Shown here: one piece after another, positions 1-64,000 of the stretch
Layout of the letters: each line of letters starts with the position of its first letter
Numbering within the stretch: position 1 is the stretch's first letter
Assembly: GCA_019114445.1 (NCBI GenBank)
Contig: DXFL01000005.1
Coordinates: 1-64,000 of the forward strand
From: Candidatus Barnesiella excrementigallinarum
GTDB lineage: Bacteria; Bacteroidota; Bacteroidia; Bacteroidales; Barnesiellaceae
Length of the DNA stretch: 64,000 bases
Direction: 5' to 3'
Translations under genes and position numbers: made by a program
The notes under the pieces: generated by a model
Databases searched by the model: none
The model's input: the letters and a program-made list of their open reading frames with translations, nothing else
Told to the model about the DNA's origin: nothing

Positions 1-141
1 GACAATCCATGCAAGGCTTTTTACCGGATTGCGATTTTCGAGTACGACGACGATGATTGTAAAAATGATCGTCAGGATAAATCCCGTGTAGACCCCGGAA
101 TATAACCAGTCGCTCCATGGATAGGTGAAAACTCCGAACAT
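1..141 (-). CDS. cls: Cardiolipin synthase, N-terminal fragment (runs off the left edge)
   Basis: Only the first 47 codons are in the window; the gene continues beyond base 1. The fragment starts at an ATG (139-141) and reads a short amphipathic start, one membrane segment rich in I, V and F (about residues 20-35), and then VLENRNPVKSLAWIV. The ENRNPVK-AWI signature after a first membrane helix is typical of the PLDc_N region at the start of bacterial cardiolipin synthases, which join two phosphatidylglycerols into cardiolipin at the inner membrane. The catalytic HKD motifs would lie outside the window, so another PLDc_N protein is possible. Confidence 0.72.
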   Translation of the reverse strand, partial: MFGVFTYPWSDWLYSGVYTGFILTIIFTIIVVVLENRNPVKSLAWIV

Positions 142-616
142 AGACCTGTTTTGTGCGGGTGTACTTATTGGCTAAGATAATGTTTTTTTTGCAAATCGTA
201 ATGGATATGACGACTTTTTTACGTTTCGTTATCTTCTTGCCGCGGTTTAACGTAGAATTGTGTGCGTACACGGAAGGTGTTCCATGTATGTAATTTATTT
301 TATATAATCTGTTGAAATTCAGTTGATAAATAAAATGCAAGAAGGAGCTTTTTCGCAAAAGCTCCTTCTTTATTAGGTTTTCAATAGGTATTAATTTTTT
401 TAAGGTAAAAAAGATTGTTTTAGGTTATTGAGACAAAGGACAACCTTTTTTTGCAGATAAGCAAACAAAATAATATGTTTTATAATATGTTTTTGCAAGT
501 CTGTTTTAAGGCTGGTGTGCTATAAATGGCTGCATAATAGGTATATATATGAATATTTGTGTTTGTGGTCGAATATATAAAAAAAGTTAAATAGAGGTGT
601 TTGGGTGGCTTTTTGC
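142..616. other. Gene-free AT-rich spacer between cls and lpxH
   Basis: This 475-base stretch has no convincing open frame on either strand. It holds one strong hairpin (339-370, listed separately). The rest is AT-rich, with runs such as TTTTTT at 183-190 and a twice-occurring TAATATGTTTT near 470-490. I see no RNA gene. Confidence 0.5.
339..370 (-). terminator. Perfect 14-bp hairpin downstream of lpxH
   Basis: The arms 339-352 and 357-370 are exact reverse complements (AAGAAGGAGCTTTT) around a TCGC loop. It lies about 250 bases beyond the lpxH stop, in a position to end that leftward transcript. There is no long T-run on either side, only TTCTTGCATTTTATTT on the minus strand, so the direction is inferred from gene layout. 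Confidence 0.6.
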
Positions 617-1369
617 TTATTTGTTCTCGATATAATCGTATACATTCAGCCCTGTTTCGTCGAAAATTGCGAAAGAGGGATTTTTAATCCAATCGCCTAA
701 AATGACTATTCGGCTTTGTCGGGGTAAAGCCAAGTCGAGCAGAATGTGCCGGTGCCCGAAAATGAAAAAATCGATAGGGTTGTTAGCCCCGTATTCTTTG
801 GCAAAACATACCAAGTGTTCATTTTTCTCACCTCGGTATTCGGCATAGTCGTTTCCGGCTTTCCGGCTGTGGGCCGACCATCGCAGGGCGAATGCCACGC
901 TCCACCGAGGGTGTATGGCTGCATAGAGGCGTTGGCAGAAACGGCTGCGAAAAATCTTCCGCAACAGGCGGAACGAGAGGTCGCGTTTCCCCACATTGTC
1001 GCCGTGAGAGAGAAAGAAGCGTTTCCCGCCGATGTCGGTAATAAGTGTTCCGTCGTGTATGGTAATACCCAGTTCGTGCGGGAGGTAGTCGAAAATCCAA
1101 ATGTCGTGATTCCCGATAAACCAATGTATATCTACCCCGCTGTCGCTCAATTCGGCCAATTTGCCGAAGAATCGGGTAAACCCCCGGGGTACCACGTAGC
1201 GATATTCATACCAGTAGTCCAAAATATCTCCCAACAGATACAGCGCACAGGCATCGTGCTTGATACTGTCGAGCCATCGCACAATGCGCCGTTCGTATTC
1301 CAGCGGATTCTCGATGTATTTTGCACCTAAGTGAAAGTCGGAGGCAAAGTAGATTTTTTTTGGGAGCAT
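617..1369 (-). CDS. lpxH: UDP-2,3-diacylglucosamine diphosphatase (LpxH-type metallophosphoesterase)
   Basis: This calcineurin-like metallophosphoesterase of 250 residues should cleave UDP-2,3-diacylglucosamine to lipid X, the fourth step of lipid A synthesis, at the inner face of the inner membrane. The metal-binding motifs appear in family order: SDFHLG near the N-terminus, GDILDYWYEY, GNHD, SHGD and GHRH near the C-terminus. The ATG at 1367-1369 is preferred. The frame stays open upstream to a TTG at 1402, but that would overlap the preceding gene, and LpxH proteins normally begin a few residues before the SDFHLG motif. The gene lies 19 bases after the SufT-like gene and is probably cotranscribed with it. 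Confidence 0.87.
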   Translation of the reverse strand: MLPKKIYFASDFHLGAKYIENPLEYERRIVRWLDSIKHDACALYLLGDILDYWYEYRYVVPRGFTRFFGKLAELSDSGVDIHWFIGNHDIWIFDYLPHELGITIHDGTLITDIGGKRFFLSHGDNVGKRDLSFRLLRKIFRSRFCQRLYAAIHPRWSVAFALRWSAHSRKAGNDYAEYRGEKNEHLVCFAKEYGANNPIDFFIFGHRHILLDLALPRQSRIVILGDWIKNPSFAIFDETGLNVYDYIENK

Positions 1370-1388
1370 GGCGTGAATATGAAGCGGG

Positions 1389-1700
1389 TTATAAAAATCC
1401 AAGTTCGAGTTTTGCCTCTTCGCTCATCATATCTTTATCCCATTCGGGTTCAAAAACGAGCTGAATATCGGCACTTTTTACGTTTTCGATACTTTCGACT
1501 TTCATGCGCACGTCCTCGATGATAAAATCGGCGGCCGGGCAGTTGGGGGCGGTTAGCGTCATTTCTATTTTTACGACGCCATCGTTTACTTCTACATTAT
1601 AAATAAGTCCCAAGTCGTAGATGTTAACCGGAATTTCGGGATCGTAAACGGTTCGCAACATTTTTACGATTTCCTCTTCGATAGTGGGTTTGTTGTCCAT
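1389..1700 (-). CDS. SufT/MIP18-family (DUF59) iron-sulfur assembly protein
   Basis: A 103-residue single-domain protein of the MIP18/PaaD-like (DUF59) family. The family signatures are visible: TVYDPEIPVNIYDLGLIYNV near residues 17-36, and TAPNCPAADF around residue 50 with the conserved cysteine. Members such as SufT assist maturation of Fe-S proteins in the cytosol. The C-terminus ends in an acidic stretch after the VFEPEWDKD core. No suf genes are adjacent here, so the role is assigned from the family alone. It precedes lpxH closely on the same strand. Confidence 0.87.
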   Translation of the reverse strand: MDNKPTIEEEIVKMLRTVYDPEIPVNIYDLGLIYNVEVNDGVVKIEMTLTAPNCPAADFIIEDVRMKVESIENVKSADIQLVFEPEWDKDMMSEEAKLELGFL

Positions 1701-1802
1701 GAAGATACCTGTTTGTTTTCGATTGTCGAAGATACATTATTTTTCCCGATTGTCGGCACGCGATAATGATTTTTTGTGTTTCTTGTCAATTTCTCGGGCA
1801 AT

Positions 1803-1835
1803 TTTGCGATTTTAATCTTTTTTATCTTATCTTTG
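1803..1835 (+). promoter_or_regulatory. Bacteroidetes-type promoter of the 1919 barrel gene
   Basis: TTTG at 1803-1806 and TATCTTTG at 1828-1835, 21 bases apart, match the Bacteroidetes -33/-7 consensus (TTTG, TAnnTTTG). The start codon follows 83 bases later. Confidence 0.7.
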
Positions 1836-1918
1836 TGCAAACCGTGGTTGTGAATCGGGGGTTACTATTATATAGAAATGCTCCGTGACTCGATTGCAGA
1901 ACAAAAATAAAAAAGATT

Positions 1919-2530
1919 ATGAAAAAGTCGATTTTTTGTGTGGCTCTTGTAGCTGCTATGTTTTTGGCTATTCCGGCCAATGCACAATTTAAGTTTGGCC
2001 CTAAGGTAGGTATGAATATATCTACGTTGTCTTTGGGGGGAGATTTGTCGAAGACTTTTAAGTCGGAGAATATTTCGAGTTTTACAGGTGGTTTGATGGC
2101 CGAGTTTACGGTGCCTATTATTGGAATCGGTCTTGATGCCAGTGTGATGTATACCCGAAAAGGTTCGACTTTGAAAGAGGTGACTACCGGAATTTCGAAA
2201 GATCAACATGCCGATTATGTAGAGATACCTATTAATTTAAAGTATAAATTTTCGTTGCCAGTGGTAGGGTCAGTACTTGCGCCTTTTATTTATGCCGGTC
2301 CGAGTTTTGGCTTTAAAGTGGGCGACAATTTCGAAGATCAGTATAAAGACAAGAGCTTTGAGACGGCTATCAATGTAGGTATCGGTGTCGAACTTTTCAA
2401 CCATTTGCAAGTTGCCGGTCAATATGGCTGGGGATTGGGAAAAGCGATGGAAATCGATAACAATTATTTAAATACCGCTTTGAACGGCAAAAGCCGTGCG
2501 TGGACAATCACTGCTGCATATCTATTCTAA
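1919..2530 (+). CDS. PorT-like outer-membrane beta-barrel protein
   Basis: A 203-residue protein with a clear signal peptide (MKKSIFCVALVAAMFLAIPANAQ, cleaved after the last A). The mature part is alternating-hydrophobicity strands typical of the PorT/OMP_b-brl family: FKFGPKVGMNIST at the start, IYAGPSFGFKVG in the middle, and AWTITAAYLF as an aromatic-terminated last strand. Proteins of this kind sit in the outer membrane as small 8-strand barrels; a substrate cannot be read from the sequence. It has its own promoter and terminator and so appears to be a single-gene unit. Confidence 0.8.
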   Translation: MKKSIFCVALVAAMFLAIPANAQFKFGPKVGMNISTLSLGGDLSKTFKSENISSFTGGLMAEFTVPIIGIGLDASVMYTRKGSTLKEVTTGISKDQHADYVEIPINLKYKFSLPVVGSVLAPFIYAGPSFGFKVGDNFEDQYKDKSFETAINVGIGVELFNHLQVAGQYGWGLGKAMEIDNNYLNTALNGKSRAWTITAAYLF

Positions 2531-2556
2531 TTTATAAAAGTATATAAGGCAACGGG

Positions 2557-2591
2557 GCGGAGAACGAGGCTTCTTCGCTCCGTTCTTTTTT
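2557..2591 (+). terminator. Intrinsic terminator after the 1919 barrel gene
   Basis: AGAACG (2561-2566) pairs with CGTTCT (2581-2586) around an imperfect inner stem and is followed by a T-run ending at 2591. It lies about 30 bases after the stop codon. Confidence 0.65.
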
Positions 2592-2665
2592 GGGGGTACA
2601 AACCTTGCTCTTCTGAGGATCGAAAGGGGGTAGTTGACCGATGTAATGTGAAAACTGCATTTCCA

Positions 2666-2697
2666 TTTGCCTCTGCGCTCACCTTTCGCTATCTTTG
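2666..2697 (+). promoter_or_regulatory. Bacteroidetes-type promoter of priA
   Basis: TTTG at 2666-2669 and TATCTTTG at 2690-2697 are 20 bases apart. The priA ATG at 2713 is only 15 bases beyond the -7 element, so the untranslated leader must be under about 10 bases. Confidence 0.78.
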
Positions 2698-2712
2698 TAG
2701 GGGAAGATAAAT

Positions 2713-5184
2713 ATGTCTATGAATATATTTGCCGACGTCGTATTGCCTTTGCCGCTGTATAAGTATTTTACTTATCGGATTCCTACCGATTGGCAGGAGT
2801 CGTTGCCTGTGGGGAGCCGGGTGGTGGTGCCTTTCGGGCGGAAAAAATACTATACCGCCATTGTGGTGCGTCTGCACGATACCGAGCCTCAGGGATACGA
2901 GGTGAAGGAGATCCTTTCGCTTCTCGACAGCCGGCCTGTTTTGCGGCGTCCGCAGTTACAGTTTTGGGAGTGGATTGCCGATTATTACCTTTGCGCAGTG
3001 GGCGATGTATACAAGGCGGCTTTGCCTTCGGGTTTGAAACTTGAAAGCGAGACGATGGTGACGTTGAATCCCGACTTCGAAGAGGCTGACGACGACCGGC
3101 TGAAAGAGCGGGAATGGATGCTGTTGGCTTCGTTGAGCAAAAAATCCCGCATGACGGTACAGGAGCTCGAAAAGGAGAGCGGTATGCGCAACATCTTGCC
3201 TACGTTGCGGCTGTTGTTGGAGCGGGAAGCTGTGTTTGTATCGGAACAGATAAAGGCCAATTATCGGCCGAAAACCGAAACGTATATACGCCTTACCTTT
3301 TCCCCGAACGACGAAGCGGCTTTGCATGGTGCGTTCGAGCGGGTGAAACAGGCTAAGAAGCAGGAGGTCATGCTTCTTGCTTTTCTCGATTTGTCGCGGT
3401 TTATGCAAAAAGGGCAACTCCGGGAGGTTTCCCGCAAGAGTTTGCTCGACCGTTCGGGCGTGTCGTCGGCCGTATTGGGGGCGATGGTCGAGAAGGGATT
3501 GTTCGAACCATATAAAAAAGAGATAAGCCGTTTTGAACCGGAGTGTGTGTCGGTGGGCGAGATTGCTCCGTTGAGCGAGTTGCAGCAAACCGCCTATCGG
3601 CAGATTGTCGATTCGTTCAAGACCCATACGGTCACTTTGCTGCATGGCGTTACGTCGAGCGGGAAGACCGAAATTTATGCCCATTTGATCGATCGGGTGT
3701 TGAACGAGGGGCGTCAGGTTCTCTATCTGGTCCCTGAGATAGCGCTCACTACCCAACTGACTTCCCGCTTGCGGAAGATGTTTGGCGATAAGTTGATGAT
3801 ATATCACTCGAAGTTCTCGGACAATGAACGGGTGGAGATTTGGAATGCCCTGCTCGACCGCCGGGAGCCGCGGCTCATTTTGGGAGTTCGATCTTCTATA
3901 TTTTTGCCTTTCAGCGATTTGGGATTGGTAATTGTCGACGAAGAACACGAAACCTCGTATAAACAATACGATCCGGCACCACGTTATCATGCCCGTAATG
4001 CGGCTATTGTGCTGGCTTCGATGCATGGTGCGAAGACTTTGTTGGGAAGCGCTACCCCCGCCATCGAATCTTATTTTAATGCGAAACAAGGCAAGTATGG
4101 GTTGGTGGAGTTGAAAAAACGGTTCAACGATGTGGAACTGCCCGAGATTATACCGGTCGATGTGCGGGAGATGCGAAAGAAAAATCGTATGCGAGGCAAT
4201 TTTTCGCCCGAGTTGCTCAATCGTATGCAGGTAGCACTGGACAACGATACACAGGTGATTCTGTTTCAAAACCGACGGGGATTCGCCCCGATGGTCGAGT
4301 GCAAGCAATGTGCATGGGTTCCGCGGTGCGAGCATTGCGATGTGAGCCTTACCTACCACAAGCGGTTCAACCAACTTACCTGTCACTATTGCGGATTTAC
4401 CTACGAGATACCTCGTGTGTGCCCGGCTTGCGGGCAAGCTACCATTGGGGTGGTGGGTTTCGGTACCGAGCGGATCGAGGAGGATATTGCCCAGCATTTC
4501 CCTCAGATACCGCTCTCTCGCATGGATTTGGATACAACGCGTTCCCGCAGTTCTTATGAGCAGATTATCGACGATTTTTCGAAAGGGAAGAACAAAATCC
4601 TCATCGGGACGCAAATGATAACGAAGGGGCTCGACTTCGAACGGGTGAGCGTGGTGGGCATATTGAGTGCCGACCAAATGATGAATTATCCCGATTTCAG
4701 GGCTCACGAACGGGCCTTCCAAATGATGGAGCAGGTTTCGGGACGTGCGGGGCGAAAAGAGAAGAAGGGTGTGGTGGTGCTGCAAACTTCCGATCCGGGG
4801 GCGCTCCTTATCCGGCAGGTGATGGCTCACGATTACGAAGGTATGTACAATGTGCAGTTGGCCGAGCGCAAAATGTTTGCCTATCCGCCTTACACTCGGT
4901 TGATATATATCTATTTGAAACATAGGGACGAAATCCTTTTACAAGAGTTGTCGACCCGCTATGCCGGACTGTTGCGCGAGGTGTTTGGTACCCGTGTGCT
5001 GGGTCCCGACAATCCGCCGGTGGCTCGCATACAGTCGCTATATATTAGAAAGGTGGTTTTGAAGATGGAGCTTTCGGCGTCGATGACGAAGGTGAAAACA
5101 ATTTTGCGGCAAGTCTATGAAAATGCGTTGGCCGACGACCGCTTCAAATCCCTGTTGCTCTATTACGATGTAGACCCCATGTAA
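2713..5184 (+). CDS. priA: Primosomal protein N' (replication restart helicase PriA)
   Basis: A full-length PriA of 823 residues. It recognises stalled forks and reloads the replicative helicase. Domains run in order: the N-terminal 3'-DNA-binding domain (about 1-110), a winged-helix segment, then the helicase core with Walker A GVTSSGKTEIY (near residue 315), DEEH, GSATPA, and the C-terminal motifs GTQMITKGLDF and QVSGRAGR. Between the helicase lobes lie eight zinc-binding cysteines in the order CKQC, CEHC, CHYC and CPAC. The start is at 2713 (MSMNIFADVVLP); an ATG two codons later is possible. A strong antisense open frame lies opposite but is a codon-bias shadow. Confidence 0.96.
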   Translation: MSMNIFADVVLPLPLYKYFTYRIPTDWQESLPVGSRVVVPFGRKKYYTAIVVRLHDTEPQGYEVKEILSLLDSRPVLRRPQLQFWEWIADYYLCAVGDVYKAALPSGLKLESETMVTLNPDFEEADDDRLKEREWMLLASLSKKSRMTVQELEKESGMRNILPTLRLLLEREAVFVSEQIKANYRPKTETYIRLTFSPNDEAALHGAFERVKQAKKQEVMLLAFLDLSRFMQKGQLREVSRKSLLDRSGVSSAVLGAMVEKGLFEPYKKEISRFEPECVSVGEIAPLSELQQTAYRQIVDSFKTHTVTLLHGVTSSGKTEIYAHLIDRVLNEGRQVLYLVPEIALTTQLTSRLRKMFGDKLMIYHSKFSDNERVEIWNALLDRREPRLILGVRSSIFLPFSDLGLVIVDEEHETSYKQYDPAPRYHARNAAIVLASMHGAKTLLGSATPAIESYFNAKQGKYGLVELKKRFNDVELPEIIPVDVREMRKKNRMRGNFSPELLNRMQVALDNDTQVILFQNRRGFAPMVECKQCAWVPRCEHCDVSLTYHKRFNQLTCHYCGFTYEIPRVCPACGQATIGVVGFGTERIEEDIAQHFPQIPLSRMDLDTTRSRSSYEQIIDDFSKGKNKILIGTQMITKGLDFERVSVVGILSADQMMNYPDFRAHERAFQMMEQVSGRAGRKEKKGVVVLQTSDPGALLIRQVMAHDYEGMYNVQLAERKMFAYPPYTRLIYIYLKHRDEILLQELSTRYAGLLREVFGTRVLGPDNPPVARIQSLYIRKVVLKMELSASMTKVKTILRQVYENALADDRFKSLLLYYDVDPM

Positions 5185-5203
5185 ACGAATATACAGTTGT
5201 AGT

Positions 5204-6292
5204 ATGATGAAAATTCGAGTTTTTACAGTCGTTTTTTGTTCGATTTTGGCATTTGCCGTGCCGTCGAGCGCTCAGTTGAAGTATGTCGACGCTGCCCGTT
5301 TGACACTTGTCGGGAAGGCAATGCCTACGCCCGAAAATATATACCATCGGGTCGATACCGTAAAGTACAACAATATGCCGTTTCAGGTAAAACGCCTGTT
5401 CACTCATACGGCCGGACTGGCTATCGCATTCAAGACCAATAGCACTACCGTGGCAGCCCGTTGGGAAACTTGGGGCGGAGGGGTGATGGGCAATATGACC
5501 CCGATCGCCCATAAAGGGTTGGACCTGTATATGAAACATGACGGACGTTGGATTCCGGCAGGGGTGGGAATCCCATCGGCCGGGAAAACCCACGAGGGGA
5601 AGATTGCCCAAAATTTGGAAGCGGTGCCCCATGAGTTTTTGCTTTATCTTCCCTTGCTCGAAGGGATTACTTCGTTGGAGATAGGTGTCGATTCGGCTTC
5701 GTTTATCGAGGCGGTGCCCTCGCCATTCCGCCATCGGGTCGTTTTGTATGGGTCGAGTATTTTGCATGGGGCCTGTGCCAGCCGTGCCGGGTTAGCTTAT
5801 CCGGCGCAGATGTCGAGGAACACGGGAATCGATTTTATCAATTTTGGGGTAAGCGGAAACGGTAAGATAGAGGCTGCGGTTGCCGATATGTTGAAGGATA
5901 TTGATGCCGATGCTTTTGTTTTGGATTGTATGCCCAATCCTTCGCCCGAAGAGATTACGGAGCGTATGGGATATATGGTGAAGACCATACGGAAATATCA
6001 CCCGGGTGTTCCCATCATTATGATTGAGAGTTATATGCGCGAAAACGGGTATAGCAACAGTGCGGTACGCGAGCGGTGCATCAATCAGGGGAAAGCCTTT
6101 GTAGAACAGTATGAACAACTGAAAAACGAGGGGGTGGACGATTTGCATCTGATCCGCGACAACCATGCCATAGGGACGGACCACGAAGGTTCGGTCGATG
6201 GCACTCACCCCAACGATTTGGGATTTGAGCGCATGGCGCGGCAGTACCAGCCTCAAATGATGGCAATATTGAAACCGTACGGTATAGAGTAA
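5204..6292 (+). CDS. Secreted SGNH/GDSL hydrolase with N-terminal SsfX3-like domain
   Basis: A 362-residue exported esterase-type protein, 19 bases after priA on the same strand. The signal peptide ends at ...AVPSSAQ. Residues of about 30-175 form a beta-rich N-terminal domain, as in two-domain SGNH esterases. The catalytic domain follows with block I GSSILHG (the serine replaces the GDS form), block II GVSGNG, an N-containing DCMPNPS segment, and the block V Asp/His pair in DGTHPNDLG. The expected activity is removal of acyl groups, perhaps acetyl groups from polysaccharide, in the periplasm or outside; the substrate is not visible. Confidence 0.82.
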   Translation: MMKIRVFTVVFCSILAFAVPSSAQLKYVDAARLTLVGKAMPTPENIYHRVDTVKYNNMPFQVKRLFTHTAGLAIAFKTNSTTVAARWETWGGGVMGNMTPIAHKGLDLYMKHDGRWIPAGVGIPSAGKTHEGKIAQNLEAVPHEFLLYLPLLEGITSLEIGVDSASFIEAVPSPFRHRVVLYGSSILHGACASRAGLAYPAQMSRNTGIDFINFGVSGNGKIEAAVADMLKDIDADAFVLDCMPNPSPEEITERMGYMVKTIRKYHPGVPIIMIESYMRENGYSNSAVRERCINQGKAFVEQYEQLKNEGVDDLHLIRDNHAIGTDHEGSVDGTHPNDLGFERMARQYQPQMMAILKPYGIE

Positions 6293-6299
6293 TTGTTGC

Positions 6300-6350
6300 A
6301 TCACACAAGGAGGGCTCGAAAAAAAATCTTTCGAGCCCTCCTTGTGTGAT
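6300..6350. terminator. Bidirectional terminator between convergent SGNH hydrolases
   Basis: The arms 6300-6321 and 6329-6350 are perfectly complementary over 22 bp around a 7-base loop (AAAAATC). It lies 8 bases after the stop of the plus-strand gene and 16 bases from the stop of the minus-strand gene, so it can end both transcripts. Confidence 0.85.
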
Positions 6351-6365
6351 AATGATAGATTGTGC

Positions 6366-7073
6366 TTATCGCGATATGGCTTGTTCGATACCTTTGATCA
6401 CCAATGGTTCTATTACTTTATATCCTTCGATGGTGGGGTGTACGCCATCTTTCCCGTAAGCCGAACTCAAACCCTTTTCGTTGTCGACAAGCGGTGTGTA
6501 GAAATCGACATAAACCATCTGTTTTGTACGGGCATAGGCTTCTATTCGTTTGTTCAATTCGATAATCGTGTCGGCCGGTTGAACGTTGGGCGCCCAACTG
6601 TACCGGTTGGCAGGAATCAAGGAGCAGAGCACTACTTTAATGTTGTTGGCTTGTGCCAATTCGGCCATCGACATGATGTTGTTCATAATCATTTCGATGC
6701 TCGACGGCCCGGTGTTCCCGGCAATATCGTTTGTCCCGGCCAGTATGACAACGGCTTTCGGGTTCAGTTGAATCACATCTTGTCTGAACCGGATCAACAT
6801 TTGGGGTGTGGTTTGTCCGCTGATACCCCGGCCTATGTAGTTGTTTTCGGTAAAGAAATCGGGGTCCATCGATGCCCAGTTTTGAGTGATGGAATTACCC
6901 ATAAAGACTACCCAATTCTTTTGGGCATCGTTGGGATCGTTATGACGGGTTTCCATAATTGCTTTATTCTCTTCGCGATAACGGTTCAGGTTGGGCCAGT
7001 CTTGGGCTTGGCTTTCAATGGCAAAGGCACCGAAAATAAGGCTTGTAAGAAAAATTTTAATAGCTATTTTCAT
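6366..7073 (-). CDS. Secreted SGNH/GDSL hydrolase, single-domain
   Basis: A 235-residue protein with a signal peptide (MKIAIKIFLTSLIFGAFAIESQAQ). All four SGNH blocks are visible: GNSITQNW with the nucleophile serine, GISGQTT, AGTNDIAGN and DGVHPTIEGY with the Asp-His pair. It is compact, like sialate O-acetylesterase or acetylxylan-esterase relatives, and differs from the two-domain hydrolase that converges on it at 5204-6292. It is probably periplasmic. The hairpin at 7092-7120 stands only 18 bases before its start codon, so its promoter is not obvious. Confidence 0.85.
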   Translation of the reverse strand: MKIAIKIFLTSLIFGAFAIESQAQDWPNLNRYREENKAIMETRHNDPNDAQKNWVVFMGNSITQNWASMDPDFFTENNYIGRGISGQTTPQMLIRFRQDVIQLNPKAVVILAGTNDIAGNTGPSSIEMIMNNIMSMAELAQANNIKVVLCSLIPANRYSWAPNVQPADTIIELNKRIEAYARTKQMVYVDFYTPLVDNEKGLSSAYGKDGVHPTIEGYKVIEPLVIKGIEQAISR

Positions 7074-7091
7074 GGTGATTGTACAATAAAT

Positions 7092-7120
7092 AAGTACACT
7101 CCGAATTTCGGAGTGTACTT
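7092..7120 (-). terminator. Hairpin terminator downstream of glyA
   Basis: AAGTACACTCCG (7092-7103) pairs exactly with CGGAGTGTACTT (7109-7120) around AATTT. On the minus strand it is followed by ATTTATTG. It lies 18 bases past the glyA stop and immediately before the 7073 start codon. Confidence 0.72.
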
Positions 7121-7138
7121 GGTTGAAAAAATTACAAA

Positions 7139-8419
7139 TTAGTAAGCAAAGATGGGATATTCGGCCATCATGCTGTTTACTTTCTCCCGAACCGCTTTGA
7201 TAGTCGATTCGTTTTCGGGATTAGCCAGTACGGTGTCGATGAGTTCGACAATTTGACACATCATGTCTTCTTTGGCTCCACGGGTGGTTATGGCCGGAGT
7301 TCCTACCCTGATTCCCGAAGTGAGGAAGGGTGAGCGGCTGTCGAACGGAACCATGTTCTTGTTGACCGTGATGTCGGCTTGAACCAACGCTTTTTCGGCC
7401 ATTTTACCGGTCAATTCGGGGAATTTGGTACGCAGGTCGATCAACATACAGTGGTTATCCGTACCGTTCGAGATAATTTTGTACCCTTTGTCCATGAAGG
7501 CTTGTGCCATAGTAGCGGCGTTTTTCTTCACTTGGGTTTGGTAGTCGATGTACTCGGGTTGGAGCGCTTCACCAAACGACACCGCTTTGGCTGCGACTAT
7601 GTGTTCGAGCGGGCCGCCTTGTACACCGGGGAATACGGCCGAATCGAGTAAAGCCGACATTTTTTTGATTTCGCCTTTGGGCGTTTTCTTCCCCCACGGG
7701 TTTTCGAAATCCTTGCCCATGAGTATAATACCGCCGCGCGGTCCCCGCAGGGTTTTGTGGGTGGTGGAGGTAACGATGTGGGCATATTTCAACGGGTTGT
7801 CGAGGAGCCCGGCAGCGATGAGGCCGGCAGGGTGAGCCATATCGACCATGAAGAGCGCACCGATTTCGTCGGCGATTTTACGCATACGGGCGTAGTCCCA
7901 TTCGCGGGAGTAGGCCGAAGCTCCGCCGATAATCAGTTTCGGGCGTTCGCGCAAGGCAACTTCTTCCATCATGTCGTAATCGACATATCCGGTATCTTCT
8001 TTGACGCTGTATTCCAACGGTTGGAACATGAGTCCCGAAAAATTAACGGGGCTTCCGTGCGAGAGGTGTCCTCCGTGCGAGAGGTTCAATCCCAAGAATT
8101 TGTCGCCGGGGTTGAGCACGGCCATGAATACCGCCATATTGGCTTGGGCTCCCGAGTGGGGTTGTACGTTTGCCCATTCGGCATTGAACAGTTTTTTAAT
8201 GCGGTCGATGGCTACTTGTTCGCTTTGGTCTACAACCTCGCAACCTCCGTAGTAACGCTTTCCGGGATACCCTTCGGCATATTTGTTGGTTAAGCACGAG
8301 CCCATGGCTTGCATGACCTGTTCGCTGACAAAGTTTTCCGAGGCAATAAGTTCGATACCTTTGCGTTGTCGTTGATTCTCTTTTTCAATGATGTCGAAGA
8401 TAACGTCGTCTCTTTTCAT
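7139..8419 (-). CDS. glyA: Serine hydroxymethyltransferase
   Basis: A complete 426-residue PLP enzyme that converts serine and tetrahydrofolate to glycine and 5,10-methylene-THF in the cytosol, feeding one-carbon units to purine and thymidylate synthesis. The family marks are the N-terminal IELIASENF, the [13 protein letters not shown] substrate segment, and the PLP-lysine motif [15 protein letters not shown] near residue 230. The start ATG is at 8417-8419. It is the last gene of a unit that begins at pyrB; the preceding barrel gene ends 22 bases upstream. Confidence 0.97.
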
Positions 8420-8441
8420 GTTGTGATGTATATTAAAGTTT

Positions 8442-9137
8442 TTACCATAAATATCCTATTGAAATACTCAATTCGTTGACCGCTCGTGAGAGCTGTACCT
8501 GTGTGGTTTGGTTTTCGCTCGTGTCGATTTTGAACGACAGGCTTTTGGAGTTTTGGATACAATAGGCATATCGGAAGTCGATGTAAAAATGGCCTATTGT
8601 TGTGCTTAACCCCCCTATTGCATAAAACGAGAAACTGTTGGGTTTTTCGTCATAGACTAAATTGTGCGATGACGTTTCCCCGCTGGTCGTGTTTATGTGG
8701 CTGGTTTCGTTGAAAATATAGGAGACCCGTGGCCCGATGAAGAGATTCATCAGGTAAGGCCCGTGTTTGGTGATGTTGTAGCCGTACAGGACGGGGACAT
8801 CGATGGCGTAGGCCGAGGTGTTGATTTTGCTCAGTCCATAGTCGGGGTTGTAGAGCCGGGTATGGAATTGGTGCATTCCCACTTCCAACTGTATATAGTT
8901 GCGTTTAAAATTGTACCGGCCTATGAACGATCCCGATAGTCCCAAGCTCGACTCGGAATCCGATTCGTCTATTTTTGTGCCGTTGAGAGTCAAATGCCTG
9001 ATGTTGACCAGCGGAGCATTTACTCCGAGGCGTACCCCCCAGTTGAAGTTTTTGTTTACATTCAGCTCTTTTATTTCGGCCTGAGCGGTCAATGTCAACA
9101 AAAGAAGGGTATATATGGTTATGGCTACTCTCTTCAT
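8442..9137 (-). CDS. PorT-like outer-membrane beta-barrel protein
   Basis: A 231-residue exported protein. The signal peptide [20 protein letters not shown] is followed by strands of alternating polarity ([44 protein letters not shown]) and a C-terminal [10 protein letters not shown] strand ending in an aromatic residue. This fits an 8-10-strand outer-membrane barrel of the PorT group. It lies 9 bases after the flavin reductase gene and 22 bases before glyA, inside an otherwise cytosolic metabolic unit. No function can be inferred. Confidence 0.75.
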
Positions 9138-9146
9138 GGTTGTGGA

Positions 9147-9716
9147 TTATTTGTTTTTCTTCTGAACCGACCAGCCGAATTTGCCAATCTCTTTTCCCAT
9201 TTCGTAATAGTGCCCGTGCGAGTAGACCAACAGATTGGCTTTTTGCATATCGAAAGCCCCGGTTGCCGGGTCGATGTATTTTTCGTCGGCCAGCAGGTTT
9301 ACCACGTCGGCGATGAACATATCGTGCGACCCGAGGCTGATGATTTCCCGTACCTTGCATTCGATACAGAGGGGCGACTCCTTCACATAGGGCGCTTGTA
9401 CGATTTGAGCCCGATGGGGAGTAAATCCCGTATGTTCGAATTTGTTGTAGTTCTTCCCTGAGGTAACTCCGCACCAATCGGTCTCTTTGGCCATTTCGAC
9501 GGTTGTAAGGTTGATGACAAACTCCATGTTTTTCCGCAGGATTTCATAGGAGTGCCGTTCGGGGCGCACCGAAATGTAGCACATGGGCGGGTTGGTGCAA
9601 ATTGTCCCTACCCAACTTACCGTGAGCAGGTTGTATTCTTCGGGCGAAGAACCGCAACTGACCAGTACGGCCGGCAGCGGGTAGATGGTGGTCCCGGGTT
9701 TCCAGTTCTGTTTCAT
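9147..9716 (-). CDS. Flavin reductase family protein (flavoredoxin-like)
   Basis: A 189-residue protein of the FMN-binding split-barrel, flavin reductase-like group. The visible features are the N-terminal PGTTIYPLPAVLVS strand, the FMN-contacting NLLTVSWVGTICTNPPMCYISVRP region, the HSYEILR helix, and the central cysteine-containing DWCGVTSGK. Such proteins bind FMN and pass electrons from NAD(P)H or ferredoxin; the physiological partner is unknown. It is tightly packed between pyrI (15-base gap) and the barrel gene (9-base gap), so it is probably cotranscribed with the pyrimidine genes. Confidence 0.83.
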   Translation of the reverse strand: MKQNWKPGTTIYPLPAVLVSCGSSPEEYNLLTVSWVGTICTNPPMCYISVRPERHSYEILRKNMEFVINLTTVEMAKETDWCGVTSGKNYNKFEHTGFTPHRAQIVQAPYVKESPLCIECKVREIISLGSHDMFIADVVNLLADEKYIDPATGAFDMQKANLLVYSHGHYYEMGKEIGKFGWSVQKKNK

Positions 9717-9731
9717 AGCGGGGCGCAGCAG

Positions 9732-10193
9732 TTAGCAAATTTCTATTTCGTCTTTCGAAGCCGATCGTTCGCAGTAGTGGCATTTTACCTGAATGTTCAC
9801 TTTGTCGGTTACATGGAAGATGGTTTCCATCGGTTCGTTGTTGGTGATACATTGGGGATTCCCGCAACGGATAATGCCATGCACGGTGTCGGGCAGCGAC
9901 ACTTTGCGTTTTTCGGTTACTTGGTAGTCGCGGATAATGTTTATTTGGGCTTCGGGGGCTACCAGTGCTATTTTGTTCAAGTCCTCTTCTTTGAAAAATC
10001 GGTCGGCGACTTTGATAATGCCTTTCTTCCCTATTTTTTGGCTGGCCAAGTTGTTGCCGATTGTGATGCTGTTGGCGCAATTTTCGAGCCCCAAGATCGA
10101 TACTACCTTAAACAGTTGGTTCGAGGGGATATGGTCGATAACGGTTCCGTTTTCGAGTGCCGCTACTTTTAATTCTTTTTTTCCGTCGTTCAT
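9732..10193 (-). CDS. pyrI: Aspartate carbamoyltransferase regulatory chain
   Basis: A 153-residue regulatory subunit of aspartate transcarbamoylase. The N-terminal nucleotide-binding domain (VAALENGTVIDHIP, then GLENCANSITIG) is followed by the zinc domain with its four cysteines at residues 110, 115, 138 and 141. The zinc domain contacts the PyrB trimers, and the nucleotide site lets CTP and ATP tune the enzyme. The gene begins 20 bases after the pyrB stop, as in the pyrBI operons of enterobacteria. Confidence 0.96.
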   Translation of the reverse strand: MNDGKKELKVAALENGTVIDHIPSNQLFKVVSILGLENCANSITIGNNLASQKIGKKGIIKVADRFFKEEDLNKIALVAPEAQINIIRDYQVTEKRKVSLPDTVHGIIRCGNPQCITNNEPMETIFHVTDKVNIQVKCHYCERSASKDEIEIC

Positions 10194-10213
10194 GATTGCC
10201 GAAATGATAAGGG

Positions 10214-11128
10214 TTAAACTTCGATACCTAAAACTTTACAGATGATGGCTTGCCGAGCATACAATCCGTTCTTGGCTTGTTGGAAATAGTAGGCTTTCGG
10301 ATTGCTGTCTACATCGTAGGAAATTTCGTTCACACGGGGCAGGGGGTGCAGAACCCTCAAATTCTCTTTGCTGTTTTCGAGCATACTGTTGTGCAGCGTG
10401 TATACGTTTTTCACTTTCTCGTATTCCATGAGGTCGGTGAATCGTTCGCGTTGTACACGGGTCATATAAAGTATGTCGGCTTGGTTGATTACCTCCTCGG
10501 AAAACTCGGTGTGCTCGAAATAGGGTATGTGGTGCTGGTCGCAGAACAGTTTATATTCGACAGGCATTTTCAACTCGTCGGGAGCGACGAAATGGAAGGT
10601 GGGATTGAAGTGCGACATGGCCATGAGCAGCGAGTGTACCGTACGCCCGTATTTCAAATCGCCAACCATAGTAATATTTAAGTTTGAGAGCGTGCCTTGT
10701 GTCTTGTAGATGGAATAAAGGTCGAGCATTGTTTGCGAGGGGTGCTGATTGGCCCCGTCACCGGCGTTGATGACCGGCACGGACGATATTTCGGAGGCGT
10801 AGCGTGCAGCACCTTCGAGGTGATGCCGCATGATGATTAAGTCGACATAGTTGCTTACCATCATGATGGTGTCTTTCAGCGTTTCGCCCTTAGAAGAGCT
10901 GGTGGTGCTGGCGTCGGAGAATCCGATTACTTTCCCGCCAAGCCGGTTGACAGCGGTTTCGAAACTGAGCCGTGTACGGGTGGACGGCTCGAAAAACAGG
11001 GTAGCCACGACTTTACCTTCCAAAATCTTTTGGTTTGGATTTGCCTCGAATCGACTGGCTTTTTGGAGAAGGTCCAAAATCTCTTCTTTTGAAAAATCGG
11101 TAATAGATACTAAGCTCTCGCGTTTCAT
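10214..11128 (-). CDS. pyrB: Aspartate carbamoyltransferase catalytic chain
   Basis: A 304-residue catalytic subunit that joins carbamoyl phosphate and aspartate, the committed step of pyrimidine synthesis. The carbamoyl-phosphate motif [13 protein letters not shown], the [13 protein letters not shown] loop and HPLPRVNEI are all intact. I place the start at the ATG 11126-11128 (MKRESLVSI), which matches the family's usual N-terminus. The frame is open upstream to an ATG at 11236, but that extension crosses a terminator-like hairpin and has no family counterpart. The gene is preceded by the leader described at 11172-11303. Confidence 0.96.
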
Positions 11129-11171
11129 CGTCGGTATGATTTGTTTTAGGTTGCAAATACGGTTGTCAACG

Positions 11172-11208
11172 AAAAAAGCCAACACGACACTAAACGTCGC
11201 ATTGGCTT
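11172..11208 (-). terminator. Candidate attenuator (intrinsic terminator) in the pyrBI leader
   Basis: In RNA read from the minus strand, AAGCCAAUGCGAC (11208-11196) pairs over 13 bp with GUCGUGUUGGCUU (11188-11176), including two G-U pairs that would be C-A mismatches in the opposite RNA. The loop is 11189-11195 and the U-run is 11172-11177. No gene on this strand ends upstream, because the neighbouring gene diverges. The terminator therefore lies between the pyrB promoter and the pyrB start codon, 44 bases before the ATG. This is the geometry of an attenuator. Confidence 0.7.
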
Positions 11209-11303
11209 GTTGTGCTATCTTTTTGGAAGAGGGCATATAATCCCCGGCTTTTGTAAAAATGCCTGAACTGTAATGGGTTATATGTACACTCTCGCCAATT
11301 CAT
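11190..11303 (-). CDS. Candidate 37-codon leader peptide of pyrBI
   Basis: An ATG at 11301-11303, about 10 bases after the -7 element, opens a 37-codon frame ([20 protein letters not shown]...) whose TAG (11190-11192) falls in the terminator loop. The E. coli pyrBI leader peptide has a similar relation to its attenuator, although the sequences are unrelated. A second open frame (ATG 11236) overlaps it, so one of the two must be chance. There is no protein-level evidence that this peptide is made. Confidence 0.35.
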
Positions 11304-11312
11304 TTCAGTAAG

Positions 11313-11343
11313 CAAAGATAGTAAAAAAAGGGCGAAAGCCAAA
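11313..11343 (-). promoter_or_regulatory. Bacteroidetes-type promoter of the pyrBI unit
   Basis: On the minus strand TTTG (11343-11340) and TATCTTTG (11320-11313) are separated by 19 bases. The predicted transcription start is near 11306, giving a leader of about 180 bases before pyrB. Confidence 0.78.
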
Positions 11344-11406
11344 TGTTTAGGCATAAAAAATATTCTTTATAAATCTGCAATATGTAGTTGAATGAAATAT
11401 ATTTGT

Positions 11407-11414
11407 TACCTTTG
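11407..11414 (+). promoter_or_regulatory. -7 promoter element of the PBP1a gene
   Basis: TACCTTTG matches TAnnTTTG, 62 bases before the start codon. No good TTTG lies at the expected -33 distance. Confidence 0.45.
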
Positions 11415-11476
11415 CTTTAACAAATAGCGGCAAACGGGTGACTTGAATTTTAAGCCGTTGACATATAATAGGATAG

Positions 11477-13840
11477 ATGAAAGTGGATAAAGCTAAAAAA
11501 ACTTTTTGGAATACGTCGCGTATCGTGCGATATATGTGGTGTGCTTTTGGTGCGCTGGTGCTTTTTGCGGTTGCGGCTTTTGCCATGATTGCTTGGGGCT
11601 GGATAGGCTATATGCCTCCGATAGAAGATATGGAAAACCCGAAGGATAAATTCGCTTCGGAGATTTATTCGGCCGATATGGAGGTGATAGGCCGTTTCTA
11701 TCAAAGTAAAAGTAATCGGGTGTATGTGCATTACGACGAAATTTCGCCCTATTTGGTCAATGCGCTTATCGCTACGGAGGATATTCGTTTCAAAGAGCAT
11801 TCGGGTATCGATGTGAAGGCTTTGTTCCGGGCCTTTATCAAGCGGGGACTTTTGTTCCAGAAAAGTGCCGGTGGCGGTAGTACCATTACTCAGCAGTTGG
11901 CTAAATTGCTCTATTCGCCCAGTGCCGACAATATTGTGGAGCGCCTTTTCCAAAAACCGCAGGAGTGGGTTATTGCCGTGCAACTCGAACGGTTTTATAC
12001 GAAGGAGGAAATTGTAAATATGTATCTCAACCATTTCGATTTCCTGAATAATGCCGTGGGTATACAGTCGGCGGCCTATATCTATTTCCATACTACCCCC
12101 GACAAGTTGAAGATCGAGGAGGCGGCTACGCTGGTGGGTATGTGTAAAAATCCTTCGTATTATAATCCCCGGCGTTTCAACGAACGTACCCGCGGACGGC
12201 GAAATACGGTGCTTGGTCAAATGTACAAGGCCAATTATATTACGAAAGCCCAACTCGATTCGTTGCAGGCTTTGCCGTTGGAATTGAAGTATACGCGGGT
12301 AGACCACAAAGAGGGTTTGGCTCCCTATTTCAGAGAGCAGTTGCGGTTGATGATGACGGCCAAGAAACCGGTACGGTCGGACTATCGTGGCTGGGAGGCC
12401 CAAAAGTTTGTCGATGATTCGATTGCATGGGAGACTAATCCTTTATATGGCTGGTGCGAAAAGAATGTGAAGGCCGACGGAAGCAAGTATAGCATTTATA
12501 CCGATGGCTTGAAAATATATACAACCCTCGACTCGCGTATGCAACGGTACGCCGAGGAGGCCGTGGAGGAGCATTTGGCCAAATATTTGCAGCCCCGTTT
12601 CTTTGCCGAGAAAAAGGGACGTAGCTATGCCCCCTTCTCCCGAAGTATAACTCAGGCCGAGCGGGAATCGATTCTCGACAAGGCAATGAAGCAATCCGAC
12701 CGTTATCGCTCGATGAAACAATCGGGGGCTACCGAGGAGCAAATTGAAAAGGCTTTTATAACGCCCATCGAAATGCAAGTGTTCTCTTATGAGGGAATGA
12801 TCGATACGATCATGTCGCCTATGGATTCGATTCGGTATCAAAAATCGTTTTTGCGTACGGGGTTCATGTCGGTCGATCCGCATACCGGTCATGTGAAAGC
12901 CTATGTGGGAGGTCCCGACTTTGCACATTTCCAGTATAATATGGCGTCGATAGGACGCCGGCAGATAGGCTCTACCGTAAAACCGTTCCTGTACACTTTG
13001 GCGATGGAGGAGGGTTTTACTCCGTGCGATATGTTCCTGAACGAGCAGCCTACGCTTATTACCGAAGACGGTAAACCGTGGTCGCCCCGAAATTCATCGA
13101 AAGCAAGGGTGGGCGAGATGGTTACCCTCCGGTGGGGATTGGCCAACTCGAACAACTGGATTTCGGCCCGGTTGATGGATAAGTTGTCGCCTTCGTCGTT
13201 GGCCCGGTTGATGCATTCGTTCGGTATAAAGAACAAGATAGACGAAGTTATTTCTCTTTGTCTGGGGCCGGTTGAGGTTTCGGTAGAGGAGATGGTGACG
13301 GCGTATACGGCTTTCTCGAACAAAGGCGTACGTGTGGATCCGCTTTATGTAACCCGCATAGAAGATAATTTAGGTAATGTAATAGCCGAGTTCACCCCCA
13401 CGATGACCGAGGTGTTCAGCGAACAGGCTTATTACCGCATTTTGCCCATGTTGCGCGATGTGATCGATCGCGGTACGGGCGGACGCATACGGTTCCGGTA
13501 CGGTATTACTGCACCTATGGGCGGCAAGACGGGAACTACCAACAACAATTCCGACGGTTGGTTTATGGGCTTTACACCCGATTTGGTTTCGGGGGTATGG
13601 GTCGGTGGCGAAGACCGTTCGATCCATTTCGACGGTATGGCCGATGGTCAGGGAGCCAGCATGGCGTTGCCCATTTACGGGCTTTATATGCAGAAGGTTT
13701 ATGGCGACCCCAGTCTCGGCTATTCGCAAGAGAGCGATTTCGAAATACCCGAAGAGTATGCCGATCCTTGCAGTGGAGGCTCTTACGTAGAGGATCCGGT
13801 TTCGGAACCGATAGAAAGTATCGAGGGGATATTCGATTAG
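11477..13840 (+). CDS. Class A penicillin-binding protein (transglycosylase-transpeptidase, PBP1a type)
   Basis: A bifunctional peptidoglycan synthase of 787 residues, anchored by one membrane helix at about residues 22-42. The glycosyltransferase domain has the catalytic glutamate in EDIRFKEHSG (E101) and the GGGSTITQQLAK motif (132-143). The transpeptidase domain has STVK (near residue 499, active serine), SNN in LANSNNW, and KTGTTNNNSDGW (near 683). The protein polymerises lipid II and crosslinks the stem peptides in the periplasm. The C-terminal tail is acidic and short. It diverges from pyrB, and its end converges on the LysO-like genes after a 39-base gap with no clear hairpin. Confidence 0.95.
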   Translation: MKVDKAKKTFWNTSRIVRYMWCAFGALVLFAVAAFAMIAWGWIGYMPPIEDMENPKDKFASEIYSADMEVIGRFYQSKSNRVYVHYDEISPYLVNALIATEDIRFKEHSGIDVKALFRAFIKRGLLFQKSAGGGSTITQQLAKLLYSPSADNIVERLFQKPQEWVIAVQLERFYTKEEIVNMYLNHFDFLNNAVGIQSAAYIYFHTTPDKLKIEEAATLVGMCKNPSYYNPRRFNERTRGRRNTVLGQMYKANYITKAQLDSLQALPLELKYTRVDHKEGLAPYFREQLRLMMTAKKPVRSDYRGWEAQKFVDDSIAWETNPLYGWCEKNVKADGSKYSIYTDGLKIYTTLDSRMQRYAEEAVEEHLAKYLQPRFFAEKKGRSYAPFSRSITQAERESILDKAMKQSDRYRSMKQSGATEEQIEKAFITPIEMQVFSYEGMIDTIMSPMDSIRYQKSFLRTGFMSVDPHTGHVKAYVGGPDFAHFQYNMASIGRRQIGSTVKPFLYTLAMEEGFTPCDMFLNEQPTLITEDGKPWSPRNSSKARVGEMVTLRWGLANSNNWISARLMDKLSPSSLARLMHSFGIKNKIDEVISLCLGPVEVSVEEMVTAYTAFSNKGVRVDPLYVTRIEDNLGNVIAEFTPTMTEVFSEQAYYRILPMLRDVIDRGTGGRIRFRYGITAPMGGKTGTTNNNSDGWFMGFTPDLVSGVWVGGEDRSIHFDGMADGQGASMALPIYGLYMQKVYGDPSLGYSQESDFEIPEEYADPCSGGSYVEDPVSEPIESIEGIFD

Positions 13841-13879
13841 CTTTTGTACTGTCGGGGGCAGGTGCCGGTTGCGCTATCG

Positions 13880-14473
13880 TTACAGATAGAGTAATGTGAT
13901 GAGGAGCGGTACCGACATATCGACCACAATCCCGTGAAAGATGGCAATAACGATGTACTTTTCGCCCAGCGTGTGGCCGATAAGCGGCAATGTAGTGTCG
14001 ATAGAGGTCGCTCCTGCCGCTGCGATAGGGGCTAATTTGCCGCAATAACGGGCTAAAAGCGGAATGGTGAGAAGGGTGAATAGTTCCCGGCTCAGATTGC
14101 AAATGAGGGCAATGGTGCCTATATCGGCTCCGGCGAGTTCGTTAAGCAGGATAGCCGATAGGCTGTAATACCCGAATCCGCACCCGATAGCAACGGTTTC
14201 TCGTAGCGGAAGGGGTGAGAATAACGCAAACAGGCAACAGGCAATAATGGTCCCGGCTATGGTGGCTAACGGGATAAGTACGATTCTGAACCGGTATTTT
14301 TTGACAGGCGAGGAGAGCGACGACAAGTCGCAACCGATACCTATCCCTACAAGGAACATAAGCAGATACAGGGTGTAGAGGCCTATCGACTCGTTGTATT
14401 GGGGAATAAATCCTTTGTAAGAGAGAATAACCCCGGCAATGAAACAAAGAAGTATGATGAGGCTGTTCTTCAT
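13880..14473 (-). CDS. LysO-family exporter, C-terminal half as a separate protein
   Basis: A 197-residue membrane protein with about five hydrophobic helices. It matches the C-terminal two-thirds of E. coli LysO (YbjE), the lysine/thialysine exporter: LLMFLVGIGIG, GFGYYSLSAILLNELAG, NLSRELFTLLTIPLLAR, GATSIDTTLPLI and IFHGIVVDMSVPLLI correspond to its conserved segments. I take the ATG at 14473 (MKNSLIIL); the frame is open further upstream but that would overlap the N-terminal-half gene. The two halves are 11 bases apart and presumably assemble together. Lysine as substrate is inferred from the family. Confidence 0.85.
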   Translation of the reverse strand: MKNSLIILLCFIAGVILSYKGFIPQYNESIGLYTLYLLMFLVGIGIGCDLSSLSSPVKKYRFRIVLIPLATIAGTIIACCLFALFSPLPLRETVAIGCGFGYYSLSAILLNELAGADIGTIALICNLSRELFTLLTIPLLARYCGKLAPIAAAGATSIDTTLPLIGHTLGEKYIVIAIFHGIVVDMSVPLLITLLYL

Positions 14474-14484
14474 GCGGCTTGATT

Positions 14485-14760
14485 CTATTCTGCTTTTTTG
14501 AAAAGGTAGCGATATACCACCCATGAAAGGGCTACGCTCCCCGTTGTCGAAACGAGGGCAATGGCGATTCCCCAAAATCCGAGTTCCCCGAATTTATGAA
14601 TGACTTGCGTATTACTCCCGATTGACAGTCCCATGATAAAGAGTAACAGAAAGATGATGTATAGGCTCGTTTTCGAAACGATGGCGGGAATCGCTTTTCG
14701 GTCGCGCAACAGGTATCCCACGAGGATTCCGCACAACATAATTAGCATGACACCGAACAT
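14485..14760 (-). CDS. LysO-family exporter, N-terminal half as a separate protein
   Basis: A 91-residue protein with three hydrophobic segments. It resembles the first 90 residues of LysO/YbjE: MFGVMLIMLCGILVGYLLR corresponds to the E. coli start, and LYIIFLLLFIMGLSIG to its second helix. It ends in a short charged tail (RYLFKKAE). It stops with a normal codon, and the C-terminal-half gene begins 11 bases later with its own ATG, so this looks like a true two-gene arrangement and not a frameshift. It follows the YwqE-like phosphatase gene by 25 bases. Confidence 0.8.
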   Translation of the reverse strand: MFGVMLIMLCGILVGYLLRDRKAIPAIVSKTSLYIIFLLLFIMGLSIGSNTQVIHKFGELGFWGIAIALVSTTGSVALSWVVYRYLFKKAE

Positions 14761-14785
14761 AAGGCCAAGTAGGTTTTAGTGGGAG

Positions 14786-15514
14786 TTATAAATCGTCGTT
14801 TTTCAAACAAACATTTTTCATGTGTTTGGCGAACTCTTTCCCCGACAAGTATTTACCGATGTGTATGGCATGATTCCGGTTGTGCAGGTCGCTCCCTAAA
14901 TAATCCACCATCTGTTTGTCGATGAGCCATTCGGCTACCTCTTTGGAGCGCTTGTTGTAATATCCGGCCAGCGACAGAAGATTGACTTGAAATTCACAGC
15001 CCTGTTCGTGCAACTCTTGATAAATTTTTTTATTCTCGTAATAATAAGTATATCGTTCGGGGTGTGCCAAAATGGGCGATAACCCTTTCAATTGCAATTC
15101 GAATACCAACTCTTTGATGTTCCAAAAAGGTTGAAGGAACGAGTTTTCGATGAGCAAGTGGTTGCCCGGCATAGGTATGATTTCGCCTTTTTCCAAAGCA
15201 TTCAAAAAGTTATCGTCCATGCGGTATTCCGCCGAATAACCGAGTTCGATGTCCAACTCATCGATGTTAAATTCGTTGCAGAGTTGTGTGTATGCCCCCT
15301 TGATGGTTTGAGGTGTATTCTCGAACGAAGCTTCGGTGACGTGGGGAGTTGCAATAATTCGCTTGATACCCCACTCCTTCATTTGGCGAAGAAGCGATAT
15401 GGAGTGCTCGGTGTCGGGCGAACCGTCGTCGATACCCGGTAATATATGGCAATGCACCTCGGTCGTATAGGGCAAATGCGGGATATTTGTCTCTCTCTTA
15501 AAAAAGTTAAACAT
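14786..15514 (-). CDS. Tyrosine-protein phosphatase of the YwqE/CpsB/CapC (PHP-domain) family
   Basis: A 242-residue PHP-domain metallophosphatase. The metal ligands appear as EVHCHILPGIDDGS (HxH near residue 21), ATPHVT, the E-containing ELGYSAEYR, HPERY, and DLHNRNH near the C-terminus. Family members remove phosphate from the tyrosine-rich tail of bacterial tyrosine kinases that control capsule and exopolysaccharide export. No kinase or wzc gene is adjacent, so its partner must be elsewhere. It probably heads a unit with the two LysO-half genes. Confidence 0.85.
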   Translation of the reverse strand: MFNFFKRETNIPHLPYTTEVHCHILPGIDDGSPDTEHSISLLRQMKEWGIKRIIATPHVTEASFENTPQTIKGAYTQLCNEFNIDELDIELGYSAEYRMDDNFLNALEKGEIIPMPGNHLLIENSFLQPFWNIKELVFELQLKGLSPILAHPERYTYYYENKKIYQELHEQGCEFQVNLLSLAGYYNKRSKEVAEWLIDKQMVDYLGSDLHNRNHAIHIGKYLSGKEFAKHMKNVCLKNDDL

Positions 15515-15546
15515 ATCGAAACGTGGATAATACGGTTATTTCGATA

Positions 15547-15554
15547 CAAAAGTA
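15547..15554 (-). promoter_or_regulatory. -7 element upstream of the YwqE-like gene
   Basis: The minus strand reads TACTTTTG, a TAnnTTTG match 32 bases before the start codon. A clear TTTG at -33 was not found. Confidence 0.4.
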
Positions 15555-15564
15555 CGTTTTTTCT

Positions 15565-15595
15565 TTTGATAATAAGTTAAAGAATATTATATTTG
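15565..15595 (+). promoter_or_regulatory. Bacteroidetes-type promoter of the carboxyltransferase gene
   Basis: TTTG at 15565-15568 and TATATTTG at 15588-15595 are 19 bases apart; the ATG is at 15651. It is divergent from the YwqE-like gene. Confidence 0.75.
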
Positions 15596-15650
15596 TATAC
15601 TTAAACAAGTGTAATGTGTATAGATAAAAAACCTGTTAAATCAAATTGCT

Positions 15651-17510
15651 ATGTCTAAGAAATTAAAAATTCGAGATCTTACCCTTCGTGACGGGCAACA
15701 ATCATTATTTGCCACTCGCCTTACCCAAGAGCAGATAGACCGTGTATTGCCTTATTATAAAGATGCCGGCTTTTTTGCTATGGAAGTTTGGGGAGGAGCT
15801 GTTCCCGATTCGGTAATGCGTTACTTGAACGAGAGCCCGTGGACCCGTCTCAAAACTATCAGTGATGCCATTGGCGGAGCGTCGTATTTGACCGCTCTTT
15901 CGCGTGGACGTAATTTGTTTGGCTATGCACCTTACCCCGACTCGGTTCTCGACGGGTTTTATCGTGAGGCAGTAGCAAACGGTTTGGGAATCATGCGTAT
16001 ATTCGATGCTCTTAACGACTTGAACAATGTGAAGTCTTCGGTCGAAAAGATAAATGCCGTTGGCGCTATCTCCGATGGAGCCGTTTGCTATACGGTCGAT
16101 CCCCACTATACCATCACCTTTATGGATAAGATAAAGGCTTTGTTCGGCAAGAAATTGCCCAAGCCTATTTTTACCGATGAATATTTTGTGGAGAAGGCTC
16201 TTGGCTTTGAGAAATTGGGCGCCAAGATGGTGACCTTGAAAGATATGGCCGGTTTGGTAAATCCTGCCCGGGTAGCATCGTTGATGCCTAAACTGAAAAA
16301 AGCATTGAAAGTTCCTGTCGATTTCCACACGCACTGTACACCGGGTTATGGATTGGCTTCGTCGTTAATGGCGGTTATCCACGGGGTAGATATCCTCGAT
16401 ACCAATATTTGGTATTTCGGTGGTGGTTCGGCAGCTCCGGCTATTGAGTTAATCTATATCTTCTGTCAAAAACTGGGCGTGGAAGTAGAGGTAAATATGA
16501 GTGCCGTAAGCAAGATACGTGCCGAGTTGTTGGGTATCAGACGTGAGCTCGCCGCTTATGATTTGAAGAAAGATGCGTTCCCCAAAGCATTCGATCCGCT
16601 CATCGACAAATTGCCCGACAATATCGATAAACTATTCGATACGGCTATCGACGCTGCCAAACGTAACGACGAGGCTGCGTTGTTGGATGCTTGTCATGCC
16701 ATCGAAGATTACTTTGGATTCCCCAAACCCAACGAGTTGGTTAAGGAAGCCGAGGTCCCCGGAGGTATGTACTCCAATATGGTTGCCCAGTTGAAACAAC
16801 TCAAAGCCGAACACGTACTCGACGAAGCCATGCACTTGATCCCGAAAGTACGTTCCGATGCCGGTTTGGTGCCATTGGTTACTCCTACAAGCCAAATCGT
16901 GGGCAGTCAGGCTGTAACCTGCGCTTTGGACAAACTGAAAGGGAATCCCGAATATACAACGGTATCCAACCAGTTCAAAGCGTTGGTAAAAGGCGAGTAT
17001 GGTAAAACTCCGGTGCCCATCGATCCCCAGTTCCGCGAGAAGATTACCGGCAGTCCCGTAGAGATCCCATACGATACCAGTTCGTATAAGGCTCCCGAAA
17101 ATCCTGTTTTGCCCGAATACGGCAATGTGAAATTGGCTGCCAACGAACAGGAATATTTGTTGCTCGAACTTTTCCCCAACGTAGCTACTACCTATTTGAA
17201 AGGGGTGCGTGCTGCCGAGTACGAAGCCAAGAAACCTGCCGAGGAAGAGGTGAAACCTGTTGCCGCCGAGGAAGCAGCTCCGGTAGAGCCCATTACCGGT
17301 CCCACGATCGATGCTCCTATGGGAGGCAAAGTAGTGGAGATAAAAGTAAAGGTAGGCGATGTGGTGAAGAAAGACGATGTGGTATTGGTTTACGAGGCCA
17401 TGAAAATGGAGAACGACATACTTTCGACCATAGATGGTACCGTAAAACGTATTCTTGTGAAAGAGAACGATGTAGTAGGTACCAACGAGCATCTGATCGA
17501 ATTTGAATAA
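15651..17510 (+). CDS. Pyruvate/oxaloacetate carboxyltransferase with C-terminal biotinyl domain
   Basis: A 619-residue protein joining the carboxyltransferase TIM barrel (RDGQQSLFATRL near residue 12, the metal-binding VDFHTHCTPGYG near residue 225) to a Pro/Ala/Glu linker (about 525-550) and a biotinyl domain whose lysine lies in YEAMKMEND. It matches oxaloacetate decarboxylase alpha / pyruvate carboxylase subunit B. It moves carboxyl groups between biotin and pyruvate. No biotin carboxylase or oadB/oadG gene is next to it, so whether it acts as a sodium-pump decarboxylase subunit or in pyruvate carboxylation cannot be settled here. It is a single-gene unit with its own promoter and terminator. 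Confidence 0.9.
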   Translation: MSKKLKIRDLTLRDGQQSLFATRLTQEQIDRVLPYYKDAGFFAMEVWGGAVPDSVMRYLNESPWTRLKTISDAIGGASYLTALSRGRNLFGYAPYPDSVLDGFYREAVANGLGIMRIFDALNDLNNVKSSVEKINAVGAISDGAVCYTVDPHYTITFMDKIKALFGKKLPKPIFTDEYFVEKALGFEKLGAKMVTLKDMAGLVNPARVASLMPKLKKALKVPVDFHTHCTPGYGLASSLMAVIHGVDILDTNIWYFGGGSAAPAIELIYIFCQKLGVEVEVNMSAVSKIRAELLGIRRELAAYDLKKDAFPKAFDPLIDKLPDNIDKLFDTAIDAAKRNDEAALLDACHAIEDYFGFPKPNELVKEAEVPGGMYSNMVAQLKQLKAEHVLDEAMHLIPKVRSDAGLVPLVTPTSQIVGSQAVTCALDKLKGNPEYTTVSNQFKALVKGEYGKTPVPIDPQFREKITGSPVEIPYDTSSYKAPENPVLPEYGNVKLAANEQEYLLLELFPNVATTYLKGVRAAEYEAKKPAEEEVKPVAAEEAAPVEPITGPTIDAPMGGKVVEIKVKVGDVVKKDDVVLVYEAMKMENDILSTIDGTVKRILVKENDVVGTNEHLIEFE

Positions 17511-17529
17511 TTGATAGAATTGTATTTTT

Positions 17530-17569
17530 ATCCGGTCGACCACTCATAGGGGCCGACCGGATTTTTTTT
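17530..17569 (+). terminator. Intrinsic terminator after the carboxyltransferase gene
   Basis: ATCCGGTCG (17530-17538) pairs with CGACCGGAT (17554-17562) and is followed by seven more T residues, 20 bases past the stop codon. Confidence 0.88.
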
Positions 17570-17587
17570 AAAAAATGGGCTAAATAT

Positions 17588-17618
17588 TTTCCTAAATGAA
17601 AACTTATCCCTACATTTG
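17588..17618 (+). promoter_or_regulatory. Promoter of the L31 gene
   Basis: TACATTTG at 17611-17618 is a good -7 element; TTTC at 17588-17591 is a three-of-four match to TTTG at a 19-base spacing. Confidence 0.6.
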
Positions 17619-17683
17619 CAAGCCATTACAAGAGACCACGCTACCAACGTGAATATTTGATAATATAAAAAAACGATATAACA

Positions 17684-17935
17684 ATGAAAAAAGGAATCCA
17701 TCCTGATAACTACCGTCCCGTAGTTTTCAAAGACATGTCGAACGAAGAAATTTTTATCACCCGTTCAACCGTAGCAGCCAAAGAGACTATCGAAATTGAT
17801 GGCGTTACTTATCCTTTGGTAAAACTGGAAATCACCAGTTCTTCGCACCCCTTCTTTACCGGTAAACAAAAACTGGTAGATACGGCAGGTCGTGTAGATA
17901 AGTTCTTGAGCCGTTATGGTAATCGTAAGAAATAA
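17684..17935 (+). CDS. rpmE2: 50S ribosomal protein L31, type B
   Basis: An 83-residue ribosomal protein of the central protuberance. It starts [19 protein letters not shown] and has the type B features [23 protein letters not shown] and the basic tail RYGNRKK. It lacks the CxxC zinc cysteines of type A L31, so it is the zinc-independent form. The gene stands alone between two intrinsic terminators and has its own promoter. No zinc-responsive operator (Zur box) could be recognised by eye. Confidence 0.96.
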
Positions 17936-17955
17936 TTGATTACACAATTATATGG

Positions 17956-17993
17956 AATGCCCCGGTTGAAAAATCGGGGCATTTTATTTTTTT
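17956..17993 (+). terminator. Intrinsic terminator after rpmE2
   Basis: AATGCCCCG (17956-17964) pairs exactly with CGGGGCATT (17975-17983), followed by a T-rich run to 17993. Confidence 0.9.
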
Positions 17994-18040
17994 AAGCAAA
18001 GGCATAGAGCTTTGTCGGAGTGCGATGTTTTCAAAATTCG

Positions 18041-18048
18041 TATCTTTG
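18041..18048 (+). promoter_or_regulatory. -7 promoter element of the dgkA-PAP2 unit
   Basis: TATCTTTG, 23 bases before the dgkA start codon. A TTTG lies further away (18011-18014) than the usual spacing. Confidence 0.55.
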
Positions 18049-18070
18049 CCCGACAAAAAGGAGACCGCAG

Positions 18071-18454
18071 ATGAACCGCAAGAGATTCAACCTCAGGGAT
18101 AGAGCCCGTAGTTTTAAGTATGCAGGCCGGGGAGTAGCCCGGTTGATTGGCAAGGAACATAACGCGTGGATACATTGCGCCGCAGCCGTGTGTGTGGTTG
18201 TGGCCGGTTTCTTTTTCCGTTTGTCGGGTTTGGAGTGGGTTGCTATCGTTTTGTGTATCGGAGCGGTATTTGCTGCCGAGGGCTTCAATTCGGCTATCGA
18301 GGCGTTGTGCGACCGGGTTACACCCGAATACGACGAGGCGATAAAGCAGTCCAAAGACCTTGCCGCCGGGGCTGTATTGATTTTGGCGGTGATGTCGGTA
18401 ATCGTGGGTCTTACGATATTTGTACCTAAAATAATACTTCTTTTTGGTAAATAA
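18071..18454 (+). CDS. Diacylglycerol/undecaprenol kinase family protein (DgkA family)
   Basis: A 127-residue integral membrane kinase with three hydrophobic helices. The family marks are FKYAGRGVARLIGKEHNAWIH near residue 15, the FAAEGFNSAIEALCDRV signature with its catalytic glutamate, and DEAIKQSKDLAAGAVL. Members phosphorylate diacylglycerol or, in many Gram-positives, undecaprenol. The ATG at 18071 is chosen because the frame upstream has no family similarity and a -7 element stands 23 bases before it. The stop codon overlaps the start of the PAP2 gene by one base (TAATG), which suggests translational coupling. Confidence 0.9.
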   Translation: MNRKRFNLRDRARSFKYAGRGVARLIGKEHNAWIHCAAAVCVVVAGFFFRLSGLEWVAIVLCIGAVFAAEGFNSAIEALCDRVTPEYDEAIKQSKDLAAGAVLILAVMSVIVGLTIFVPKIILLFGK

Positions 18455-19014
18455 TGAAGGTTCGGAAGGGTATTCTATTTTGCATGGCATTCCTGTGCGT
18501 ATTCGTTTCGCTTCGGGCCGAAGGGTTGAGCAGGGATCGTCGTGCGGTTAAGGTATCGGGCGATGTGCTTATGGTGGCCATGCCGGTAGCTACCGCAGCA
18601 ACGGTTTTGGCGATGAAAGACTGGGAGGGTGGCAAGCAAGCGGTTTTTACCGGTGTCACAACGTTGGGGGTAACCTATTTGCTCAAATGTACCGTCTGTA
18701 AAGAGCGTCCCGATGGTAGCAATCATCTGTCATTTCCTTCGGCACACACTTCGTGCTCTTTTGCCAATGCTGCATTTATACAGCGCCGATATGGTTGGAA
18801 GTGGGGCATCCCGGCTTATGCGGTTGCTGCGTATGTGGGGTGGAGCCGTACTTATGCCCGGCGGCACGATTGGTGGGATGTGCTTGCCGGTGCCGCGATA
18901 GGGGCGGGTAGCGCCTATATTTATACCCGTCCTTTTGCCCGGGATCACCGGTTAGTGATTTCGCCCCTTACCGATGGGACTTCGTTCGGGGTGTATGCCT
19001 CGCTTGTTTTCTGA
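18454..19014 (+). CDS. PAP2-family membrane-associated phosphatase
   Basis: A 186-residue protein with an N-terminal signal or anchor segment (MKVRKGILFCMAFLCVFVSLRAEG) and the three phosphatase motifs of the PAP2 superfamily: KCTVCKERP, PSAHTS and SRTYARRHDWWD. The catalytic histidines are in the second and third motifs. Such enzymes dephosphorylate lipid phosphates such as phosphatidic acid, PG-phosphate or undecaprenyl diphosphate at the periplasmic face. Overlap with the kinase gene suggests an opposing kinase-phosphatase pair acting on the same lipid pool; that is an inference. Confidence 0.88.
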   Translation: MKVRKGILFCMAFLCVFVSLRAEGLSRDRRAVKVSGDVLMVAMPVATAATVLAMKDWEGGKQAVFTGVTTLGVTYLLKCTVCKERPDGSNHLSFPSAHTSCSFANAAFIQRRYGWKWGIPAYAVAAYVGWSRTYARRHDWWDVLAGAAIGAGSAYIYTRPFARDHRLVISPLTDGTSFGVYASLVF

Positions 19015-19093
19015 TTCCCCCCTGTTTCTCTTGCTGTATTTCCTGTGCGAGGTGTCGATCTTTATCCGAAACTTTGGCTCTTGCCGTGCCGAT

Positions 19094-19137
19094 AAAAAAG
19101 ACCCGCCGAGGCGCTCTTGTTGAGTATCCCGGCGGGT
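19094..19137 (-). terminator. Intrinsic terminator of the nqr operon
   Basis: ACCCGCCG (19101-19108) pairs with CGGCGGGT (19130-19137) around a partly structured 21-base loop. On the minus strand it is followed by a C and a six-T run (19094-19099). Confidence 0.82.
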
Positions 19138-19160
19138 GAGAGGTTTAGAGGGAGGAGTGG

Positions 19161-20450
19161 TTATCCTCCAAAGTTATCGTACATGAGGTTTTCTTCGGGT
19201 ACACCCAATTCCCACAACATTTTTTCCACAGCCTTCGACATGGGACCGGGGCCGCACATATAGTATTCGATGTCTTCGGGAGCCTCGTGGTCTTTTAAAT
19301 AAGTGTTATAGATAACTTGGTGAACGAATCCCGGTGTATATTTTACTCCTGCGGCATCGGCTGCCGGGTCGGGGCGGTCGAGCGCCAAGTGGAACGAGAA
19401 ATTGGGAAATTCTTTTTCCAGTTCCAAGAAGTCGTTCAGATAGAATACCTCGTTGAGGGCACGCGCTCCGTAGAAGTAGGACATTTTTCGGTCGGTGGTG
19501 TGGAGCGTTTTTGTCATGTGCATGATTTGCGAACGCAGAGGCGCCATACCGGCACCGCCGCCAATCCACATCATCTCGCGTTTGGAGTCGAATATGGGGT
19601 GGAAATCGCCATAAGGGCCGCTCATGATTACCTTGTCGCCCGGTTTCAACGTAAAGATGTACGACGAGGCGATGCCCGGCATTACATCTTGGAATCCCAC
19701 TTGTGGCTTCGGCTTGAAGGGCGGGGTGGCAATACGCACGGTGAGCATGATTCGGTCACCTTCGGCCGGATAGTTGGCCATTGAGTAGGCGCGAATGGTC
19801 GGTTCTGTATTTTTGCATTTGAGCCCGAATAACCCGAATTTCTCCCACGATGGCAAATATTCTTCGCCAATGAGCCCCTTGTCTATATCCTTGTCGTAGT
19901 CCATCTCGTAGGTAGGGATTTTTATTTGGGCATAGGAGCCGGGGATAAAGTTCATGTGTTCGCCGGGAGGCAGAGCCACGATAAACTCTTTGATGAAGGT
20001 TGCCACGTTTTTATTCGAGATGACTTCGCATTCCCACTCTTTCACACCCAATACCGATTCGGGTACGATAATTTTCATGTCGTTCTTCACCTTCACCTGA
20101 CAGCCCAGTCGCCAGTGGTTCATTTGTTGTTTACGGGAGAAATGTACCTGCTCGGTGGGCAGAATTTCGCCACCTCCTTCTAAGACTTGACAGCGGCATT
20201 GTCCGCAGGAACCCCCGCCACCGCAAGCCGAGGGGAGGAAGATTTTTTCGTTGGACAAGGTGCTCAGCAGGCTGCTGCCGGTATCGACTTCGACCTGTTT
20301 GTCGTTGTTGATGGTAATAACGGCTTTACCCGATGGGACTAAATATTTTTTTGCGACGAGCAGAATCACCACCAAGAGGAGCGATACGCCCAAGAATAAA
20401 ACAATGCTCGATAGGATTGTCGTTGACATGGAACTTGTTGCTAATAACAT
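19161..20450 (-). CDS. nqrF: Na+-translocating NADH:quinone reductase subunit F
   Basis: A 429-residue electron-input subunit of Nqr. An N-terminal membrane helix (about 10-34) is followed by a 2Fe-2S ferredoxin domain with cysteines at 76, 82, 85 and 117, an FAD-binding barrel with RAYSMANYP, and an NADH-binding lobe with GGGAGMAPLRSQI and YYMCGPGPM. The protein takes hydride from NADH on the cytoplasmic side and passes electrons to the membrane subunits. It is the last gene of the operon and follows nqrE by 13 bases. Confidence 0.97.
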   Translation of the reverse strand: MLLATSSMSTTILSSIVLFLGVSLLLVVILLVAKKYLVPSGKAVITINNDKQVEVDTGSSLLSTLSNEKIFLPSACGGGGSCGQCRCQVLEGGGEILPTEQVHFSRKQQMNHWRLGCQVKVKNDMKIIVPESVLGVKEWECEVISNKNVATFIKEFIVALPPGEHMNFIPGSYAQIKIPTYEMDYDKDIDKGLIGEEYLPSWEKFGLFGLKCKNTEPTIRAYSMANYPAEGDRIMLTVRIATPPFKPKPQVGFQDVMPGIASSYIFTLKPGDKVIMSGPYGDFHPIFDSKREMMWIGGGAGMAPLRSQIMHMTKTLHTTDRKMSYFYGARALNEVFYLNDFLELEKEFPNFSFHLALDRPDPAADAAGVKYTPGFVHQVIYNTYLKDHEAPEDIEYYMCGPGPMSKAVEKMLWELGVPEENLMYDNFGG

Positions 20451-20463
20451 CGTCGTCCTCCTT

Positions 20464-21078
20464 TTAAAGTTTAATTCCTAAGAAGCTCATGAAAGCAATT
20501 CCCATCAGCCCGGTAATGATAAATGTGATACCTATGCCCCGTAACGGTGCCGGTATGTTGGAGTAGCTCAACTTCTCGCGAATGGCTGCCAAACAGACGA
20601 TGGCCAATAACCAGCCTATACCGGAGCCTATGCCATATACGGTGGCACTGGTAACCGATTCGAAATTGCGTTGCTGCATGAAGAGCGAGCCTCCCAATAT
20701 GGCGCAGTTTACGGCGATAAGCGGTAGGAATATTCCCAACGAAGCATAGAGCGAAGGGGAATATTTCTCGACGAACATTTCGACCAGTTGTACCATCGAA
20801 GCGATGATGGCGATAAACATGATGAGGCTCAGGAAACTCAGGTCGAGCTCGGCATATTCGGGACCCAGCCATTTCAGTGCGCCCGCTTTCAATACATAGG
20901 TTTCCAGCAAGTAATTTACAGGCAGGGTGATGGCCAATACGAAGGTGACGGCGATACCCAGTCCGAATGCCGTTTTTACATTCTTCGATACGGCCAAATA
21001 GGAACACATACCGAGGAAGTAGGCAAATATCATGTTGTCTATAAAAATAGACCTGACGAACAGATTTAAATTTTCCAT
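20464..21078 (-). CDS. nqrE: Na+-translocating NADH:quinone reductase subunit E
   Basis: A 204-residue six-helix membrane subunit. [31 protein letters not shown] is the characteristic N-terminus, with the conserved cysteine in GMCSY; a second conserved cysteine lies in [11 protein letters not shown]. Together with NqrD these cysteines hold an iron centre in the middle of the membrane. The gene lies 24 bases after nqrD. Confidence 0.97.
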
Positions 21079-21102
21079 ATATCAGTCTCTTATCTCTGTT
21101 TC

Positions 21103-21723
21103 TTATTGTTGCAAATCTTTGTTGCGGGAGCGATGTACCCAAATGATACAAGCCACGGTAATGAGCGCCATGGGCGGGAGTATCATTAACCCGTTGTTTT
21201 GGTAGCCCCAGTCGTACATTTGTTGGGGAATAACTTGGTATCCGAACAGTGTGCCCGAACCTAACAACTCTCTGAAAAAGGCCACGATAACCAGTATGAT
21301 TCCGTAACCTACACCGTTGCCTATTCCATCGAGGAACGATTCCCACGGTTTATGGCTCAGGGCAAAGGCTTCGAGCCGCCCCATGAGGATACAGTTGGTA
21401 ATGATAAGCCCCACGAATACCGAGAGTTGTTTGCTCACTTGATACATATAGGCTTTGAGTATTTGGTCCACAATGATTACCAACGCTGCCACAACCACCA
21501 GTTGAACGATAATGCGAATGCTGTTGGGTATGGTGTTTCGCAGCAGCGAGATAATGACATTGGCAAAGGCGACTACGGCAGTCACCGATACGGCCATGAC
21601 AAGAGCCGGTTCGAGCTTGGCGGTGACAGCCAGTGCCGAGCAAATGCCCAGTATTTGTACGATTACCGGGTTGTTCTTCGAAAGCGGCCCTAAGAGTATC
21701 TCTTTGTTCTTTTTTGACAACAT
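21103..21723 (-). CDS. nqrD: Na+-translocating NADH:quinone reductase subunit D
   Basis: A 206-residue six-helix membrane subunit, paralogous to NqrE. It starts [33 protein letters not shown], with the conserved cysteine in GICSALAVT, and has the second conserved cysteine in [16 protein letters not shown]. It shares the intramembrane iron site with NqrE. It begins only 2 bases after nqrC. Confidence 0.97.
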
Positions 21724-21725
21724 GG

Positions 21726-22436
21726 TTATATCTGGTTTGAATTAAGCGATTCTAAGAATTTGGCATAGGGTTTCACGCAAGTTTGCAGCATGGATTGTAC
21801 CCCTTTGCTGGTGATGGTTCCGCCCGAAACGGCATTGACATAGTCGGCTCCGTTTTGCGGTTTCTGTCCGGCTTTTTGTACGGCGATAGGGGTGAATGCA
21901 CCGTCGATAAAAAAGTGCTTGCCTTGAAACTGCTTTTGGAACTGCGGCTTTTCGATTTCGGCTCCTAATCCCGGAGTTTCTCCCTGATGGGCAAAATAGG
22001 CTCCGTAGACCGTATTGCCGTCGTTGCTCACCGAAATATACCCCCAAATAGGGCCCCACAAACCGCTACCCGATAGGGGTATGATGTATTTGGGCTGTCC
22101 CGATTGGTCGGTATAGATGAAGATGGGCAGTTGTTGTTTGTCGGCCGGGAGTTTCAACTGGTCGGCAATATTCAGTTGGAACGATTTGCCTTCGACCAAC
22201 TTGCCTTCGGGATCGACCACAAACGAGTCGTCGATGTATTTCCCGTACAACTCTTGTGCGTTTTCGGGGGTCGATACGATGTTTACCGAGTTGAGTATTT
22301 GGCTCATCTTGTCGATGGCGATGTTTTTCTCCTGAGCAGGTTTCAGCCCCATCGCCGCGAATGCCAGTATAAAGGCTACGACAATTACCATCACTGCGGT
22401 ATAGATGAGTGTATATGTATTACCTTGTTTGTTCAT
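21726..22436 (-). CDS. nqrC: Na+-translocating NADH:quinone reductase subunit C
   Basis: A 236-residue subunit with one N-terminal membrane helix and a periplasmic FMN-binding domain. The covalent flavin site is the threonine in [11 protein letters not shown] near residue 210, attached by ApbE-type flavin transferase. The [18 protein letters not shown] segment is also typical. It follows nqrB by 8 bases. An apbE gene is not in the window. Confidence 0.96.
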
Positions 22437-22444
22437 CGTTGTTT

Positions 22445-23662
22445 CTATTTAGTGAGGTTTTTGGCACGTTTGAGACGGTGGCGGATATTGGCCTCGACCA
22501 CGAAGTAGTCGATAAGCGGAGCAAATGCGTTCATAAGCAGCACGGCCAACATGGCTCCTTCGGGGTATCCGCTGTTGAAAACTCTGATGAGAATGGCTAA
22601 AACTCCTACCAAAAATCCGAAGATATATTTTCCCGTATTGGTGCGCGCTCCGGTCACCGGGTCGGTAGCCATAAATACGGCGGCAAAAGCAAAACCTCCC
22701 AAGCAAATTTGGGTGAGGGGCGAGAGTTGGGCTGCCGGATAAATATCGGGATTGGCAAACCAGTTACAAATGAGGCTCATAACAAAACCTCCGGCAAATA
22801 CCGAGAGCATAACCCGCCAACTGGCAATACCGGTAAAAAGCAATATGGCGGCGCCGATAAGGATTGCCAACGTGGAGGTCTCGCCGATAGAGCCCGGGAT
22901 AAGTCCGAAAAACATATCGCTCAATGTGAGCGGATTGCCCAGTGTGTCGGTGAGTTGGAGCACTCCGCCCGAATGTGTGGCGGCCTGTCCGAGGGGCGTA
23001 GCGCCCGAGAAACCCTCTACCACTTGTCCGCCACCCAATCCAAAGGTGTCGCTTGTGCGGATAAAGACTTCGTCGCCCGACATTTTGGAAGGGTAGGCAA
23101 AGAAGAGAAACGCACGGGTTACCAGCGCGATGTTGAAGATGTTCATGCCCGTTCCTCCAAATACCTCTTTGGCAAAAATCACAGCAAAGGCGGTGGCTAC
23201 GGCAATCATCCACAGCGGGGTGTCTACCGGGACAATCATGGGAATGAGCATACCCGATACGAGGAATCCTTCTTGAATTTCGTGATGCCGTAGTTGGGCG
23301 GCGGTGAATTCGATACCGAGGCCCACGACGTAGGCGACTACGATTTTAGGCAAGACGGCCAAGAATCCGAACAGGAATATTGTCCAAAACGAGGTTTGGG
23401 GCAGTTGCCCAATAGAGAGGTAGTGTTGGTATCCCACGTTGTACATTCCGAACAACAGGGCCGGCAGCAACGCAACGATGACGACAGTCATGGTGCGTTT
23501 CGAGTCTATGCTGTCGTGAATATGTACACCCGAACGTGAGGTGGCGTTGGGTACGAAAAGGAACGATTCAAACCCTTCGAATACCGATTGAAACATAGAC
23601 AATTTCCCGCCCGGCTCGAAATGGGGCTTGATTTTGTCTATATAATTCTTTAAAGCTTTCAA
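22445..23662 (-). CDS. nqrB: Na+-translocating NADH:quinone reductase subunit B
   Basis: A 405-residue membrane subunit, the ion-channel core of Nqr. It has about ten hydrophobic segments, the covalent FMN threonine in FSGATPLGQA (near residue 225), and conserved segments VSGMLIPMIVPVDTPLW and KEVFGGTGMNIFNIALVTRAFLFFAYP. It carries riboflavin and is where electron flow is coupled to sodium movement. It follows nqrA by 29 bases. Confidence 0.97.
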   Translation of the reverse strand: MKALKNYIDKIKPHFEPGGKLSMFQSVFEGFESFLFVPNATSRSGVHIHDSIDSKRTMTVVIVALLPALLFGMYNVGYQHYLSIGQLPQTSFWTIFLFGFLAVLPKIVVAYVVGLGIEFTAAQLRHHEIQEGFLVSGMLIPMIVPVDTPLWMIAVATAFAVIFAKEVFGGTGMNIFNIALVTRAFLFFAYPSKMSGDEVFIRTSDTFGLGGGQVVEGFSGATPLGQAATHSGGVLQLTDTLGNPLTLSDMFFGLIPGSIGETSTLAILIGAAILLFTGIASWRVMLSVFAGGFVMSLICNWFANPDIYPAAQLSPLTQICLGGFAFAAVFMATDPVTGARTNTGKYIFGFLVGVLAILIRVFNSGYPEGAMLAVLLMNAFAPLIDYFVVEANIRHRLKRAKNLTK

Positions 23663-23691
23663 GGTTGTTGTGTATTAAAATGGTTAGTTGA

Positions 23692-25041
23692 TTAGTTCAT
23701 CTCTTTGAGGAGCCGGTCGAGACCGGTTCGTACGATTTTTTGTAATTCGAGTTTCGAGGTGTCGACAAATTCGCACAACGCGAAATCTTCCGGTGCCACC
23801 TCGTAAATGCCCAAACTCTCCATCTTGTCGATGTCGAATGCCAAAATGGCTTTGATGAGGTATTCGGGATAAATATCCATCGGGAATACCCGGTCATACT
23901 CGTCGGACATGATGATGGCGCGTTCGCCGCCTCTTATCCGTGCATCGATGGCATAACGCCTCTTTTTCCCCAGCAGCCACGAAAAATAAGAGTGGCTTGT
24001 GCTGTATTTGTGGGGATTGAGCGAAGCCCACCCTAAAAATTCGTTGCAGTTGTTCCCTTCGGGGATTACCGTTATTTGCGAATGGGTAGCACCCAAATAA
24101 CCGTCGGCACCAATGTTTACGCCTGTCAGCACGTTGCCGCTGATGTAGCGTTGCTCATAGTCGGCCGGCTTGACCATACCCTTGATGATCGATGCAATGG
24201 AGGCTCCGGCGCAGGTGCGTACATAGTGCGGGTCGGTGATCTCCGAGCCGGTAACGGCCACTATGCGCGAGAAATCGACTTTCCCGTAATCGAGCAATCG
24301 GCCGATAAATAGGACGTCGAGCGCATTCATTGTCCATACCGTTTCCCCTTTGTTCACCGGTGCTATGTGGTTGATTTGTACACCCACATTCCCCGCAGGG
24401 TGAGGCCCGTCGAAAGCAACTACGGTCCCCGCCGTCGTTTCTATGGAGTCGTGAACCGATACCCCTACATATACTTTCCCATCTGTGAGTTTGGACAAGG
24501 CTTGTAATCCGGTTTCGAGGTGTTGTTTTTCTTGATTTAAAATTAGGGAATAGGAGGGAGCCAATGGGGCTGAGTCGAATGCTGTGACAAAAATGTCACG
24601 AGGTTTTGTGTCGGGATTGGCGACGATGTCGTAGGGGCGTTGTTTTATAAACGCAAAGATTCCCGATTTGAGCAGCAGCTCTTTTATTTCATCGCCCTTC
24701 ATGCTGCCGAGGCTGTGTTTCCCGAAATCTACGGCTTGATGCGCCGTATCGGGTTTGATGGTTATTTTCATAACCTTTCTCCGCTCGCCGCGCTCTACGG
24801 CTGCGATTTCGCCGCTTACAGGCGATGTAACCAAAATGTCGGGGCGCGATTTGTCGTAGAAAATGGGTGAGCCGGCCATAACTTTGTCGCCCGGTTTGAC
24901 AATCACTTTGGGAGTTATTCCCACGAAATCGTCGGGGACAATGGCATATAATTCGCTGTCCGGTGCATTGGATATTCGGGGTTCTGGGATACCTTGCAGT
25001 TGAATGTCAAGGCCTTTTTTTATTTTGACTACACGATCCAT
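23692..25041 (-). CDS. nqrA: Na+-translocating NADH:quinone reductase subunit A
   Basis: A 449-residue cytoplasmic-face subunit that takes part in quinone binding and has no redox cofactor. It starts MDRVVKIKKGLDIQLQGIPE, and family segments such as VKPGDKVMAGSPIFYDKSRPDI and SQITVIPEGNNCNEFLGWASL are present. The ATG at 25041 is chosen over upstream codons in the same frame because it gives the canonical KIKKGLDI start. It heads a complete nqrABCDEF operon of about 5.9 kb. Confidence 0.97.
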   Translation of the reverse strand: MDRVVKIKKGLDIQLQGIPEPRISNAPDSELYAIVPDDFVGITPKVIVKPGDKVMAGSPIFYDKSRPDILVTSPVSGEIAAVERGERRKVMKITIKPDTAHQAVDFGKHSLGSMKGDEIKELLLKSGIFAFIKQRPYDIVANPDTKPRDIFVTAFDSAPLAPSYSLILNQEKQHLETGLQALSKLTDGKVYVGVSVHDSIETTAGTVVAFDGPHPAGNVGVQINHIAPVNKGETVWTMNALDVLFIGRLLDYGKVDFSRIVAVTGSEITDPHYVRTCAGASIASIIKGMVKPADYEQRYISGNVLTGVNIGADGYLGATHSQITVIPEGNNCNEFLGWASLNPHKYSTSHSYFSWLLGKKRRYAIDARIRGGERAIIMSDEYDRVFPMDIYPEYLIKAILAFDIDKMESLGIYEVAPEDFALCEFVDTSKLELQKIVRTGLDRLLKEMN

Positions 25042-25071
25042 AGTGATGTTTGTAGAAAATGAATTTTGCCA

Positions 25072-25079
25072 CAAATTTA
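25072..25079 (-). promoter_or_regulatory. -7 promoter element of the nqr operon
   Basis: The minus strand reads TAAATTTG, 30 bases upstream of the nqrA start codon. The -33 region is weak (TTTC at a longer spacing). Confidence 0.5.
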
Positions 25080-25593
25080 CAATTCTTTTCTAATCCTCAG
25101 CCGAAACAGCCTCTCATTTTTTAGGAAAGGATACCGCTCTTTAAAAAAATAGAGGCAATTTGCAAAATAAAGCGCTCTGAAATATTAAACAATGTTTTTA
25201 AATATAAATAAATTTATACACACAAACAACTTTGTAATCTTTTAATTACAAATTTTAGTGATAAAAAGATTGCACAAAAAACACTTTTTGGGGAGAAAAA
25301 ACAGCTCGCCTTGTCCGTGTAGCAAAGCCTTCGTCCACAAAAAAAGTGAATTATTTTTTTTTTGTATGGAAATTATGTACTACATTTGACGCACGAATGC
25401 GTAGAAAAGAAGAGAAAATGGTAATAAAGTGTTATGTTTTCACCTCTTTTCGTTGTATAATATTTTGGAGGAGAGATACGTTTCTTATAAAGGTGTTACT
25501 GTTGGACTGTTGGCGGAACCCCCTGAAATTGGAACAAAGGATTAGATACTGAATTAAAAACAACTAATACAAACACTTAGATTTTATTTAATT
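25080..25593. other. Divergent regulatory region between nqrA and exbB
   Basis: About 510 AT-rich bases without a convincing gene. A TACATTTG (25381-25388) is the likely -7 element for the exb-tonB operon and leaves a leader of about 200 bases. A 51-codon open frame (ATG 25397) starts 8 bases after that element, but its composition is not protein-like. I see no strong terminator or riboswitch fold. Confidence 0.5.
25381..25388 (+). promoter_or_regulatory. -7 promoter element of the exb-tonB operon
   Basis: TACATTTG matches TAnnTTTG. A TTTG lies at 25361-25364, closer (16 bases) than usual. Confidence 0.45.
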
Positions 25594-26403
25594 ATGGAAG
25601 CTAAAAAGGCTAAAAAAAACAAAGTGCGCGGTATTAAGAACGCGTTTATTGTAATCATTATCTGTTTTATTGTTGCTTTGGTGGTATTCACCCAAGTACT
25701 TGGTGCTCCTGAAAACTTCGAAGGCGGTGATCCTGCCGGAGGACATCCTCTGAACCTGTTGGGTACAATCTATAAAGGTGGTTTCATCGTGCCTATTCTT
25801 CAAACTTTGCTGTTGACGGTTATCGTTCTTTCGGTAGAACGTTTCATCGCTATGCTTAGTGTTAAAGGTAAAGGTAGTGTAGATAAATTTGTTGCTGCCG
25901 TAAAGGTTGCTTTGGAAAAAGGCGACATCGCCGGTGCACAAGCCCTTTGCGAAAAACAACGTGGTACTGTAGCCAGCGTTATTTCTTCGGCTCTTATCCG
26001 CTACGGTGAAGTTGAAAATGACGATACACTGTCGAAAGAACAAAAAATCGATGCCATTAAGAAACAACTCGAAGAGGCTGCCGCTCTCGAAATGCCTGCC
26101 ATGCAGCAAAACTTGCCTATCGTGGCTACGATGACTACGCTGGGTACGTTGGTCGGACTTCTCGGTACGGTGTTGGGTATGATCAAATCGTTCCAAGCTT
26201 TGGCAACTGCCGGTGCTCCTGACTCGGTGGCTCTGTCGACCGGTATTTCCGAGGCCCTTGTAAACACGGCATTCGGTATCGCAACTGGTGCACTCGCTGT
26301 TATCTCTTACAACTATTTCTCTAACAGAATTGATAATGTTACCTACGCTATCGACGAGGTAGGTTTCTGCATTGTTAACACATTCGCTGCTACTCACAAG
26401 TAA
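25594..26403 (+). CDS. exbB: ExbB/TolQ/MotA-family proton channel
   Basis: A 269-residue inner-membrane protein of the ExbB/TolQ family. It has an N-terminal helix (about 15-40), a second at about 65-85 (VPILQTLLLTVIVLSVERFIAML), and two C-terminal helices around the family motif TMTTLGTLVGLLGTVLGMIKSFQ and ALVNTAFGIATGALAVISYNYF. With ExbD it forms the proton-driven motor that powers TonB. It is the first gene of an exbB-exbD-exbD-tonB cluster; the next gene starts 27 bases later. Confidence 0.93.
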   Translation: MEAKKAKKNKVRGIKNAFIVIIICFIVALVVFTQVLGAPENFEGGDPAGGHPLNLLGTIYKGGFIVPILQTLLLTVIVLSVERFIAMLSVKGKGSVDKFVAAVKVALEKGDIAGAQALCEKQRGTVASVISSALIRYGEVENDDTLSKEQKIDAIKKQLEEAAALEMPAMQQNLPIVATMTTLGTLVGLLGTVLGMIKSFQALATAGAPDSVALSTGISEALVNTAFGIATGALAVISYNYFSNRIDNVTYAIDEVGFCIVNTFAATHK

Positions 26404-26430
26404 TCGGCATAAAATCGAAAGGACCATTAT

Positions 26431-27045
26431 ATGGCTAAAGTAAAAGTAAAAAAGAAGAGTACGCTCATCGATATGACCGCGATGAGTGACGTTACCGTGC
26501 TTCTGCTTACTTTCTTCATGCTGACATCGACCTTCGTTCAGAAAGAGCCTGTACAAGTGAGTACCCCCTCTTCGGTATCCGAAATCAAAATTCCAGAAAT
26601 CAACGTTCTGCAAGTTTTGGTTGAACCGTCCGGGAAAATCTTTATCAGTCTCGACAAACAAGAGGATAGGGTGAATGTGTTGAACGCAATGAGTAGTATG
26701 TATGGAGTACCATTTACTCCTGAGCAAATAAATAAGTTCAGATTGGCAAACTCGTTTGGTGTACCTATCAAACAAATGCCGGGCTTTTTGGATTTGAAAT
26801 CCGATATTCAGGATCAAACCTTGAAAAACTATGGTATACCGTGTGATAGCGCTAATAACGAGTTCAAAGAATGGGTACGTGCTGCACGTCAAGCAAATCG
26901 CGATTTGAAGATTGCTATCAAAGCCGACCAGGCTACACCGTATGACAAAATCAAAACCGTGATGAGCTCGTTGCAGGATATCAAGGAAAACCGTTATAAT
27001 CTGCTTACTTCATTGAAGAGTTTACCCGCAGAAGATCAACAATAA
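26431..27045 (+). CDS. exbD: ExbD/TolR-family protein, first copy
   Basis: A 204-residue ExbD-type stator protein. A basic cytosolic start (MAKVKVKKKSTLIDMTAMSD) carries the proton-carrying aspartate in MTAMSDVTVLLLTFFMLTSTF (residues 16-36), followed by a single helix and a longer than usual periplasmic domain of about 165 residues. Two different ExbD-type proteins are encoded in tandem here; this copy shares little sequence with the second beyond the membrane segment. It would pair with ExbB in the inner membrane. Confidence 0.9.
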   Translation: MAKVKVKKKSTLIDMTAMSDVTVLLLTFFMLTSTFVQKEPVQVSTPSSVSEIKIPEINVLQVLVEPSGKIFISLDKQEDRVNVLNAMSSMYGVPFTPEQINKFRLANSFGVPIKQMPGFLDLKSDIQDQTLKNYGIPCDSANNEFKEWVRAARQANRDLKIAIKADQATPYDKIKTVMSSLQDIKENRYNLLTSLKSLPAEDQQ

Positions 27046-27070
27046 CCAAAGTCATGAAAGGAATTGAATT

Positions 27071-27754
27071 ATGGCAGAAGTAGAAGTAAAAGACTCGGGT
27101 AAAGGCGGGAAGAAAGGACAACAGAAAAAGATGAAAATCCATGTGGACTTTACTCCCATGGTTGATATGAACATGCTTTTGATCACCTTCTTTATGTTTT
27201 GTACTACGTTGAGTAAGCCCCAGACAATGGAAATAAGTATGCCTACCAACGATAAGGTAACAGAAGAAGAGCAGAATAAGGTGAAAGAATCGGAGGCTAT
27301 AACCATCTTGTTAGGTGATAACGACCGGGTATTCTATTACTTGGGACAACCTAAATATGAAGATTATACCTCGCTGGTTGAATCGTCTTATAATGCCGAT
27401 GGTCTTAGAGCTCTCCTCCTTGAACGCAACAAAACTGTTGTTGCCAAGGTGAAAGACTTGAAGGAACGGAAAAAAAGAGAGGAAATCGATGAGGTGACTT
27501 ATGACTCGTTGGTGACCGAAGCCAAGAAAACGAAGGGATCTCCCGTAGTGATGATTAAGGCTAAATTGGCCGATGAAAACGGCAAGAATGGCGCCTCCTA
27601 TCGTAATTTGATCGACGCTTTGGACGAGATGATCATTTGCGATATCGGTAGATACGCTATTGTCGATATTACAGAAGGCGATTTGTTCCTGATGGAAAAT
27701 TTTGAGAAGAAAGGTGCTCTTTCGGACCAGATAGACACAAGTATAAAAAACTAA
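27071..27754 (+). CDS. exbD: ExbD/TolR-family protein, second copy
   Basis: A 227-residue ExbD-type protein. Its start is unusually basic (KDSGKGGKKGQQKKMK), then VDFTPMVDMNMLLITFFMFCTTL gives the conserved aspartate and single helix, followed by a periplasmic domain rich in K and E. The PMVDMNMLLITFF segment is the best family signature. It lies 25 bases after the first copy and 25 bases before tonB. It may form mixed ExbD assemblies or serve a second motor. Confidence 0.9.
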   Translation: MAEVEVKDSGKGGKKGQQKKMKIHVDFTPMVDMNMLLITFFMFCTTLSKPQTMEISMPTNDKVTEEEQNKVKESEAITILLGDNDRVFYYLGQPKYEDYTSLVESSYNADGLRALLLERNKTVVAKVKDLKERKKREEIDEVTYDSLVTEAKKTKGSPVVMIKAKLADENGKNGASYRNLIDALDEMIICDIGRYAIVDITEGDLFLMENFEKKGALSDQIDTSIKN

Positions 27755-27779
27755 TAGTACACATTAAAGGAGAAGAAAA

Positions 27780-28598
27780 ATGTCAAAGAATGTAGATTTA
27801 ACTTCGAAAGAATGGTGCGACTTAGTTTTTGTGGGAAAAAACAAAGCATTTGGAGCGTATCTTTTACGGATCAACTCTCCTAAACGCTACCTGTGGTCCA
27901 CGGTTGCTGTGATTTGCGTGGTAGCCTTTGCTTTTGTGCTCCCTTATATAGTTGACTCGTTTAAGTTTGGAGAGGCCGAAGAAGAAATTTCTACCGTAGT
28001 AGAAATGTCGCAACTTCCCGAAGCCGAGGTAGAGAAACAAGAGGTTCAACCGTTGGTGGAAACTCCTCCTCCCCCTCCCTTGAAGAGCTCTATCAAATTT
28101 ACCGCACCTGTAATTAAAAAAGACGAAGAAGTGGCCGACGAAGAGGAATTGAAGTCGCAAGACGAATTGACCCAATCGAAGGTGAACATTTCTATCGCCG
28201 ATGTGAAAGGTAATGACGAAGAACATGGACAGGATATTGCCGATTTCCGTGAAGTAATCGCCGAGCCGGTTGTAGAGGAAGAAAAACCCTACGAGGCCGT
28301 AGAACAGATGCCTACCTTCCCCGGTGGAGAGGCCGAGTTGATGAGGTTTATCCGTGATAACCTCAAATATCCGGTTATTGCTCAGGAAAACGGTATACAA
28401 GGTCGTGTAATTTTACGTTTCGTCGTTTCGAAAACCGGAGCCATAGAAAACGTTACGGTATTGCGTAGCTTGGACCCCACTTGCGACAAAGAGGCTATTC
28501 GAGTTGTAAAGAGTATGCCCAAGTGGATTCCGGGTAAGCAAAATGGTAACAACGTACCGGTTTATTTCACGTTGCCTGTTGTGTTTAAACTTTTGTAA
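27780..28598 (+). CDS. tonB: Energy transducer TonB
   Basis: A 272-residue TonB protein. A cytosolic N-terminus (WCDLVFVGKNKAFGAYLLR) precedes the membrane helix at about residues 40-60. A long Pro/Glu/Lys-rich linker (ETPPPPPLKSS and many acidic repeats, about 80-175) spans the periplasm, and the C-terminal TonB domain (FPGGEAELMRFIRDNLKYP through KWIPGKQNGNNVPVYFTLPVVFKL) contacts TonB boxes of outer-membrane receptors. It transmits the ExbB/ExbD motor's energy to SusC-type and other receptors. Confidence 0.94.
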   Translation: MSKNVDLTSKEWCDLVFVGKNKAFGAYLLRINSPKRYLWSTVAVICVVAFAFVLPYIVDSFKFGEAEEEISTVVEMSQLPEAEVEKQEVQPLVETPPPPPLKSSIKFTAPVIKKDEEVADEEELKSQDELTQSKVNISIADVKGNDEEHGQDIADFREVIAEPVVEEEKPYEAVEQMPTFPGGEAELMRFIRDNLKYPVIAQENGIQGRVILRFVVSKTGAIENVTVLRSLDPTCDKEAIRVVKSMPKWIPGKQNGNNVPVYFTLPVVFKLL

Positions 28599-28637
28599 TC
28601 TCTCGGTTGTTTTTAACAAGAGATTCGTGAATATAGT

Positions 28638-28680
28638 ACTCGCAGCCTATTATCCCAAGATTTTAGGTTGCGGGTATTTT
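28638..28680 (+). terminator. Hairpin between tonB and the small membrane gene
   Basis: ACTCGCAGCCTA (28638-28649) can pair with TAGGTTGCGGGT (28664-28675) over 12 bp, including two G-U pairs that would be mismatches in the opposite RNA. It is followed by ATTTTAAAAA. It could be a partial terminator that lowers expression of the downstream genes. The weak T-run keeps confidence low. Confidence 0.42.
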
Positions 28681-28694
28681 AAAAATGTTAGATT

Positions 28695-28928
28695 ATGGAA
28701 GAGAAATACGGGCACTACAACGAAGATAATGCCGGAAAGAAAAAACCGTTGGGCATGAATATCGTTTTTGGAATGATTATGATAGCAATTTATTTAGGTA
28801 TGTCCTATTTGCTGTTGTTTACCACTTTGTTTTCCAATTTGTATGATATTGTGCGTTACATCATGGGTGTAGTGTTTGCCGTATATGGCTTGTTCAGGGG
28901 ATACCGATTGTTTGTAGGAATAAAATAA
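28695..28928 (+). CDS. Small two-helix membrane protein of unknown function
   Basis: A 77-residue protein with a charged start (MEEKYGHYNEDNAGKKKP) and two hydrophobic helices, NIVFGMIMIAIYLGMSYLLLFTTLF and IMGVVFAVYGLFRGYRLFVG. I recognise no domain. It lies between tonB and the PstS-like lipoprotein, ending 11 bases before the latter, so it is probably part of that unit. Small membrane proteins at this position may serve the transport motor, but nothing in the sequence proves it. Confidence 0.7.
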   Translation: MEEKYGHYNEDNAGKKKPLGMNIVFGMIMIAIYLGMSYLLLFTTLFSNLYDIVRYIMGVVFAVYGLFRGYRLFVGIK

Positions 28929-28939
28929 AAATCGAAGTT

Positions 28940-29908
28940 ATGAAAAGAGTCATGCCATTGTCATTTGCAGTTTTTGCAACTTTGTTTTTCTTCTCTTCGT
29001 GTTCGTCGTGCCAAGACAAAGAACAGACCGGAGAACGAAAGGTGAAGGAGACGATTACATCGGGTGTAATAAACATCAGTTGCGATGAAAGTTTCGAACC
29101 TATCATGGAGCAAGAGATAATGGTCTTTGAGGCTGCTTACCCTAAGGCTTCGATTATCCCCTATTATGTAAGCGAAACCGAGGCCCTCAATATGCTGTTG
29201 CAAGACAGCGTGCGGTTGGCCGTGGCTACGCGCCCCTTGACCGCCAAAGAAGAGGCCTCTTTCAAATCGCGACAGTTAAGGGTAAGAACCGTACAGATTG
29301 CACTGGACGCTATTGCCTTTATCGTGAATAAAAATAACAAGCACGATGTTATCTCGGTAGATGATTTGAGCAAGATTATGACGGGTGAAGTTACCCGGTG
29401 GAATCAAATTTATTCGGGATCATCGTTAGGCGAAATCAAATTCGTTTTTGACAATCAAGGATCCAGTTCTATGCGTTATGCCATAGACTCTCTTTGTCAG
29501 GGTAAGCCTCTTTATAAGGGATTGTTTGCCCGCAAATCCAATCAGGCCGTAATCGATTATGTGGCTCAAACCCCCAATGCCATAGGTGTGATAGGGGCAA
29601 GTTGGATTGGGAACAAGGCCGATACGACTAACACGTCGTTTACCGATGTCGTGAAAGTGATGGCGGTGCGTAAGGCTCCCGGATTCGATCCGTATAAGCC
29701 TTATCAATATTATATTGCCACAGGCGACTATCCTCTTACGCGGCCTATATACATGATTACAACCGATCCTCGCAATGGTTTGCCTACCGGTTTTATCAAA
29801 TTTGTATCCTCCCAACGGGGGCAGTTAATAATTTTTAAGACAGGTATTGTACCATCGCAGACCAATATTGCGTTAAAAAGAGATGTAAGCGTTACGGACG
29901 TTTTTTAG
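28940..29908 (+). CDS. PstS-like substrate-binding lipoprotein
   Basis: A 322-residue lipoprotein. The lipobox lies at FFFSSC with the lipidated cysteine at residue 21. The body has the PBP-like (type II) fold of phosphate-binding proteins: VINISCDESFEPIMEQE, AVATRPLTAKEEA, ALDAIAFIVNKNN, DLSKIMTGEVTRWNQIY, and the phosphate-loop-like FDNQGSSSMRYAID. No pstC, pstA or pstB follows, so it probably does not feed a transporter encoded here. It may sense or hand over an anion, or be a stand-alone cell-surface binder. It belongs to the exb-tonB unit. Confidence 0.8.
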   Translation: MKRVMPLSFAVFATLFFFSSCSSCQDKEQTGERKVKETITSGVINISCDESFEPIMEQEIMVFEAAYPKASIIPYYVSETEALNMLLQDSVRLAVATRPLTAKEEASFKSRQLRVRTVQIALDAIAFIVNKNNKHDVISVDDLSKIMTGEVTRWNQIYSGSSLGEIKFVFDNQGSSSMRYAIDSLCQGKPLYKGLFARKSNQAVIDYVAQTPNAIGVIGASWIGNKADTTNTSFTDVVKVMAVRKAPGFDPYKPYQYYIATGDYPLTRPIYMITTDPRNGLPTGFIKFVSSQRGQLIIFKTGIVPSQTNIALKRDVSVTDVF

Positions 29909-29939
29909 GCAAGAAAATTACCAACTTAAAAATATATCA

Positions 29940-31613
29940 ATGAAATCAAGTCTTAAATTCGTTTTTTCACTGTTCCTTGCTGTGGGCACACTTACTGCTT
30001 TTGCCGCCAGCTATACCGATGGAATAGAGTATTTCAAAGCCGGACAACCTATTCGTGCAAGAATCTTGCTTGAACGCACTTTGAATGATCCGGGAACAAA
30101 CAAAGCAGAATCTTATTATTATTTGGGTGAAATTGCTTTTGGCAATAAAGATTATGCAGCAGCTGAAGAGTATTATAAAAAAGGTCTTGCTGCCGATCCT
30201 TTGTATGCCTATAATCTTATAGGGCAGGGGAAACTTGCATTGAATGCAAATCCCAATAAAGAGCAAGCCGAAAAAGAAGCCGAAGAATATTTCAAGGAGG
30301 CGTTGAAAGGAAAAAATAAAAAAGATGCCGGCCTCAATTTGGCTATTGCCAAGGCTTATTACGAAACGGCTACTCCCGGATACGAGGAGTATATGAAGAA
30401 GGCTTATAAGGCAGATAAGAAATATCCCGATTACTTTATCTTCGAAGGCGATGTGCTGGTGAATCAACAACAATATGGCGATGCTTGTGGCTGTTATGAA
30501 AATGCCATCTATTTCGATCCCAACTGTATCGAGGCTTATGTGAAATATTCTCATATTTATTTCTCTATCAATCCTACATTGGCCATTCAAAAATTGGAAG
30601 AGCTGCAGGCGATTGCTCCTAATTCGGCGATAGCTCAACGCGAAATGGCCGAGGCCTATTACAAAAATTCGCAGTATACCAAAGCCGCCGAGGCTTATGA
30701 AAAGTATATGCAGAATCCCAATCATTTCCAAACCGACCGTCCCCGTTTGGCAACGCTGTTGTTCTATGGCAAACGTTATGACGAGTCGCTTGAACTTGCC
30801 AAAGATATATTGTCGCGCGATCCGCAAAACTTTGTGATCCGTCGTATCGTTATGTACGACAATTATGAATTGGGAAATATGAATGATGCCGAGCAGGCAG
30901 CCATCGAATTTTTGGGTATGGATCCGGGCGAAAATACATTCATGGCTCGTGACTACTTGACTTATGGCGATATCTTGATGAAACAAAAGAAATATGCCGA
31001 TGCCGTTGTTCAATATGAAAAGGCTTATGAGTTGGACAATACACGTACCGATATCCTTAAAATATTGAGCGATGCTTATGAACGCAATAAAAATTATGTC
31101 AAGGCTATCGATGTTTACGAGAAATATATGGCTGCCGACACGGTAAACAACCAACGTGTGATGGATTTCTATATGTTGGGACAAATTTGTTATAGCGCCG
31201 GTCAGTCTGTACAAGACAGTGTACCTTTAATGAATATGTATTTGTTGAAGGCCGACTCGATGTTCCAAGTTGTAGTAGAGCGTTCTCCGACAGATTACAG
31301 AGGTTATTTGTGGCGCTCTCGTGCTGCTGCCGTTCGTGACCCCGAATTGAAAGAAGGATTGGCAAAACCTTTGTATGAAGAGACTTTGACGATTCTCGAT
31401 CAAGACCCGGCCAATAAAGAAAAAGCCGCTACAAAACGGGTTTATATCGAGGCATATAAATATTTGGGATATTATAACTACTTGCAGACAACCAACCCTG
31501 CTAAAAAGAACGAGGCTATTGCCGCTACAAAAGACTATTGGAACAAGATGCTCGAATTGGAGCCCTCCAATACCGAAATTATAGAGGCTCTGAAAACCCT
31601 CGATACCTTGTAA
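29940..31613 (+). CDS. TPR-repeat protein, exported
   Basis: A 557-residue protein with a signal peptide (MKSSLKFVFSLFLAVGTLTAFAAS), then tandem tetratricopeptide repeats through most of its length. Repeats read as YYYLGEIAFGNKDYAAAEEYYKKGL, EAYYKNSQYTKAAEAYEKYM and LTYGDILMKQKKYADAVVQYEKAYEL, at 34-residue spacing. It is probably periplasmic or outer-membrane associated and a scaffold for protein contacts. It lies 31 bases after the PstS-like gene and is closed by a strong terminator. Such TPR proteins in the exb-tonB operon are found in other Bacteroidetes, as I recall. Confidence 0.82.
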   Translation: MKSSLKFVFSLFLAVGTLTAFAASYTDGIEYFKAGQPIRARILLERTLNDPGTNKAESYYYLGEIAFGNKDYAAAEEYYKKGLAADPLYAYNLIGQGKLALNANPNKEQAEKEAEEYFKEALKGKNKKDAGLNLAIAKAYYETATPGYEEYMKKAYKADKKYPDYFIFEGDVLVNQQQYGDACGCYENAIYFDPNCIEAYVKYSHIYFSINPTLAIQKLEELQAIAPNSAIAQREMAEAYYKNSQYTKAAEAYEKYMQNPNHFQTDRPRLATLLFYGKRYDESLELAKDILSRDPQNFVIRRIVMYDNYELGNMNDAEQAAIEFLGMDPGENTFMARDYLTYGDILMKQKKYADAVVQYEKAYELDNTRTDILKILSDAYERNKNYVKAIDVYEKYMAADTVNNQRVMDFYMLGQICYSAGQSVQDSVPLMNMYLLKADSMFQVVVERSPTDYRGYLWRSRAAAVRDPELKEGLAKPLYEETLTILDQDPANKEKAATKRVYIEAYKYLGYYNYLQTTNPAKKNEAIAATKDYWNKMLELEPSNTEIIEALKTLDTL

Positions 31614-31635
31614 AAAATCCTTCTTGAATATATTT

Positions 31636-31669
31636 TGCGCGACGGCCAAAAGCTGTCGCGCATTTTTTT
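31636..31669 (+). terminator. Intrinsic terminator after the exb-tonB operon
   Basis: TGCGCGAC (31636-31643) pairs with GTCGCGCA (31655-31662), extended inward by GC/GC. It is followed by a T-run from 31663 to 31669. Confidence 0.9.
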
Positions 31670-32078
31670 CTCTTTTTCCGAACAATTATTCTATTTGTCG
31701 CGAAAAATTAAAAAAGAATATCGGCAAAGGGGTTTGTTGGAAATAAAATTTGTATATTTGTGCGACAAAATTTTTCGAGGGGTAATTTGTGGCAAGACAT
31801 ATCCCTTTTGATCGTATGTATTGCTTTAATAATAAGTTTGTTCGGCTTATGCTCTCGAAAAAGAATGAGGGAAATTTATATGTTTATCGATATACGGAAT
31901 AAGGCAATGGTAAGTTGTGCGGCGGAGTGTCCGGTGGATCGATGTCGTATCTCTTTTTCCACAGGGAAGAGAAAAATTCTGTATATATGAATGGGCGGCC
32001 TTGCATTGCGATTATGGCAATACGGGGCTTTGTCGTTTGGAAAAGAGAATAAAAAATAAATACAAACTAAATTAACGT
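31670..32078. other. Long leader region of the nuo operon
   Basis: After the exb terminator there are about 400 bases before nuoA. A TATATTTG (31753-31760) is the likely -7 element, which leaves a leader of about 310 bases. A 76-codon open frame begins at a GTG (31760) inside the -7 element, but it is not protein-like and not supported. I see no clear terminator or riboswitch fold. Confidence 0.5.
31753..31760 (+). promoter_or_regulatory. -7 promoter element of the nuo-atp array
   Basis: TATATTTG matches TAnnTTTG. A TTTG at 31733-31736 lies 16 bases upstream, closer than the usual spacing. Confidence 0.5.
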
Positions 32079-32429
32079 ATGAATTCTGCACTATTTGTAG
32101 TTGTATTGCTTACCGGATTGGCGTTGGTAGGGGCGGCTCTGTTGATAGCCGGGCTCATATCGCCTCGCTCATTCAATCCTCAAAAAGGTGAGGCTTATGA
32201 ATGTGGTATCCCTTCGCGCGGAGAATCATGGATGCAGTTCAAGGTAGGTTACTATCTGTTTGCTATTCTGTATCTGATGTTCGACGTAGAAACGGTATTC
32301 TTGTTCCCCTGGGCGGTTATTCTGAAAGATTTGGGAGTAGCCGGATTATTTAATATTTTATTTTTCATGGTTATACTTATCTTGGGATTGGTATACGCAT
32401 GGAAGAAAGGAGCGCTCGAATGGAAGTGA
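32079..32429 (+). CDS. nuoA: NADH-quinone oxidoreductase subunit A
   Basis: A 116-residue three-helix subunit at the quinone end of complex I. It carries the conserved loop QKGEAYECGIPSRGESWMQFKVGYYLFAILYLMFDVETVFLFPWA, with the reactive ECG cysteine and the FDVE helix. It overlaps nuoB by 10 bases, so translation is probably coupled. Confidence 0.96.
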   Translation: MNSALFVVVLLTGLALVGAALLIAGLISPRSFNPQKGEAYECGIPSRGESWMQFKVGYYLFAILYLMFDVETVFLFPWAVILKDLGVAGLFNILFFMVILILGLVYAWKKGALEWK

Positions 32430-33004
32430 AAATCAAATCAATGAAGTATGAAGACTTCAAAGACAATGAATATATTGAGCAACTTATCGGCGAGCTCAAA
32501 GCCTCTAACACCAATGTGGTGGTGGGATGCCTCGATGAGCTCATTAACTGGGGACGGTCCAACTCGTTGTGGCCGCTTACCTTTGCAACAAGTTGCTGCG
32601 GTATCGAGTTTATGTCGCTCGGCGCAGCACGGTACGATATGGCCCGTTTCGGGTTTGAAGTAGCCCGTGCCAGTCCGCGTCAGGCCGACTTTGTGATGGT
32701 AGCCGGAACTATTGTACATCGTATGGCCCCGGTGCTCAAACGGTTGTACGACCAGTTGGCCGAGCCCAAATATGTAGTTGCCGTAGGCGGTTGTGCCGTT
32801 TCGGGAGGCCCTTTCAAAAACTCGTATCACGTATTGAAGGGCGTAGGCGAAATTTTGCCGGTCGATGTATACATTCCCGGTTGTCCCCCGCGTCCCGAGG
32901 CTATGTTCTACGGATTGATGCAACTGCAACGCAAGGTGAAAGTTGAAAAATTCTTTGGAGGCGTAAATCGTCAAGAAAAACGAGAGAAAGTATTCGGAAA
33001 ATAA
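32420..33004 (+). CDS. nuoB: NADH-quinone oxidoreductase subunit B
   Basis: A 194-residue subunit that holds the N2 [4Fe-4S] cluster, the last electron carrier before quinone. The cysteine ligands are in TSCCGIEF, GGCAVSGG and PGCPPRPE. I prefer the ATG at 32420: AAAGGAG lies 8-14 bases upstream, and the gene overlaps nuoA's stop by 10 bases. An in-frame ATG at 32399 would give a longer start without family support. Confidence 0.95.
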   Translation: MEVKIKSMKYEDFKDNEYIEQLIGELKASNTNVVVGCLDELINWGRSNSLWPLTFATSCCGIEFMSLGAARYDMARFGFEVARASPRQADFVMVAGTIVHRMAPVLKRLYDQLAEPKYVVAVGGCAVSGGPFKNSYHVLKGVGEILPVDVYIPGCPPRPEAMFYGLMQLQRKVKVEKFFGGVNRQEKREKVFGK

Positions 33005-33018
33005 TATAAGTTACCTAT

Positions 33019-34641
33019 ATGGCAAACATACAGCAAGAAATAAGCGGTTTTCTGCCGGAAGCAACCTTTGTGGAAGGTGCGATTCTGGAAGTTGCCGTTC
33101 CCGATGCCAAGTGGCATGAGTTGGCGCTTTATTTGCGCGACAAACTGCACTTCGATTATTTGGTCTCTATCGTGGGTATGGACTGGGGCGAGACCATGGG
33201 GTGTGTCTATTATTTGACCTCCACCGCCGATAACTCGCAAATTTCGGTCAAAGTAGAGACCTCCGACCGCGAAAATCCGTTGCTTCACTCGGTATCGGAT
33301 ATTTGGAAATCGGCCAATTTATATGAACGCGAAGTTTATGACTTTTTCGGAATCCGGTTTATCAATCACCCCGATATGCGCCGTTTGTTCCTGCGCAACG
33401 ACTGGGTAGGATATCCCCTTCGCAAAGATTACAACGCCGATCCCGCAGTGAATCCCATACGCCTCGAACACGAGGCTGTCGATGATGTGACACACGCGAT
33501 TGTCGAAACTGAAAAAGGCACACTCGAAGAGCGTACCAATACGATTTTCGCCCCCGAAGAGTTTGTGGTGAATATCGGCCCTCAACACCCTGCTACTCAC
33601 GGTGTTTTGCGCTTGCGCACCTCGCTCGATGGCGAAATTGTCAAGAAAGTAGATGTATATTGCGGATATGTACACCGGGGTATAGAGAAATTGTGTGAGT
33701 CGCTCACCTATCCTCAAACCCTGCACTTTGCCGATCGTCTCGATTATCTGTCGGCACAGCAAAACCGCCATGCGGTATGCCTCTGTATCGAGGATGCTTT
33801 GCAGATAGAAGTTCCTGCTCGTGCTCAGTACATACGAACCATTATGGACGAGTTGATGCGTATTTCGTCGCACTTGTTGTTTTGGTCGACATTCTGTATG
33901 GACTTGGGCGGAACAACGGCGTTCTTCTATGGATTCCGCGACCGGGAGAAAATTCTCGACATTTTTGAAGAGACTTGCGGTGCCCGCATGACCTTCAACT
34001 ATTATACGATTGGTGGTCTTATGGCCGACTTGCACCCCGATTTCCAACGTAAGGTAAAAGAATTCTGTGCCTATTTGCCTGCCAAGTTGAAAGAATACCA
34101 CACCCTCTTTACGGGCAATGTGATTGCCCAACAACGTATGAAAGGGGTGGGCTTGCTTTCTCGCGAAGATGCCATTTCGTATGGCATTGCCGGACCTTCG
34201 GGCCGTGCTTCGGGTTGGGCTTGCGATGTGCGCAAAAATCACCCCTATGCCATGTACGACAAAGTAGAGTTCAACGAAGTGGTTCGTACCGAGGGCGATG
34301 TTTACGCCCGTTATATGGTGCGCTTGGACGAAATTTTGGAATCGATACACATCATAGAGCAACTTATCGATAATATCCCCGAAGGCGATTATGCCGTGAA
34401 GATGAAACCCATTATCAAACTGCCCGAAGGCCGTTACTTCCGTCAGGTCGAGGCCAGCCGTGGTCCGTTGGGTATCTTTATCGAAAGTCATGGCGACAAG
34501 AATCCTTACCGCTTGAAGATAAATTCGGCTTGTTTGCCTTTGGTGGCCGGCCTCGATCCCATGTGTCGGGGTGGAAAAATAGCCGACTTGATAGCCATAG
34601 GCGGTTCGCTCGATTATGTAATCCCCGATATGGACAGATAA
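33019..34641 (+). CDS. nuoCD: NADH-quinone oxidoreductase fused subunit C/D
   Basis: A 540-residue fusion. Residues 1-160 are NuoC (30-kDa) with VSIVGMDWGETMGCVYYL and EREVYDFFGIRF. A short linker (about 160-175) leads to NuoD (49-kDa) with NIGPQHPATHGVLRL, HRGIEKLCE, and CRGGKIADLIAIGGSLDYVIPDMDR at the end. NuoD forms the quinone pocket with NuoB. The NuoC-D fusion is usual in Bacteroidetes. Spacing to nuoB is 14 bases. Confidence 0.97.
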   Translation: MANIQQEISGFLPEATFVEGAILEVAVPDAKWHELALYLRDKLHFDYLVSIVGMDWGETMGCVYYLTSTADNSQISVKVETSDRENPLLHSVSDIWKSANLYEREVYDFFGIRFINHPDMRRLFLRNDWVGYPLRKDYNADPAVNPIRLEHEAVDDVTHAIVETEKGTLEERTNTIFAPEEFVVNIGPQHPATHGVLRLRTSLDGEIVKKVDVYCGYVHRGIEKLCESLTYPQTLHFADRLDYLSAQQNRHAVCLCIEDALQIEVPARAQYIRTIMDELMRISSHLLFWSTFCMDLGGTTAFFYGFRDREKILDIFEETCGARMTFNYYTIGGLMADLHPDFQRKVKEFCAYLPAKLKEYHTLFTGNVIAQQRMKGVGLLSREDAISYGIAGPSGRASGWACDVRKNHPYAMYDKVEFNEVVRTEGDVYARYMVRLDEILESIHIIEQLIDNIPEGDYAVKMKPIIKLPEGRYFRQVEASRGPLGIFIESHGDKNPYRLKINSACLPLVAGLDPMCRGGKIADLIAIGGSLDYVIPDMDR

Positions 34642-34674
34642 ATTAGTAATTAGTAATCAATTAAAGAATAAGTT

Positions 34675-35751
34675 ATGTTCGACTTTTCGATAGTTACCCA
34701 CTGGATTGATAATTTGTTGCGGAGTGTAATGCCCGGTTGGGGAGCTTTACTTGTTGAATTTGTATTGGTAGGCGTGGCGTTGCTGCTGTTGTATGCAGTA
34801 CTGGCATTGTTCTACATCTATTTCGAGCGTAAGGTTTGCGCCTTCTTCCAATGTCGTCTGGGCCCGAACCGTGTAGGCCCTTATGGAATTATCCAAAGTG
34901 TGGCCGATATGTTCAAGATATTGATCAAAGAGTTGATTTCGCTGAATCACATTGATAAATTCTTGTTCAATTTGGCTCCCTACTTGGTTATCGTAGCCTC
35001 GATGTTGGCATTCGGCTGCTTGCCTTTCGGTAGAGGATTGCAGGTGATCGATTTCAATATCGGTGTCTTTTTCCTGATTGCCGTTTCTTCGATAGGCGTG
35101 TTGGGTATTTTGTTGGCCGGTTGGTCGAGCCACAATAAGTTTACCCTTATCGGAGCTCTTCGAAGCGGTGCCCAAATGGTAAGTTACGAGCTATCCATTG
35201 GATTCTCTGTCCTTACGATGGTTGTTTTTGCAGGTACCATGTCGATAACCGGTATCGTAGAGGCACAAGCCAACGGTTGGTTTTTGTTTACCGGCCATAT
35301 TCCCGCTATCGTTGCTTTCTTGATTTACTTGGTAGCCGGTACGGCCGAGACGAACCGTGGCCCGTTCGACCTTCCCGAAGCCGAGAGTGAGTTGACGGCT
35401 GGATACCACACCGAATATTCGGGAATTCATTTCGGTTTCTTCTATTTGGCCGAATATTTGAACCTGTTTATTGTATCGGGAGTGGCTTCGTTGCTATTCT
35501 TGGGCGGGTGGATGCCGCTCCATATACCCGGTTGGGAAAGTTTCAATGCCATTATGGATTATATCCCGTCGGTAATTTGGTTCTTCGGTAAAGCCATTTT
35601 GGTATCGTTTGTAATCATTTGGTTCAAATGGACGTTCCCCCGTTTGAGAATCGACCAACTGTTGAAACTCGAATGGAAATATTTGTTACCTTTGAACTTG
35701 GTGAATCTTTTCATCATGGTGCTTGTCGTTATTTACGGTTTGCACTTTTAA
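34675..35751 (+). CDS. nuoH: NADH-quinone oxidoreductase subunit H
   Basis: A 358-residue eight-helix membrane subunit that links the quinone site to the proton channels. The signatures are [82 protein letters not shown] and [13 protein letters not shown]. No nuoG, nuoE or nuoF lies before it. It ends 36 bases before atpD, with no hairpin in that gap. Confidence 0.97.
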
Positions 35752-37302
<1,551 letters not shown>

Positions 37303-37320
37303 TGTTATAAAGTGGGAATT

Positions 37321-37554
37321 ATGGTACTTGAAATTATATCTTCGGAACAAATCCTTTTTCAAGGAGAAGTCGAGTCGGTTACCCTGCCGGGAGCACAGGG
37401 CTCGTTTACCGTTCTTGAAAATCATGCATCGCTGGTTTCGACCCTCGATGCCGGTACCATTGAATATGTAACTGCCGGAGAGCGCCATTCGGTGACGGTC
37501 AATGGCGGGTTTGTCGATGTGGATAATAACCGTGTAGCCGTGTGTGTACGGTAA
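37321..37554 (+). CDS. atpC: ATP synthase F1 subunit epsilon (short form)
   Basis: A 77-residue protein with only the N-terminal beta-sandwich of epsilon (MVLEIISSEQILFQGEVESV, LPGAQGSFTVLENHA). The C-terminal helical hairpin that inhibits ATP hydrolysis in E. coli is absent. A GTG at 37312 could start it three codons earlier, but the ATG is preferred. It lies 18 bases after atpD. Confidence 0.9.
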   Translation: MVLEIISSEQILFQGEVESVTLPGAQGSFTVLENHASLVSTLDAGTIEYVTAGERHSVTVNGGFVDVDNNRVAVCVR

Positions 37555-37568
37555 CAGGATAAAAAGAG

Positions 37569-38651
37569 ATGAGAAAACAAATCGCATACATAGTAACCTT
37601 TTTGTTGATGGCGTTTTCACTCCCGTTGTCGGCCAGCGAAAAAAGTGGCGAAAGCGAGGGTGGAAAAACCTTTAACCCGAAAGAGACGATATTTGAACAT
37701 TTGCTCGACGGTTATGAATGGGAATTACCTTTCTCGCATGAGCATAAAATATCGCTCCCGGTGATTGTAAAGGATTATAAGGGCGACTGGAAGGTGTTTT
37801 GCTCTCACCGGCTTGCCCACGGACAGGAGTACGAAGGGTTTTATATCGCACAAGACGGTCCCAACAAAGGGAAAATCGAGAGCGTAGATGATCAAGGGAA
37901 TCGTTATCGCCCGCTCGACTTGTCGATTACCAAAAATGTGCTGGCCTTGATTATTGCCGCGTTGTTGTGCGGGTGGTGTGTGTTCTCTGTGGCCCATTGG
38001 TACAAAAAGAAACACTACAAGGCTCCCCGGAAAGGCGTGGCAGCTATCGAATTTCTCATCGAATTTATTTATACGGGAGTAATAAAAAGTACGTTGGGCG
38101 ACAAGGCTCCGCGGTTTGCGCCTTACCTGTTGACCATATTCTTTTTTATCCTCTTGATGAACCTGTTGGGATTGATCGTAATCTTCCCCGGAGGAGCTAA
38201 CTTGACCGGTAATATCGCCATCACTATGGTGTTGGCACTGTGTACTTTTATTATTGTGAATGTGCGAGGAACCAAAGAGTATTGGAAAGAGATATTTTGG
38301 CCCGATGTACCCTTGTGGTTGAAATTCCCGATACCCATCATGCCGCTCATCGAAGTGTTTGGAATCTTTACCAAGCCGGCGGCTCTTATGGTACGTCTTT
38401 TTGCCAATATGATGGGAGGCCACATGATTATTTTGTCACTCATCTCGCTCATTTTCATATTCGGCGCCTTTGGTGCCGTCGTAGTAGGGGCGACAACGGT
38501 CATATCGGTGTTGTTCTCGCTGTTCATGCTGATGATCGATACGTTGGTATCGTTTATTCAAGCCTATGTATTTACCATGCTTTCGACCCTGTTCATCTCG
38601 TTGTCGCAGGTCGAAGGCCATCACGAAGGAAAAATGGAAAAAACAAAATAA
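37569..38651 (+). CDS. atpB: ATP synthase Fo subunit a
   Basis: A 360-residue Fo subunit, with a signal-like N-terminus (MRKQIAYIVTFLLMAFSLPLSAS) and a periplasmic extension of about 100 residues before the membrane part, as in other Bacteroidetes AtpB. The proton-path arginine is in KPAALMVRLFANMMGGHM, and LFSLFMLMIDTLVSFIQAYVFTMLSTLFIS is the last helical region. It starts 14 bases after atpC. Confidence 0.95.
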   Translation: MRKQIAYIVTFLLMAFSLPLSASEKSGESEGGKTFNPKETIFEHLLDGYEWELPFSHEHKISLPVIVKDYKGDWKVFCSHRLAHGQEYEGFYIAQDGPNKGKIESVDDQGNRYRPLDLSITKNVLALIIAALLCGWCVFSVAHWYKKKHYKAPRKGVAAIEFLIEFIYTGVIKSTLGDKAPRFAPYLLTIFFFILLMNLLGLIVIFPGGANLTGNIAITMVLALCTFIIVNVRGTKEYWKEIFWPDVPLWLKFPIPIMPLIEVFGIFTKPAALMVRLFANMMGGHMIILSLISLIFIFGAFGAVVVGATTVISVLFSLFMLMIDTLVSFIQAYVFTMLSTLFISLSQVEGHHEGKMEKTK

Positions 38652-38665
38652 TGTATAATCTCTAA

Positions 38666-38932
<267 letters not shown>

Positions 38933-38935
38933 GAT

Positions 38936-39433
38936 ATGGAACTGTTCACGCCCGAATTTGGCTTGGTATTTTGGATGTTCGTTGTCTTTATCATCCTTTT
39001 TGCCATTCTTGCCAAGTATGCCTGGCCCTATATCATACGCAGCCTCGACGAACGTGCCGAGTTGATAGATAAAGGGGTTGAGTATGCGCAGGAGGCAAAA
39101 GCCCAGTTGGACAATGCACAAGCCGATGCTAAAGCTCTTTTGGTCGAAGCGCAGAAACAACAGATGGAGATTCTACACGAAGCTGCCCAAATGAAAAACC
39201 GCATTATTGAGGAGGCTCGTCAGGCAGCATCGGTAGAGGCGAAGAAAGTGATGGACGCTGCGGCCGTGTCGATCGAGCAAGCTCGTAAAGAGTCGGAACT
39301 TCAATTCCGCCGCGAAGTGAGCGAATTTGCCCTGCAAATAGCGGAGAAAATGATGCGTAAGCAACTTTCTGATGATAAGACGCAGGTCGAAATGATCGAC
39401 AAGCTGTTGAATGAAATTGAGAACAAAAACTAA
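38936..39433 (+). CDS. atpF: ATP synthase Fo subunit b
   Basis: A 165-residue peripheral-stalk subunit: one membrane helix near the start (FGLVFWMFVVFIILFAILAKYAWPYI) and a long charged coiled coil (about 40-165) that reaches F1. It starts 3 bases after atpE and ends 6 bases before atpH. Confidence 0.95.
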   Translation: MELFTPEFGLVFWMFVVFIILFAILAKYAWPYIIRSLDERAELIDKGVEYAQEAKAQLDNAQADAKALLVEAQKQQMEILHEAAQMKNRIIEEARQAASVEAKKVMDAAAVSIEQARKESELQFRREVSEFALQIAEKMMRKQLSDDKTQVEMIDKLLNEIENKN

Positions 39434-39439
39434 TAGAAT

Positions 39440-39982
39440 ATGAACGAAGGGTTAATACCGAGTCGATATGCGAAAGCTCTTTATAAGTATGCCCGGGAAC
39501 ACAATGTCGCTACCCCCATTTATGAAGAGATGAAACGGCTTGAAGCCGCTTTTGCGGCTCACCCCGAGCTGTCGAAGGCATTGGGTAATCCGGCTCTTTC
39601 TCCGGTAGATAAGGCCCGGGTGTTGTCATCGGCTTTCGGTGAAAAGCCCGACGATTACCTTCTCCGTTTTGTTCAGTTGGTGATAAAGAACCGTCGCGAA
39701 ACGTTTGCGAGAGCCATTGCTTTGGCCTATCAGGAAATTTATCGTCGGGCAAACAACATTGCCCGTGTGACGATAACGACAGCCACTGACTTGGATCAAA
39801 AAGTACTCGACCGCATAGGGGGAGTGATGAAAACGCAGACGGACAAGACGCTGGAATTTGTCTATCGGGTAGATCCCTCCATTATTGGGGGATTTGTCCT
39901 GCGGGTAGATTCGAGGCAATTGGATGCGTCGGTGAATAGTGAATTAAAAAAATTGCGTTTGAAATTGCTAAACAGCAAATGA
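39440..39982 (+). CDS. atpH: ATP synthase F1 subunit delta
   Basis: A 180-residue soluble subunit connecting F1 to the b stalk. It starts [20 protein letters not shown] and ends with [28 protein letters not shown], both typical of delta. It is intermediate in similarity, as usual for this fast-evolving subunit. Confidence 0.94.
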
Positions 39983-39986
39983 TATT

Positions 39987-41564
39987 ATGATTAAACCCAG
40001 TGAAATATCGGATATTTTAAAGCAGCAACTCGACGAAGTCGACTCCAAAATCAACTTTGAAGAAGTGGGAACAGTTCTCGAAGTGGGTGATGGTGTGGCT
40101 CACGTTTACGGGCTCGAAAATGTGCGTTCAAGCGAGCTTATCGAGTTTGAGAACGGCGTACACGGAGTTGCGATGAACCTCGAAGAGAGCAATGTGGGTG
40201 TCATTTTGTTCGATAATGTCGATAAAGTCACCGAGAACATGACAGCTCGTCGTACCGGCGAGATCGCATCTCTTCCCGTAGGCGAGGGATTGCTTGGGCG
40301 GGTTATAAATACCCTGGGCGAACCTATCGACGGCGCAGGTCCCATTCAAGGCGAGTTGATACGGTTGCCTCTTGAACGCAAGGCGCCGGGTGTCATTTTC
40401 CGTCAACCCGTCGATGAACCTTTGCAAACCGGTATTAAAGCCATCGACTCGATGGTGCCTATCGGTCGCGGACAGCGTGAGTTGATTATCGGCGACCGTC
40501 AAATCGGTAAAACGGCTATTGCCATCGACACCATTATCAATCAACGGGATAACTATAAGAACGGAACGCCATTGTACTGTATCTATGTGGCTATCGGGCA
40601 GAAAGCCTCTTCGGTAGCTGCATTGGTAAATACGCTGAAAGCACACGGCGCCCTCGACTACACCGTAGTGTTGGCAGCCAATGCTTCCGATTCGGCCGCC
40701 ATGCGTTATTACGCGCCGTTTGCCGGAGCCGCCATTGGCGAATACTTCCGGGACAGCGGTCGCCACGCTTTGGTAATCTACGACGACTTGTCGAAACAGG
40801 CTGTCTCCTATCGTGAGATTTCGTTGATTTTGCGTCGTCCTTCGGGCCGTGAAGCCTATCCGGGCGATATATTCTACTTGCATTCCCGTTTGCTCGAAAG
40901 AGCTGCCAAGATTATTGCCAACGACGAAGTGGCCGCGTCGATGAACGACCTACCCGAGGTAATGAAACCGATGGTAAAAGGCGGTGGTTCGTTGACAGCT
41001 TTGCCTGTGATCGAAACACAGGCGGGCGACGTTTCGGCCTATATCCCCACGAATGTGATTTCGATTACCGACGGACAGATATTCTTGGAGACAGCGCTCT
41101 TCAATCAAGGTGTACGTCCTGCCATCAATGTGGGAATCTCGGTTTCGCGTGTGGGCGGTAAAGCTCAGGTGAAGGCAATGAAGAAGATTGCCGGAACGTT
41201 GAAGATCGATCAGGCTCAGTTCCGCGAGCTCGAATCGTTTACCAAATTCGGTGGCGATGTCGATCCCGTAACGGCGATGACTATCGACAAAGGCCGTAAG
41301 AACGAGCGTATCCTCATTCAGCCTCAATACTCGCCGGTACCCGTAGAGGAGGAGATTGCCATCATTTTCTGCGGTACGCAGGGATTGTTGCACAATGTAC
41401 CCCTCGACAAGGTAGCCGAGTTTGAGAAACTCTATTTGCAAATATTGAAGTCAAAATATAGCCGCGAGGTGATGGACGAATTGCGGAAAGGACATCTTGA
41501 CGACAAGATTTCTGCCCTCATGACCGAAGTTGCCGAAGAGGTTGCTAATCGATTTAAGGCATAG
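39987..41564 (+). CDS. atpA: ATP synthase F1 subunit alpha
   Basis: A 525-residue non-catalytic F1 subunit. It starts [19 protein letters not shown], with Walker [16 protein letters not shown] near residue 170, the GRDLL-like [14 protein letters not shown] before it, and the signature [30 protein letters not shown]. It starts 4 bases after atpH. Confidence 0.98.
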
Positions 41565-41567
41565 ACT

Positions 41568-42449
41568 ATGGCATCAATGCGCGACTTGAAAGGACGAATC
41601 GGCTCTGTCGCTTCTTCCGAAAAAATAACCGGTGCGATGAAGATGATTTCGTCGGCCAAGATGCACAAGGCCGAGCTGGCTTTGCGGCGTATCAGGCCGT
41701 TTAGAGATCAAATTCAAAACACCATCAACCACCTTGTTTCGGCCGATGCAGAATTTAGCTCGCCGCTTATGGCCGCACGTCCGGTAAAGCGGAAAGCAAT
41801 AGTTGTACTCAGCTCGGACGAGGGGTTGTGTGGCGCATTCAACATGAATCTATTTAAACACACGCTCGAAATTATCAATCGAGCAAAAGCCGAGGCCGAT
41901 AACTCCGTGATGTTTGTTGTTTATCCGATAGGAAAGAAAGCCTCGAATTTTGCTCAAAAACTGGTTGGCGACCATGTAGAGCTTGTTGTTGCCGATTACA
42001 TGACGGCTAAAAGCCCCGGCGAAGACATTGCCCGTTTTACAGGCGATTTGACCCGTGAGTTCATAGCCGGGAATCTCGATGAAATAGAGGTGGTTTACAC
42101 TCATTATAAAAGTGCCAGCAAACAGACGTTGTCCACCCGCCGGTTGTTGCCTATCGGTGCCGACGATTTATTGGCGGGGAAAAAAGTCGAGCGTAACAGA
42201 CCCTATTTGTTTGAGCCCGATGTAAAGACTATTTACGACGAGATATTGCCGCTTTTCGTATTATCGGGAATGCAGGAAGCTATTAGCTCCAATCGGGTAT
42301 CCGAACAGGCTGCCCGGGTAATGGCTATGCAATCGGCCAACGATAATGCAAAAGAGCTGTTGGAGGAGTTACAGTTGGAATACAACAAACTGCGTCAGCA
42401 AAGTATTACCTCGGAGTTGTTGGATATTTTAGGAGGAAAAGTGGATTGA
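41568..42449 (+). CDS. atpG: ATP synthase F1 subunit gamma
   Basis: A 293-residue rotor shaft. It starts MASMRDLKGRIGSVASSEKITGAMKMISSAK, has SSDEGLCGAFNMNLF and MQSANDNAKELLEELQLEYNKLRQQSITSELLDILGG at the C-terminus. It is the last atp gene; nuoI follows after 92 bases with no terminator hairpin that I can see. Confidence 0.96.
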   Translation: MASMRDLKGRIGSVASSEKITGAMKMISSAKMHKAELALRRIRPFRDQIQNTINHLVSADAEFSSPLMAARPVKRKAIVVLSSDEGLCGAFNMNLFKHTLEIINRAKAEADNSVMFVVYPIGKKASNFAQKLVGDHVELVVADYMTAKSPGEDIARFTGDLTREFIAGNLDEIEVVYTHYKSASKQTLSTRRLLPIGADDLLAGKKVERNRPYLFEPDVKTIYDEILPLFVLSGMQEAISSNRVSEQAARVMAMQSANDNAKELLEELQLEYNKLRQQSITSELLDILGGKVD

Positions 42450-42541
42450 AGTTAAGGTATAAGGAAACTTTATCTGGCTTTGTGAACGAAATAAACCATA
42501 GTGTTAACTAACAAAAATAGAAAAGTTCTATAAAGGAATTT

Positions 42542-43009
42542 ATGGGAAGTTTAAAAAATTACATTACATCTTTCTGGACAGGATTACTGAGCCTCTTCAA
42601 AGGAATGGGAGTGACCGGTAAATACTTTTTCAGCCGGAAAGTTACCGAGCAGTACCCCGAAAACCGGGCGACATTGAAAATCCCCGAGCGTTTCAGAGGC
42701 ACGTTGACTTTGATTTATGACGAAAACGGGCAGCACAAATGTATAGCCTGCGGTATTTGTCAAATGAATTGTCCTAACGGGACGATCAAAATCGAGTCGT
42801 CGAAAATTACCACCGAAGATGGTAAGACTAAGAGAGTGTTAGATAAATATTTGTACGACTTGGGCAGTTGCACATTCTGTCAACTGTGTGTAACTACTTG
42901 TCCTCACCACGCCATCAAATTCACGAACGAATTTGAACACGCCGTTTTTACGCGCGAAAAGTTGGTGAAACAGCTCAATCGTGTTGAAACCCCAACTGAA
43001 AATAATTGA
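42542..43009 (+). CDS. nuoI: NADH-quinone oxidoreductase subunit I
   Basis: A 155-residue ferredoxin-like subunit with two [4Fe-4S] clusters, N6a and N6b. The ligands are C67, C70, C73, C77 and C110, C113, C116, C120. It passes electrons toward NuoB. In this complex, which lacks NuoEFG, it probably accepts electrons from an outside donor such as ferredoxin. It resumes the nuo gene series after the atp block. Confidence 0.95.
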   Translation: MGSLKNYITSFWTGLLSLFKGMGVTGKYFFSRKVTEQYPENRATLKIPERFRGTLTLIYDENGQHKCIACGICQMNCPNGTIKIESSKITTEDGKTKRVLDKYLYDLGSCTFCQLCVTTCPHHAIKFTNEFEHAVFTREKLVKQLNRVETPTENN

Positions 43010-43017
43010 TTGACATT

Positions 43018-43536
43018 ATGGAACAAATAGCAAATCAAGTTATCTTCGGCTTGCTGGCATTGGTCATTGTGGTATGTTCGGTTCTCACCGTTACCACACG
43101 ACGCATATTGCGGGCAGCCACGTACCTCCTGTTTGTGCTTTTTGCGACAGCCGGTATCTATTTTCAGCTTGACTATACATTCTTAGGAGCCGTACAATTA
43201 GCCGTTTATGCCGGTGGTATTGTGGTACTGTTTGTATTCTCTATCCTCTTGACGAGCCGCCCGGGCGACAAGTCGGAGTTCCTGACCCCTAAGAAACGTG
43301 TTGTCGGCCTCATTGCTTCGATATTCGGTGCGATCGTGTGCGGATATACGTTACTCACGTATCCCTTCTTTACCAAACCGCTCACCAGTGTGATCACGGG
43401 TGAGGTCGATATGAAGGTAATCGGTCACGCCCTCATGGGAATGGACAAATACCAGTATTTGTTACCCTTCGAAGCTATCAGTGTGTTGTTATTGGCTTGT
43501 ATCATCGGAGGCATTATGATTGCCCGTAAAAGATAA
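43018..43536 (+). CDS. nuoJ: NADH-quinone oxidoreductase subunit J
   Basis: A 172-residue five-helix membrane subunit. ILRAATYLLFVLFATAGIYFQLDYTFLGAVQLAVYAGGIVVLFVFSILL carries the family's TM3 segment. The ATG at 43018 is used; an in-frame TTG at 43006 overlaps nuoI's end. It follows nuoI by 8 bases and nuoK starts 5 bases after it. Confidence 0.94.
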   Translation: MEQIANQVIFGLLALVIVVCSVLTVTTRRILRAATYLLFVLFATAGIYFQLDYTFLGAVQLAVYAGGIVVLFVFSILLTSRPGDKSEFLTPKKRVVGLIASIFGAIVCGYTLLTYPFFTKPLTSVITGEVDMKVIGHALMGMDKYQYLLPFEAISVLLLACIIGGIMIARKR

Positions 43537-43541
43537 GAACT

Positions 43542-43853
43542 ATGGAAATACCAATGATTGCTTATTTGGTGGTAAGTACCATCATGTTTTTTGCCGGAGT
43601 TTACGGGTTTATCACACGTAAGAATATGTTGGCCATGCTCATTTCGCTCGAATTGATGTTGAATGCAGCCGACATCAACTTTGTGGTGTTCAACCGGTAT
43701 TTATATCCCGAAGCATTTGAGGGATTCTTTTTCACCCTCTTTGCAATAGGTATTGCCGCTGCCGAAACAGCGCTTGCCATTGCGATCATCATCAATATTT
43801 TCCGCCATATACGGAATATTGAAGTGCGTAACCTTGATAAAATGAAATATTGA
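43542..43853 (+). CDS. nuoK: NADH-quinone oxidoreductase subunit K
   Basis: A 103-residue three-helix subunit related to MrpC antiporter subunits. The two buried glutamates are in MLISLELMLNAADINF and IGIAAAETALAIAI. It starts 5 bases after nuoJ, and nuoL begins 5 bases after its stop. Confidence 0.95.
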   Translation: MEIPMIAYLVVSTIMFFAGVYGFITRKNMLAMLISLELMLNAADINFVVFNRYLYPEAFEGFFFTLFAIGIAAAETALAIAIIINIFRHIRNIEVRNLDKMKY

Positions 43854-43858
43854 TCGAT

Positions 43859-45766
43859 ATGGAATATTCAGTTATAATACTTTTACTTCCGCTTTGTATG
43901 TTCCTCTTTTTGGGACTTGCCGGGCATAAGTTGAGCGAGCGTGTAGCCGGAATATTGGGGACTATCGGGTTGACGATAGCCACTGTGGTGGCCTATATGG
44001 TAGCGTTCAACTATTTTACCATGCCGCGTAATGCAGAAGGCGTTTTTGAAACGTTGCAGCCGATCAATCTCGAATGGTTGCGCTTTACCGAACATTTGCA
44101 CATCGATTTGGGTATTTTGCTGGACCCCATCTCGGTGATGATGTTGGTTGTTATCACCACGGTATCGTTGATGGTACATATTTATAGTTTAGGCTATATG
44201 CACGGTGAGAAAGGTTTCCAACGCTATTATGCCTTCTTGTCGTTGTTCAGTTTCTCTATGTTGGGACTGGTTGTTGCCACGAACATATTCCAAATGTATA
44301 TTTTCTGGGAGCTGGTGGGTGTATCGTCCTATCTGCTTATCGGATTCTATTATACAAAACCGGCGGCGGTATCGGCGTCGAAAAAAGCCTTTATCGTTAC
44401 CCGCTTTGCCGACTTGGGCTTCTTGATCGGTATCCTTATCCTTTCGTTCTTTACCGAGACGTTCGATTTCGCTACGCTCATGTCCAATCCTACATCGTTG
44501 GTAACCGAAACGGCCGGCATGACCTTCATGGGCTGTTCGGTAGCTGCTTGGGCAATGGCATTGATTTTCATGGGTGGTGCCGGTAAATCGGCCATGTTCC
44601 CGTTGCATATATGGTTGCCCGATGCCATGGAGGGTCCTACTCCCGTATCGGCTTTAATCCATGCTGCCACGATGGTGGTTGCCGGTGTTTACTTGGTGGC
44701 CCGTTTGTTCCCCATGTATTGTGCCGTACCCGAAGTGCTCGATTTGATTACGTGGGTAGGTGCCATCACCGCTTTGTATGCGGCTGTGGTAGCTTGCGTA
44801 CAGACCGATATTAAACGTGTGTTGGCCTTCTCGACCATTTCGCAAATTGCCTTTATGATGGTAGCTTTGGGTGTTGCTTTCAATACCGATTTGCACACCG
44901 GTCTCGGTTACATGGCCTCCATGTTCCACTTGTTTACGCACGCCATGTTCAAGGCATTGCTCTTCCTCGGAGCCGGTTGCATTATCCACGCCGTTCACTC
45001 CAACGAAATGTCCGAGATGGGCAACTTGCGCAAATATATGCCGGTAACTCATATCACCTTCTTGATTGCCTGCTTGGCTATTGCCGGTATTCCTCCCTTC
45101 TCGGGATTTTTCAGTAAGGACGAAATCCTTACCGCAGTTTTCGAAAAGAGTACTTTTTGGGGTGTTTGGATGACGGCTGTGGCCGGTCTCACGGCATTCT
45201 ATATGTTCCGTTTGTACTATCGTATTTTCTGGTGGAGCAAACCTACATACGAACATCATACTCCGCATGAGGCTCCCATGACGATGTATTTGCCGTTGGT
45301 GTTCCTCGCATTGGTTACTTGTGTGGCCGGGTTCATTCCCTTCGGCGAATTCGTTTCGGTAAACGGTGAGGCCTATCACATTCATCTCGACTGGTCGGTA
45401 GCAACCACGAGTATTATTGTTGCTGTTGCAGCTATTGCTTTGGCTACATGGATGTATTTGTCGGAAAACTCCAAACCCAAAGCGCTTGCCGACAAGTTCC
45501 GCGCTCTGCATACGGCTGCTTATCGCCGTTTCTACATGGACGAGCTTTATATGTGGGTTACCCATAAAATTATATTCCAACGTATTTGCCGGCCTATCGC
45601 TTGGTTCGACCGCCATATTGTCGACGGTACGATGAATATGCTGGCTACCGTTACCAACAGCGTTTCGTACGGTATACGCAAGTTGCAATCGGGATATATC
45701 CAATGGTATGTATGGGTATTCATTATGGGTGCTTTGTTAATCGCCGTGTTGGCAATGTGCTTTTAA
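43859..45766 (+). CDS. nuoL: NADH-quinone oxidoreductase subunit L
   Basis: A 635-residue antiporter-like subunit with about 16 helices and the long lateral helix toward the C-terminus. The pump residues lie in FWELVGVSSYLLIGFYY, GGAGKSAMFPLHIWLPDAMEGPTPVSALIHAATMV and the HAMFKALLFLGAG segment. The ATG at 43859 is preferred over the TTG at 43850, which overlaps nuoK. Confidence 0.96.
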   Translation: MEYSVIILLLPLCMFLFLGLAGHKLSERVAGILGTIGLTIATVVAYMVAFNYFTMPRNAEGVFETLQPINLEWLRFTEHLHIDLGILLDPISVMMLVVITTVSLMVHIYSLGYMHGEKGFQRYYAFLSLFSFSMLGLVVATNIFQMYIFWELVGVSSYLLIGFYYTKPAAVSASKKAFIVTRFADLGFLIGILILSFFTETFDFATLMSNPTSLVTETAGMTFMGCSVAAWAMALIFMGGAGKSAMFPLHIWLPDAMEGPTPVSALIHAATMVVAGVYLVARLFPMYCAVPEVLDLITWVGAITALYAAVVACVQTDIKRVLAFSTISQIAFMMVALGVAFNTDLHTGLGYMASMFHLFTHAMFKALLFLGAGCIIHAVHSNEMSEMGNLRKYMPVTHITFLIACLAIAGIPPFSGFFSKDEILTAVFEKSTFWGVWMTAVAGLTAFYMFRLYYRIFWWSKPTYEHHTPHEAPMTMYLPLVFLALVTCVAGFIPFGEFVSVNGEAYHIHLDWSVATTSIIVAVAAIALATWMYLSENSKPKALADKFRALHTAAYRRFYMDELYMWVTHKIIFQRICRPIAWFDRHIVDGTMNMLATVTNSVSYGIRKLQSGYIQWYVWVFIMGALLIAVLAMCF

Positions 45767-45801
45767 CTAATGGTTGAACGATAAAATATTAAAGAAAGAC
45801 T

Positions 45802-47292
45802 ATGAATTTTCTATCATTATTTGTGCTTATCCCTCTCTTGATGATGCTGGGACTCTGGATCTCAAGAGATATGAAACAGATACGAACGGTAGCGGTTATC
45901 GGTTCAACCTTATTGTTGGCGTTGTCCGTATATACTCTCGTTGAGTTTTTGGCCGAACGCGCTGCTGGAAATACAGCGACGATGTTGTTTACCGACAGTC
46001 GTATGTGGTATGCCCCGCTGAATATCCACTATGCAGTGGGTGTAGATGGTGTTTCGGTAGCCATGCTGCTGCTTTCGTCCATTATCGTATTTGCGGGAGT
46101 TTTCGCTTCGTGGAAAATCGATCCGCTTCCCAAAGAATTTTTCTTGTGGTTTATGCTGCTCTCTACCGGTGTATTCGGATTCTTTATTTCGGTAGACCTC
46201 TTCACCATGTTTATGTTCTATGAGGTGGCTCTTATTCCCATGTACTTGTTGATAGGTGTTTGGGGTAGCGGACGCAAGACCTATTCGGCCATGAAGTTGA
46301 CGTTGATGTTGATGGGTGGTTCGGCTTTGTTGATGATCGGTATATTGGGTATCTACTACCAATCGGGCTTGCACTCGATGAATGTGGTTGAAATAGCCGA
46401 GAACGGCAATATCCCCATGAACTGGCAATACTTCCTCTTCCCCATGACTTTTGTGGGATTCGGTGTGCTGGGAGCTATGTTCCCGTTCCACACTTGGTCG
46501 CCCGACGGTCACGCTTCGGCGCCTACCGCCGTGTCGATGTTGCACGCCGGCGTGTTGATGAAACTGGGAGGTTACGGTTGTTTCCGTGTGGCTATCTATT
46601 TGATGCCGCAGGCTGCTACCGAGTTGGCTTGGATATTCTTGATCCTTACCGGTATCAGCGTGGTTTACGGAGCATTTAGCGCTTGTGTACAAACCGACTT
46701 GAAATATATCAATGCCTACTCTTCGGTAAGTCACTGCGGATTGGTACTGTTTGCAATCCTTATGCTGAATACGACCGCCATGACCGGTGCCGTAATGCAA
46801 ATGCTTTCGCACGGTTTGATGACGGCTCTCTTCTTTGCCCTTATCGGTATGATTTACGGTCGTACACACACCCGCGATATTCGCGAAATGGGTGGCTTGA
46901 TGCAAATCATGCCCTTCCTTTCGGTATGCTATGTAGTTGCCGGTTTGGCTTCGCTGGGTTTGCCGGGATTGAGCGGCTTTGTAGCCGAGATGACGATTTT
47001 TGTCGGCTCGTTTGAGCACGCCGATACCTTCCATCGGGTACTGACTATTGTGGCTTGTACTTCGATCGTGATCACCGCGGTTTATATCTTGCGAGTTGTG
47101 GGCAAACTGTTGTTCGGTGCTGTCCAAAACGAACACCACCGCGAATTGACCGATGCCGAATGGTGGGAACGTCTTTCGGCCATTACACTCATTGTATGTG
47201 TAGCTGCTATCGGTTGTTTCCCGAATTGGATTTCCGATTTGATTCGTCACGGTGTAGAACCTATCACTAATTTGTTGTCTCAAGCTCTTTAA
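45802..47292 (+). CDS. nuoM: NADH-quinone oxidoreductase subunit M
   Basis: A 496-residue antiporter-like subunit. The family segments are [51 protein letters not shown] and [25 protein letters not shown]. It provides one proton path in the membrane arm. It follows nuoL by 35 bases and nuoN by 11. Confidence 0.96.
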
Positions 47293-47303
47293 TAATACAG
47301 TAT

Positions 47304-48740
47304 ATGGATTATTCTCAATTTTTAATTATGCGCTCGGAAATATCGTTGCTGGTTGTATTCCTGCTGATATTTCTTATTGACACCTTTGGTGGGCAAAAGA
47401 GCCTCAAAGGATTATCGGTTGCAGCGTGTGTTTTATTTGGTCTGCATACGATTTGGAATATTATGCCGGTCGATTCGGTTTCGGCTTTCGGCGGTATGTA
47501 CCAGACCTCGCCTATTGCTTCGATGGTTAAAACCGTACTCAATATAGGTACATTCATTGTATTGCTGCAATCTATTTCGTGGTCCAATACCCCCGATATG
47601 AAATTGCGTCGGGGTGAATTTTACGAGTTGTTGTTGGTAACCCTCTTCGGTATGTACCTGATGGTTTCGTCGGGACACTTCCTGCTCTTCTTCATCGGGC
47701 TCGAAACCGCTTCGTTGCCTATGGCTGCTTTGATTGCCATCAATAAAAGAGATACCGAATCGTATGAGGCCGGAGCCAAATACCTCTTTACGGCAGTATT
47801 CTCCTCGGCAGTGTTCCTATTGGGCCTTTCGTTCCTGTATGGCGTGTCGGGGACACTCTATTTCGACGATATTGCCATTAGCATTGCTACGAATCACACT
47901 CCGTTGCTTATTGCTACTCTTGCCTTTGTGTTGGCCGGTATGGGATTCAAACTTTCGTTGGTACCGTTCCACTTGTGGACTGCCGACGTTTATCAAGGTG
48001 CACCCACACAAGTAACCTCTTATTTGTCGGTTATTTCGAAAGGTGCCGCAGCTTTTGCCTTGATGTTGATCCTGTTTAAGGTCTTTTTCTTCGACCCGGT
48101 TATTTGGCAAGGTATCATGTGGGTATTGATTGTATTGACGATTACCATAGGTAACTTGTTTGCCATTCGCCAAAAGAACCTCAAACGTTTCTTGGCTTTC
48201 TCGTCTATCTCGCAAGCCGGATATATCATGCTGGGTATTCAAGCCGGTTCGGGACAAGGTATGGCCGCATTGGTTTACTATGTGCTGGTATATATCTTCT
48301 CCAACTTGGCTGCTTTCGGTGTGATTTCGTCGATTGAGCGTAGCTGCGGGAAAGTAGGAATGGACGACTACAACGGTTTGTACAAGACCAATCCCAAACT
48401 GAGTGTTGTGATGATGTTGGCCATGTTCTCTTTGGCCGGTATTCCTCCTTTCGCCGGATTTTTCAGCAAGTTCTTCATCTTTGCTTCGGCTATCCACTCG
48501 GGATTCTACATCTTGGTACTCATTGCGTTGCTGAACACGATTATCTCGCTCTACTATTATTTGTTGGTTGTAAAGGCCATGTTTATCAACGATAGCGAGG
48601 GTGGGTGTGCTATAGCTCCGTTCCGCAGCGATAGTGGGTCGCGTATAAGTCTCGTCGTTTGTGTAGCCGGTATCCTGCTGTTGGGTATTGCAAGTTGCGT
48701 ATATGCCTATTTCACAGACCTGAGTATGTTGGGTATTTGA
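47304..48740 (+). CDS. nuoN: NADH-quinone oxidoreductase subunit N
   Basis: A 478-residue antiporter-like subunit. [47 protein letters not shown] and [33 protein letters not shown] are the characteristic segments. It is the last gene of the nuo series; a strong bidirectional terminator follows 21 bases later. Confidence 0.96.
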
Positions 48741-48760
48741 TTATTATAACTTTCTATAAT

Positions 48761-48806
48761 AAAGTAATAGGCCGGAAAGAATTTTACTTTCCGGCCTATT
48801 ACTTTT
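48761..48806. terminator. Bidirectional terminator between nuoN and the CcsBA gene
   Basis: The arms 48761-48779 and 48787-48805 are perfectly complementary over 19 bp around a 7-base loop (AATTTTA), with T- and A-runs at the ends. It lies between convergent genes. Confidence 0.9.
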
Positions 48807-48819
48807 AAGAAGGTATTAA

Positions 48820-51003
48820 TTAGGCGTAACTGTGCATACCGCCTAACAGGAAATTAACACCGAAATAGGTGATAAGTACACAGAAAAAAGCCATTACGCA
48901 GAATCCGTGGAAAAATATGGTTTTCTTGAAAAGAGGTAACGAGTTTTGATGTAAAGCCAAAGCATAGACAAGCCAAGTGATGAGGGCCCATACTTCTTTT
49001 GGATCCCATCCCCAGTATCGCCCCCATGAAATGTTGGCCCAAACGGCACCCACAAATATACCTGCTGCTAAGGAAAATACGGCGGGATAGAGGAGTAGGC
49101 GCCCTACAATTTGTAATTGGTCGGCCCTGTTGGGGTGGTTCCGATACAGGAAAAGTCCGGCGATACCGTTGAACATAGTAAAGGTTAGCAGTGTATAAGC
49201 TATCATGACAAGAACCACATGTATCGAAAGCAGGGGAGAGGTGAGTACCGGCATAAGCGGTGTGATTTGGGGATTGGATTCTCCCATCATCGAGACCAGC
49301 ATGGCAAGCCCGCTTACCAAATAGCCGAACGGTATAATTAGTATGAATTTGCGATAGCCTATGAGGCTAATCCCCAGGGCACACCATGCCATAAATTGCA
49401 TAGTTTCAAACCCATTGGAGAGGGGCCAGTGTTTGGCGATGTAGGCCCGCAGGAGTAGAGAAAGCGAGAGATAGGTAAACCCGATAATTGCACCGCCTAA
49501 TAATAGACGGCGTACTATGACCAATCCGGGATTATCCTGTATAATGCGGCGACAAGCATAGATAAAAGCTACAATACCTGTGAGAATGAAAAAAATAGCC
49601 AAGTTGAGCGAGTAGTTTGTGCGGTTGTAGAGCCGTTCGGCTTGTAATCGGGTTTGTGAAGGGTACTCGTTCCCACAGATTTTTTGTTGGTATAGCTCTA
49701 TTTTTCCAAGAACTCGATGCAACTCGGAATAATCTCGTTTTGCAACAAGTTCATTTACAAAGTTCATCGATTGATTGATGAATATCTCTTGTTCGTGGGG
49801 TAATTCTTTCGGTAGAATATCGACCTGAGAGGCCCAGTACAAAGTGTTGTTCACGCGATAGGGGAAAATTTTCAGCATGGATCCGGTGCAAATCATGGCT
49901 ACGAGGTTGAATTTTTCATAGGCTTCGGCTACTCCCCGGTCGTTTATATTTTCAATTCGGAAGTTTCGTATGGCTCGATTAAAATCGGTCAGTTTAGCAT
50001 ATTGGCCTTCGATTTTGAGTAATCGACGGGCTTCGCCGCTTTTTATTTTTATCATTTGTTCCTGTTTCCATTCGTCGTAGTAGAAGAGCCAGCCTGAGAG
50101 CACTTGTTCAGCAGTGAGGCCGCGGTAGCTGCTTTTTCCATATAGTTTTACCGTAAAATCTCGAGCCAGGGTGGAGAGTGGGCAAATTCGCTGGTTATAG
50201 TAGATACAGAGCCGTCCTAAATCGTCCGAGAGATTGTACGGTAGGGTTGGAGGTATCGGTTTTTCTGCGTGAGCTGGGAGCTGTATAGCCAACAATGCAA
50301 TACAACCGAGTGTAATTCTTTTTAAAGTTTGGTTTTTCAGTAGCCGGCGGAATGGCCCATTGGGGTCGGAGAGTAAAAATATCATGGATAACAGTAACAA
50401 CAGGTAGCCTGTATAGGTGACTCCGATGCCCCAGGGATCGTGTGCGACCGAAAGCCGGGTTCCGGCTTCGTCGGAGTCGTAGGATGACTGGTAGAAACGG
50501 TAGTTTTTATACCGGGCGATATGATTCATGGCGACAGTCTCGGTTACTTTTTTGTCCTTGTCGGTAAAGATTATGCGACTTACAAAATCGAGGGGGGCTT
50601 GTGTTCCTGGATAGTATTCGATATAAAATTTTTCCAATTCGATTTGAAAAGGGAAGTATTGTTCTCGACCGTCCGTATCGATATATACCGAAGTGGGATT
50701 TTCATCTATGCGTAAATGTAAGGTCCCCCGTTCCCCGGAAAGCCAGGAGATGAAGGCTCCGCAAAGGATGAGCAAGAGGGAAAAGTGCAGCATCCAAGTG
50801 ACAAATCGTAGTGAACGGTGCCGTAAAAGGTAGATTATGGAAAGTATTGCCAAGACAAACCAAAGCCCCACGAACCAAAATGATTGATAGATATATCGGG
50901 AGACAAAATCGCTTCCGTAATATTTCTCAATCACGGAAGCTGTTACTAATAACAACAGAATTATACCTAATAGGCAGAATGTTGTTCGTTTGAGTATCTT
51001 CAT
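48820..51003 (-). CDS. Cytochrome c biogenesis protein, fused ResB/CcsA (CcsBA type)
   Basis: A 727-residue membrane protein of system II cytochrome c maturation. The N-terminal half (1-260) resembles ResB/CcsB, with membrane helices and a periplasmic loop region. The C-terminal half is CcsA, with the haem-handling tryptophan-rich WWD segment WGRYWGWDPKEVWALITW (near residue 660) and several conserved histidines in the helices around it. The protein carries haem across the membrane and attaches it to CXXCH motifs in the periplasm. Its neighbour on the same strand encodes a dihaem CXXCH protein, a likely client. Confidence 0.92.
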   Translation of the reverse strand: MKILKRTTFCLLGIILLLLVTASVIEKYYGSDFVSRYIYQSFWFVGLWFVLAILSIIYLLRHRSLRFVTWMLHFSLLLILCGAFISWLSGERGTLHLRIDENPTSVYIDTDGREQYFPFQIELEKFYIEYYPGTQAPLDFVSRIIFTDKDKKVTETVAMNHIARYKNYRFYQSSYDSDEAGTRLSVAHDPWGIGVTYTGYLLLLLSMIFLLSDPNGPFRRLLKNQTLKRITLGCIALLAIQLPAHAEKPIPPTLPYNLSDDLGRLCIYYNQRICPLSTLARDFTVKLYGKSSYRGLTAEQVLSGWLFYYDEWKQEQMIKIKSGEARRLLKIEGQYAKLTDFNRAIRNFRIENINDRGVAEAYEKFNLVAMICTGSMLKIFPYRVNNTLYWASQVDILPKELPHEQEIFINQSMNFVNELVAKRDYSELHRVLGKIELYQQKICGNEYPSQTRLQAERLYNRTNYSLNLAIFFILTGIVAFIYACRRIIQDNPGLVIVRRLLLGGAIIGFTYLSLSLLLRAYIAKHWPLSNGFETMQFMAWCALGISLIGYRKFILIIPFGYLVSGLAMLVSMMGESNPQITPLMPVLTSPLLSIHVVLVMIAYTLLTFTMFNGIAGLFLYRNHPNRADQLQIVGRLLLYPAVFSLAAGIFVGAVWANISWGRYWGWDPKEVWALITWLVYALALHQNSLPLFKKTIFFHGFCVMAFFCVLITYFGVNFLLGGMHSYA

Positions 51004-51030
51004 TTTTTAGAAGGTATGTTTTTATACCAT

Positions 51031-51061
51031 GAAATGCCGATGTAATGGACATCGGCATTTC
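51031..51061 (-). terminator. Hairpin between the dihaem protein gene and the CcsBA gene
   Basis: GAAATGCCGATGT (51031-51043) pairs exactly with ACATCGGCATTTC (51049-51061) around a 5-base loop. The T-run is poor, so it may only partly stop transcription of the barrel-imelysin-dihaem unit before the CcsBA gene. Confidence 0.6.
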
Positions 51062-51084
51062 GTAGGATTTTGCAAAACGTTTAA

Positions 51085-52707
51085 TTAAATTGCGTCGATA
51101 AATTTGACTACCGCTTCTCGATCTTCCTTACTCAACGAACGGAATTTCTCGATCGACCATCGAGCGTCGCTTTCGGGTGATCCGTGCCACATGATTGCTT
51201 CAATGACATTGCGGGCGCGGCAGTCGTGTAACCGGTCACTCTCGAACGAGCCGGTACATTTTTGGTGCAATCCTCTGCCCCATAAGGGCGTAGTACGGCA
51301 CCAGCCGGTGCGTATATCGTTTTTCATGTGTAGCCGGTGTTGTACTAAATCGGAGTAAGGCCATATTTTTTGGTATGGGTAGCGAGGTAGTTCATTCCCG
51401 TTTTTGAAGAATCCGCTAGGGTCGGTGTAGCGATCATCTCCGGTTGTCCATGTGGGGCGATGGCAATAGCTGCATCCCATTTCGGTGAAAAGTTGTTTAC
51501 CCCGCTGTATGGTTGGGTCGTCGAGGTTGCGGGCGGCCGGTACGGCCAGTCCCCGGTGCCATACCATCAGATCGGTGAAGTACTCATCGCTCATCTCGAC
51601 CGGCAGATCAGTAGCCATCAGGTAGTTGTAGATGTCCTGTTCAACTCCGGCATCGGTTTTTCGTTCGGGGAAATAGTCGTAGAACCGGGTTTGAACTTCG
51701 GGATCTTTCGAAGCCTTTTCGGCGTATGCTTTTGTCATGTAATGATAACGGCGGTTCGAACGAGTCACATTGGTAATGTTCCAAATGGCGTTTGAACCGG
51801 CAGCATCTTGTAAGGGACCGCGACTGAGGGCGTAGGTGAATCGGAAGGGGTGTTTTTCTCCCGTACCACCGTCATTAGGCCGGTTGTTGCTATACTGGCT
51901 CGTCCATTCGCCGTTTTGGAATATTTTGGGATTCAGTGCGAAGTGTTTGTCTTGTTCTTGTTTGGTATATTCGGCTTTCAAATCTTCGTCTGAGATGGCG
52001 TCGAGCAATCCTGTACCGTAGATACCGATGGTTGATTCGAGCCGGATATTGACTTGATCGGGCGATAGGGTGCGACCGTCGGTGGTGATAAGGTCTACAT
52101 AGTAAGCGTCTGCGGGAATCGTTACTTCGGGATAGATTAGTTCGTAGGTTGTGCCATCCTCAAATGTGTTGTTCCAGTTGTCGGTGTAGGATTTCCAGGT
52201 AATCTTGATTTTCGAGGGGTCTATTGGAGCCTTGAACGGTTCGACGGCAAAGAGTTGTGGCATTCCTGTGAGTGAGGCTATATAGTTGTCGTTGTCGTCG
52301 TAGATGACCAGCAGGTAGCCGTTGCCTATCTCGGTGGCGTTGAAGGTCCCTTCTTGACGTTTGCCGTGGCCGTAGCCCGGATGACAGTGCATACAGGAGG
52401 TGCGGATATAGAGGGGGCCAAGTCCGCCGCGTACCGAGCCGTCGGATGCCGGGGTGAAAATCTTTTCGAATAGCGCTTCGCCGTTTTTGAACGAGTTGCT
52501 CATACCGGCATTTTCTACTGCAGCCGACGGTTGTTCGAAGGCCGATGAAGTGGTATTGAAGGCAGTCCCCAGTTCTCCGCCCGTGTAGTATTCTTCCGAT
52601 AGTTTCGGAGGTGTAGGTTTGGGCGTGTCGTTGGGGTTTTCTTCTGTGCAACCGGCGACGCATAGCGTCGCCGTTGCAAAAGCTAATAAATAAATATACG
52701 TTTTCAT
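51085..52707 (-). CDS. Dihaem oxidoreductase lipoprotein (DHOR family)
   Basis: A 540-residue exported lipoprotein. The signal ends at CVAGC with the lipidated cysteine at residue 20. Two c-type haem motifs are visible, CMHCH at 105-109 and CSYCH in the C-terminal half (FTEMGCSYCHRPTW). The RARNVIEAIMWHGSPE segment near the C-terminus is conserved in the di-haem oxidoreductase (DHOR, putative peroxidase) family, where the segment usually starts HDGRARN; here it reads HDCRARN, a local oddity. It probably acts in the periplasm at the outer membrane. It follows the imelysin gene by 22 bases. Confidence 0.88.
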   Translation of the reverse strand: MKTYIYLLAFATATLCVAGCTEENPNDTPKPTPPKLSEEYYTGGELGTAFNTTSSAFEQPSAAVENAGMSNSFKNGEALFEKIFTPASDGSVRGGLGPLYIRTSCMHCHPGYGHGKRQEGTFNATEIGNGYLLVIYDDNDNYIASLTGMPQLFAVEPFKAPIDPSKIKITWKSYTDNWNNTFEDGTTYELIYPEVTIPADAYYVDLITTDGRTLSPDQVNIRLESTIGIYGTGLLDAISDEDLKAEYTKQEQDKHFALNPKIFQNGEWTSQYSNNRPNDGGTGEKHPFRFTYALSRGPLQDAAGSNAIWNITNVTRSNRRYHYMTKAYAEKASKDPEVQTRFYDYFPERKTDAGVEQDIYNYLMATDLPVEMSDEYFTDLMVWHRGLAVPAARNLDDPTIQRGKQLFTEMGCSYCHRPTWTTGDDRYTDPSGFFKNGNELPRYPYQKIWPYSDLVQHRLHMKNDIRTGWCRTTPLWGRGLHQKCTGSFESDRLHDCRARNVIEAIMWHGSPESDARWSIEKFRSLSKEDREAVVKFIDAI

Positions 52708-52729
52708 AGCTTTTGGAATTATGTGGTAT

Positions 52730-53950
52730 TTATTGTCCTATGGCCGATTGGGCTTCGTCGAGTGCCTTTTTCAAATCGTTACATGCCGTGGTCGCTTTTT
52801 TCCATAGTTCGTTGTGCGAACCGGCATAGTTTACAAAAGGAGCTGGAGCAGCTTCGATGGCAAGCAAGGCTGCGTCGATTGCTTTGCGCACGGCCGTATC
52901 GACTGTGGGGTTGATGCTGGCCAAGTAGTTACTTACCGAGGGATCTCCTATGTTCATGCCCAAGTAGGCATTTTTGATACTGACGATGTTGTCGTAGAAG
53001 TCGATTTTGGAGTTTTTGGCGTAGGGTGACTCGATATAGCTAAGGTCTTCCAAAGCTCCGGCGACAGCTTCGTTGGGGCGACCTATTTTTTGGTTACCCA
53101 CTTCATCGGCGATGTCCGAGCAACCTTGAATAATCTCTTGGGCGGCTTCGAGGTAACTTTTGTATTTACTGCCACCTTTACCGGCGTTTTTCATGCTTTC
53201 GCCGTAGTTGAAAGTGGGTTCAAGTTCTGCATCGGCCAGTAAGGTTTGTTTTTGTACCGATACATTGGCTAATCCTTTCCACGAAGCTTCCAGCCGTACA
53301 CACTGGTTTGCCAGGTCGCCTGCTACAGCGGAGAGGTAGACTAACTCCTCTTTGCGGCTGAATGCACTTGTACGGGCTTTACCTGTGGTCGACGAAGCGT
53401 TGATTTGGTGATCGAACAACATATATTCGATGGCATGAAATCCCAGTAGGCCGTATCCCAAACCGGCGGCATATTCGGCATCCATCATGCCCATGCGCAC
53501 GGGGTCGTCGAGCAGCGCTTGCAGGTCGGTGGCATTGAGGGGCCACGAGTCGATGTGTGGGTCGATGTTATAGTCGGCGGCAGCACCATAGAGGAACGCT
53601 TCGCTAAGTTCCCATTGTTTGCGGGCTTCGTACCATTTGGCACAAGCTTGCTCGATGATCGCTTTTGTCGCAGTGCTTAGCGATCCCGACACGGCGATGT
53701 CGGTAGAGGCATTTTTTTTAGCCGACGTCTCGATTTGAGTGCACAGGTCGGCCAGTTCGAGAGTCGCGTCGGCCAGTGTAGAGTAGGTGGGTTGTACGGT
53801 TTTTTCTACAAAGGTAGTAGCCGCTGTTTGCAATGCTATCTCGCGTTGTTCTTCCCAAGAAAAGTCGTTTTTCTCTTCCGAGCAGGACACACTTCCGAGT
53901 AGTAAAATCGAAAGTGCGAAATACAGCAAATTTTTAATAATTCTTTTCAT
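52730..53950 (-). CDS. Imelysin-family lipoprotein
   Basis: A 406-residue lipoprotein with lipidation cysteine at residue 23 (LGSVSC). It has the imelysin/ICMP helical fold, with the conserved GxHxxE motif in LGFHAIEYMLFD. Imelysin-like proteins bind iron-related ligands and associate with iron uptake in several bacteria; EfeO and IrpA are relatives. It lies 39 bases after the barrel gene and 22 before the dihaem gene, which supports a shared iron- or haem-related unit. A protease activity is not implied. Confidence 0.87.
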   Translation of the reverse strand: MKRIIKNLLYFALSILLLGSVSCSEEKNDFSWEEQREIALQTAATTFVEKTVQPTYSTLADATLELADLCTQIETSAKKNASTDIAVSGSLSTATKAIIEQACAKWYEARKQWELSEAFLYGAAADYNIDPHIDSWPLNATDLQALLDDPVRMGMMDAEYAAGLGYGLLGFHAIEYMLFDHQINASSTTGKARTSAFSRKEELVYLSAVAGDLANQCVRLEASWKGLANVSVQKQTLLADAELEPTFNYGESMKNAGKGGSKYKSYLEAAQEIIQGCSDIADEVGNQKIGRPNEAVAGALEDLSYIESPYAKNSKIDFYDNIVSIKNAYLGMNIGDPSVSNYLASINPTVDTAVRKAIDAALLAIEAAPAPFVNYAGSHNELWKKATTACNDLKKALDEAQSAIGQ

Positions 53951-53989
53951 TGTAATGAGATGTTTTATGGTTAAAACGAATAAAATGAT

Positions 53990-55441
53990 TTATCGAGTGA
54001 ATATACCCGAGTAGGCGATTCCTATCGATACGGCTGGCTCGTTGTTATAGTGGCCGATGCGGGTAATTCCGCTGGAATCGGTATAGGTGTAAGAATTGTT
54101 ATTGAGTAATCCGATGCTATATTCGGCTTTAATGACAACCGATTTTATGGGGTAGTAGTTGATACCGGCAGCAATGCGTTGGCGTCCGCACCATTTGTAA
54201 TGTTGTACACGGTCGGGTGTCTTGAACATCGAGTCGTAATATTCGTAGCGCCCAAAGAGATAAAATCGCTGATCCCGGTTATACAATTTAGGGGAGAGCG
54301 AGAAGAAATTGTATCCCGCTTCGATACCGGTGGCGATAGCGTCGGAAGCGACTGCCTGTTTGGGTGAGACCGATGATGCCGGCATACTGCCGTTAAAGGC
54401 CGTAATCATATCGGCGTCGGAGAGATGTCCATAATCGAAATTTCCCCGTACAATACAATTATGTGCGTTGTAAGTAAAATCGAAGGCTCCGATAAGAACA
54501 GTCCCCTTTACTCCTTTGTAGCGGGCATTGGTCTGTGGATAGAGCGTGTTTTTGAAACTGTTGCCGATATATCCGCTTACACTCAGACGCAGGCCCGGTA
54601 CCGAGTAGTTGTCTATACGAAAGGCTCCGGCATAAGTGTTCCCGATTTTAAATTCATAAGGACTGCCAGCTCCGTCGTGGATCCACCCTTTGCTGTTGAA
54701 CCGGTCGGAGTCGAGCCCTGGTAGAAACATCACTTCGTAGCGCCACTGCTGACCCAACATTCCCCATAAGCTAATACCGGTTTCGTGCCATGTACATGGT
54801 AATATTGTATTCTCCCCTTCGGGGCGGTATACTCCAAAAAATTCGGTAGGCATATGGTGCATATTAGTTGCACCTACAGGTACAATAATGTGCCCCATGC
54901 GTAAGTTAAAGGCCGGAGAAAAACTTTTTTGAATCCAAAATTGTTCGAGAGCGACTTCTCCGCCTCGCTCGACTTCCGATTCATATTCGCCGGCTTCTTC
55001 TTCCTCGATTTCGATGGCACTTTCGGTTCCTCCGTGTTCAAATTCGATTTCGGTACCCATGCTCCAACCGCGTCCGAAATCATAACCTAAAAAAATGACA
55101 ACATGGGGCAGGTCGAATCGGCCGTGGCTTTCTCCTTTGTGAAGATGTGCATCTTGGTATTTTTTATAGTCGTCGCTGAAAAAGTTATATGAGGCGACCG
55201 CTTCGCCATATCCTCCAATAGTAAGACGGGGTTTGTGGGAAGGAATCGTTTTAGACTCGACCAGGGTTTCCTGTCGGAGTTCTTCGAGAATCTCGGTTTT
55301 CAATTCTGTTTTCAACTGCTCCTTTTTTGTAGTTGCAGGCGAGGTTGCGCCCGATATTACATCGACTTTTTTCTGGTCTTGTGCTACTGTCGACATGGTG
55401 AGAAACAGAGCTATTGCAAGCCATAGGTATTTTTGTTGCAT
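53990..55441 (-). CDS. Outer-membrane porin-like protein with N-terminal coiled coil
   Basis: A 483-residue exported protein. The signal peptide MQQKYLWLAIALFLTMSTVAQ is followed by a charged helical segment (KKEQLKTELKTEILEELRQE, about 38-58), then strands typical of phosphate-selective porin-like barrels: RLTIGGYGEAVASYNFF, HVVIFLGYDFGRGWSMGTEIEFEHGG, and FYLFGRYEYYDS. It ends in SIGIAYSGIFTR. It belongs with the imelysin and dihaem genes downstream. A substrate cannot be read off. Confidence 0.82.
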   Translation of the reverse strand: MQQKYLWLAIALFLTMSTVAQDQKKVDVISGATSPATTKKEQLKTELKTEILEELRQETLVESKTIPSHKPRLTIGGYGEAVASYNFFSDDYKKYQDAHLHKGESHGRFDLPHVVIFLGYDFGRGWSMGTEIEFEHGGTESAIEIEEEEAGEYESEVERGGEVALEQFWIQKSFSPAFNLRMGHIIVPVGATNMHHMPTEFFGVYRPEGENTILPCTWHETGISLWGMLGQQWRYEVMFLPGLDSDRFNSKGWIHDGAGSPYEFKIGNTYAGAFRIDNYSVPGLRLSVSGYIGNSFKNTLYPQTNARYKGVKGTVLIGAFDFTYNAHNCIVRGNFDYGHLSDADMITAFNGSMPASSVSPKQAVASDAIATGIEAGYNFFSLSPKLYNRDQRFYLFGRYEYYDSMFKTPDRVQHYKWCGRQRIAAGINYYPIKSVVIKAEYSIGLLNNNSYTYTDSSGITRIGHYNNEPAVSIGIAYSGIFTR

Positions 55442-55468
55442 AATTTTTTGCCCTTTTGATTTTCAATG

Positions 55469-55500
55469 CAAAATTAGAGGGGTGTTATGGGGCAGACAAT
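55469..55500 (-). promoter_or_regulatory. Promoter of the barrel-imelysin-dihaem unit
   Basis: On the minus strand, TAATTTTG (55476-55469) is a good -7 element, and ATTG (55500-55497) matches three of four bases of the -33 TTTG at a 20-base spacing. Confidence 0.55.
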
Positions 55501-55640
55501 ACCTAAAAATTAGTAAAAAAAAGTTGGTATTGGTGTTTTTTAGGTAAAAGAATGGTAAAAACAGTTGAACGGAGGAATAGGGGAAAGATGCACTTTTATT
55601 GGGGAGATATCGATTTAATGATTGGCTTACAACATAAGAA

Positions 55641-55674
55641 AAGGAGGTGTGCCTCTCGCGGGGCACACCTCCTT
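55641..55674 (-). terminator. Intrinsic terminator of the pta-ackA unit
   Basis: AAGGAGGTGTGCC (55641-55653) pairs exactly with GGCACACCTCCTT (55662-55674). On the minus strand it ends in CCTTTTCTT. It lies 33 bases after the ackA stop. Confidence 0.85.
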
Positions 55675-55707
55675 GTTTAATTCTTTGTTATTGGATTTTT
55701 CTATTTT

Positions 55708-56910
55708 TTACAAGTTATCGAGTACGGTTTTCGTGTCGGAAGCAATCATATACTCTTCGTCGGTGGGGATAACGACCACTTTCACTTTCGAGGCGGGAGT
55801 GCTTATCAGGCATTCGGTGCCCCGAATTGTTTTGTTCAGTTCGGTATCTATTTCCACGCCCATGAAAGCTAATGGTTTGCATACGGTTTCACGGGTCGAG
55901 GTTTGATTTTCGCCTACACCTCCGGTGAATACGATAATGTCGACACCACCCAATGCGGCTGCATATGCACCTATGTATTTGGTGATTCGGTATTCGTACA
56001 TTTGCAAGGCTAAGATGGCACGCTCGTTGTTAGCGGCTATCCCGGCTTCGATGTCGCGCATATCGGACGATATGCCCGATATACCGGCAACACCACTCTT
56101 TTTGTTCACCAAATCGGCAATTCCGGCAGCATTGAGTTGCTCTTTGTCCATCAGATAGGTGAGTACACCGGCATCGACGTCGCCCGAGCGGGTACCCATC
56201 ATCAATCCTTCAACAGGGGTCATACCCATAGAGGTGTCGACCGATTTACCCTCTTTGATGGCTGTAATGGACCCGCCGTTCCCAATGTGGCAAGTGATAA
56301 TGCGTTGTTTCTCGTAGGGAACGTTCAGGAACTCGCAAGCGCGTTTCGATACATAGCGATGGCTTGTCCCGTGGAATCCGTAACGGCGTATGCCATACTT
56401 TGTGTACAATTCATAGGGCAACGCATACATATAGGCGTGTGCGGGCATGGTTTGGTGGAAGGCGGTGTCGAATACGGCTACTTGGGGAACCGACGGCATC
56501 AGTTTCGATATGGCGTCGATACCGGCCATATTTACCGGGTTGTGCAGCGGAGCTATGTCGTAGCACTCTTTTATTTTCTCGATTACCTCGTCGGTAATGA
56601 GTACGCTCGTGTTGAATTTTTCACCGCCGTGTACGACGCGGTGGCCTACGGCGTCGATTTCGTCGAACGATTTGATACAGCCGTATTCCTTACCTGTGAG
56701 CACGTTCAAAATGTTTTGAATGGCCGCATGGTGTTCGGGCATAGGACTTTTCAGGATTACTTTTTCACCGTTGGGCAGAGTCAGTTTCAGGAACGAATCT
56801 TCTAATCCTATTTTTTCTGCGCCTCCTTGCGCCAATACGGTTTTGGAATCGATGTCGAACAGTTTGTATTTTACCGACGAACTTCCGCAATTTAATACTA
56901 ATATTTTCAT
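55708..56910 (-). CDS. ackA: Acetate kinase
   Basis: A 400-residue kinase that makes ATP and acetate from acetyl phosphate. The start is MKILVLNCGSSSVKYKLFD; the RRYGFHGTSHRYVS segment and GGVGENQTSTRE near the C-terminus are the family signatures. It closes the acetate arm of fermentation together with pta, 19 bases upstream on the same strand. Confidence 0.98.
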   Translation of the reverse strand: MKILVLNCGSSSVKYKLFDIDSKTVLAQGGAEKIGLEDSFLKLTLPNGEKVILKSPMPEHHAAIQNILNVLTGKEYGCIKSFDEIDAVGHRVVHGGEKFNTSVLITDEVIEKIKECYDIAPLHNPVNMAGIDAISKLMPSVPQVAVFDTAFHQTMPAHAYMYALPYELYTKYGIRRYGFHGTSHRYVSKRACEFLNVPYEKQRIITCHIGNGGSITAIKEGKSVDTSMGMTPVEGLMMGTRSGDVDAGVLTYLMDKEQLNAAGIADLVNKKSGVAGISGISSDMRDIEAGIAANNERAILALQMYEYRITKYIGAYAAALGGVDIIVFTGGVGENQTSTRETVCKPLAFMGVEIDTELNKTIRGTECLISTPASKVKVVVIPTDEEYMIASDTKTVLDNL

Positions 56911-56929
56911 AAGGTATATGGTATTAAGG

Positions 56930-57937
56930 TTATCTTTTCAAACTAATGGCCTGATTGCAGGTAATGGTAATCATTTTGTATACGTCGTCGACCGAACAGC
57001 CCCGGGAGAGGTCGTTAACCGGTGCGGCAATGCCTTGCAGGATAGGGCCTACGGCTTCGGCATGGGCCAATCGCTGAACCAGTTTGTAAGCGATGTTTCC
57101 CACTTCGAGCGACGGGAATACCAATACGTTGGCATGACCGGCGATTTCGCTGCCCGGAGCCTTGCTGGCCCCTACGGCGGGAACGATGGCGGCATCGGCT
57201 TGCAATTCACCGTCGATTTTCAAGGAAGGTTCCATCTCTTTGGCCAAACGGGTAGCCTCTACGACTTTGTCGACCATCTCGTGGCTGGCACTACCTTTCG
57301 ACGAAAAACTCAACATGGCGATACGAGGTTCGATGTTGGCGATGTCGCGGGCTGTTTTGGCTGTGGATATGGCTATTTGAGCAAGTTCCGAAGCCGTGGG
57401 GTTGGGAAGTACGGCGCAATCGGCAAATACCATCAAGCCGTTTTCTCCGTATGATTGGTCTGGAACGAACATAAGGAATGCTCCCGAAACTACTTTTACG
57501 CCGGGGGCGGTTTTGATAATTTGGAAAGCCGACCGCAATACATTTCCTGTGGTGTTGCGAGCTCCGGCTACTTCGCCGTCGGCGTCTCCGTTTTTAATCA
57601 TGAGGCATCCCAAAAATAGAGGATCTTCGACTGTTTTTTGAGCTTTTTCGAGGGTCATGCCTTTCTCTTTTCTCAGCTCATACAGCAGTTGGGTATACTT
57701 CTCTTTTTTGTCGTGATTCGTGGGGTTTACCAATGTCGCCTTGTCGATATGTTTCAACCCGTATTTATCGGCCAGGGCTTTAATTTCGTTTGGCTCACCG
57801 ATAAGGATAATATCGGCGATGTTGTCGGCCAATATTCGGTCGGCAGCTTGTAAAGTGCGTTCTTCCGTTCCTTCCGGTAAAACAATACGCTGTTTGTTTG
57901 CTCGGGCTTGTTCTACCATTCGTTCCATTAAATTCAT
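56930..57937 (-). CDS. pta: Phosphate acetyltransferase
   Basis: A 335-residue single-domain Pta that converts acetyl-CoA to acetyl phosphate. It starts MNLMERMVEQARANKQRIVLPEGTEERTL and carries GDADGEVAGARNTTGNVLRS, and the C-terminal GSEIAGHANVLVFPSLEVGNIAYKLVQRL. It lacks the N-terminal regulatory domain of the long E. coli form. It precedes ackA in one unit. Confidence 0.97.
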   Translation of the reverse strand: MNLMERMVEQARANKQRIVLPEGTEERTLQAADRILADNIADIILIGEPNEIKALADKYGLKHIDKATLVNPTNHDKKEKYTQLLYELRKEKGMTLEKAQKTVEDPLFLGCLMIKNGDADGEVAGARNTTGNVLRSAFQIIKTAPGVKVVSGAFLMFVPDQSYGENGLMVFADCAVLPNPTASELAQIAISTAKTARDIANIEPRIAMLSFSSKGSASHEMVDKVVEATRLAKEMEPSLKIDGELQADAAIVPAVGASKAPGSEIAGHANVLVFPSLEVGNIAYKLVQRLAHAEAVGPILQGIAAPVNDLSRGCSVDDVYKMITITCNQAISLKR

Positions 57938-57970
57938 AGTCGAATTGGTTTATACGTTAGTTAGATATTG

Positions 57971-57978
57971 CAAATGTA
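57971..57978 (-). promoter_or_regulatory. -7 promoter element of pta-ackA
   Basis: The minus strand reads TACATTTG, 33 bases upstream of the pta start codon. A clear -33 TTTG was not found. Confidence 0.5.
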
Positions 57979-58162
57979 GTAATAAAATGTAATATCAAGA
58001 TTGCAATTTGGATTAAATATTATGTAAAAATATCTTGAAATTCTTTTTTATTTCTATTTTTTCTTACTTTGCCGTGTAAGATAGGAATAATATCTATATA
58101 TTAGCTCCCAAAATGAAAAAAAATTAAAATAAAGAGAGGAATACAATAATATAGAGTGATTT

Positions 58163-58546
58163 ATGAATAAAGAGAAGTTTGTTGTAGAGTATGAGCTGAA
58201 GAGTGTTTCTCCGGCATTGCTGTGGCCTTATATAGCAACAAAAAACGGTTTATCGGATTGGTTTGCCGATGATGTTCAAAGCGAGGACAAATTGTTTACT
58301 TTTTTTTGGAATAAATCGCCTCAACAAGCTCATCAAGTTGCCTTCCGTAGCGGCAGCTATATTCGCTTTCATTGGATTGACGATGAAGAAGAGAAGAGTT
58401 TTTTCGAACTGCGTATTACCTCTTCGGAGTTGACCGGAGCAACTATGTTGGTGATTACCGATTTCGCTTACCCCGATGAGTTGGACGACAGTCGGGGGTT
58501 ATGGGATCATCAGGTGGATACCCTTCGCCGCAAATTGGGGGTGTGA
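58163..58546 (+). CDS. START-like domain protein
   Basis: A 127-residue protein of the START/AHSA1-like helix-grip fold. The start KFVVEYELKSVSPALLWPYIATKNGLSDWFADDVQ and the C-terminal GLWDHQVDTLRRKLGV match the group found across Bacteroidetes as small conserved proteins. It probably binds a hydrophobic ligand or partner. It has no operon partner on its left, and the LptF/G-type gene follows after 112 bases with its own promoter. Confidence 0.82.
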   Translation: MNKEKFVVEYELKSVSPALLWPYIATKNGLSDWFADDVQSEDKLFTFFWNKSPQQAHQVAFRSGSYIRFHWIDDEEEKSFFELRITSSELTGATMLVITDFAYPDELDDSRGLWDHQVDTLRRKLGV

Positions 58547-58604
58547 CATCTTGTCCTGCAAGATACCGGTTTTTGCAGCTTCTTTCCAATAAACGTTACA
58601 GGCT

Positions 58605-58636
58605 TTTCGGAAATTCATTTTTTTGCGTTACTTTTG
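58605..58636 (+). promoter_or_regulatory. Promoter of the LptF/G-type gene
   Basis: TACTTTTG (58629-58636) is a good -7 element; TTTC (58605-58608) is a three-of-four match to TTTG at a 20-base spacing. The ATG is at 58659. Confidence 0.6.
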
Positions 58637-58658
58637 CATACTGATAATCGGCAAAAGA

Positions 58659-60596
58659 ATGTTCTATATCAAACGTCTATACAGGTTTATCCTGAAAAGT
58701 TTCCTGCCTCTGTTCCTGATGACATTCTTCATCTGCCTCTTCATCGTACTGATGCAGTTTTTGTGGCGGTATGTCGATGAGATGGTGGGGAAAGGGCTCG
58801 AAATGTCGGTATTGGCCGAACTGTTTTTCTATGCCGCAGTGACTATGGTGCCGATGGCTTTACCCCTGGCTATATTGTTGGCTTCGTTGATGACATTCGG
58901 CAATTTGGGTGAACGGTTGGAACTGTTGGCGATTAAGGCGGCCGGAATTTCTTTGCTGCAAATTATGCGTCCGTTGGTTATCTTTTTGATATTTGTAGCT
59001 ATTGGTGCTTTCTTTTTCCAAAACAACGTATTGCCTAAGTCGCAGGTAAAGATGTGGACTTTGCTCTATTCTATGCGTCAGAAGTCTCCCGAACTCGATA
59101 TTCCCGAAGGGGTGTTTTACGACCAGATAAGCGGTTATAACCTCTATGTGAAGAAAAAAGATCACAAGACGGGAATGCTTTACGACGTGATGATTTACGA
59201 TATGTCGTCGGGCTTCGATAATGCCATGATTATACTTGCCGACTCGGGAAAATTGAAAATGACCGACGATAAAGAACACCTCTTCCTTACACTGTATAGT
59301 GGCGAATCTTTCGAAAACCTCAGAGACCAGCGAACCAGTACCAGCAACAATATACCGTATCGGCGGGAGACTTTTTCGTTAAAGGAAATTATGATTGCCT
59401 TCGACGCCAATTTCAATCGAATGGACGACGGCATTATGCAAAACCAGTATATCGGGAAAGATTTGGCCGCGTTGCAGTCGTCGATCGATTCGATGACACA
59501 ACGGGTCGACAGTATCGGCGACAACTACGCAAGAAGTTTGAGGTCGTCGGGCTATTTCTCTTTGCACGGCCGGTCGGGAATGCGAATGACGGAGGCCGAT
59601 TCGGTGCGGGAACAAAAAGCCCTTGCCGAGGCGAAAACGGTCGACCTCGACAGCCTCTTCGACGGGGGGAGTTTGCAGCGTAAACAGCTCTATCTCGACC
59701 GGGCGGTAGCTCGTGCCGAGCGGTATAAAGCAGATTATGAATTCCGCAGTTATACGTTGACCGACGAAAATAAAGTCATCAGGCGCCACCAAATCGAAAT
59801 GTACAAGAAGTTTACGCTTTCGTTTGCCTGCATTATCTTCTTTTTCATCGGAGCGCCGCTTGGGGCGATTATTCGCAAAGGCGGATTGGGAATGCCGGTG
59901 GTTGTGTCGGTATTTATGTTTATCTTCTATTACATTATCGACAACAGCGGGTACAAGTTGGCTCGCGATGGTCGCTGGGAGGTATGGGAAGGTATGTGGC
60001 TCAGCTCGGCGGTGTTGTTGCCTTTGGGTATATTCCTTACTTATAAGGCTGTAAAAGATTCGGCGGTGTTCAATCCCGATGTATATATCAATTTTTTCAG
60101 GAAATTGATAGGTCGTCAGGAGTTGCGGAAAGTGGTGCTGAAAGAGGTAATTATCGAAGATATGTATCCCGATGTGGCTATCGAGAAGGCCCACCGGTTG
60201 TCCGAATCGTGTCGTCGCTTTCTCAATAAAGTGGGCCGTAAACGCCAGTCATATTGGAAATATTGTCTGTATGGATATGACAAGTCGGATGTTATGGCGC
60301 TGGGGGCACAGGTGAATGACTTGGTCGATTATGTGTCGAATAGCAATAGCCAAATAGTCATCAGCAAATTGATGGATTATCCTGTTTTGCGCAACTTGTG
60401 GGTTTATCGGCCAATCCCGTCGAAAAAGTGGGGCTATCTGTTGGCCGCCCTTTTCCCGATAGGTTTGTTGTTATACTGGGTAGGCTCGTATCAGCAACGG
60501 CTGTTGCGGAACGAGGTAGAGGGTATAATCCATACCAATGAGGAGCTTTGTGCGCAACTCGAAAAGGAGGAGTCGGAAAAGAACGAAGAAAAATAA
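58659..60596 (+). CDS. LptF/LptG-family permease (YjgP/YjgQ)
   Basis: A 645-residue inner-membrane protein of the LPS-export ABC permease family. N-terminal helices ([42 protein letters not shown]) and the P-rich [18 protein letters not shown] segment are typical, and a periplasmic beta-jellyroll spans about 140-280. The last helices are near residues 385-470, followed by a long C-terminal tail and a final helix ([19 protein letters not shown]). With LptB it would extract lipopolysaccharide from the membrane. The long tail is beyond the E. coli LptF/G length. The ATG at 58659 is preferred over an upstream TTG. Confidence 0.9.
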
Positions 60597-60607
60597 AATT
60601 TAGATAT

Positions 60608-61825
60608 ATGAGTAAAGATGTAATTTTAAGCTCAATCGACGAGGCTGTCGAGGATTTCAGACAGGGTAAGTTTTTGATTGTCGTTGACGATGAAGATCGT
60701 GAGAACGAAGGCGATTTTATTATTGCGGCCGAAGCTATTACCCCCGAAAAGGTGAACTTTATGTTGGCCAACGGCCGGGGCGTTTTGTGTGCTCCTATTA
60801 CTGTGCAGCGTTGTGAAGAACTGAATTTATATCGCCAAGTGAATCACAATACTTCGATGTTGGGTACTCCCTTTACGGTTACTATCGACAAGTTGGAAGG
60901 GTGTACGACCGGTGTGTCGAGCCACGACCGGGCCGCCACGATACGGGCTTTGGCCGATCCTTCCTCAACCCCCGAGACTTTTGGTCGTCCCGGCCATATC
61001 AATCCGCTGTATGCTCAGGATAAAGGCGTGTTGAAACGTGCCGGACATACCGAGGCTGCTGTCGATTTGGCCCGGTTGGCTGGTATGTATCCGGCTGCGG
61101 CATTGATCGAGATTTTGAACGAGGACGGTACGATGGCGCGTTTGCCCCAGTTGATTAAAGTTTCCGAAAAGTTCGGAATCAAGATTATCGCCATTCGCGA
61201 TTTGATTGCTTATCGGTTGAAACAAGAGTCGATGGTGGAGCGTGGCGACGAGGTGGATATGCCTACCGAGTTCGGTCATTTCCGTTTGATTCCTTTCCGT
61301 CAAATCTCTAACGGCTTGGAGCATATCGCTTTGATAAAAGGATCGTGGGAACCCAACGAACCCATATTGGTGCGGGTTCACTCTTCGTGTATGACAGGCG
61401 ATATCTTCGGCTCCATGCGCTGCGATTGCGGCGAACAGTTGCACAAGGCCATGCAAGCAGTCGAAGCCGAAGGAAAAGGTGTGATTGTATATATGAATCA
61501 AGAGGGCCGGGGTATAGGCCTTATGAATAAGATACGCGCCTATCGACTGCAAGAGGGCGGGCTCGATACGGTCGATGCCAATTTGCACCTCGGCTTCAAG
61601 GCCGACGAACGGGATTATGGTGTGGGCGCCAGCATTCTGCGGGATATAGGTGTGCGCAAATTGCGATTGATGACCAACAATCCGGTGAAGCGAATCGGGT
61701 TGGAAGCCTATGGCTTGGAAATTGTCGAGAATGTGCCTATCGAGGTAACCCCCAACGAATATAACCGACGTTACTTGCTCACGAAGGAAAAACGTATGGG
61801 GCATACGCTTCATGTCGATGAATAA
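60608..61825 (+). CDS. ribBA: Bifunctional DHBP synthase / GTP cyclohydrolase II
   Basis: A 405-residue fusion enzyme at the head of riboflavin synthesis. The N-terminal DHBP synthase domain has [13 protein letters not shown] and the [31 protein letters not shown] segment. The C-terminal GTP cyclohydrolase II domain has the zinc cysteines in [21 protein letters not shown] and the catalytic NQEGRGIGL. The ATG at 60608 gives the family start ([17 protein letters not shown]). It follows the permease gene by 11 bases, so the two are cotranscribed. Confidence 0.97.
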
Positions 61826-61899
61826 AAGGCTGTCGGCCTTTCCGTGTTAACGGCGTATCGTTTGGGATAAGCCGTTTTTGGAACGGTTGAAAAATACAA

Positions 61900-61937
61900 A
61901 CAGGGCAGACGGGAGATCTCTCTCTCGTCTGCCCTGT
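61900..61937. terminator. Terminator between ribBA and the coiled-coil lipoprotein gene
   Basis: ACAGGGCAGACG (61900-61911) pairs exactly with CGTCTGCCCTGT (61926-61937); inner bases can extend the stem. The genes converge here, so it can serve both. Confidence 0.8.
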
Positions 61938-61959
61938 CGGTTTTGGAACAGCTTCTATA

Positions 61960-62835
61960 TTATTTCAGTTCGACTACTAAGTATCGGCTCAGGCTCCAAA
62001 AACTGTCCGGGTTGGTAATTACCAAAGTGAGGTATCCTTCGTTGTCTTTTTGGAGTTCGTAAGTCCCTTCGGGGTGGTTGGTGAGCAGTTTGGCTTTTTT
62101 GCTGTCGAACGGTATGTCGTGCAAAGTGCGCATATCTACGGCCGTAAAGTAGTTTTTGTTGAAGTCGCCTTCCATTACTTTTTTCGACGAGAAGAGACCG
62201 CCGCCCTCGACAATCTTTTGCTCTTTCAACTCTTTGTTGGTCCCCAGCGCATAATATACGGTATTGAGCGCTTCGTCCTGAGACATGAGAACCTCTTTTT
62301 GTTGTTCGTTTTCGGTAGAGAGGTGTTCTACTTGTCCCGTCAGGTTTGTAACCGCTTCGTCCAATTCGGCGATGCGGACATCACGTTTGGCGAGCGACTC
62401 CTGCAAGGAGGTAATCAATTCGGTCTTTTCGGTAATTTCGTTTTGAAGCCGGGTGATTGTCTCTTTGAGTGCGGCCGACTGGCTTTTGCTTTGGTTGAGT
62501 TGTCTTTGTAGCTTATCCAGCCGCTCTTTGTTTTTTTGCAGCGTTTCGGCCACCAAAGCCATGTCGTTTTTAATCTGTTCGCGGGTGGTTAAAGAGACCT
62601 CGCCGTTGGCATCTTTTTGAGTTACCAAATAGTTTTCGGCCTCTTTTATTTGGCGGAATCCCTCTTCTACGTCATTCATGAGTTGAATCATCTCATTGAA
62701 ATCGGCAGTTGTTTGTGCATTTACTTTGAGCAGAGAGTCGTTTTCGGCTTGAAGTCTTTTTACTTCACCCGATTGGTTGGTACAACCAATCATTAGAACT
62801 GATGCTGCGATGGCAGCCGTAATAGCCTTTTTCAT
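61960..62835 (-). CDS. Coiled-coil lipoprotein of unknown function
   Basis: A 291-residue lipoprotein; the lipobox is LMIGC with the cysteine at residue 18. Residues of about 28-190 form a long charged coiled coil with heptad-like leucines (RLQAENDSLLKVNAQ, LQKNKERLDKLQRQLNQ, ITRLQNEITEKTELITSLQE). The C-terminal 90 residues look globular (KVMEGDFNKNYFTAVDMRTL, and TYELQKDNEGYLTLVITNPD). I do not recognise the family. It probably stands on the outer membrane and reaches into the periplasm. It follows rsmI by 18 bases. Confidence 0.78.
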   Translation of the reverse strand: MKKAITAAIAASVLMIGCTNQSGEVKRLQAENDSLLKVNAQTTADFNEMIQLMNDVEEGFRQIKEAENYLVTQKDANGEVSLTTREQIKNDMALVAETLQKNKERLDKLQRQLNQSKSQSAALKETITRLQNEITEKTELITSLQESLAKRDVRIAELDEAVTNLTGQVEHLSTENEQQKEVLMSQDEALNTVYYALGTNKELKEQKIVEGGGLFSSKKVMEGDFNKNYFTAVDMRTLHDIPFDSKKAKLLTNHPEGTYELQKDNEGYLTLVITNPDSFWSLSRYLVVELK

Positions 62836-62853
62836 AACGGTCTAAAATTAAAT

Positions 62854-63579
62854 TTATAGTTGGGAATTGGTTTTGGCGTATTTTTCTTTTTTCTTTTCTT
62901 TGGGCTTTTCGGGAGCCCCTGCTATAATAATGACAATCTCGCCTTTTGGTTCATGTTCGGTAAAGTGGGCGATAAGTTCGTCTATGGTTCCCCGCACGGT
63001 CTCCTCGTGCAGTTTGGAGATTTCGCGGCTCACCGATGCCTCCCGTTCTCCGCCGAACACCTCTTTGAATTGGATAAGGGTTTTGAGTAGGCGGAATGGC
63101 GATTCGTAGAAAATGATAGTGCGTGGTTCTTCGGCCAGTTCGGCCAATCGGGTAGCCCGTCCCTTTTTCTGTGGAAGAAACCCTTCGAAACAGAATTTCT
63201 CGTTGGGGAGCCCCGACGCTACCAACGCCGGGACAAATGCTGTCGCTCCCGGCAGACATTCGACGGTGATCCCTCTTCGGCGGCATTCGCGCACCAACAG
63301 GAATCCGGGATCCGAGATGGCCGGTGTGCCGGCGTCGGAGATGAGAGCGATGGTTTCGCCCCCTTCTATGCGCGAAACGATTCCGCTTACGGTTTGATGT
63401 TCGTTGAATTTGTGGTGCGACTGCATACGGGTGTGTATGTCGAAGTGTTTCAACAGTATGCCGCTCGTCCGGGTATCTTCGGCCAAGATACAGTCGACCT
63501 CGCGTAATACGGCGATGGCTCGGAATGTCATATCTTCGAGATTCCCTACGGGGGTAGGTACTACATAGAGCTTTGCCAT
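62854..63579 (-). CDS. rsmI: 16S rRNA (cytidine-2'-O)-methyltransferase RsmI
   Basis: A 241-residue SAM-dependent enzyme of the tetrapyrrole-methylase fold that 2'-O-methylates C1402 of 16S rRNA in the ribosome's decoding centre. It begins KLYVVPTPVGNLEDMTFRAI, with LAEDTRTSGILLKHF, SDAGTPAISDPGF, and the YESPFRLLKTL and REISKLHEETVRGT segments. A lysine-rich C-terminal tail (EKPKEKKKEKYAKTN) follows the fold. It lies 10 bases after the acidic protein gene on the same strand. Confidence 0.96.
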   Translation of the reverse strand: MAKLYVVPTPVGNLEDMTFRAIAVLREVDCILAEDTRTSGILLKHFDIHTRMQSHHKFNEHQTVSGIVSRIEGGETIALISDAGTPAISDPGFLLVRECRRRGITVECLPGATAFVPALVASGLPNEKFCFEGFLPQKKGRATRLAELAEEPRTIIFYESPFRLLKTLIQFKEVFGGEREASVSREISKLHEETVRGTIDELIAHFTEHEPKGEIVIIIAGAPEKPKEKKKEKYAKTNSQL

Positions 63580-63589
63580 ATTGGTGGGG

Positions 63590-64000
63590 TTATAGGAAAT
63601 GTTTTTGTACGATTTTCATAAATTCGGCGACTTCGGGGTTTTCGATGTCCCAATTCAGGTCGTTCAGTATGTAATCTTCGGCCTCTTCGTATGAGTTCAT
63701 GGCATCGATGAGTACCAATGTTTCGTTCATGCGAATGTCGCTGTTCCCGAAAAGTTCGCGGCGGAATCTGAACCGGTCGTTCAAACTCAAAGCCTTGCGG
63801 AGTTCTTTGGCTTGTTGGCGTTGCAGTGCCTCTTCGAGAGTTACCGGGCCGGCGGTGGTGTCGTTGCTTTCGGCCTTTTCGGTCGGCTCGTCGTAAATAT
63901 CGGGCTCGTCGTAGTCTTCGTCGCCCTCTTCGTAGTCGGTGTCATCGCTTTCGTCGTTGTCGTACGAGCCGTCCGCCGATGTTTCGTCGTCCAATTGCTC
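63590..64000 (-). CDS. Acidic protein, C-terminal part (runs off the right edge)
   Basis: The frame is open to the right edge, so only the C-terminal 136 residues are seen. The first part is extremely acidic and low in complexity (DNDESDDTDYEEGDEDYDEP), then a helical region: TLEEALQRQQAKELRKALSLNDRFRFRRELFGNSD, ETLVLIDAMNSYEEAEDYILND, and FMKIVQKHFL at the end. I do not recognise a family. A TTG at 63994 could be read as a start, but the gene more likely begins beyond the window. Confidence 0.75.
   Translation of the reverse strand, partial: EQLDDETSADGSYDNDESDDTDYEEGDEDYDEPDIYDEPTEKAESNDTTAGPVTLEEALQRQQAKELRKALSLNDRFRFRRELFGNSDIRMNETLVLIDAMNSYEEAEDYILNDLNWDIENPEVAEFMKIVQKHFL

Follow-up and report, generated by a model that had tools for sequence, protein, structure and literature searches.

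A complete ATP synthase operon within the complex I operon of a Barnesiella genome and its distribution in a branch of gut Bacteroidales

Why the genes of an F-type ATP synthase should stand inside an operon for complex I, whether this arrangement belongs to one genome or to a lineage, and whether the two sets of genes are transcribed together are questions raised by a run of 18 genes in Candidatus Barnesiella excrementigallinarum. The run lies within a 64,000-nucleotide stretch of contig DXFL01000005.1, analysed in full and termed here the window.

Gene content of the run

Open reading frames and NCBIfam matches place all 18 genes on the forward strand at 32079-48740, in the order nuoA-B-CD-H, atpDCBEFHAG, nuoIJKLMN. 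This bears out the gene order and common strand of the original prediction, as well as the gaps it gave for the two junctions. Features are listed by window position.

31733-31760, +, promoter-like site 5' of nuoA, Bacteroidales-type: TTTG, 16-nt spacer, TATATTTG
32079-32429, +, nuoA; best match NF005839 (E 2.4e-31), under that model's cut-off
32399-33004, +, nuoB; NF011391 (E 2e-113); Cys at 66, 67, 132 and 162
33019-34641, +, nuoCD fusion; NuoD and NuoC models
34675-35751, +, nuoH, the gene just 5' of the insert; NF004741, above cut-off
35752-35787, +, left junction nuoH/atpD, 36 nt; none found by terminator search
35788-37302, +, atpD (beta), of a divergent lineage; family match; Walker A GGAGVGKT
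37312-37554, +, atpC (epsilon), short (80 aa); family match
37569-38651, +, atpB (a subunit); family match; conserved Arg within RLFANMMGGH
38678-38932, +, atpE (c subunit); family match; E-G-V at the ion site
38936-39433, +, atpF (b); family match
39440-39982, +, atpH (delta); family match
39987-41564, +, atpA (alpha); family match; P-loop GDRQIGKT by alignment
41568-42449, +, atpG (gamma), final gene of the insert; family match
42450-42541, +, right junction atpG/nuoI, 92 nt; the terminator-like hairpin of relatives not found by search
42542-43009, +, nuoI, two 4Fe-4S motifs; slightly under the TIGR01971 cut-off
43006-43536, +, nuoJ; matches under cut-offs
43542-43853, +, nuoK; family match
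43850-45766, +, nuoL; NF005141 (E 3.2e-188)
45802-47292, +, nuoM; family match
47304-48740, +, nuoN; family match
48761-48805, no strand given, strong hairpin closing the run, between convergent genes (fold of the sequence)

NuoA, NuoI and NuoJ gave clear matches below cut-off, and their names are backed by their place in the run. The nuo genes encode NuoA, B, CD and H-N, a complex I set of 11 subunits; nuoE, nuoF and nuoG are absent from the 18 genes of the operon. The listed NuoB cysteines and two CxxCxxCxxxC motifs in NuoI supply the residues sought, which we take to be Fe-S ligands. Such a complex probably pumps H+, using an electron donor other than NADH.

Eight F-type ATP synthase subunits are encoded as one block, and the catalytic-site residues are present (beta and alpha P-loops, a-subunit Arg, c-subunit Glu); a degenerate alpha P-loop was ruled out by the alignment. 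The Na+ signature of c subunits is E followed by S or T at the ion site. AtpE carries no such signature, which rules out a Na+-coupled ATP synthase as the reason for capture, and the inserted F1Fo is, by its predicted c subunit, of the H+ type. It probably uses the complex I gradient to make ATP, or hydrolyses ATP when electron flow is low.

The ATP-synthase a-subunit family has one match in the genome, the atpB of the run itself. A survey of the V-type enzyme, confined to subunit a (V_ATPase_I), yielded no match in 17 of 17 genomes with the fused layout and likewise none in four of 13 non-fused genomes tested, so that the absence is not special to the fused clade and V-type loss is weakened as its mark; unlike the fused genomes, all three members of the Odoribacteraceae tested possess subunit a. 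Since the run holds the only F-type synthase found in its genome, and fused genomes tested show no V-type subunit a, the cell probably relies on the nuo promoter for its ATP synthase.

Distribution of the layout

Adjacency of nuoH and atpD was scored on the best matches listed, the class-level set being part of these; the Barnesiella relatives compared included NZ_NFJR01000007.1 and CALUFO010000018.1. Among matches listed, the two genes are adjacent in 22 of the 71 genomes of the order that have both, and not in the other 49; all 22 fall in seven families, among them Muribaculaceae and the families to which Barnesiella and Coprobacter belong. Within Muribaculaceae, 94 of 98 NuoH-bearing genomes among the matches listed share the adjacency, the exceptions being three at contig ends (G727, G725, G755) and one undecided case (G773). 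Named loci gave a similar inventory: 68 of 80 fused, ten with nuoH followed by nuoI, and two broken at contig ends. At class level, adjacency appeared only in the window's own genome and one other (G029) among 61 genomes drawn from the matches listed; class-wide recurrence is ruled out in that set, rarer cases being possible. Chance or misassembly is ruled out as the source of the layout by the many other genomes sharing the order.

The original prediction had the atp block inserted between two membrane-arm genes, and this is backed by all 14 nuo regions taken from families that lack the layout, in each of which nuoH is followed by nuoI. Fused genomes also occupy one side of a branch both in the Nuo tree (15 fused in 29 rows, SH-aLRT 100) and in the RpoB tree (16 of 29 rows, support 99); taken with the order in the outside regions, a single insertion suffices. 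It had further been allowed that recurrence in many Bacteroidales families would make the arrangement ordinary: among the matches listed, seven of some 120 families sampled do carry it, and these seven form one clade. With a Muribaculaceae case already in print, the layout is ordinary for this clade; it is real, not peculiar to this genome, and common to a branch of gut Bacteroidales.

Most probably, the 18 genes constitute one transcription unit, created by a single atp insertion between nuoH and nuoI in the ancestor of the clade and inherited since. In the ancestor shared by the Barnesiella, Coprobacter and Muribaculaceae branch, a complete eight-gene F-type operon would have entered once, the recipient being a complex I operon of 11 subunits without nuoEFG, with vertical inheritance thereafter. 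The fusion of a respiratory-pump operon with an ATP synthase operon has persisted through this branch of major gut bacteria; conservation of the order is no proof of selection for co-expression.

Transcription signals at the junctions

As originally claimed, a terminator search of the window found none at nuoH/atpD or atpG/nuoI; the right junction folds as a weak hairpin with no T-run, and a generic scan of the forward strand near the junctions returned only a weak candidate within atpD (35817-35835). The consensus promoter of Bacteroidales usually has a spacer of 19-21 nt, and that of the site before nuoA, at 16 nt, is shorter; a second promoter-like match lies 3' of it, at 31807, and the whole window holds eight Bacteroidales-type matches on the forward strand and three on the reverse. 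Of 22 fused loci, 19 have a terminator-like hairpin after nuoN, as does the window (a raw count, taken without a shuffle baseline). From these predicted signals, namely a promoter-like site before nuoA, a hairpin after nuoN and junctions in which no terminator was found, co-transcription of nuo and atp is plausible.

The same region can be read as three adjoining units, nuoA-H, atp and nuoI-N, regulated separately and kept in order by inertia, which we consider quite improbable. Promoter-like sequences spanning the left junction or close to it favour this reading: a sigma-70-type match spans the junction (35739-35766), such matches numbering 41 in the region versus 30.6 in shuffles, and an TANNTTTG element occurs at 35687, 101 nt 5' of atpD, although a consensus scan of the window's two junction gaps found no TANNTTTG element. 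It is favoured too by a terminator-like hairpin 3' of atpG in 16 of 64 loci (about 3% in shuffles), including six of seven other Barnesiella genomes, one of three in the Coprobacter family, family f69 and one member of f89. These cases are not all independent, an identical hairpin recurring in three loci (L080, L081, L140), and with 13 of 64 gaps positive on the reverse strand the hairpins may be two-way or not terminators at all. Their incidence (five of 43 named loci, 11 of 24 others) rules out an atpG/nuoI terminator as a clade-wide feature. Each remaining gap gave zero to three forward matches, but reverse-strand matches reached 11. Terminators of separate atp operons would be a possible origin of the hairpin; one follows the operon in three of 13 gut Odoribacteraceae and four of 13 ordinary loci (shuffles, 81 of 650). 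Against separate units stand the lack of such a hairpin, by search, at either window junction and the shortness of the atpG-nuoI gap in some relatives (6-17 nt in family f29, 10 nt in locus L182).

Under the preferred single transcription unit, the hairpins that relatives carry in the atpG-nuoI gap suggest a partial uncoupling at that point, and atp and distal nuo may differ in expression. The fixed nuo:atp ratio originally proposed is not backed, given the hairpin in most other Barnesiella genomes. Co-transcription, the direction of coupling and a selective reason are parts of the explanation that we infer; the layout makes testable whether ATP synthase expression tracks respiration in these anaerobes.

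A divergent atp lineage and its relation to known systems

In AtpD trees the fused genomes and gut Odoribacteraceae group together with support 100, and a long branch separates them from 47 other rows. Mean identity between fused and Odoribacteraceae sequences exceeds that between fused and other sequences for the seven subunits compared (14 fused and two Odoribacteraceae genomes, AtpE left out), and nine columns in AtpD and five in AtpA are diagnostic (nine fused, five Odoribacteraceae, nine other rows). A membrane ORF between atpC and atpB, present in 13 of 14 ordinary loci, is absent from seven of seven fused loci and five of five gut Odoribacteraceae; the one ordinary locus without it (L191, family f9) tempers this mark. 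These comparisons mark the ATP synthase of the insert as a divergent lineage, newly recognized here, which in our samples occurs outside the fused genomes only in gut Odoribacteraceae.

Odoribacteraceae themselves are split: gut members carry the divergent atp genes as a separate locus and other members an ordinary set. Among the matches listed, AtpD is 80-84% identical to that of the window in 22 of 48 genomes and 69-71% in 19, and seven have no full F-type AtpD. Forcing 13 divergent and nine ordinary AtpD sequences of the family into one clade was rejected, at a cost of 155 in log-likelihood (p-AU printed as 9.96e-178). A clade of fused genomes plus Odoribacteraceae was rejected by RpoB (p-AU 0.026, marginal) and Nuo (p-AU 0.0049), this group having been picked with the atp tree already known; each tree comes from a quick search, RpoB being the one species marker besides Nuo.

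The shared divergent lineage and missing membrane ORF argue for horizontal exchange of an atp operon, the partners being gut Odoribacteraceae and the lineage ancestral to the fused clade, with replacement of the ordinary operon and capture inside nuo. We somewhat favour this account, which refines the single-insertion explanation and does not oppose it. Fused genomes are monophyletic in atp trees with support of only 77-92, and the exchange may have gone either way; in one tree of that range AtpD paralogs stood as AtpA in six genomes (G144, G099, G246, G046, G237, G141) on a branch 4.75 long, and rows of later atp trees were filtered by score. The sole ordinary Odoribacteraceae row of the multi-subunit tree (G799) is a long branch, the AtpD-only tree having nine. 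Nor does the phylum sample reveal an outside donor, the best non-fused match being 74%, found in G172 of the same order and in G333 of a different order within the class; outside the class, full-length matches among those listed reach 72%, as against 75% for the best ordinary ones within it.

Presence of both atp types in the order, and within one family, also accords with an old duplication in the Bacteroidales ancestor followed by loss of one or the other type, without transfer. This is unlikely: no genome among the best matches listed has both types, and many losses across about 120 families would be needed. Returning to horizontal exchange, we regard as evenly balanced the full sequence in which a divergent operon, confined in our samples to gut-type Bacteroidales, passed between the lineages ancestral to gut Odoribacteraceae and to the Barnesiella-Muribaculaceae clade, took the place of the ordinary operon and, in the latter clade, came to lie within nuo, so that the one rotary ATPase detected in the cell is subject to respiratory control. 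If transferred, this lineage would be a clear case of gut Bacteroidales replacing a core complex of eight genes; if the whole sequence is true, whole-complex replacement of a core enzyme would be joined to operon fusion.

Among known systems, the atp operon of gut Odoribacteraceae (Butyricimonas, probable Odoribacter) resembles the insert in lineage, gene order and the missing ORF, but does not adjoin nuoH (in G114 some 23 kb separate the two, which lie on opposite strands). The compact Bacteroidetes unit beta-epsilon-a-c-b-delta-alpha-gamma, a minor transcription unit concentrated in Bacteroides and Prevotella (PMC5709465), has the internal order of the insert, but the available part of that source describes no nuo context. 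The nuo operon of Bacteroides fragilis (BF638R_0850-0841) likewise has no nuoEFG, and NUO made no contribution to NADH oxidation (PMC7002350); unlike the window, no ATP synthase is described inside it in the portion available. Closest is S24-7 (Ca. Homeothermaceae, Muribaculaceae), for which a 2016 report, in the part available, describes F-type ATP synthase genes incorporated in the complex I locus, and a complex I with 11 of its 14 subunits, lacking NuoEFG (PMC4936053), as in the window. The layout in S24-7/Muribaculaceae, a sister family, is therefore already known; beyond that report as available, the present comparison extends it to Barnesiella, Coprobacter and other families that share a single branch, and the new element is the divergent atp lineage of the insert.

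Layout and distribution of the fused locus

The gene run noted earlier was recovered on the + strand of the window by ORF listing and NCBIfam scans, and the gaps claimed for its left (nuoH-atpD) and right (atpG-nuoI) junctions, 36 and 92 nt, returned the same values on measurement. The run and its surroundings comprise:

26431-31613, + strand: genes for two ExbD proteins and for one TonB_C, one PBP-like and one TPR protein, all upstream of the nuo-atp run
32079-48740, + strand: nuoA-B-CD-H, atpDCBEFHAG, nuoIJKLMN
37312-37554, within the run: AtpC (epsilon)
48820-53950, - strand: genes for a cytochrome c assembly/ResB-like protein, a di-haem oxidoreductase and an imelysin (M75), convergent with the end of the run

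NuoA, NuoI and NuoJ gave clear but sub-cut-off matches to curated NCBIfam models; the only ATP-synt_A match genome-wide is the window's copy.

The order was sampled by searching 295 genomes, from about 120 families, for NuoH and AtpD; among the matches listed, 107 genomes had NuoH at 50% identity or above, 71 of them also with AtpD. Among the matches listed, atpD lies directly 3' of nuoH on the same strand (the fused layout) in 22 of the 71, and not so in 49. The gene order is not peculiar to the window; the 22 genomes with it come from seven of the ~120 Bacteroidales families sampled: f1 (Barnesiella, with the window's genus-mates Barnesiella sp. An22, G003, NZ_NFJR01000007.1, and G005, CALUFO010000018.1), f22, f26 (Muribaculaceae, the title carried by G727 and G725), f29 (represented by Ca. 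Caccoplasma, G243), f61 (Coprobacter secundus, G173), f69 and f89 (Ca. Gallibacteroides, G197). Forty fetched regions comprised 24 fused, 14 with nuoH directly before nuoI, and two atp-only; nuoA to nuoN was complete in 22 of the 24, and L078 ends early. At locus L083 (genome G241), nuoJ-N were not found within 20 kb downstream of nuoI (at 12524); either rearrangement or divergence may account for this. Adjacency held, among the matches listed, in 94 of 98 f26 genomes with NuoH (99 searched), the exceptions lying at contig ends (G727, G725, G755) or not being assigned either way (G773). Eighty named loci were collected as the top hits of a 14-row NuoH alignment (10 of its rows from fused genomes), a set biased to near relatives: 68 have nuoH-atpD, 10, from Butyricimonas, Odoribacteraceae, Rikenellaceae and others, have nuoH-nuoI, and two run off the contig. 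In 61 genomes compared from the class, adjacency occurred, among the matches listed, only in the window's own genome and G029. The fused layout is real and clade-wide.

The fused genomes fall on one side of a branch in a tree built from NuoB, CD, H, I, K and L (SH-aLRT 100; 15 fused among 29 rows), and likewise in an RpoB tree (support 99; 16 fused among 29 rows); genome G096 yielded no RpoB. Since outgroups have nuoH-nuoI, one insertion would suffice to account for the fused layout. Nuo and atp trees recover the same inner groups, as expected of shared inheritance: f1 with f22 and f26, and f61 with f69 and f29, f89 falling outside or without a resolved place. RpoB gives a less resolved tree, in which f89 sits near f61 and f69.

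Signals for transcription across the junctions

A promoter-like TTTG-N16-TATATTTG lies at 31733, about 320 nt upstream of nuoA, with a second match at 31807; the whole window holds eight such matches on the + strand and three on the -. On the + strand of 31500-48900 there are six copies of the -7 type element TANNTTTG, against about four expected by simple arithmetic; neither junction gap holds one. Downstream of nuoN lies a strong hairpin, present in the window and at 19 of 22 fused loci. These signals make nuo-atp-nuo co-transcription likely, and we consider it probable that a single transcription unit arose when the atp operon was inserted once between nuoH and nuoI. Separate regulation of nuoA-H, atp and nuoI-N appears unlikely, yet gains slightly, at the expense of the single unit, from promoter-like matches near the left junction, namely TANNTTTG at 35687, within nuoH and 101 nt upstream of atpD, and a sigma-70-type match spanning the junction at 35739-35766 (one of 41 such matches in the region, where shuffles give 30.6), and from the V-type ATPase result below.

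The fixed nuo:atp expression ratio originally proposed is not established, given a terminator-like hairpin in the atpG-nuoI gap of 6 of 7 other Barnesiella genomes; none was found in that gap of the window. Across atpG-nuoI gaps of at least 15 nt such hairpins number 16 of 64 (13 on the reverse strand; about 3% in shuffles), against 0-3 in each other gap of the run, and by set 5 of 43 named loci and 11 of 24 others; f29 loci have 6-17 nt between atpG and nuoI. Judged from sequence, the ratio may differ among species.

A divergent ATP synthase lineage

In an AtpD tree, a long branch (length 0.45, support 100) sets 15 fused rows and two from f107 apart from the remaining 47, among them rows from other orders of the class. 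We call f107 Odoribacteraceae from its Butyricimonas members (G798, NZ_KB903359.1; G819, NZ_FXXL01000007.1) and G805, which we take to be probably Odoribacter splanchnicus; that its divergent-type members are gut organisms we infer from member names. AtpD is 80-84% identical to the window's in 22 of 48 f107 genomes (divergent) and 69-71% in 19 (ordinary); seven have no full F-type AtpD. A constrained-tree test rejected a single clade of 13 divergent and nine ordinary f107 AtpD.

Fused genomes and f107 as one clade were rejected for RpoB (p-AU 0.026) and Nuo (p-AU 0.0049). Mean identity between fused and f107 genomes (14 and two) exceeds that between fused and other genomes in all seven subunits compared (AtpD 81 vs 73; AtpF 49 vs 36). 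At nine AtpD and five AtpA alignment columns, the 14 fused and divergent f107 rows share a fixed state that none of nine other rows has. The best non-fused full-length match in the phylum sample was 74%, from the same order and another order of the class, and the best outside the class 72%; the best ordinary match was 75% among the order and class matches listed. A membrane ORF (87-142 aa) occupies the atpC-atpB gap in 13 of 14 ordinary Bacteroidales loci (L187, L189, L190, L192, L194-L198, L200, L201, L205 and L206), and is missing from 7 of 7 fused and 5 of 5 divergent f107 loci; we presume that this small hydrophobic ORF is perhaps an AtpI-like assembly factor. From these trees, clade tests, identities, diagnostic columns, match levels and the missing ORF, we read the divergent lineage as horizontal exchange, in either direction, the rival being old paralogy of the divergent and ordinary types. 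A search of open-access papers, by title or abstract start, returned none on this lineage or its transfer among the best matches listed.

Nine f107 stretches with ordinary AtpD (L282-L290) carry atpD-atpC apart from the other atp genes, whereas divergent-type f107 members have a compact atp operon. The C-terminal part of epsilon is a regulatory domain; AtpC measures 77-90 aa across the fused and ordinary loci measured and seems to be without it.

Physiology and comparison with known systems

F1Fo is probably the sole rotary ATPase of the fused genomes, because V_ATPase_I, the V-type subunit a searched for, had no match in any of 17. Among 13 non-fused genomes, eight scored over cut-off, one weakly and four without match, so this absence is not special to fused genomes. 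No Na+ signature was found in the c subunit.

The complex I operon of the window lacks nuoEFG and in this resembles the like complex of B. fragilis, which in the study of PMC7002350 made no contribution to NADH oxidation, another donor being proposed. The compact arrangement of the atp genes is described in PMC5709465. The core layout is already known for a sister family, S24-7/Muribaculaceae, whose complex I, with 11 of 14 subunits and no NuoEFG, likewise has an F-type ATP synthase within its locus (PMC4936053); the greater interest lies in the atp lineage.
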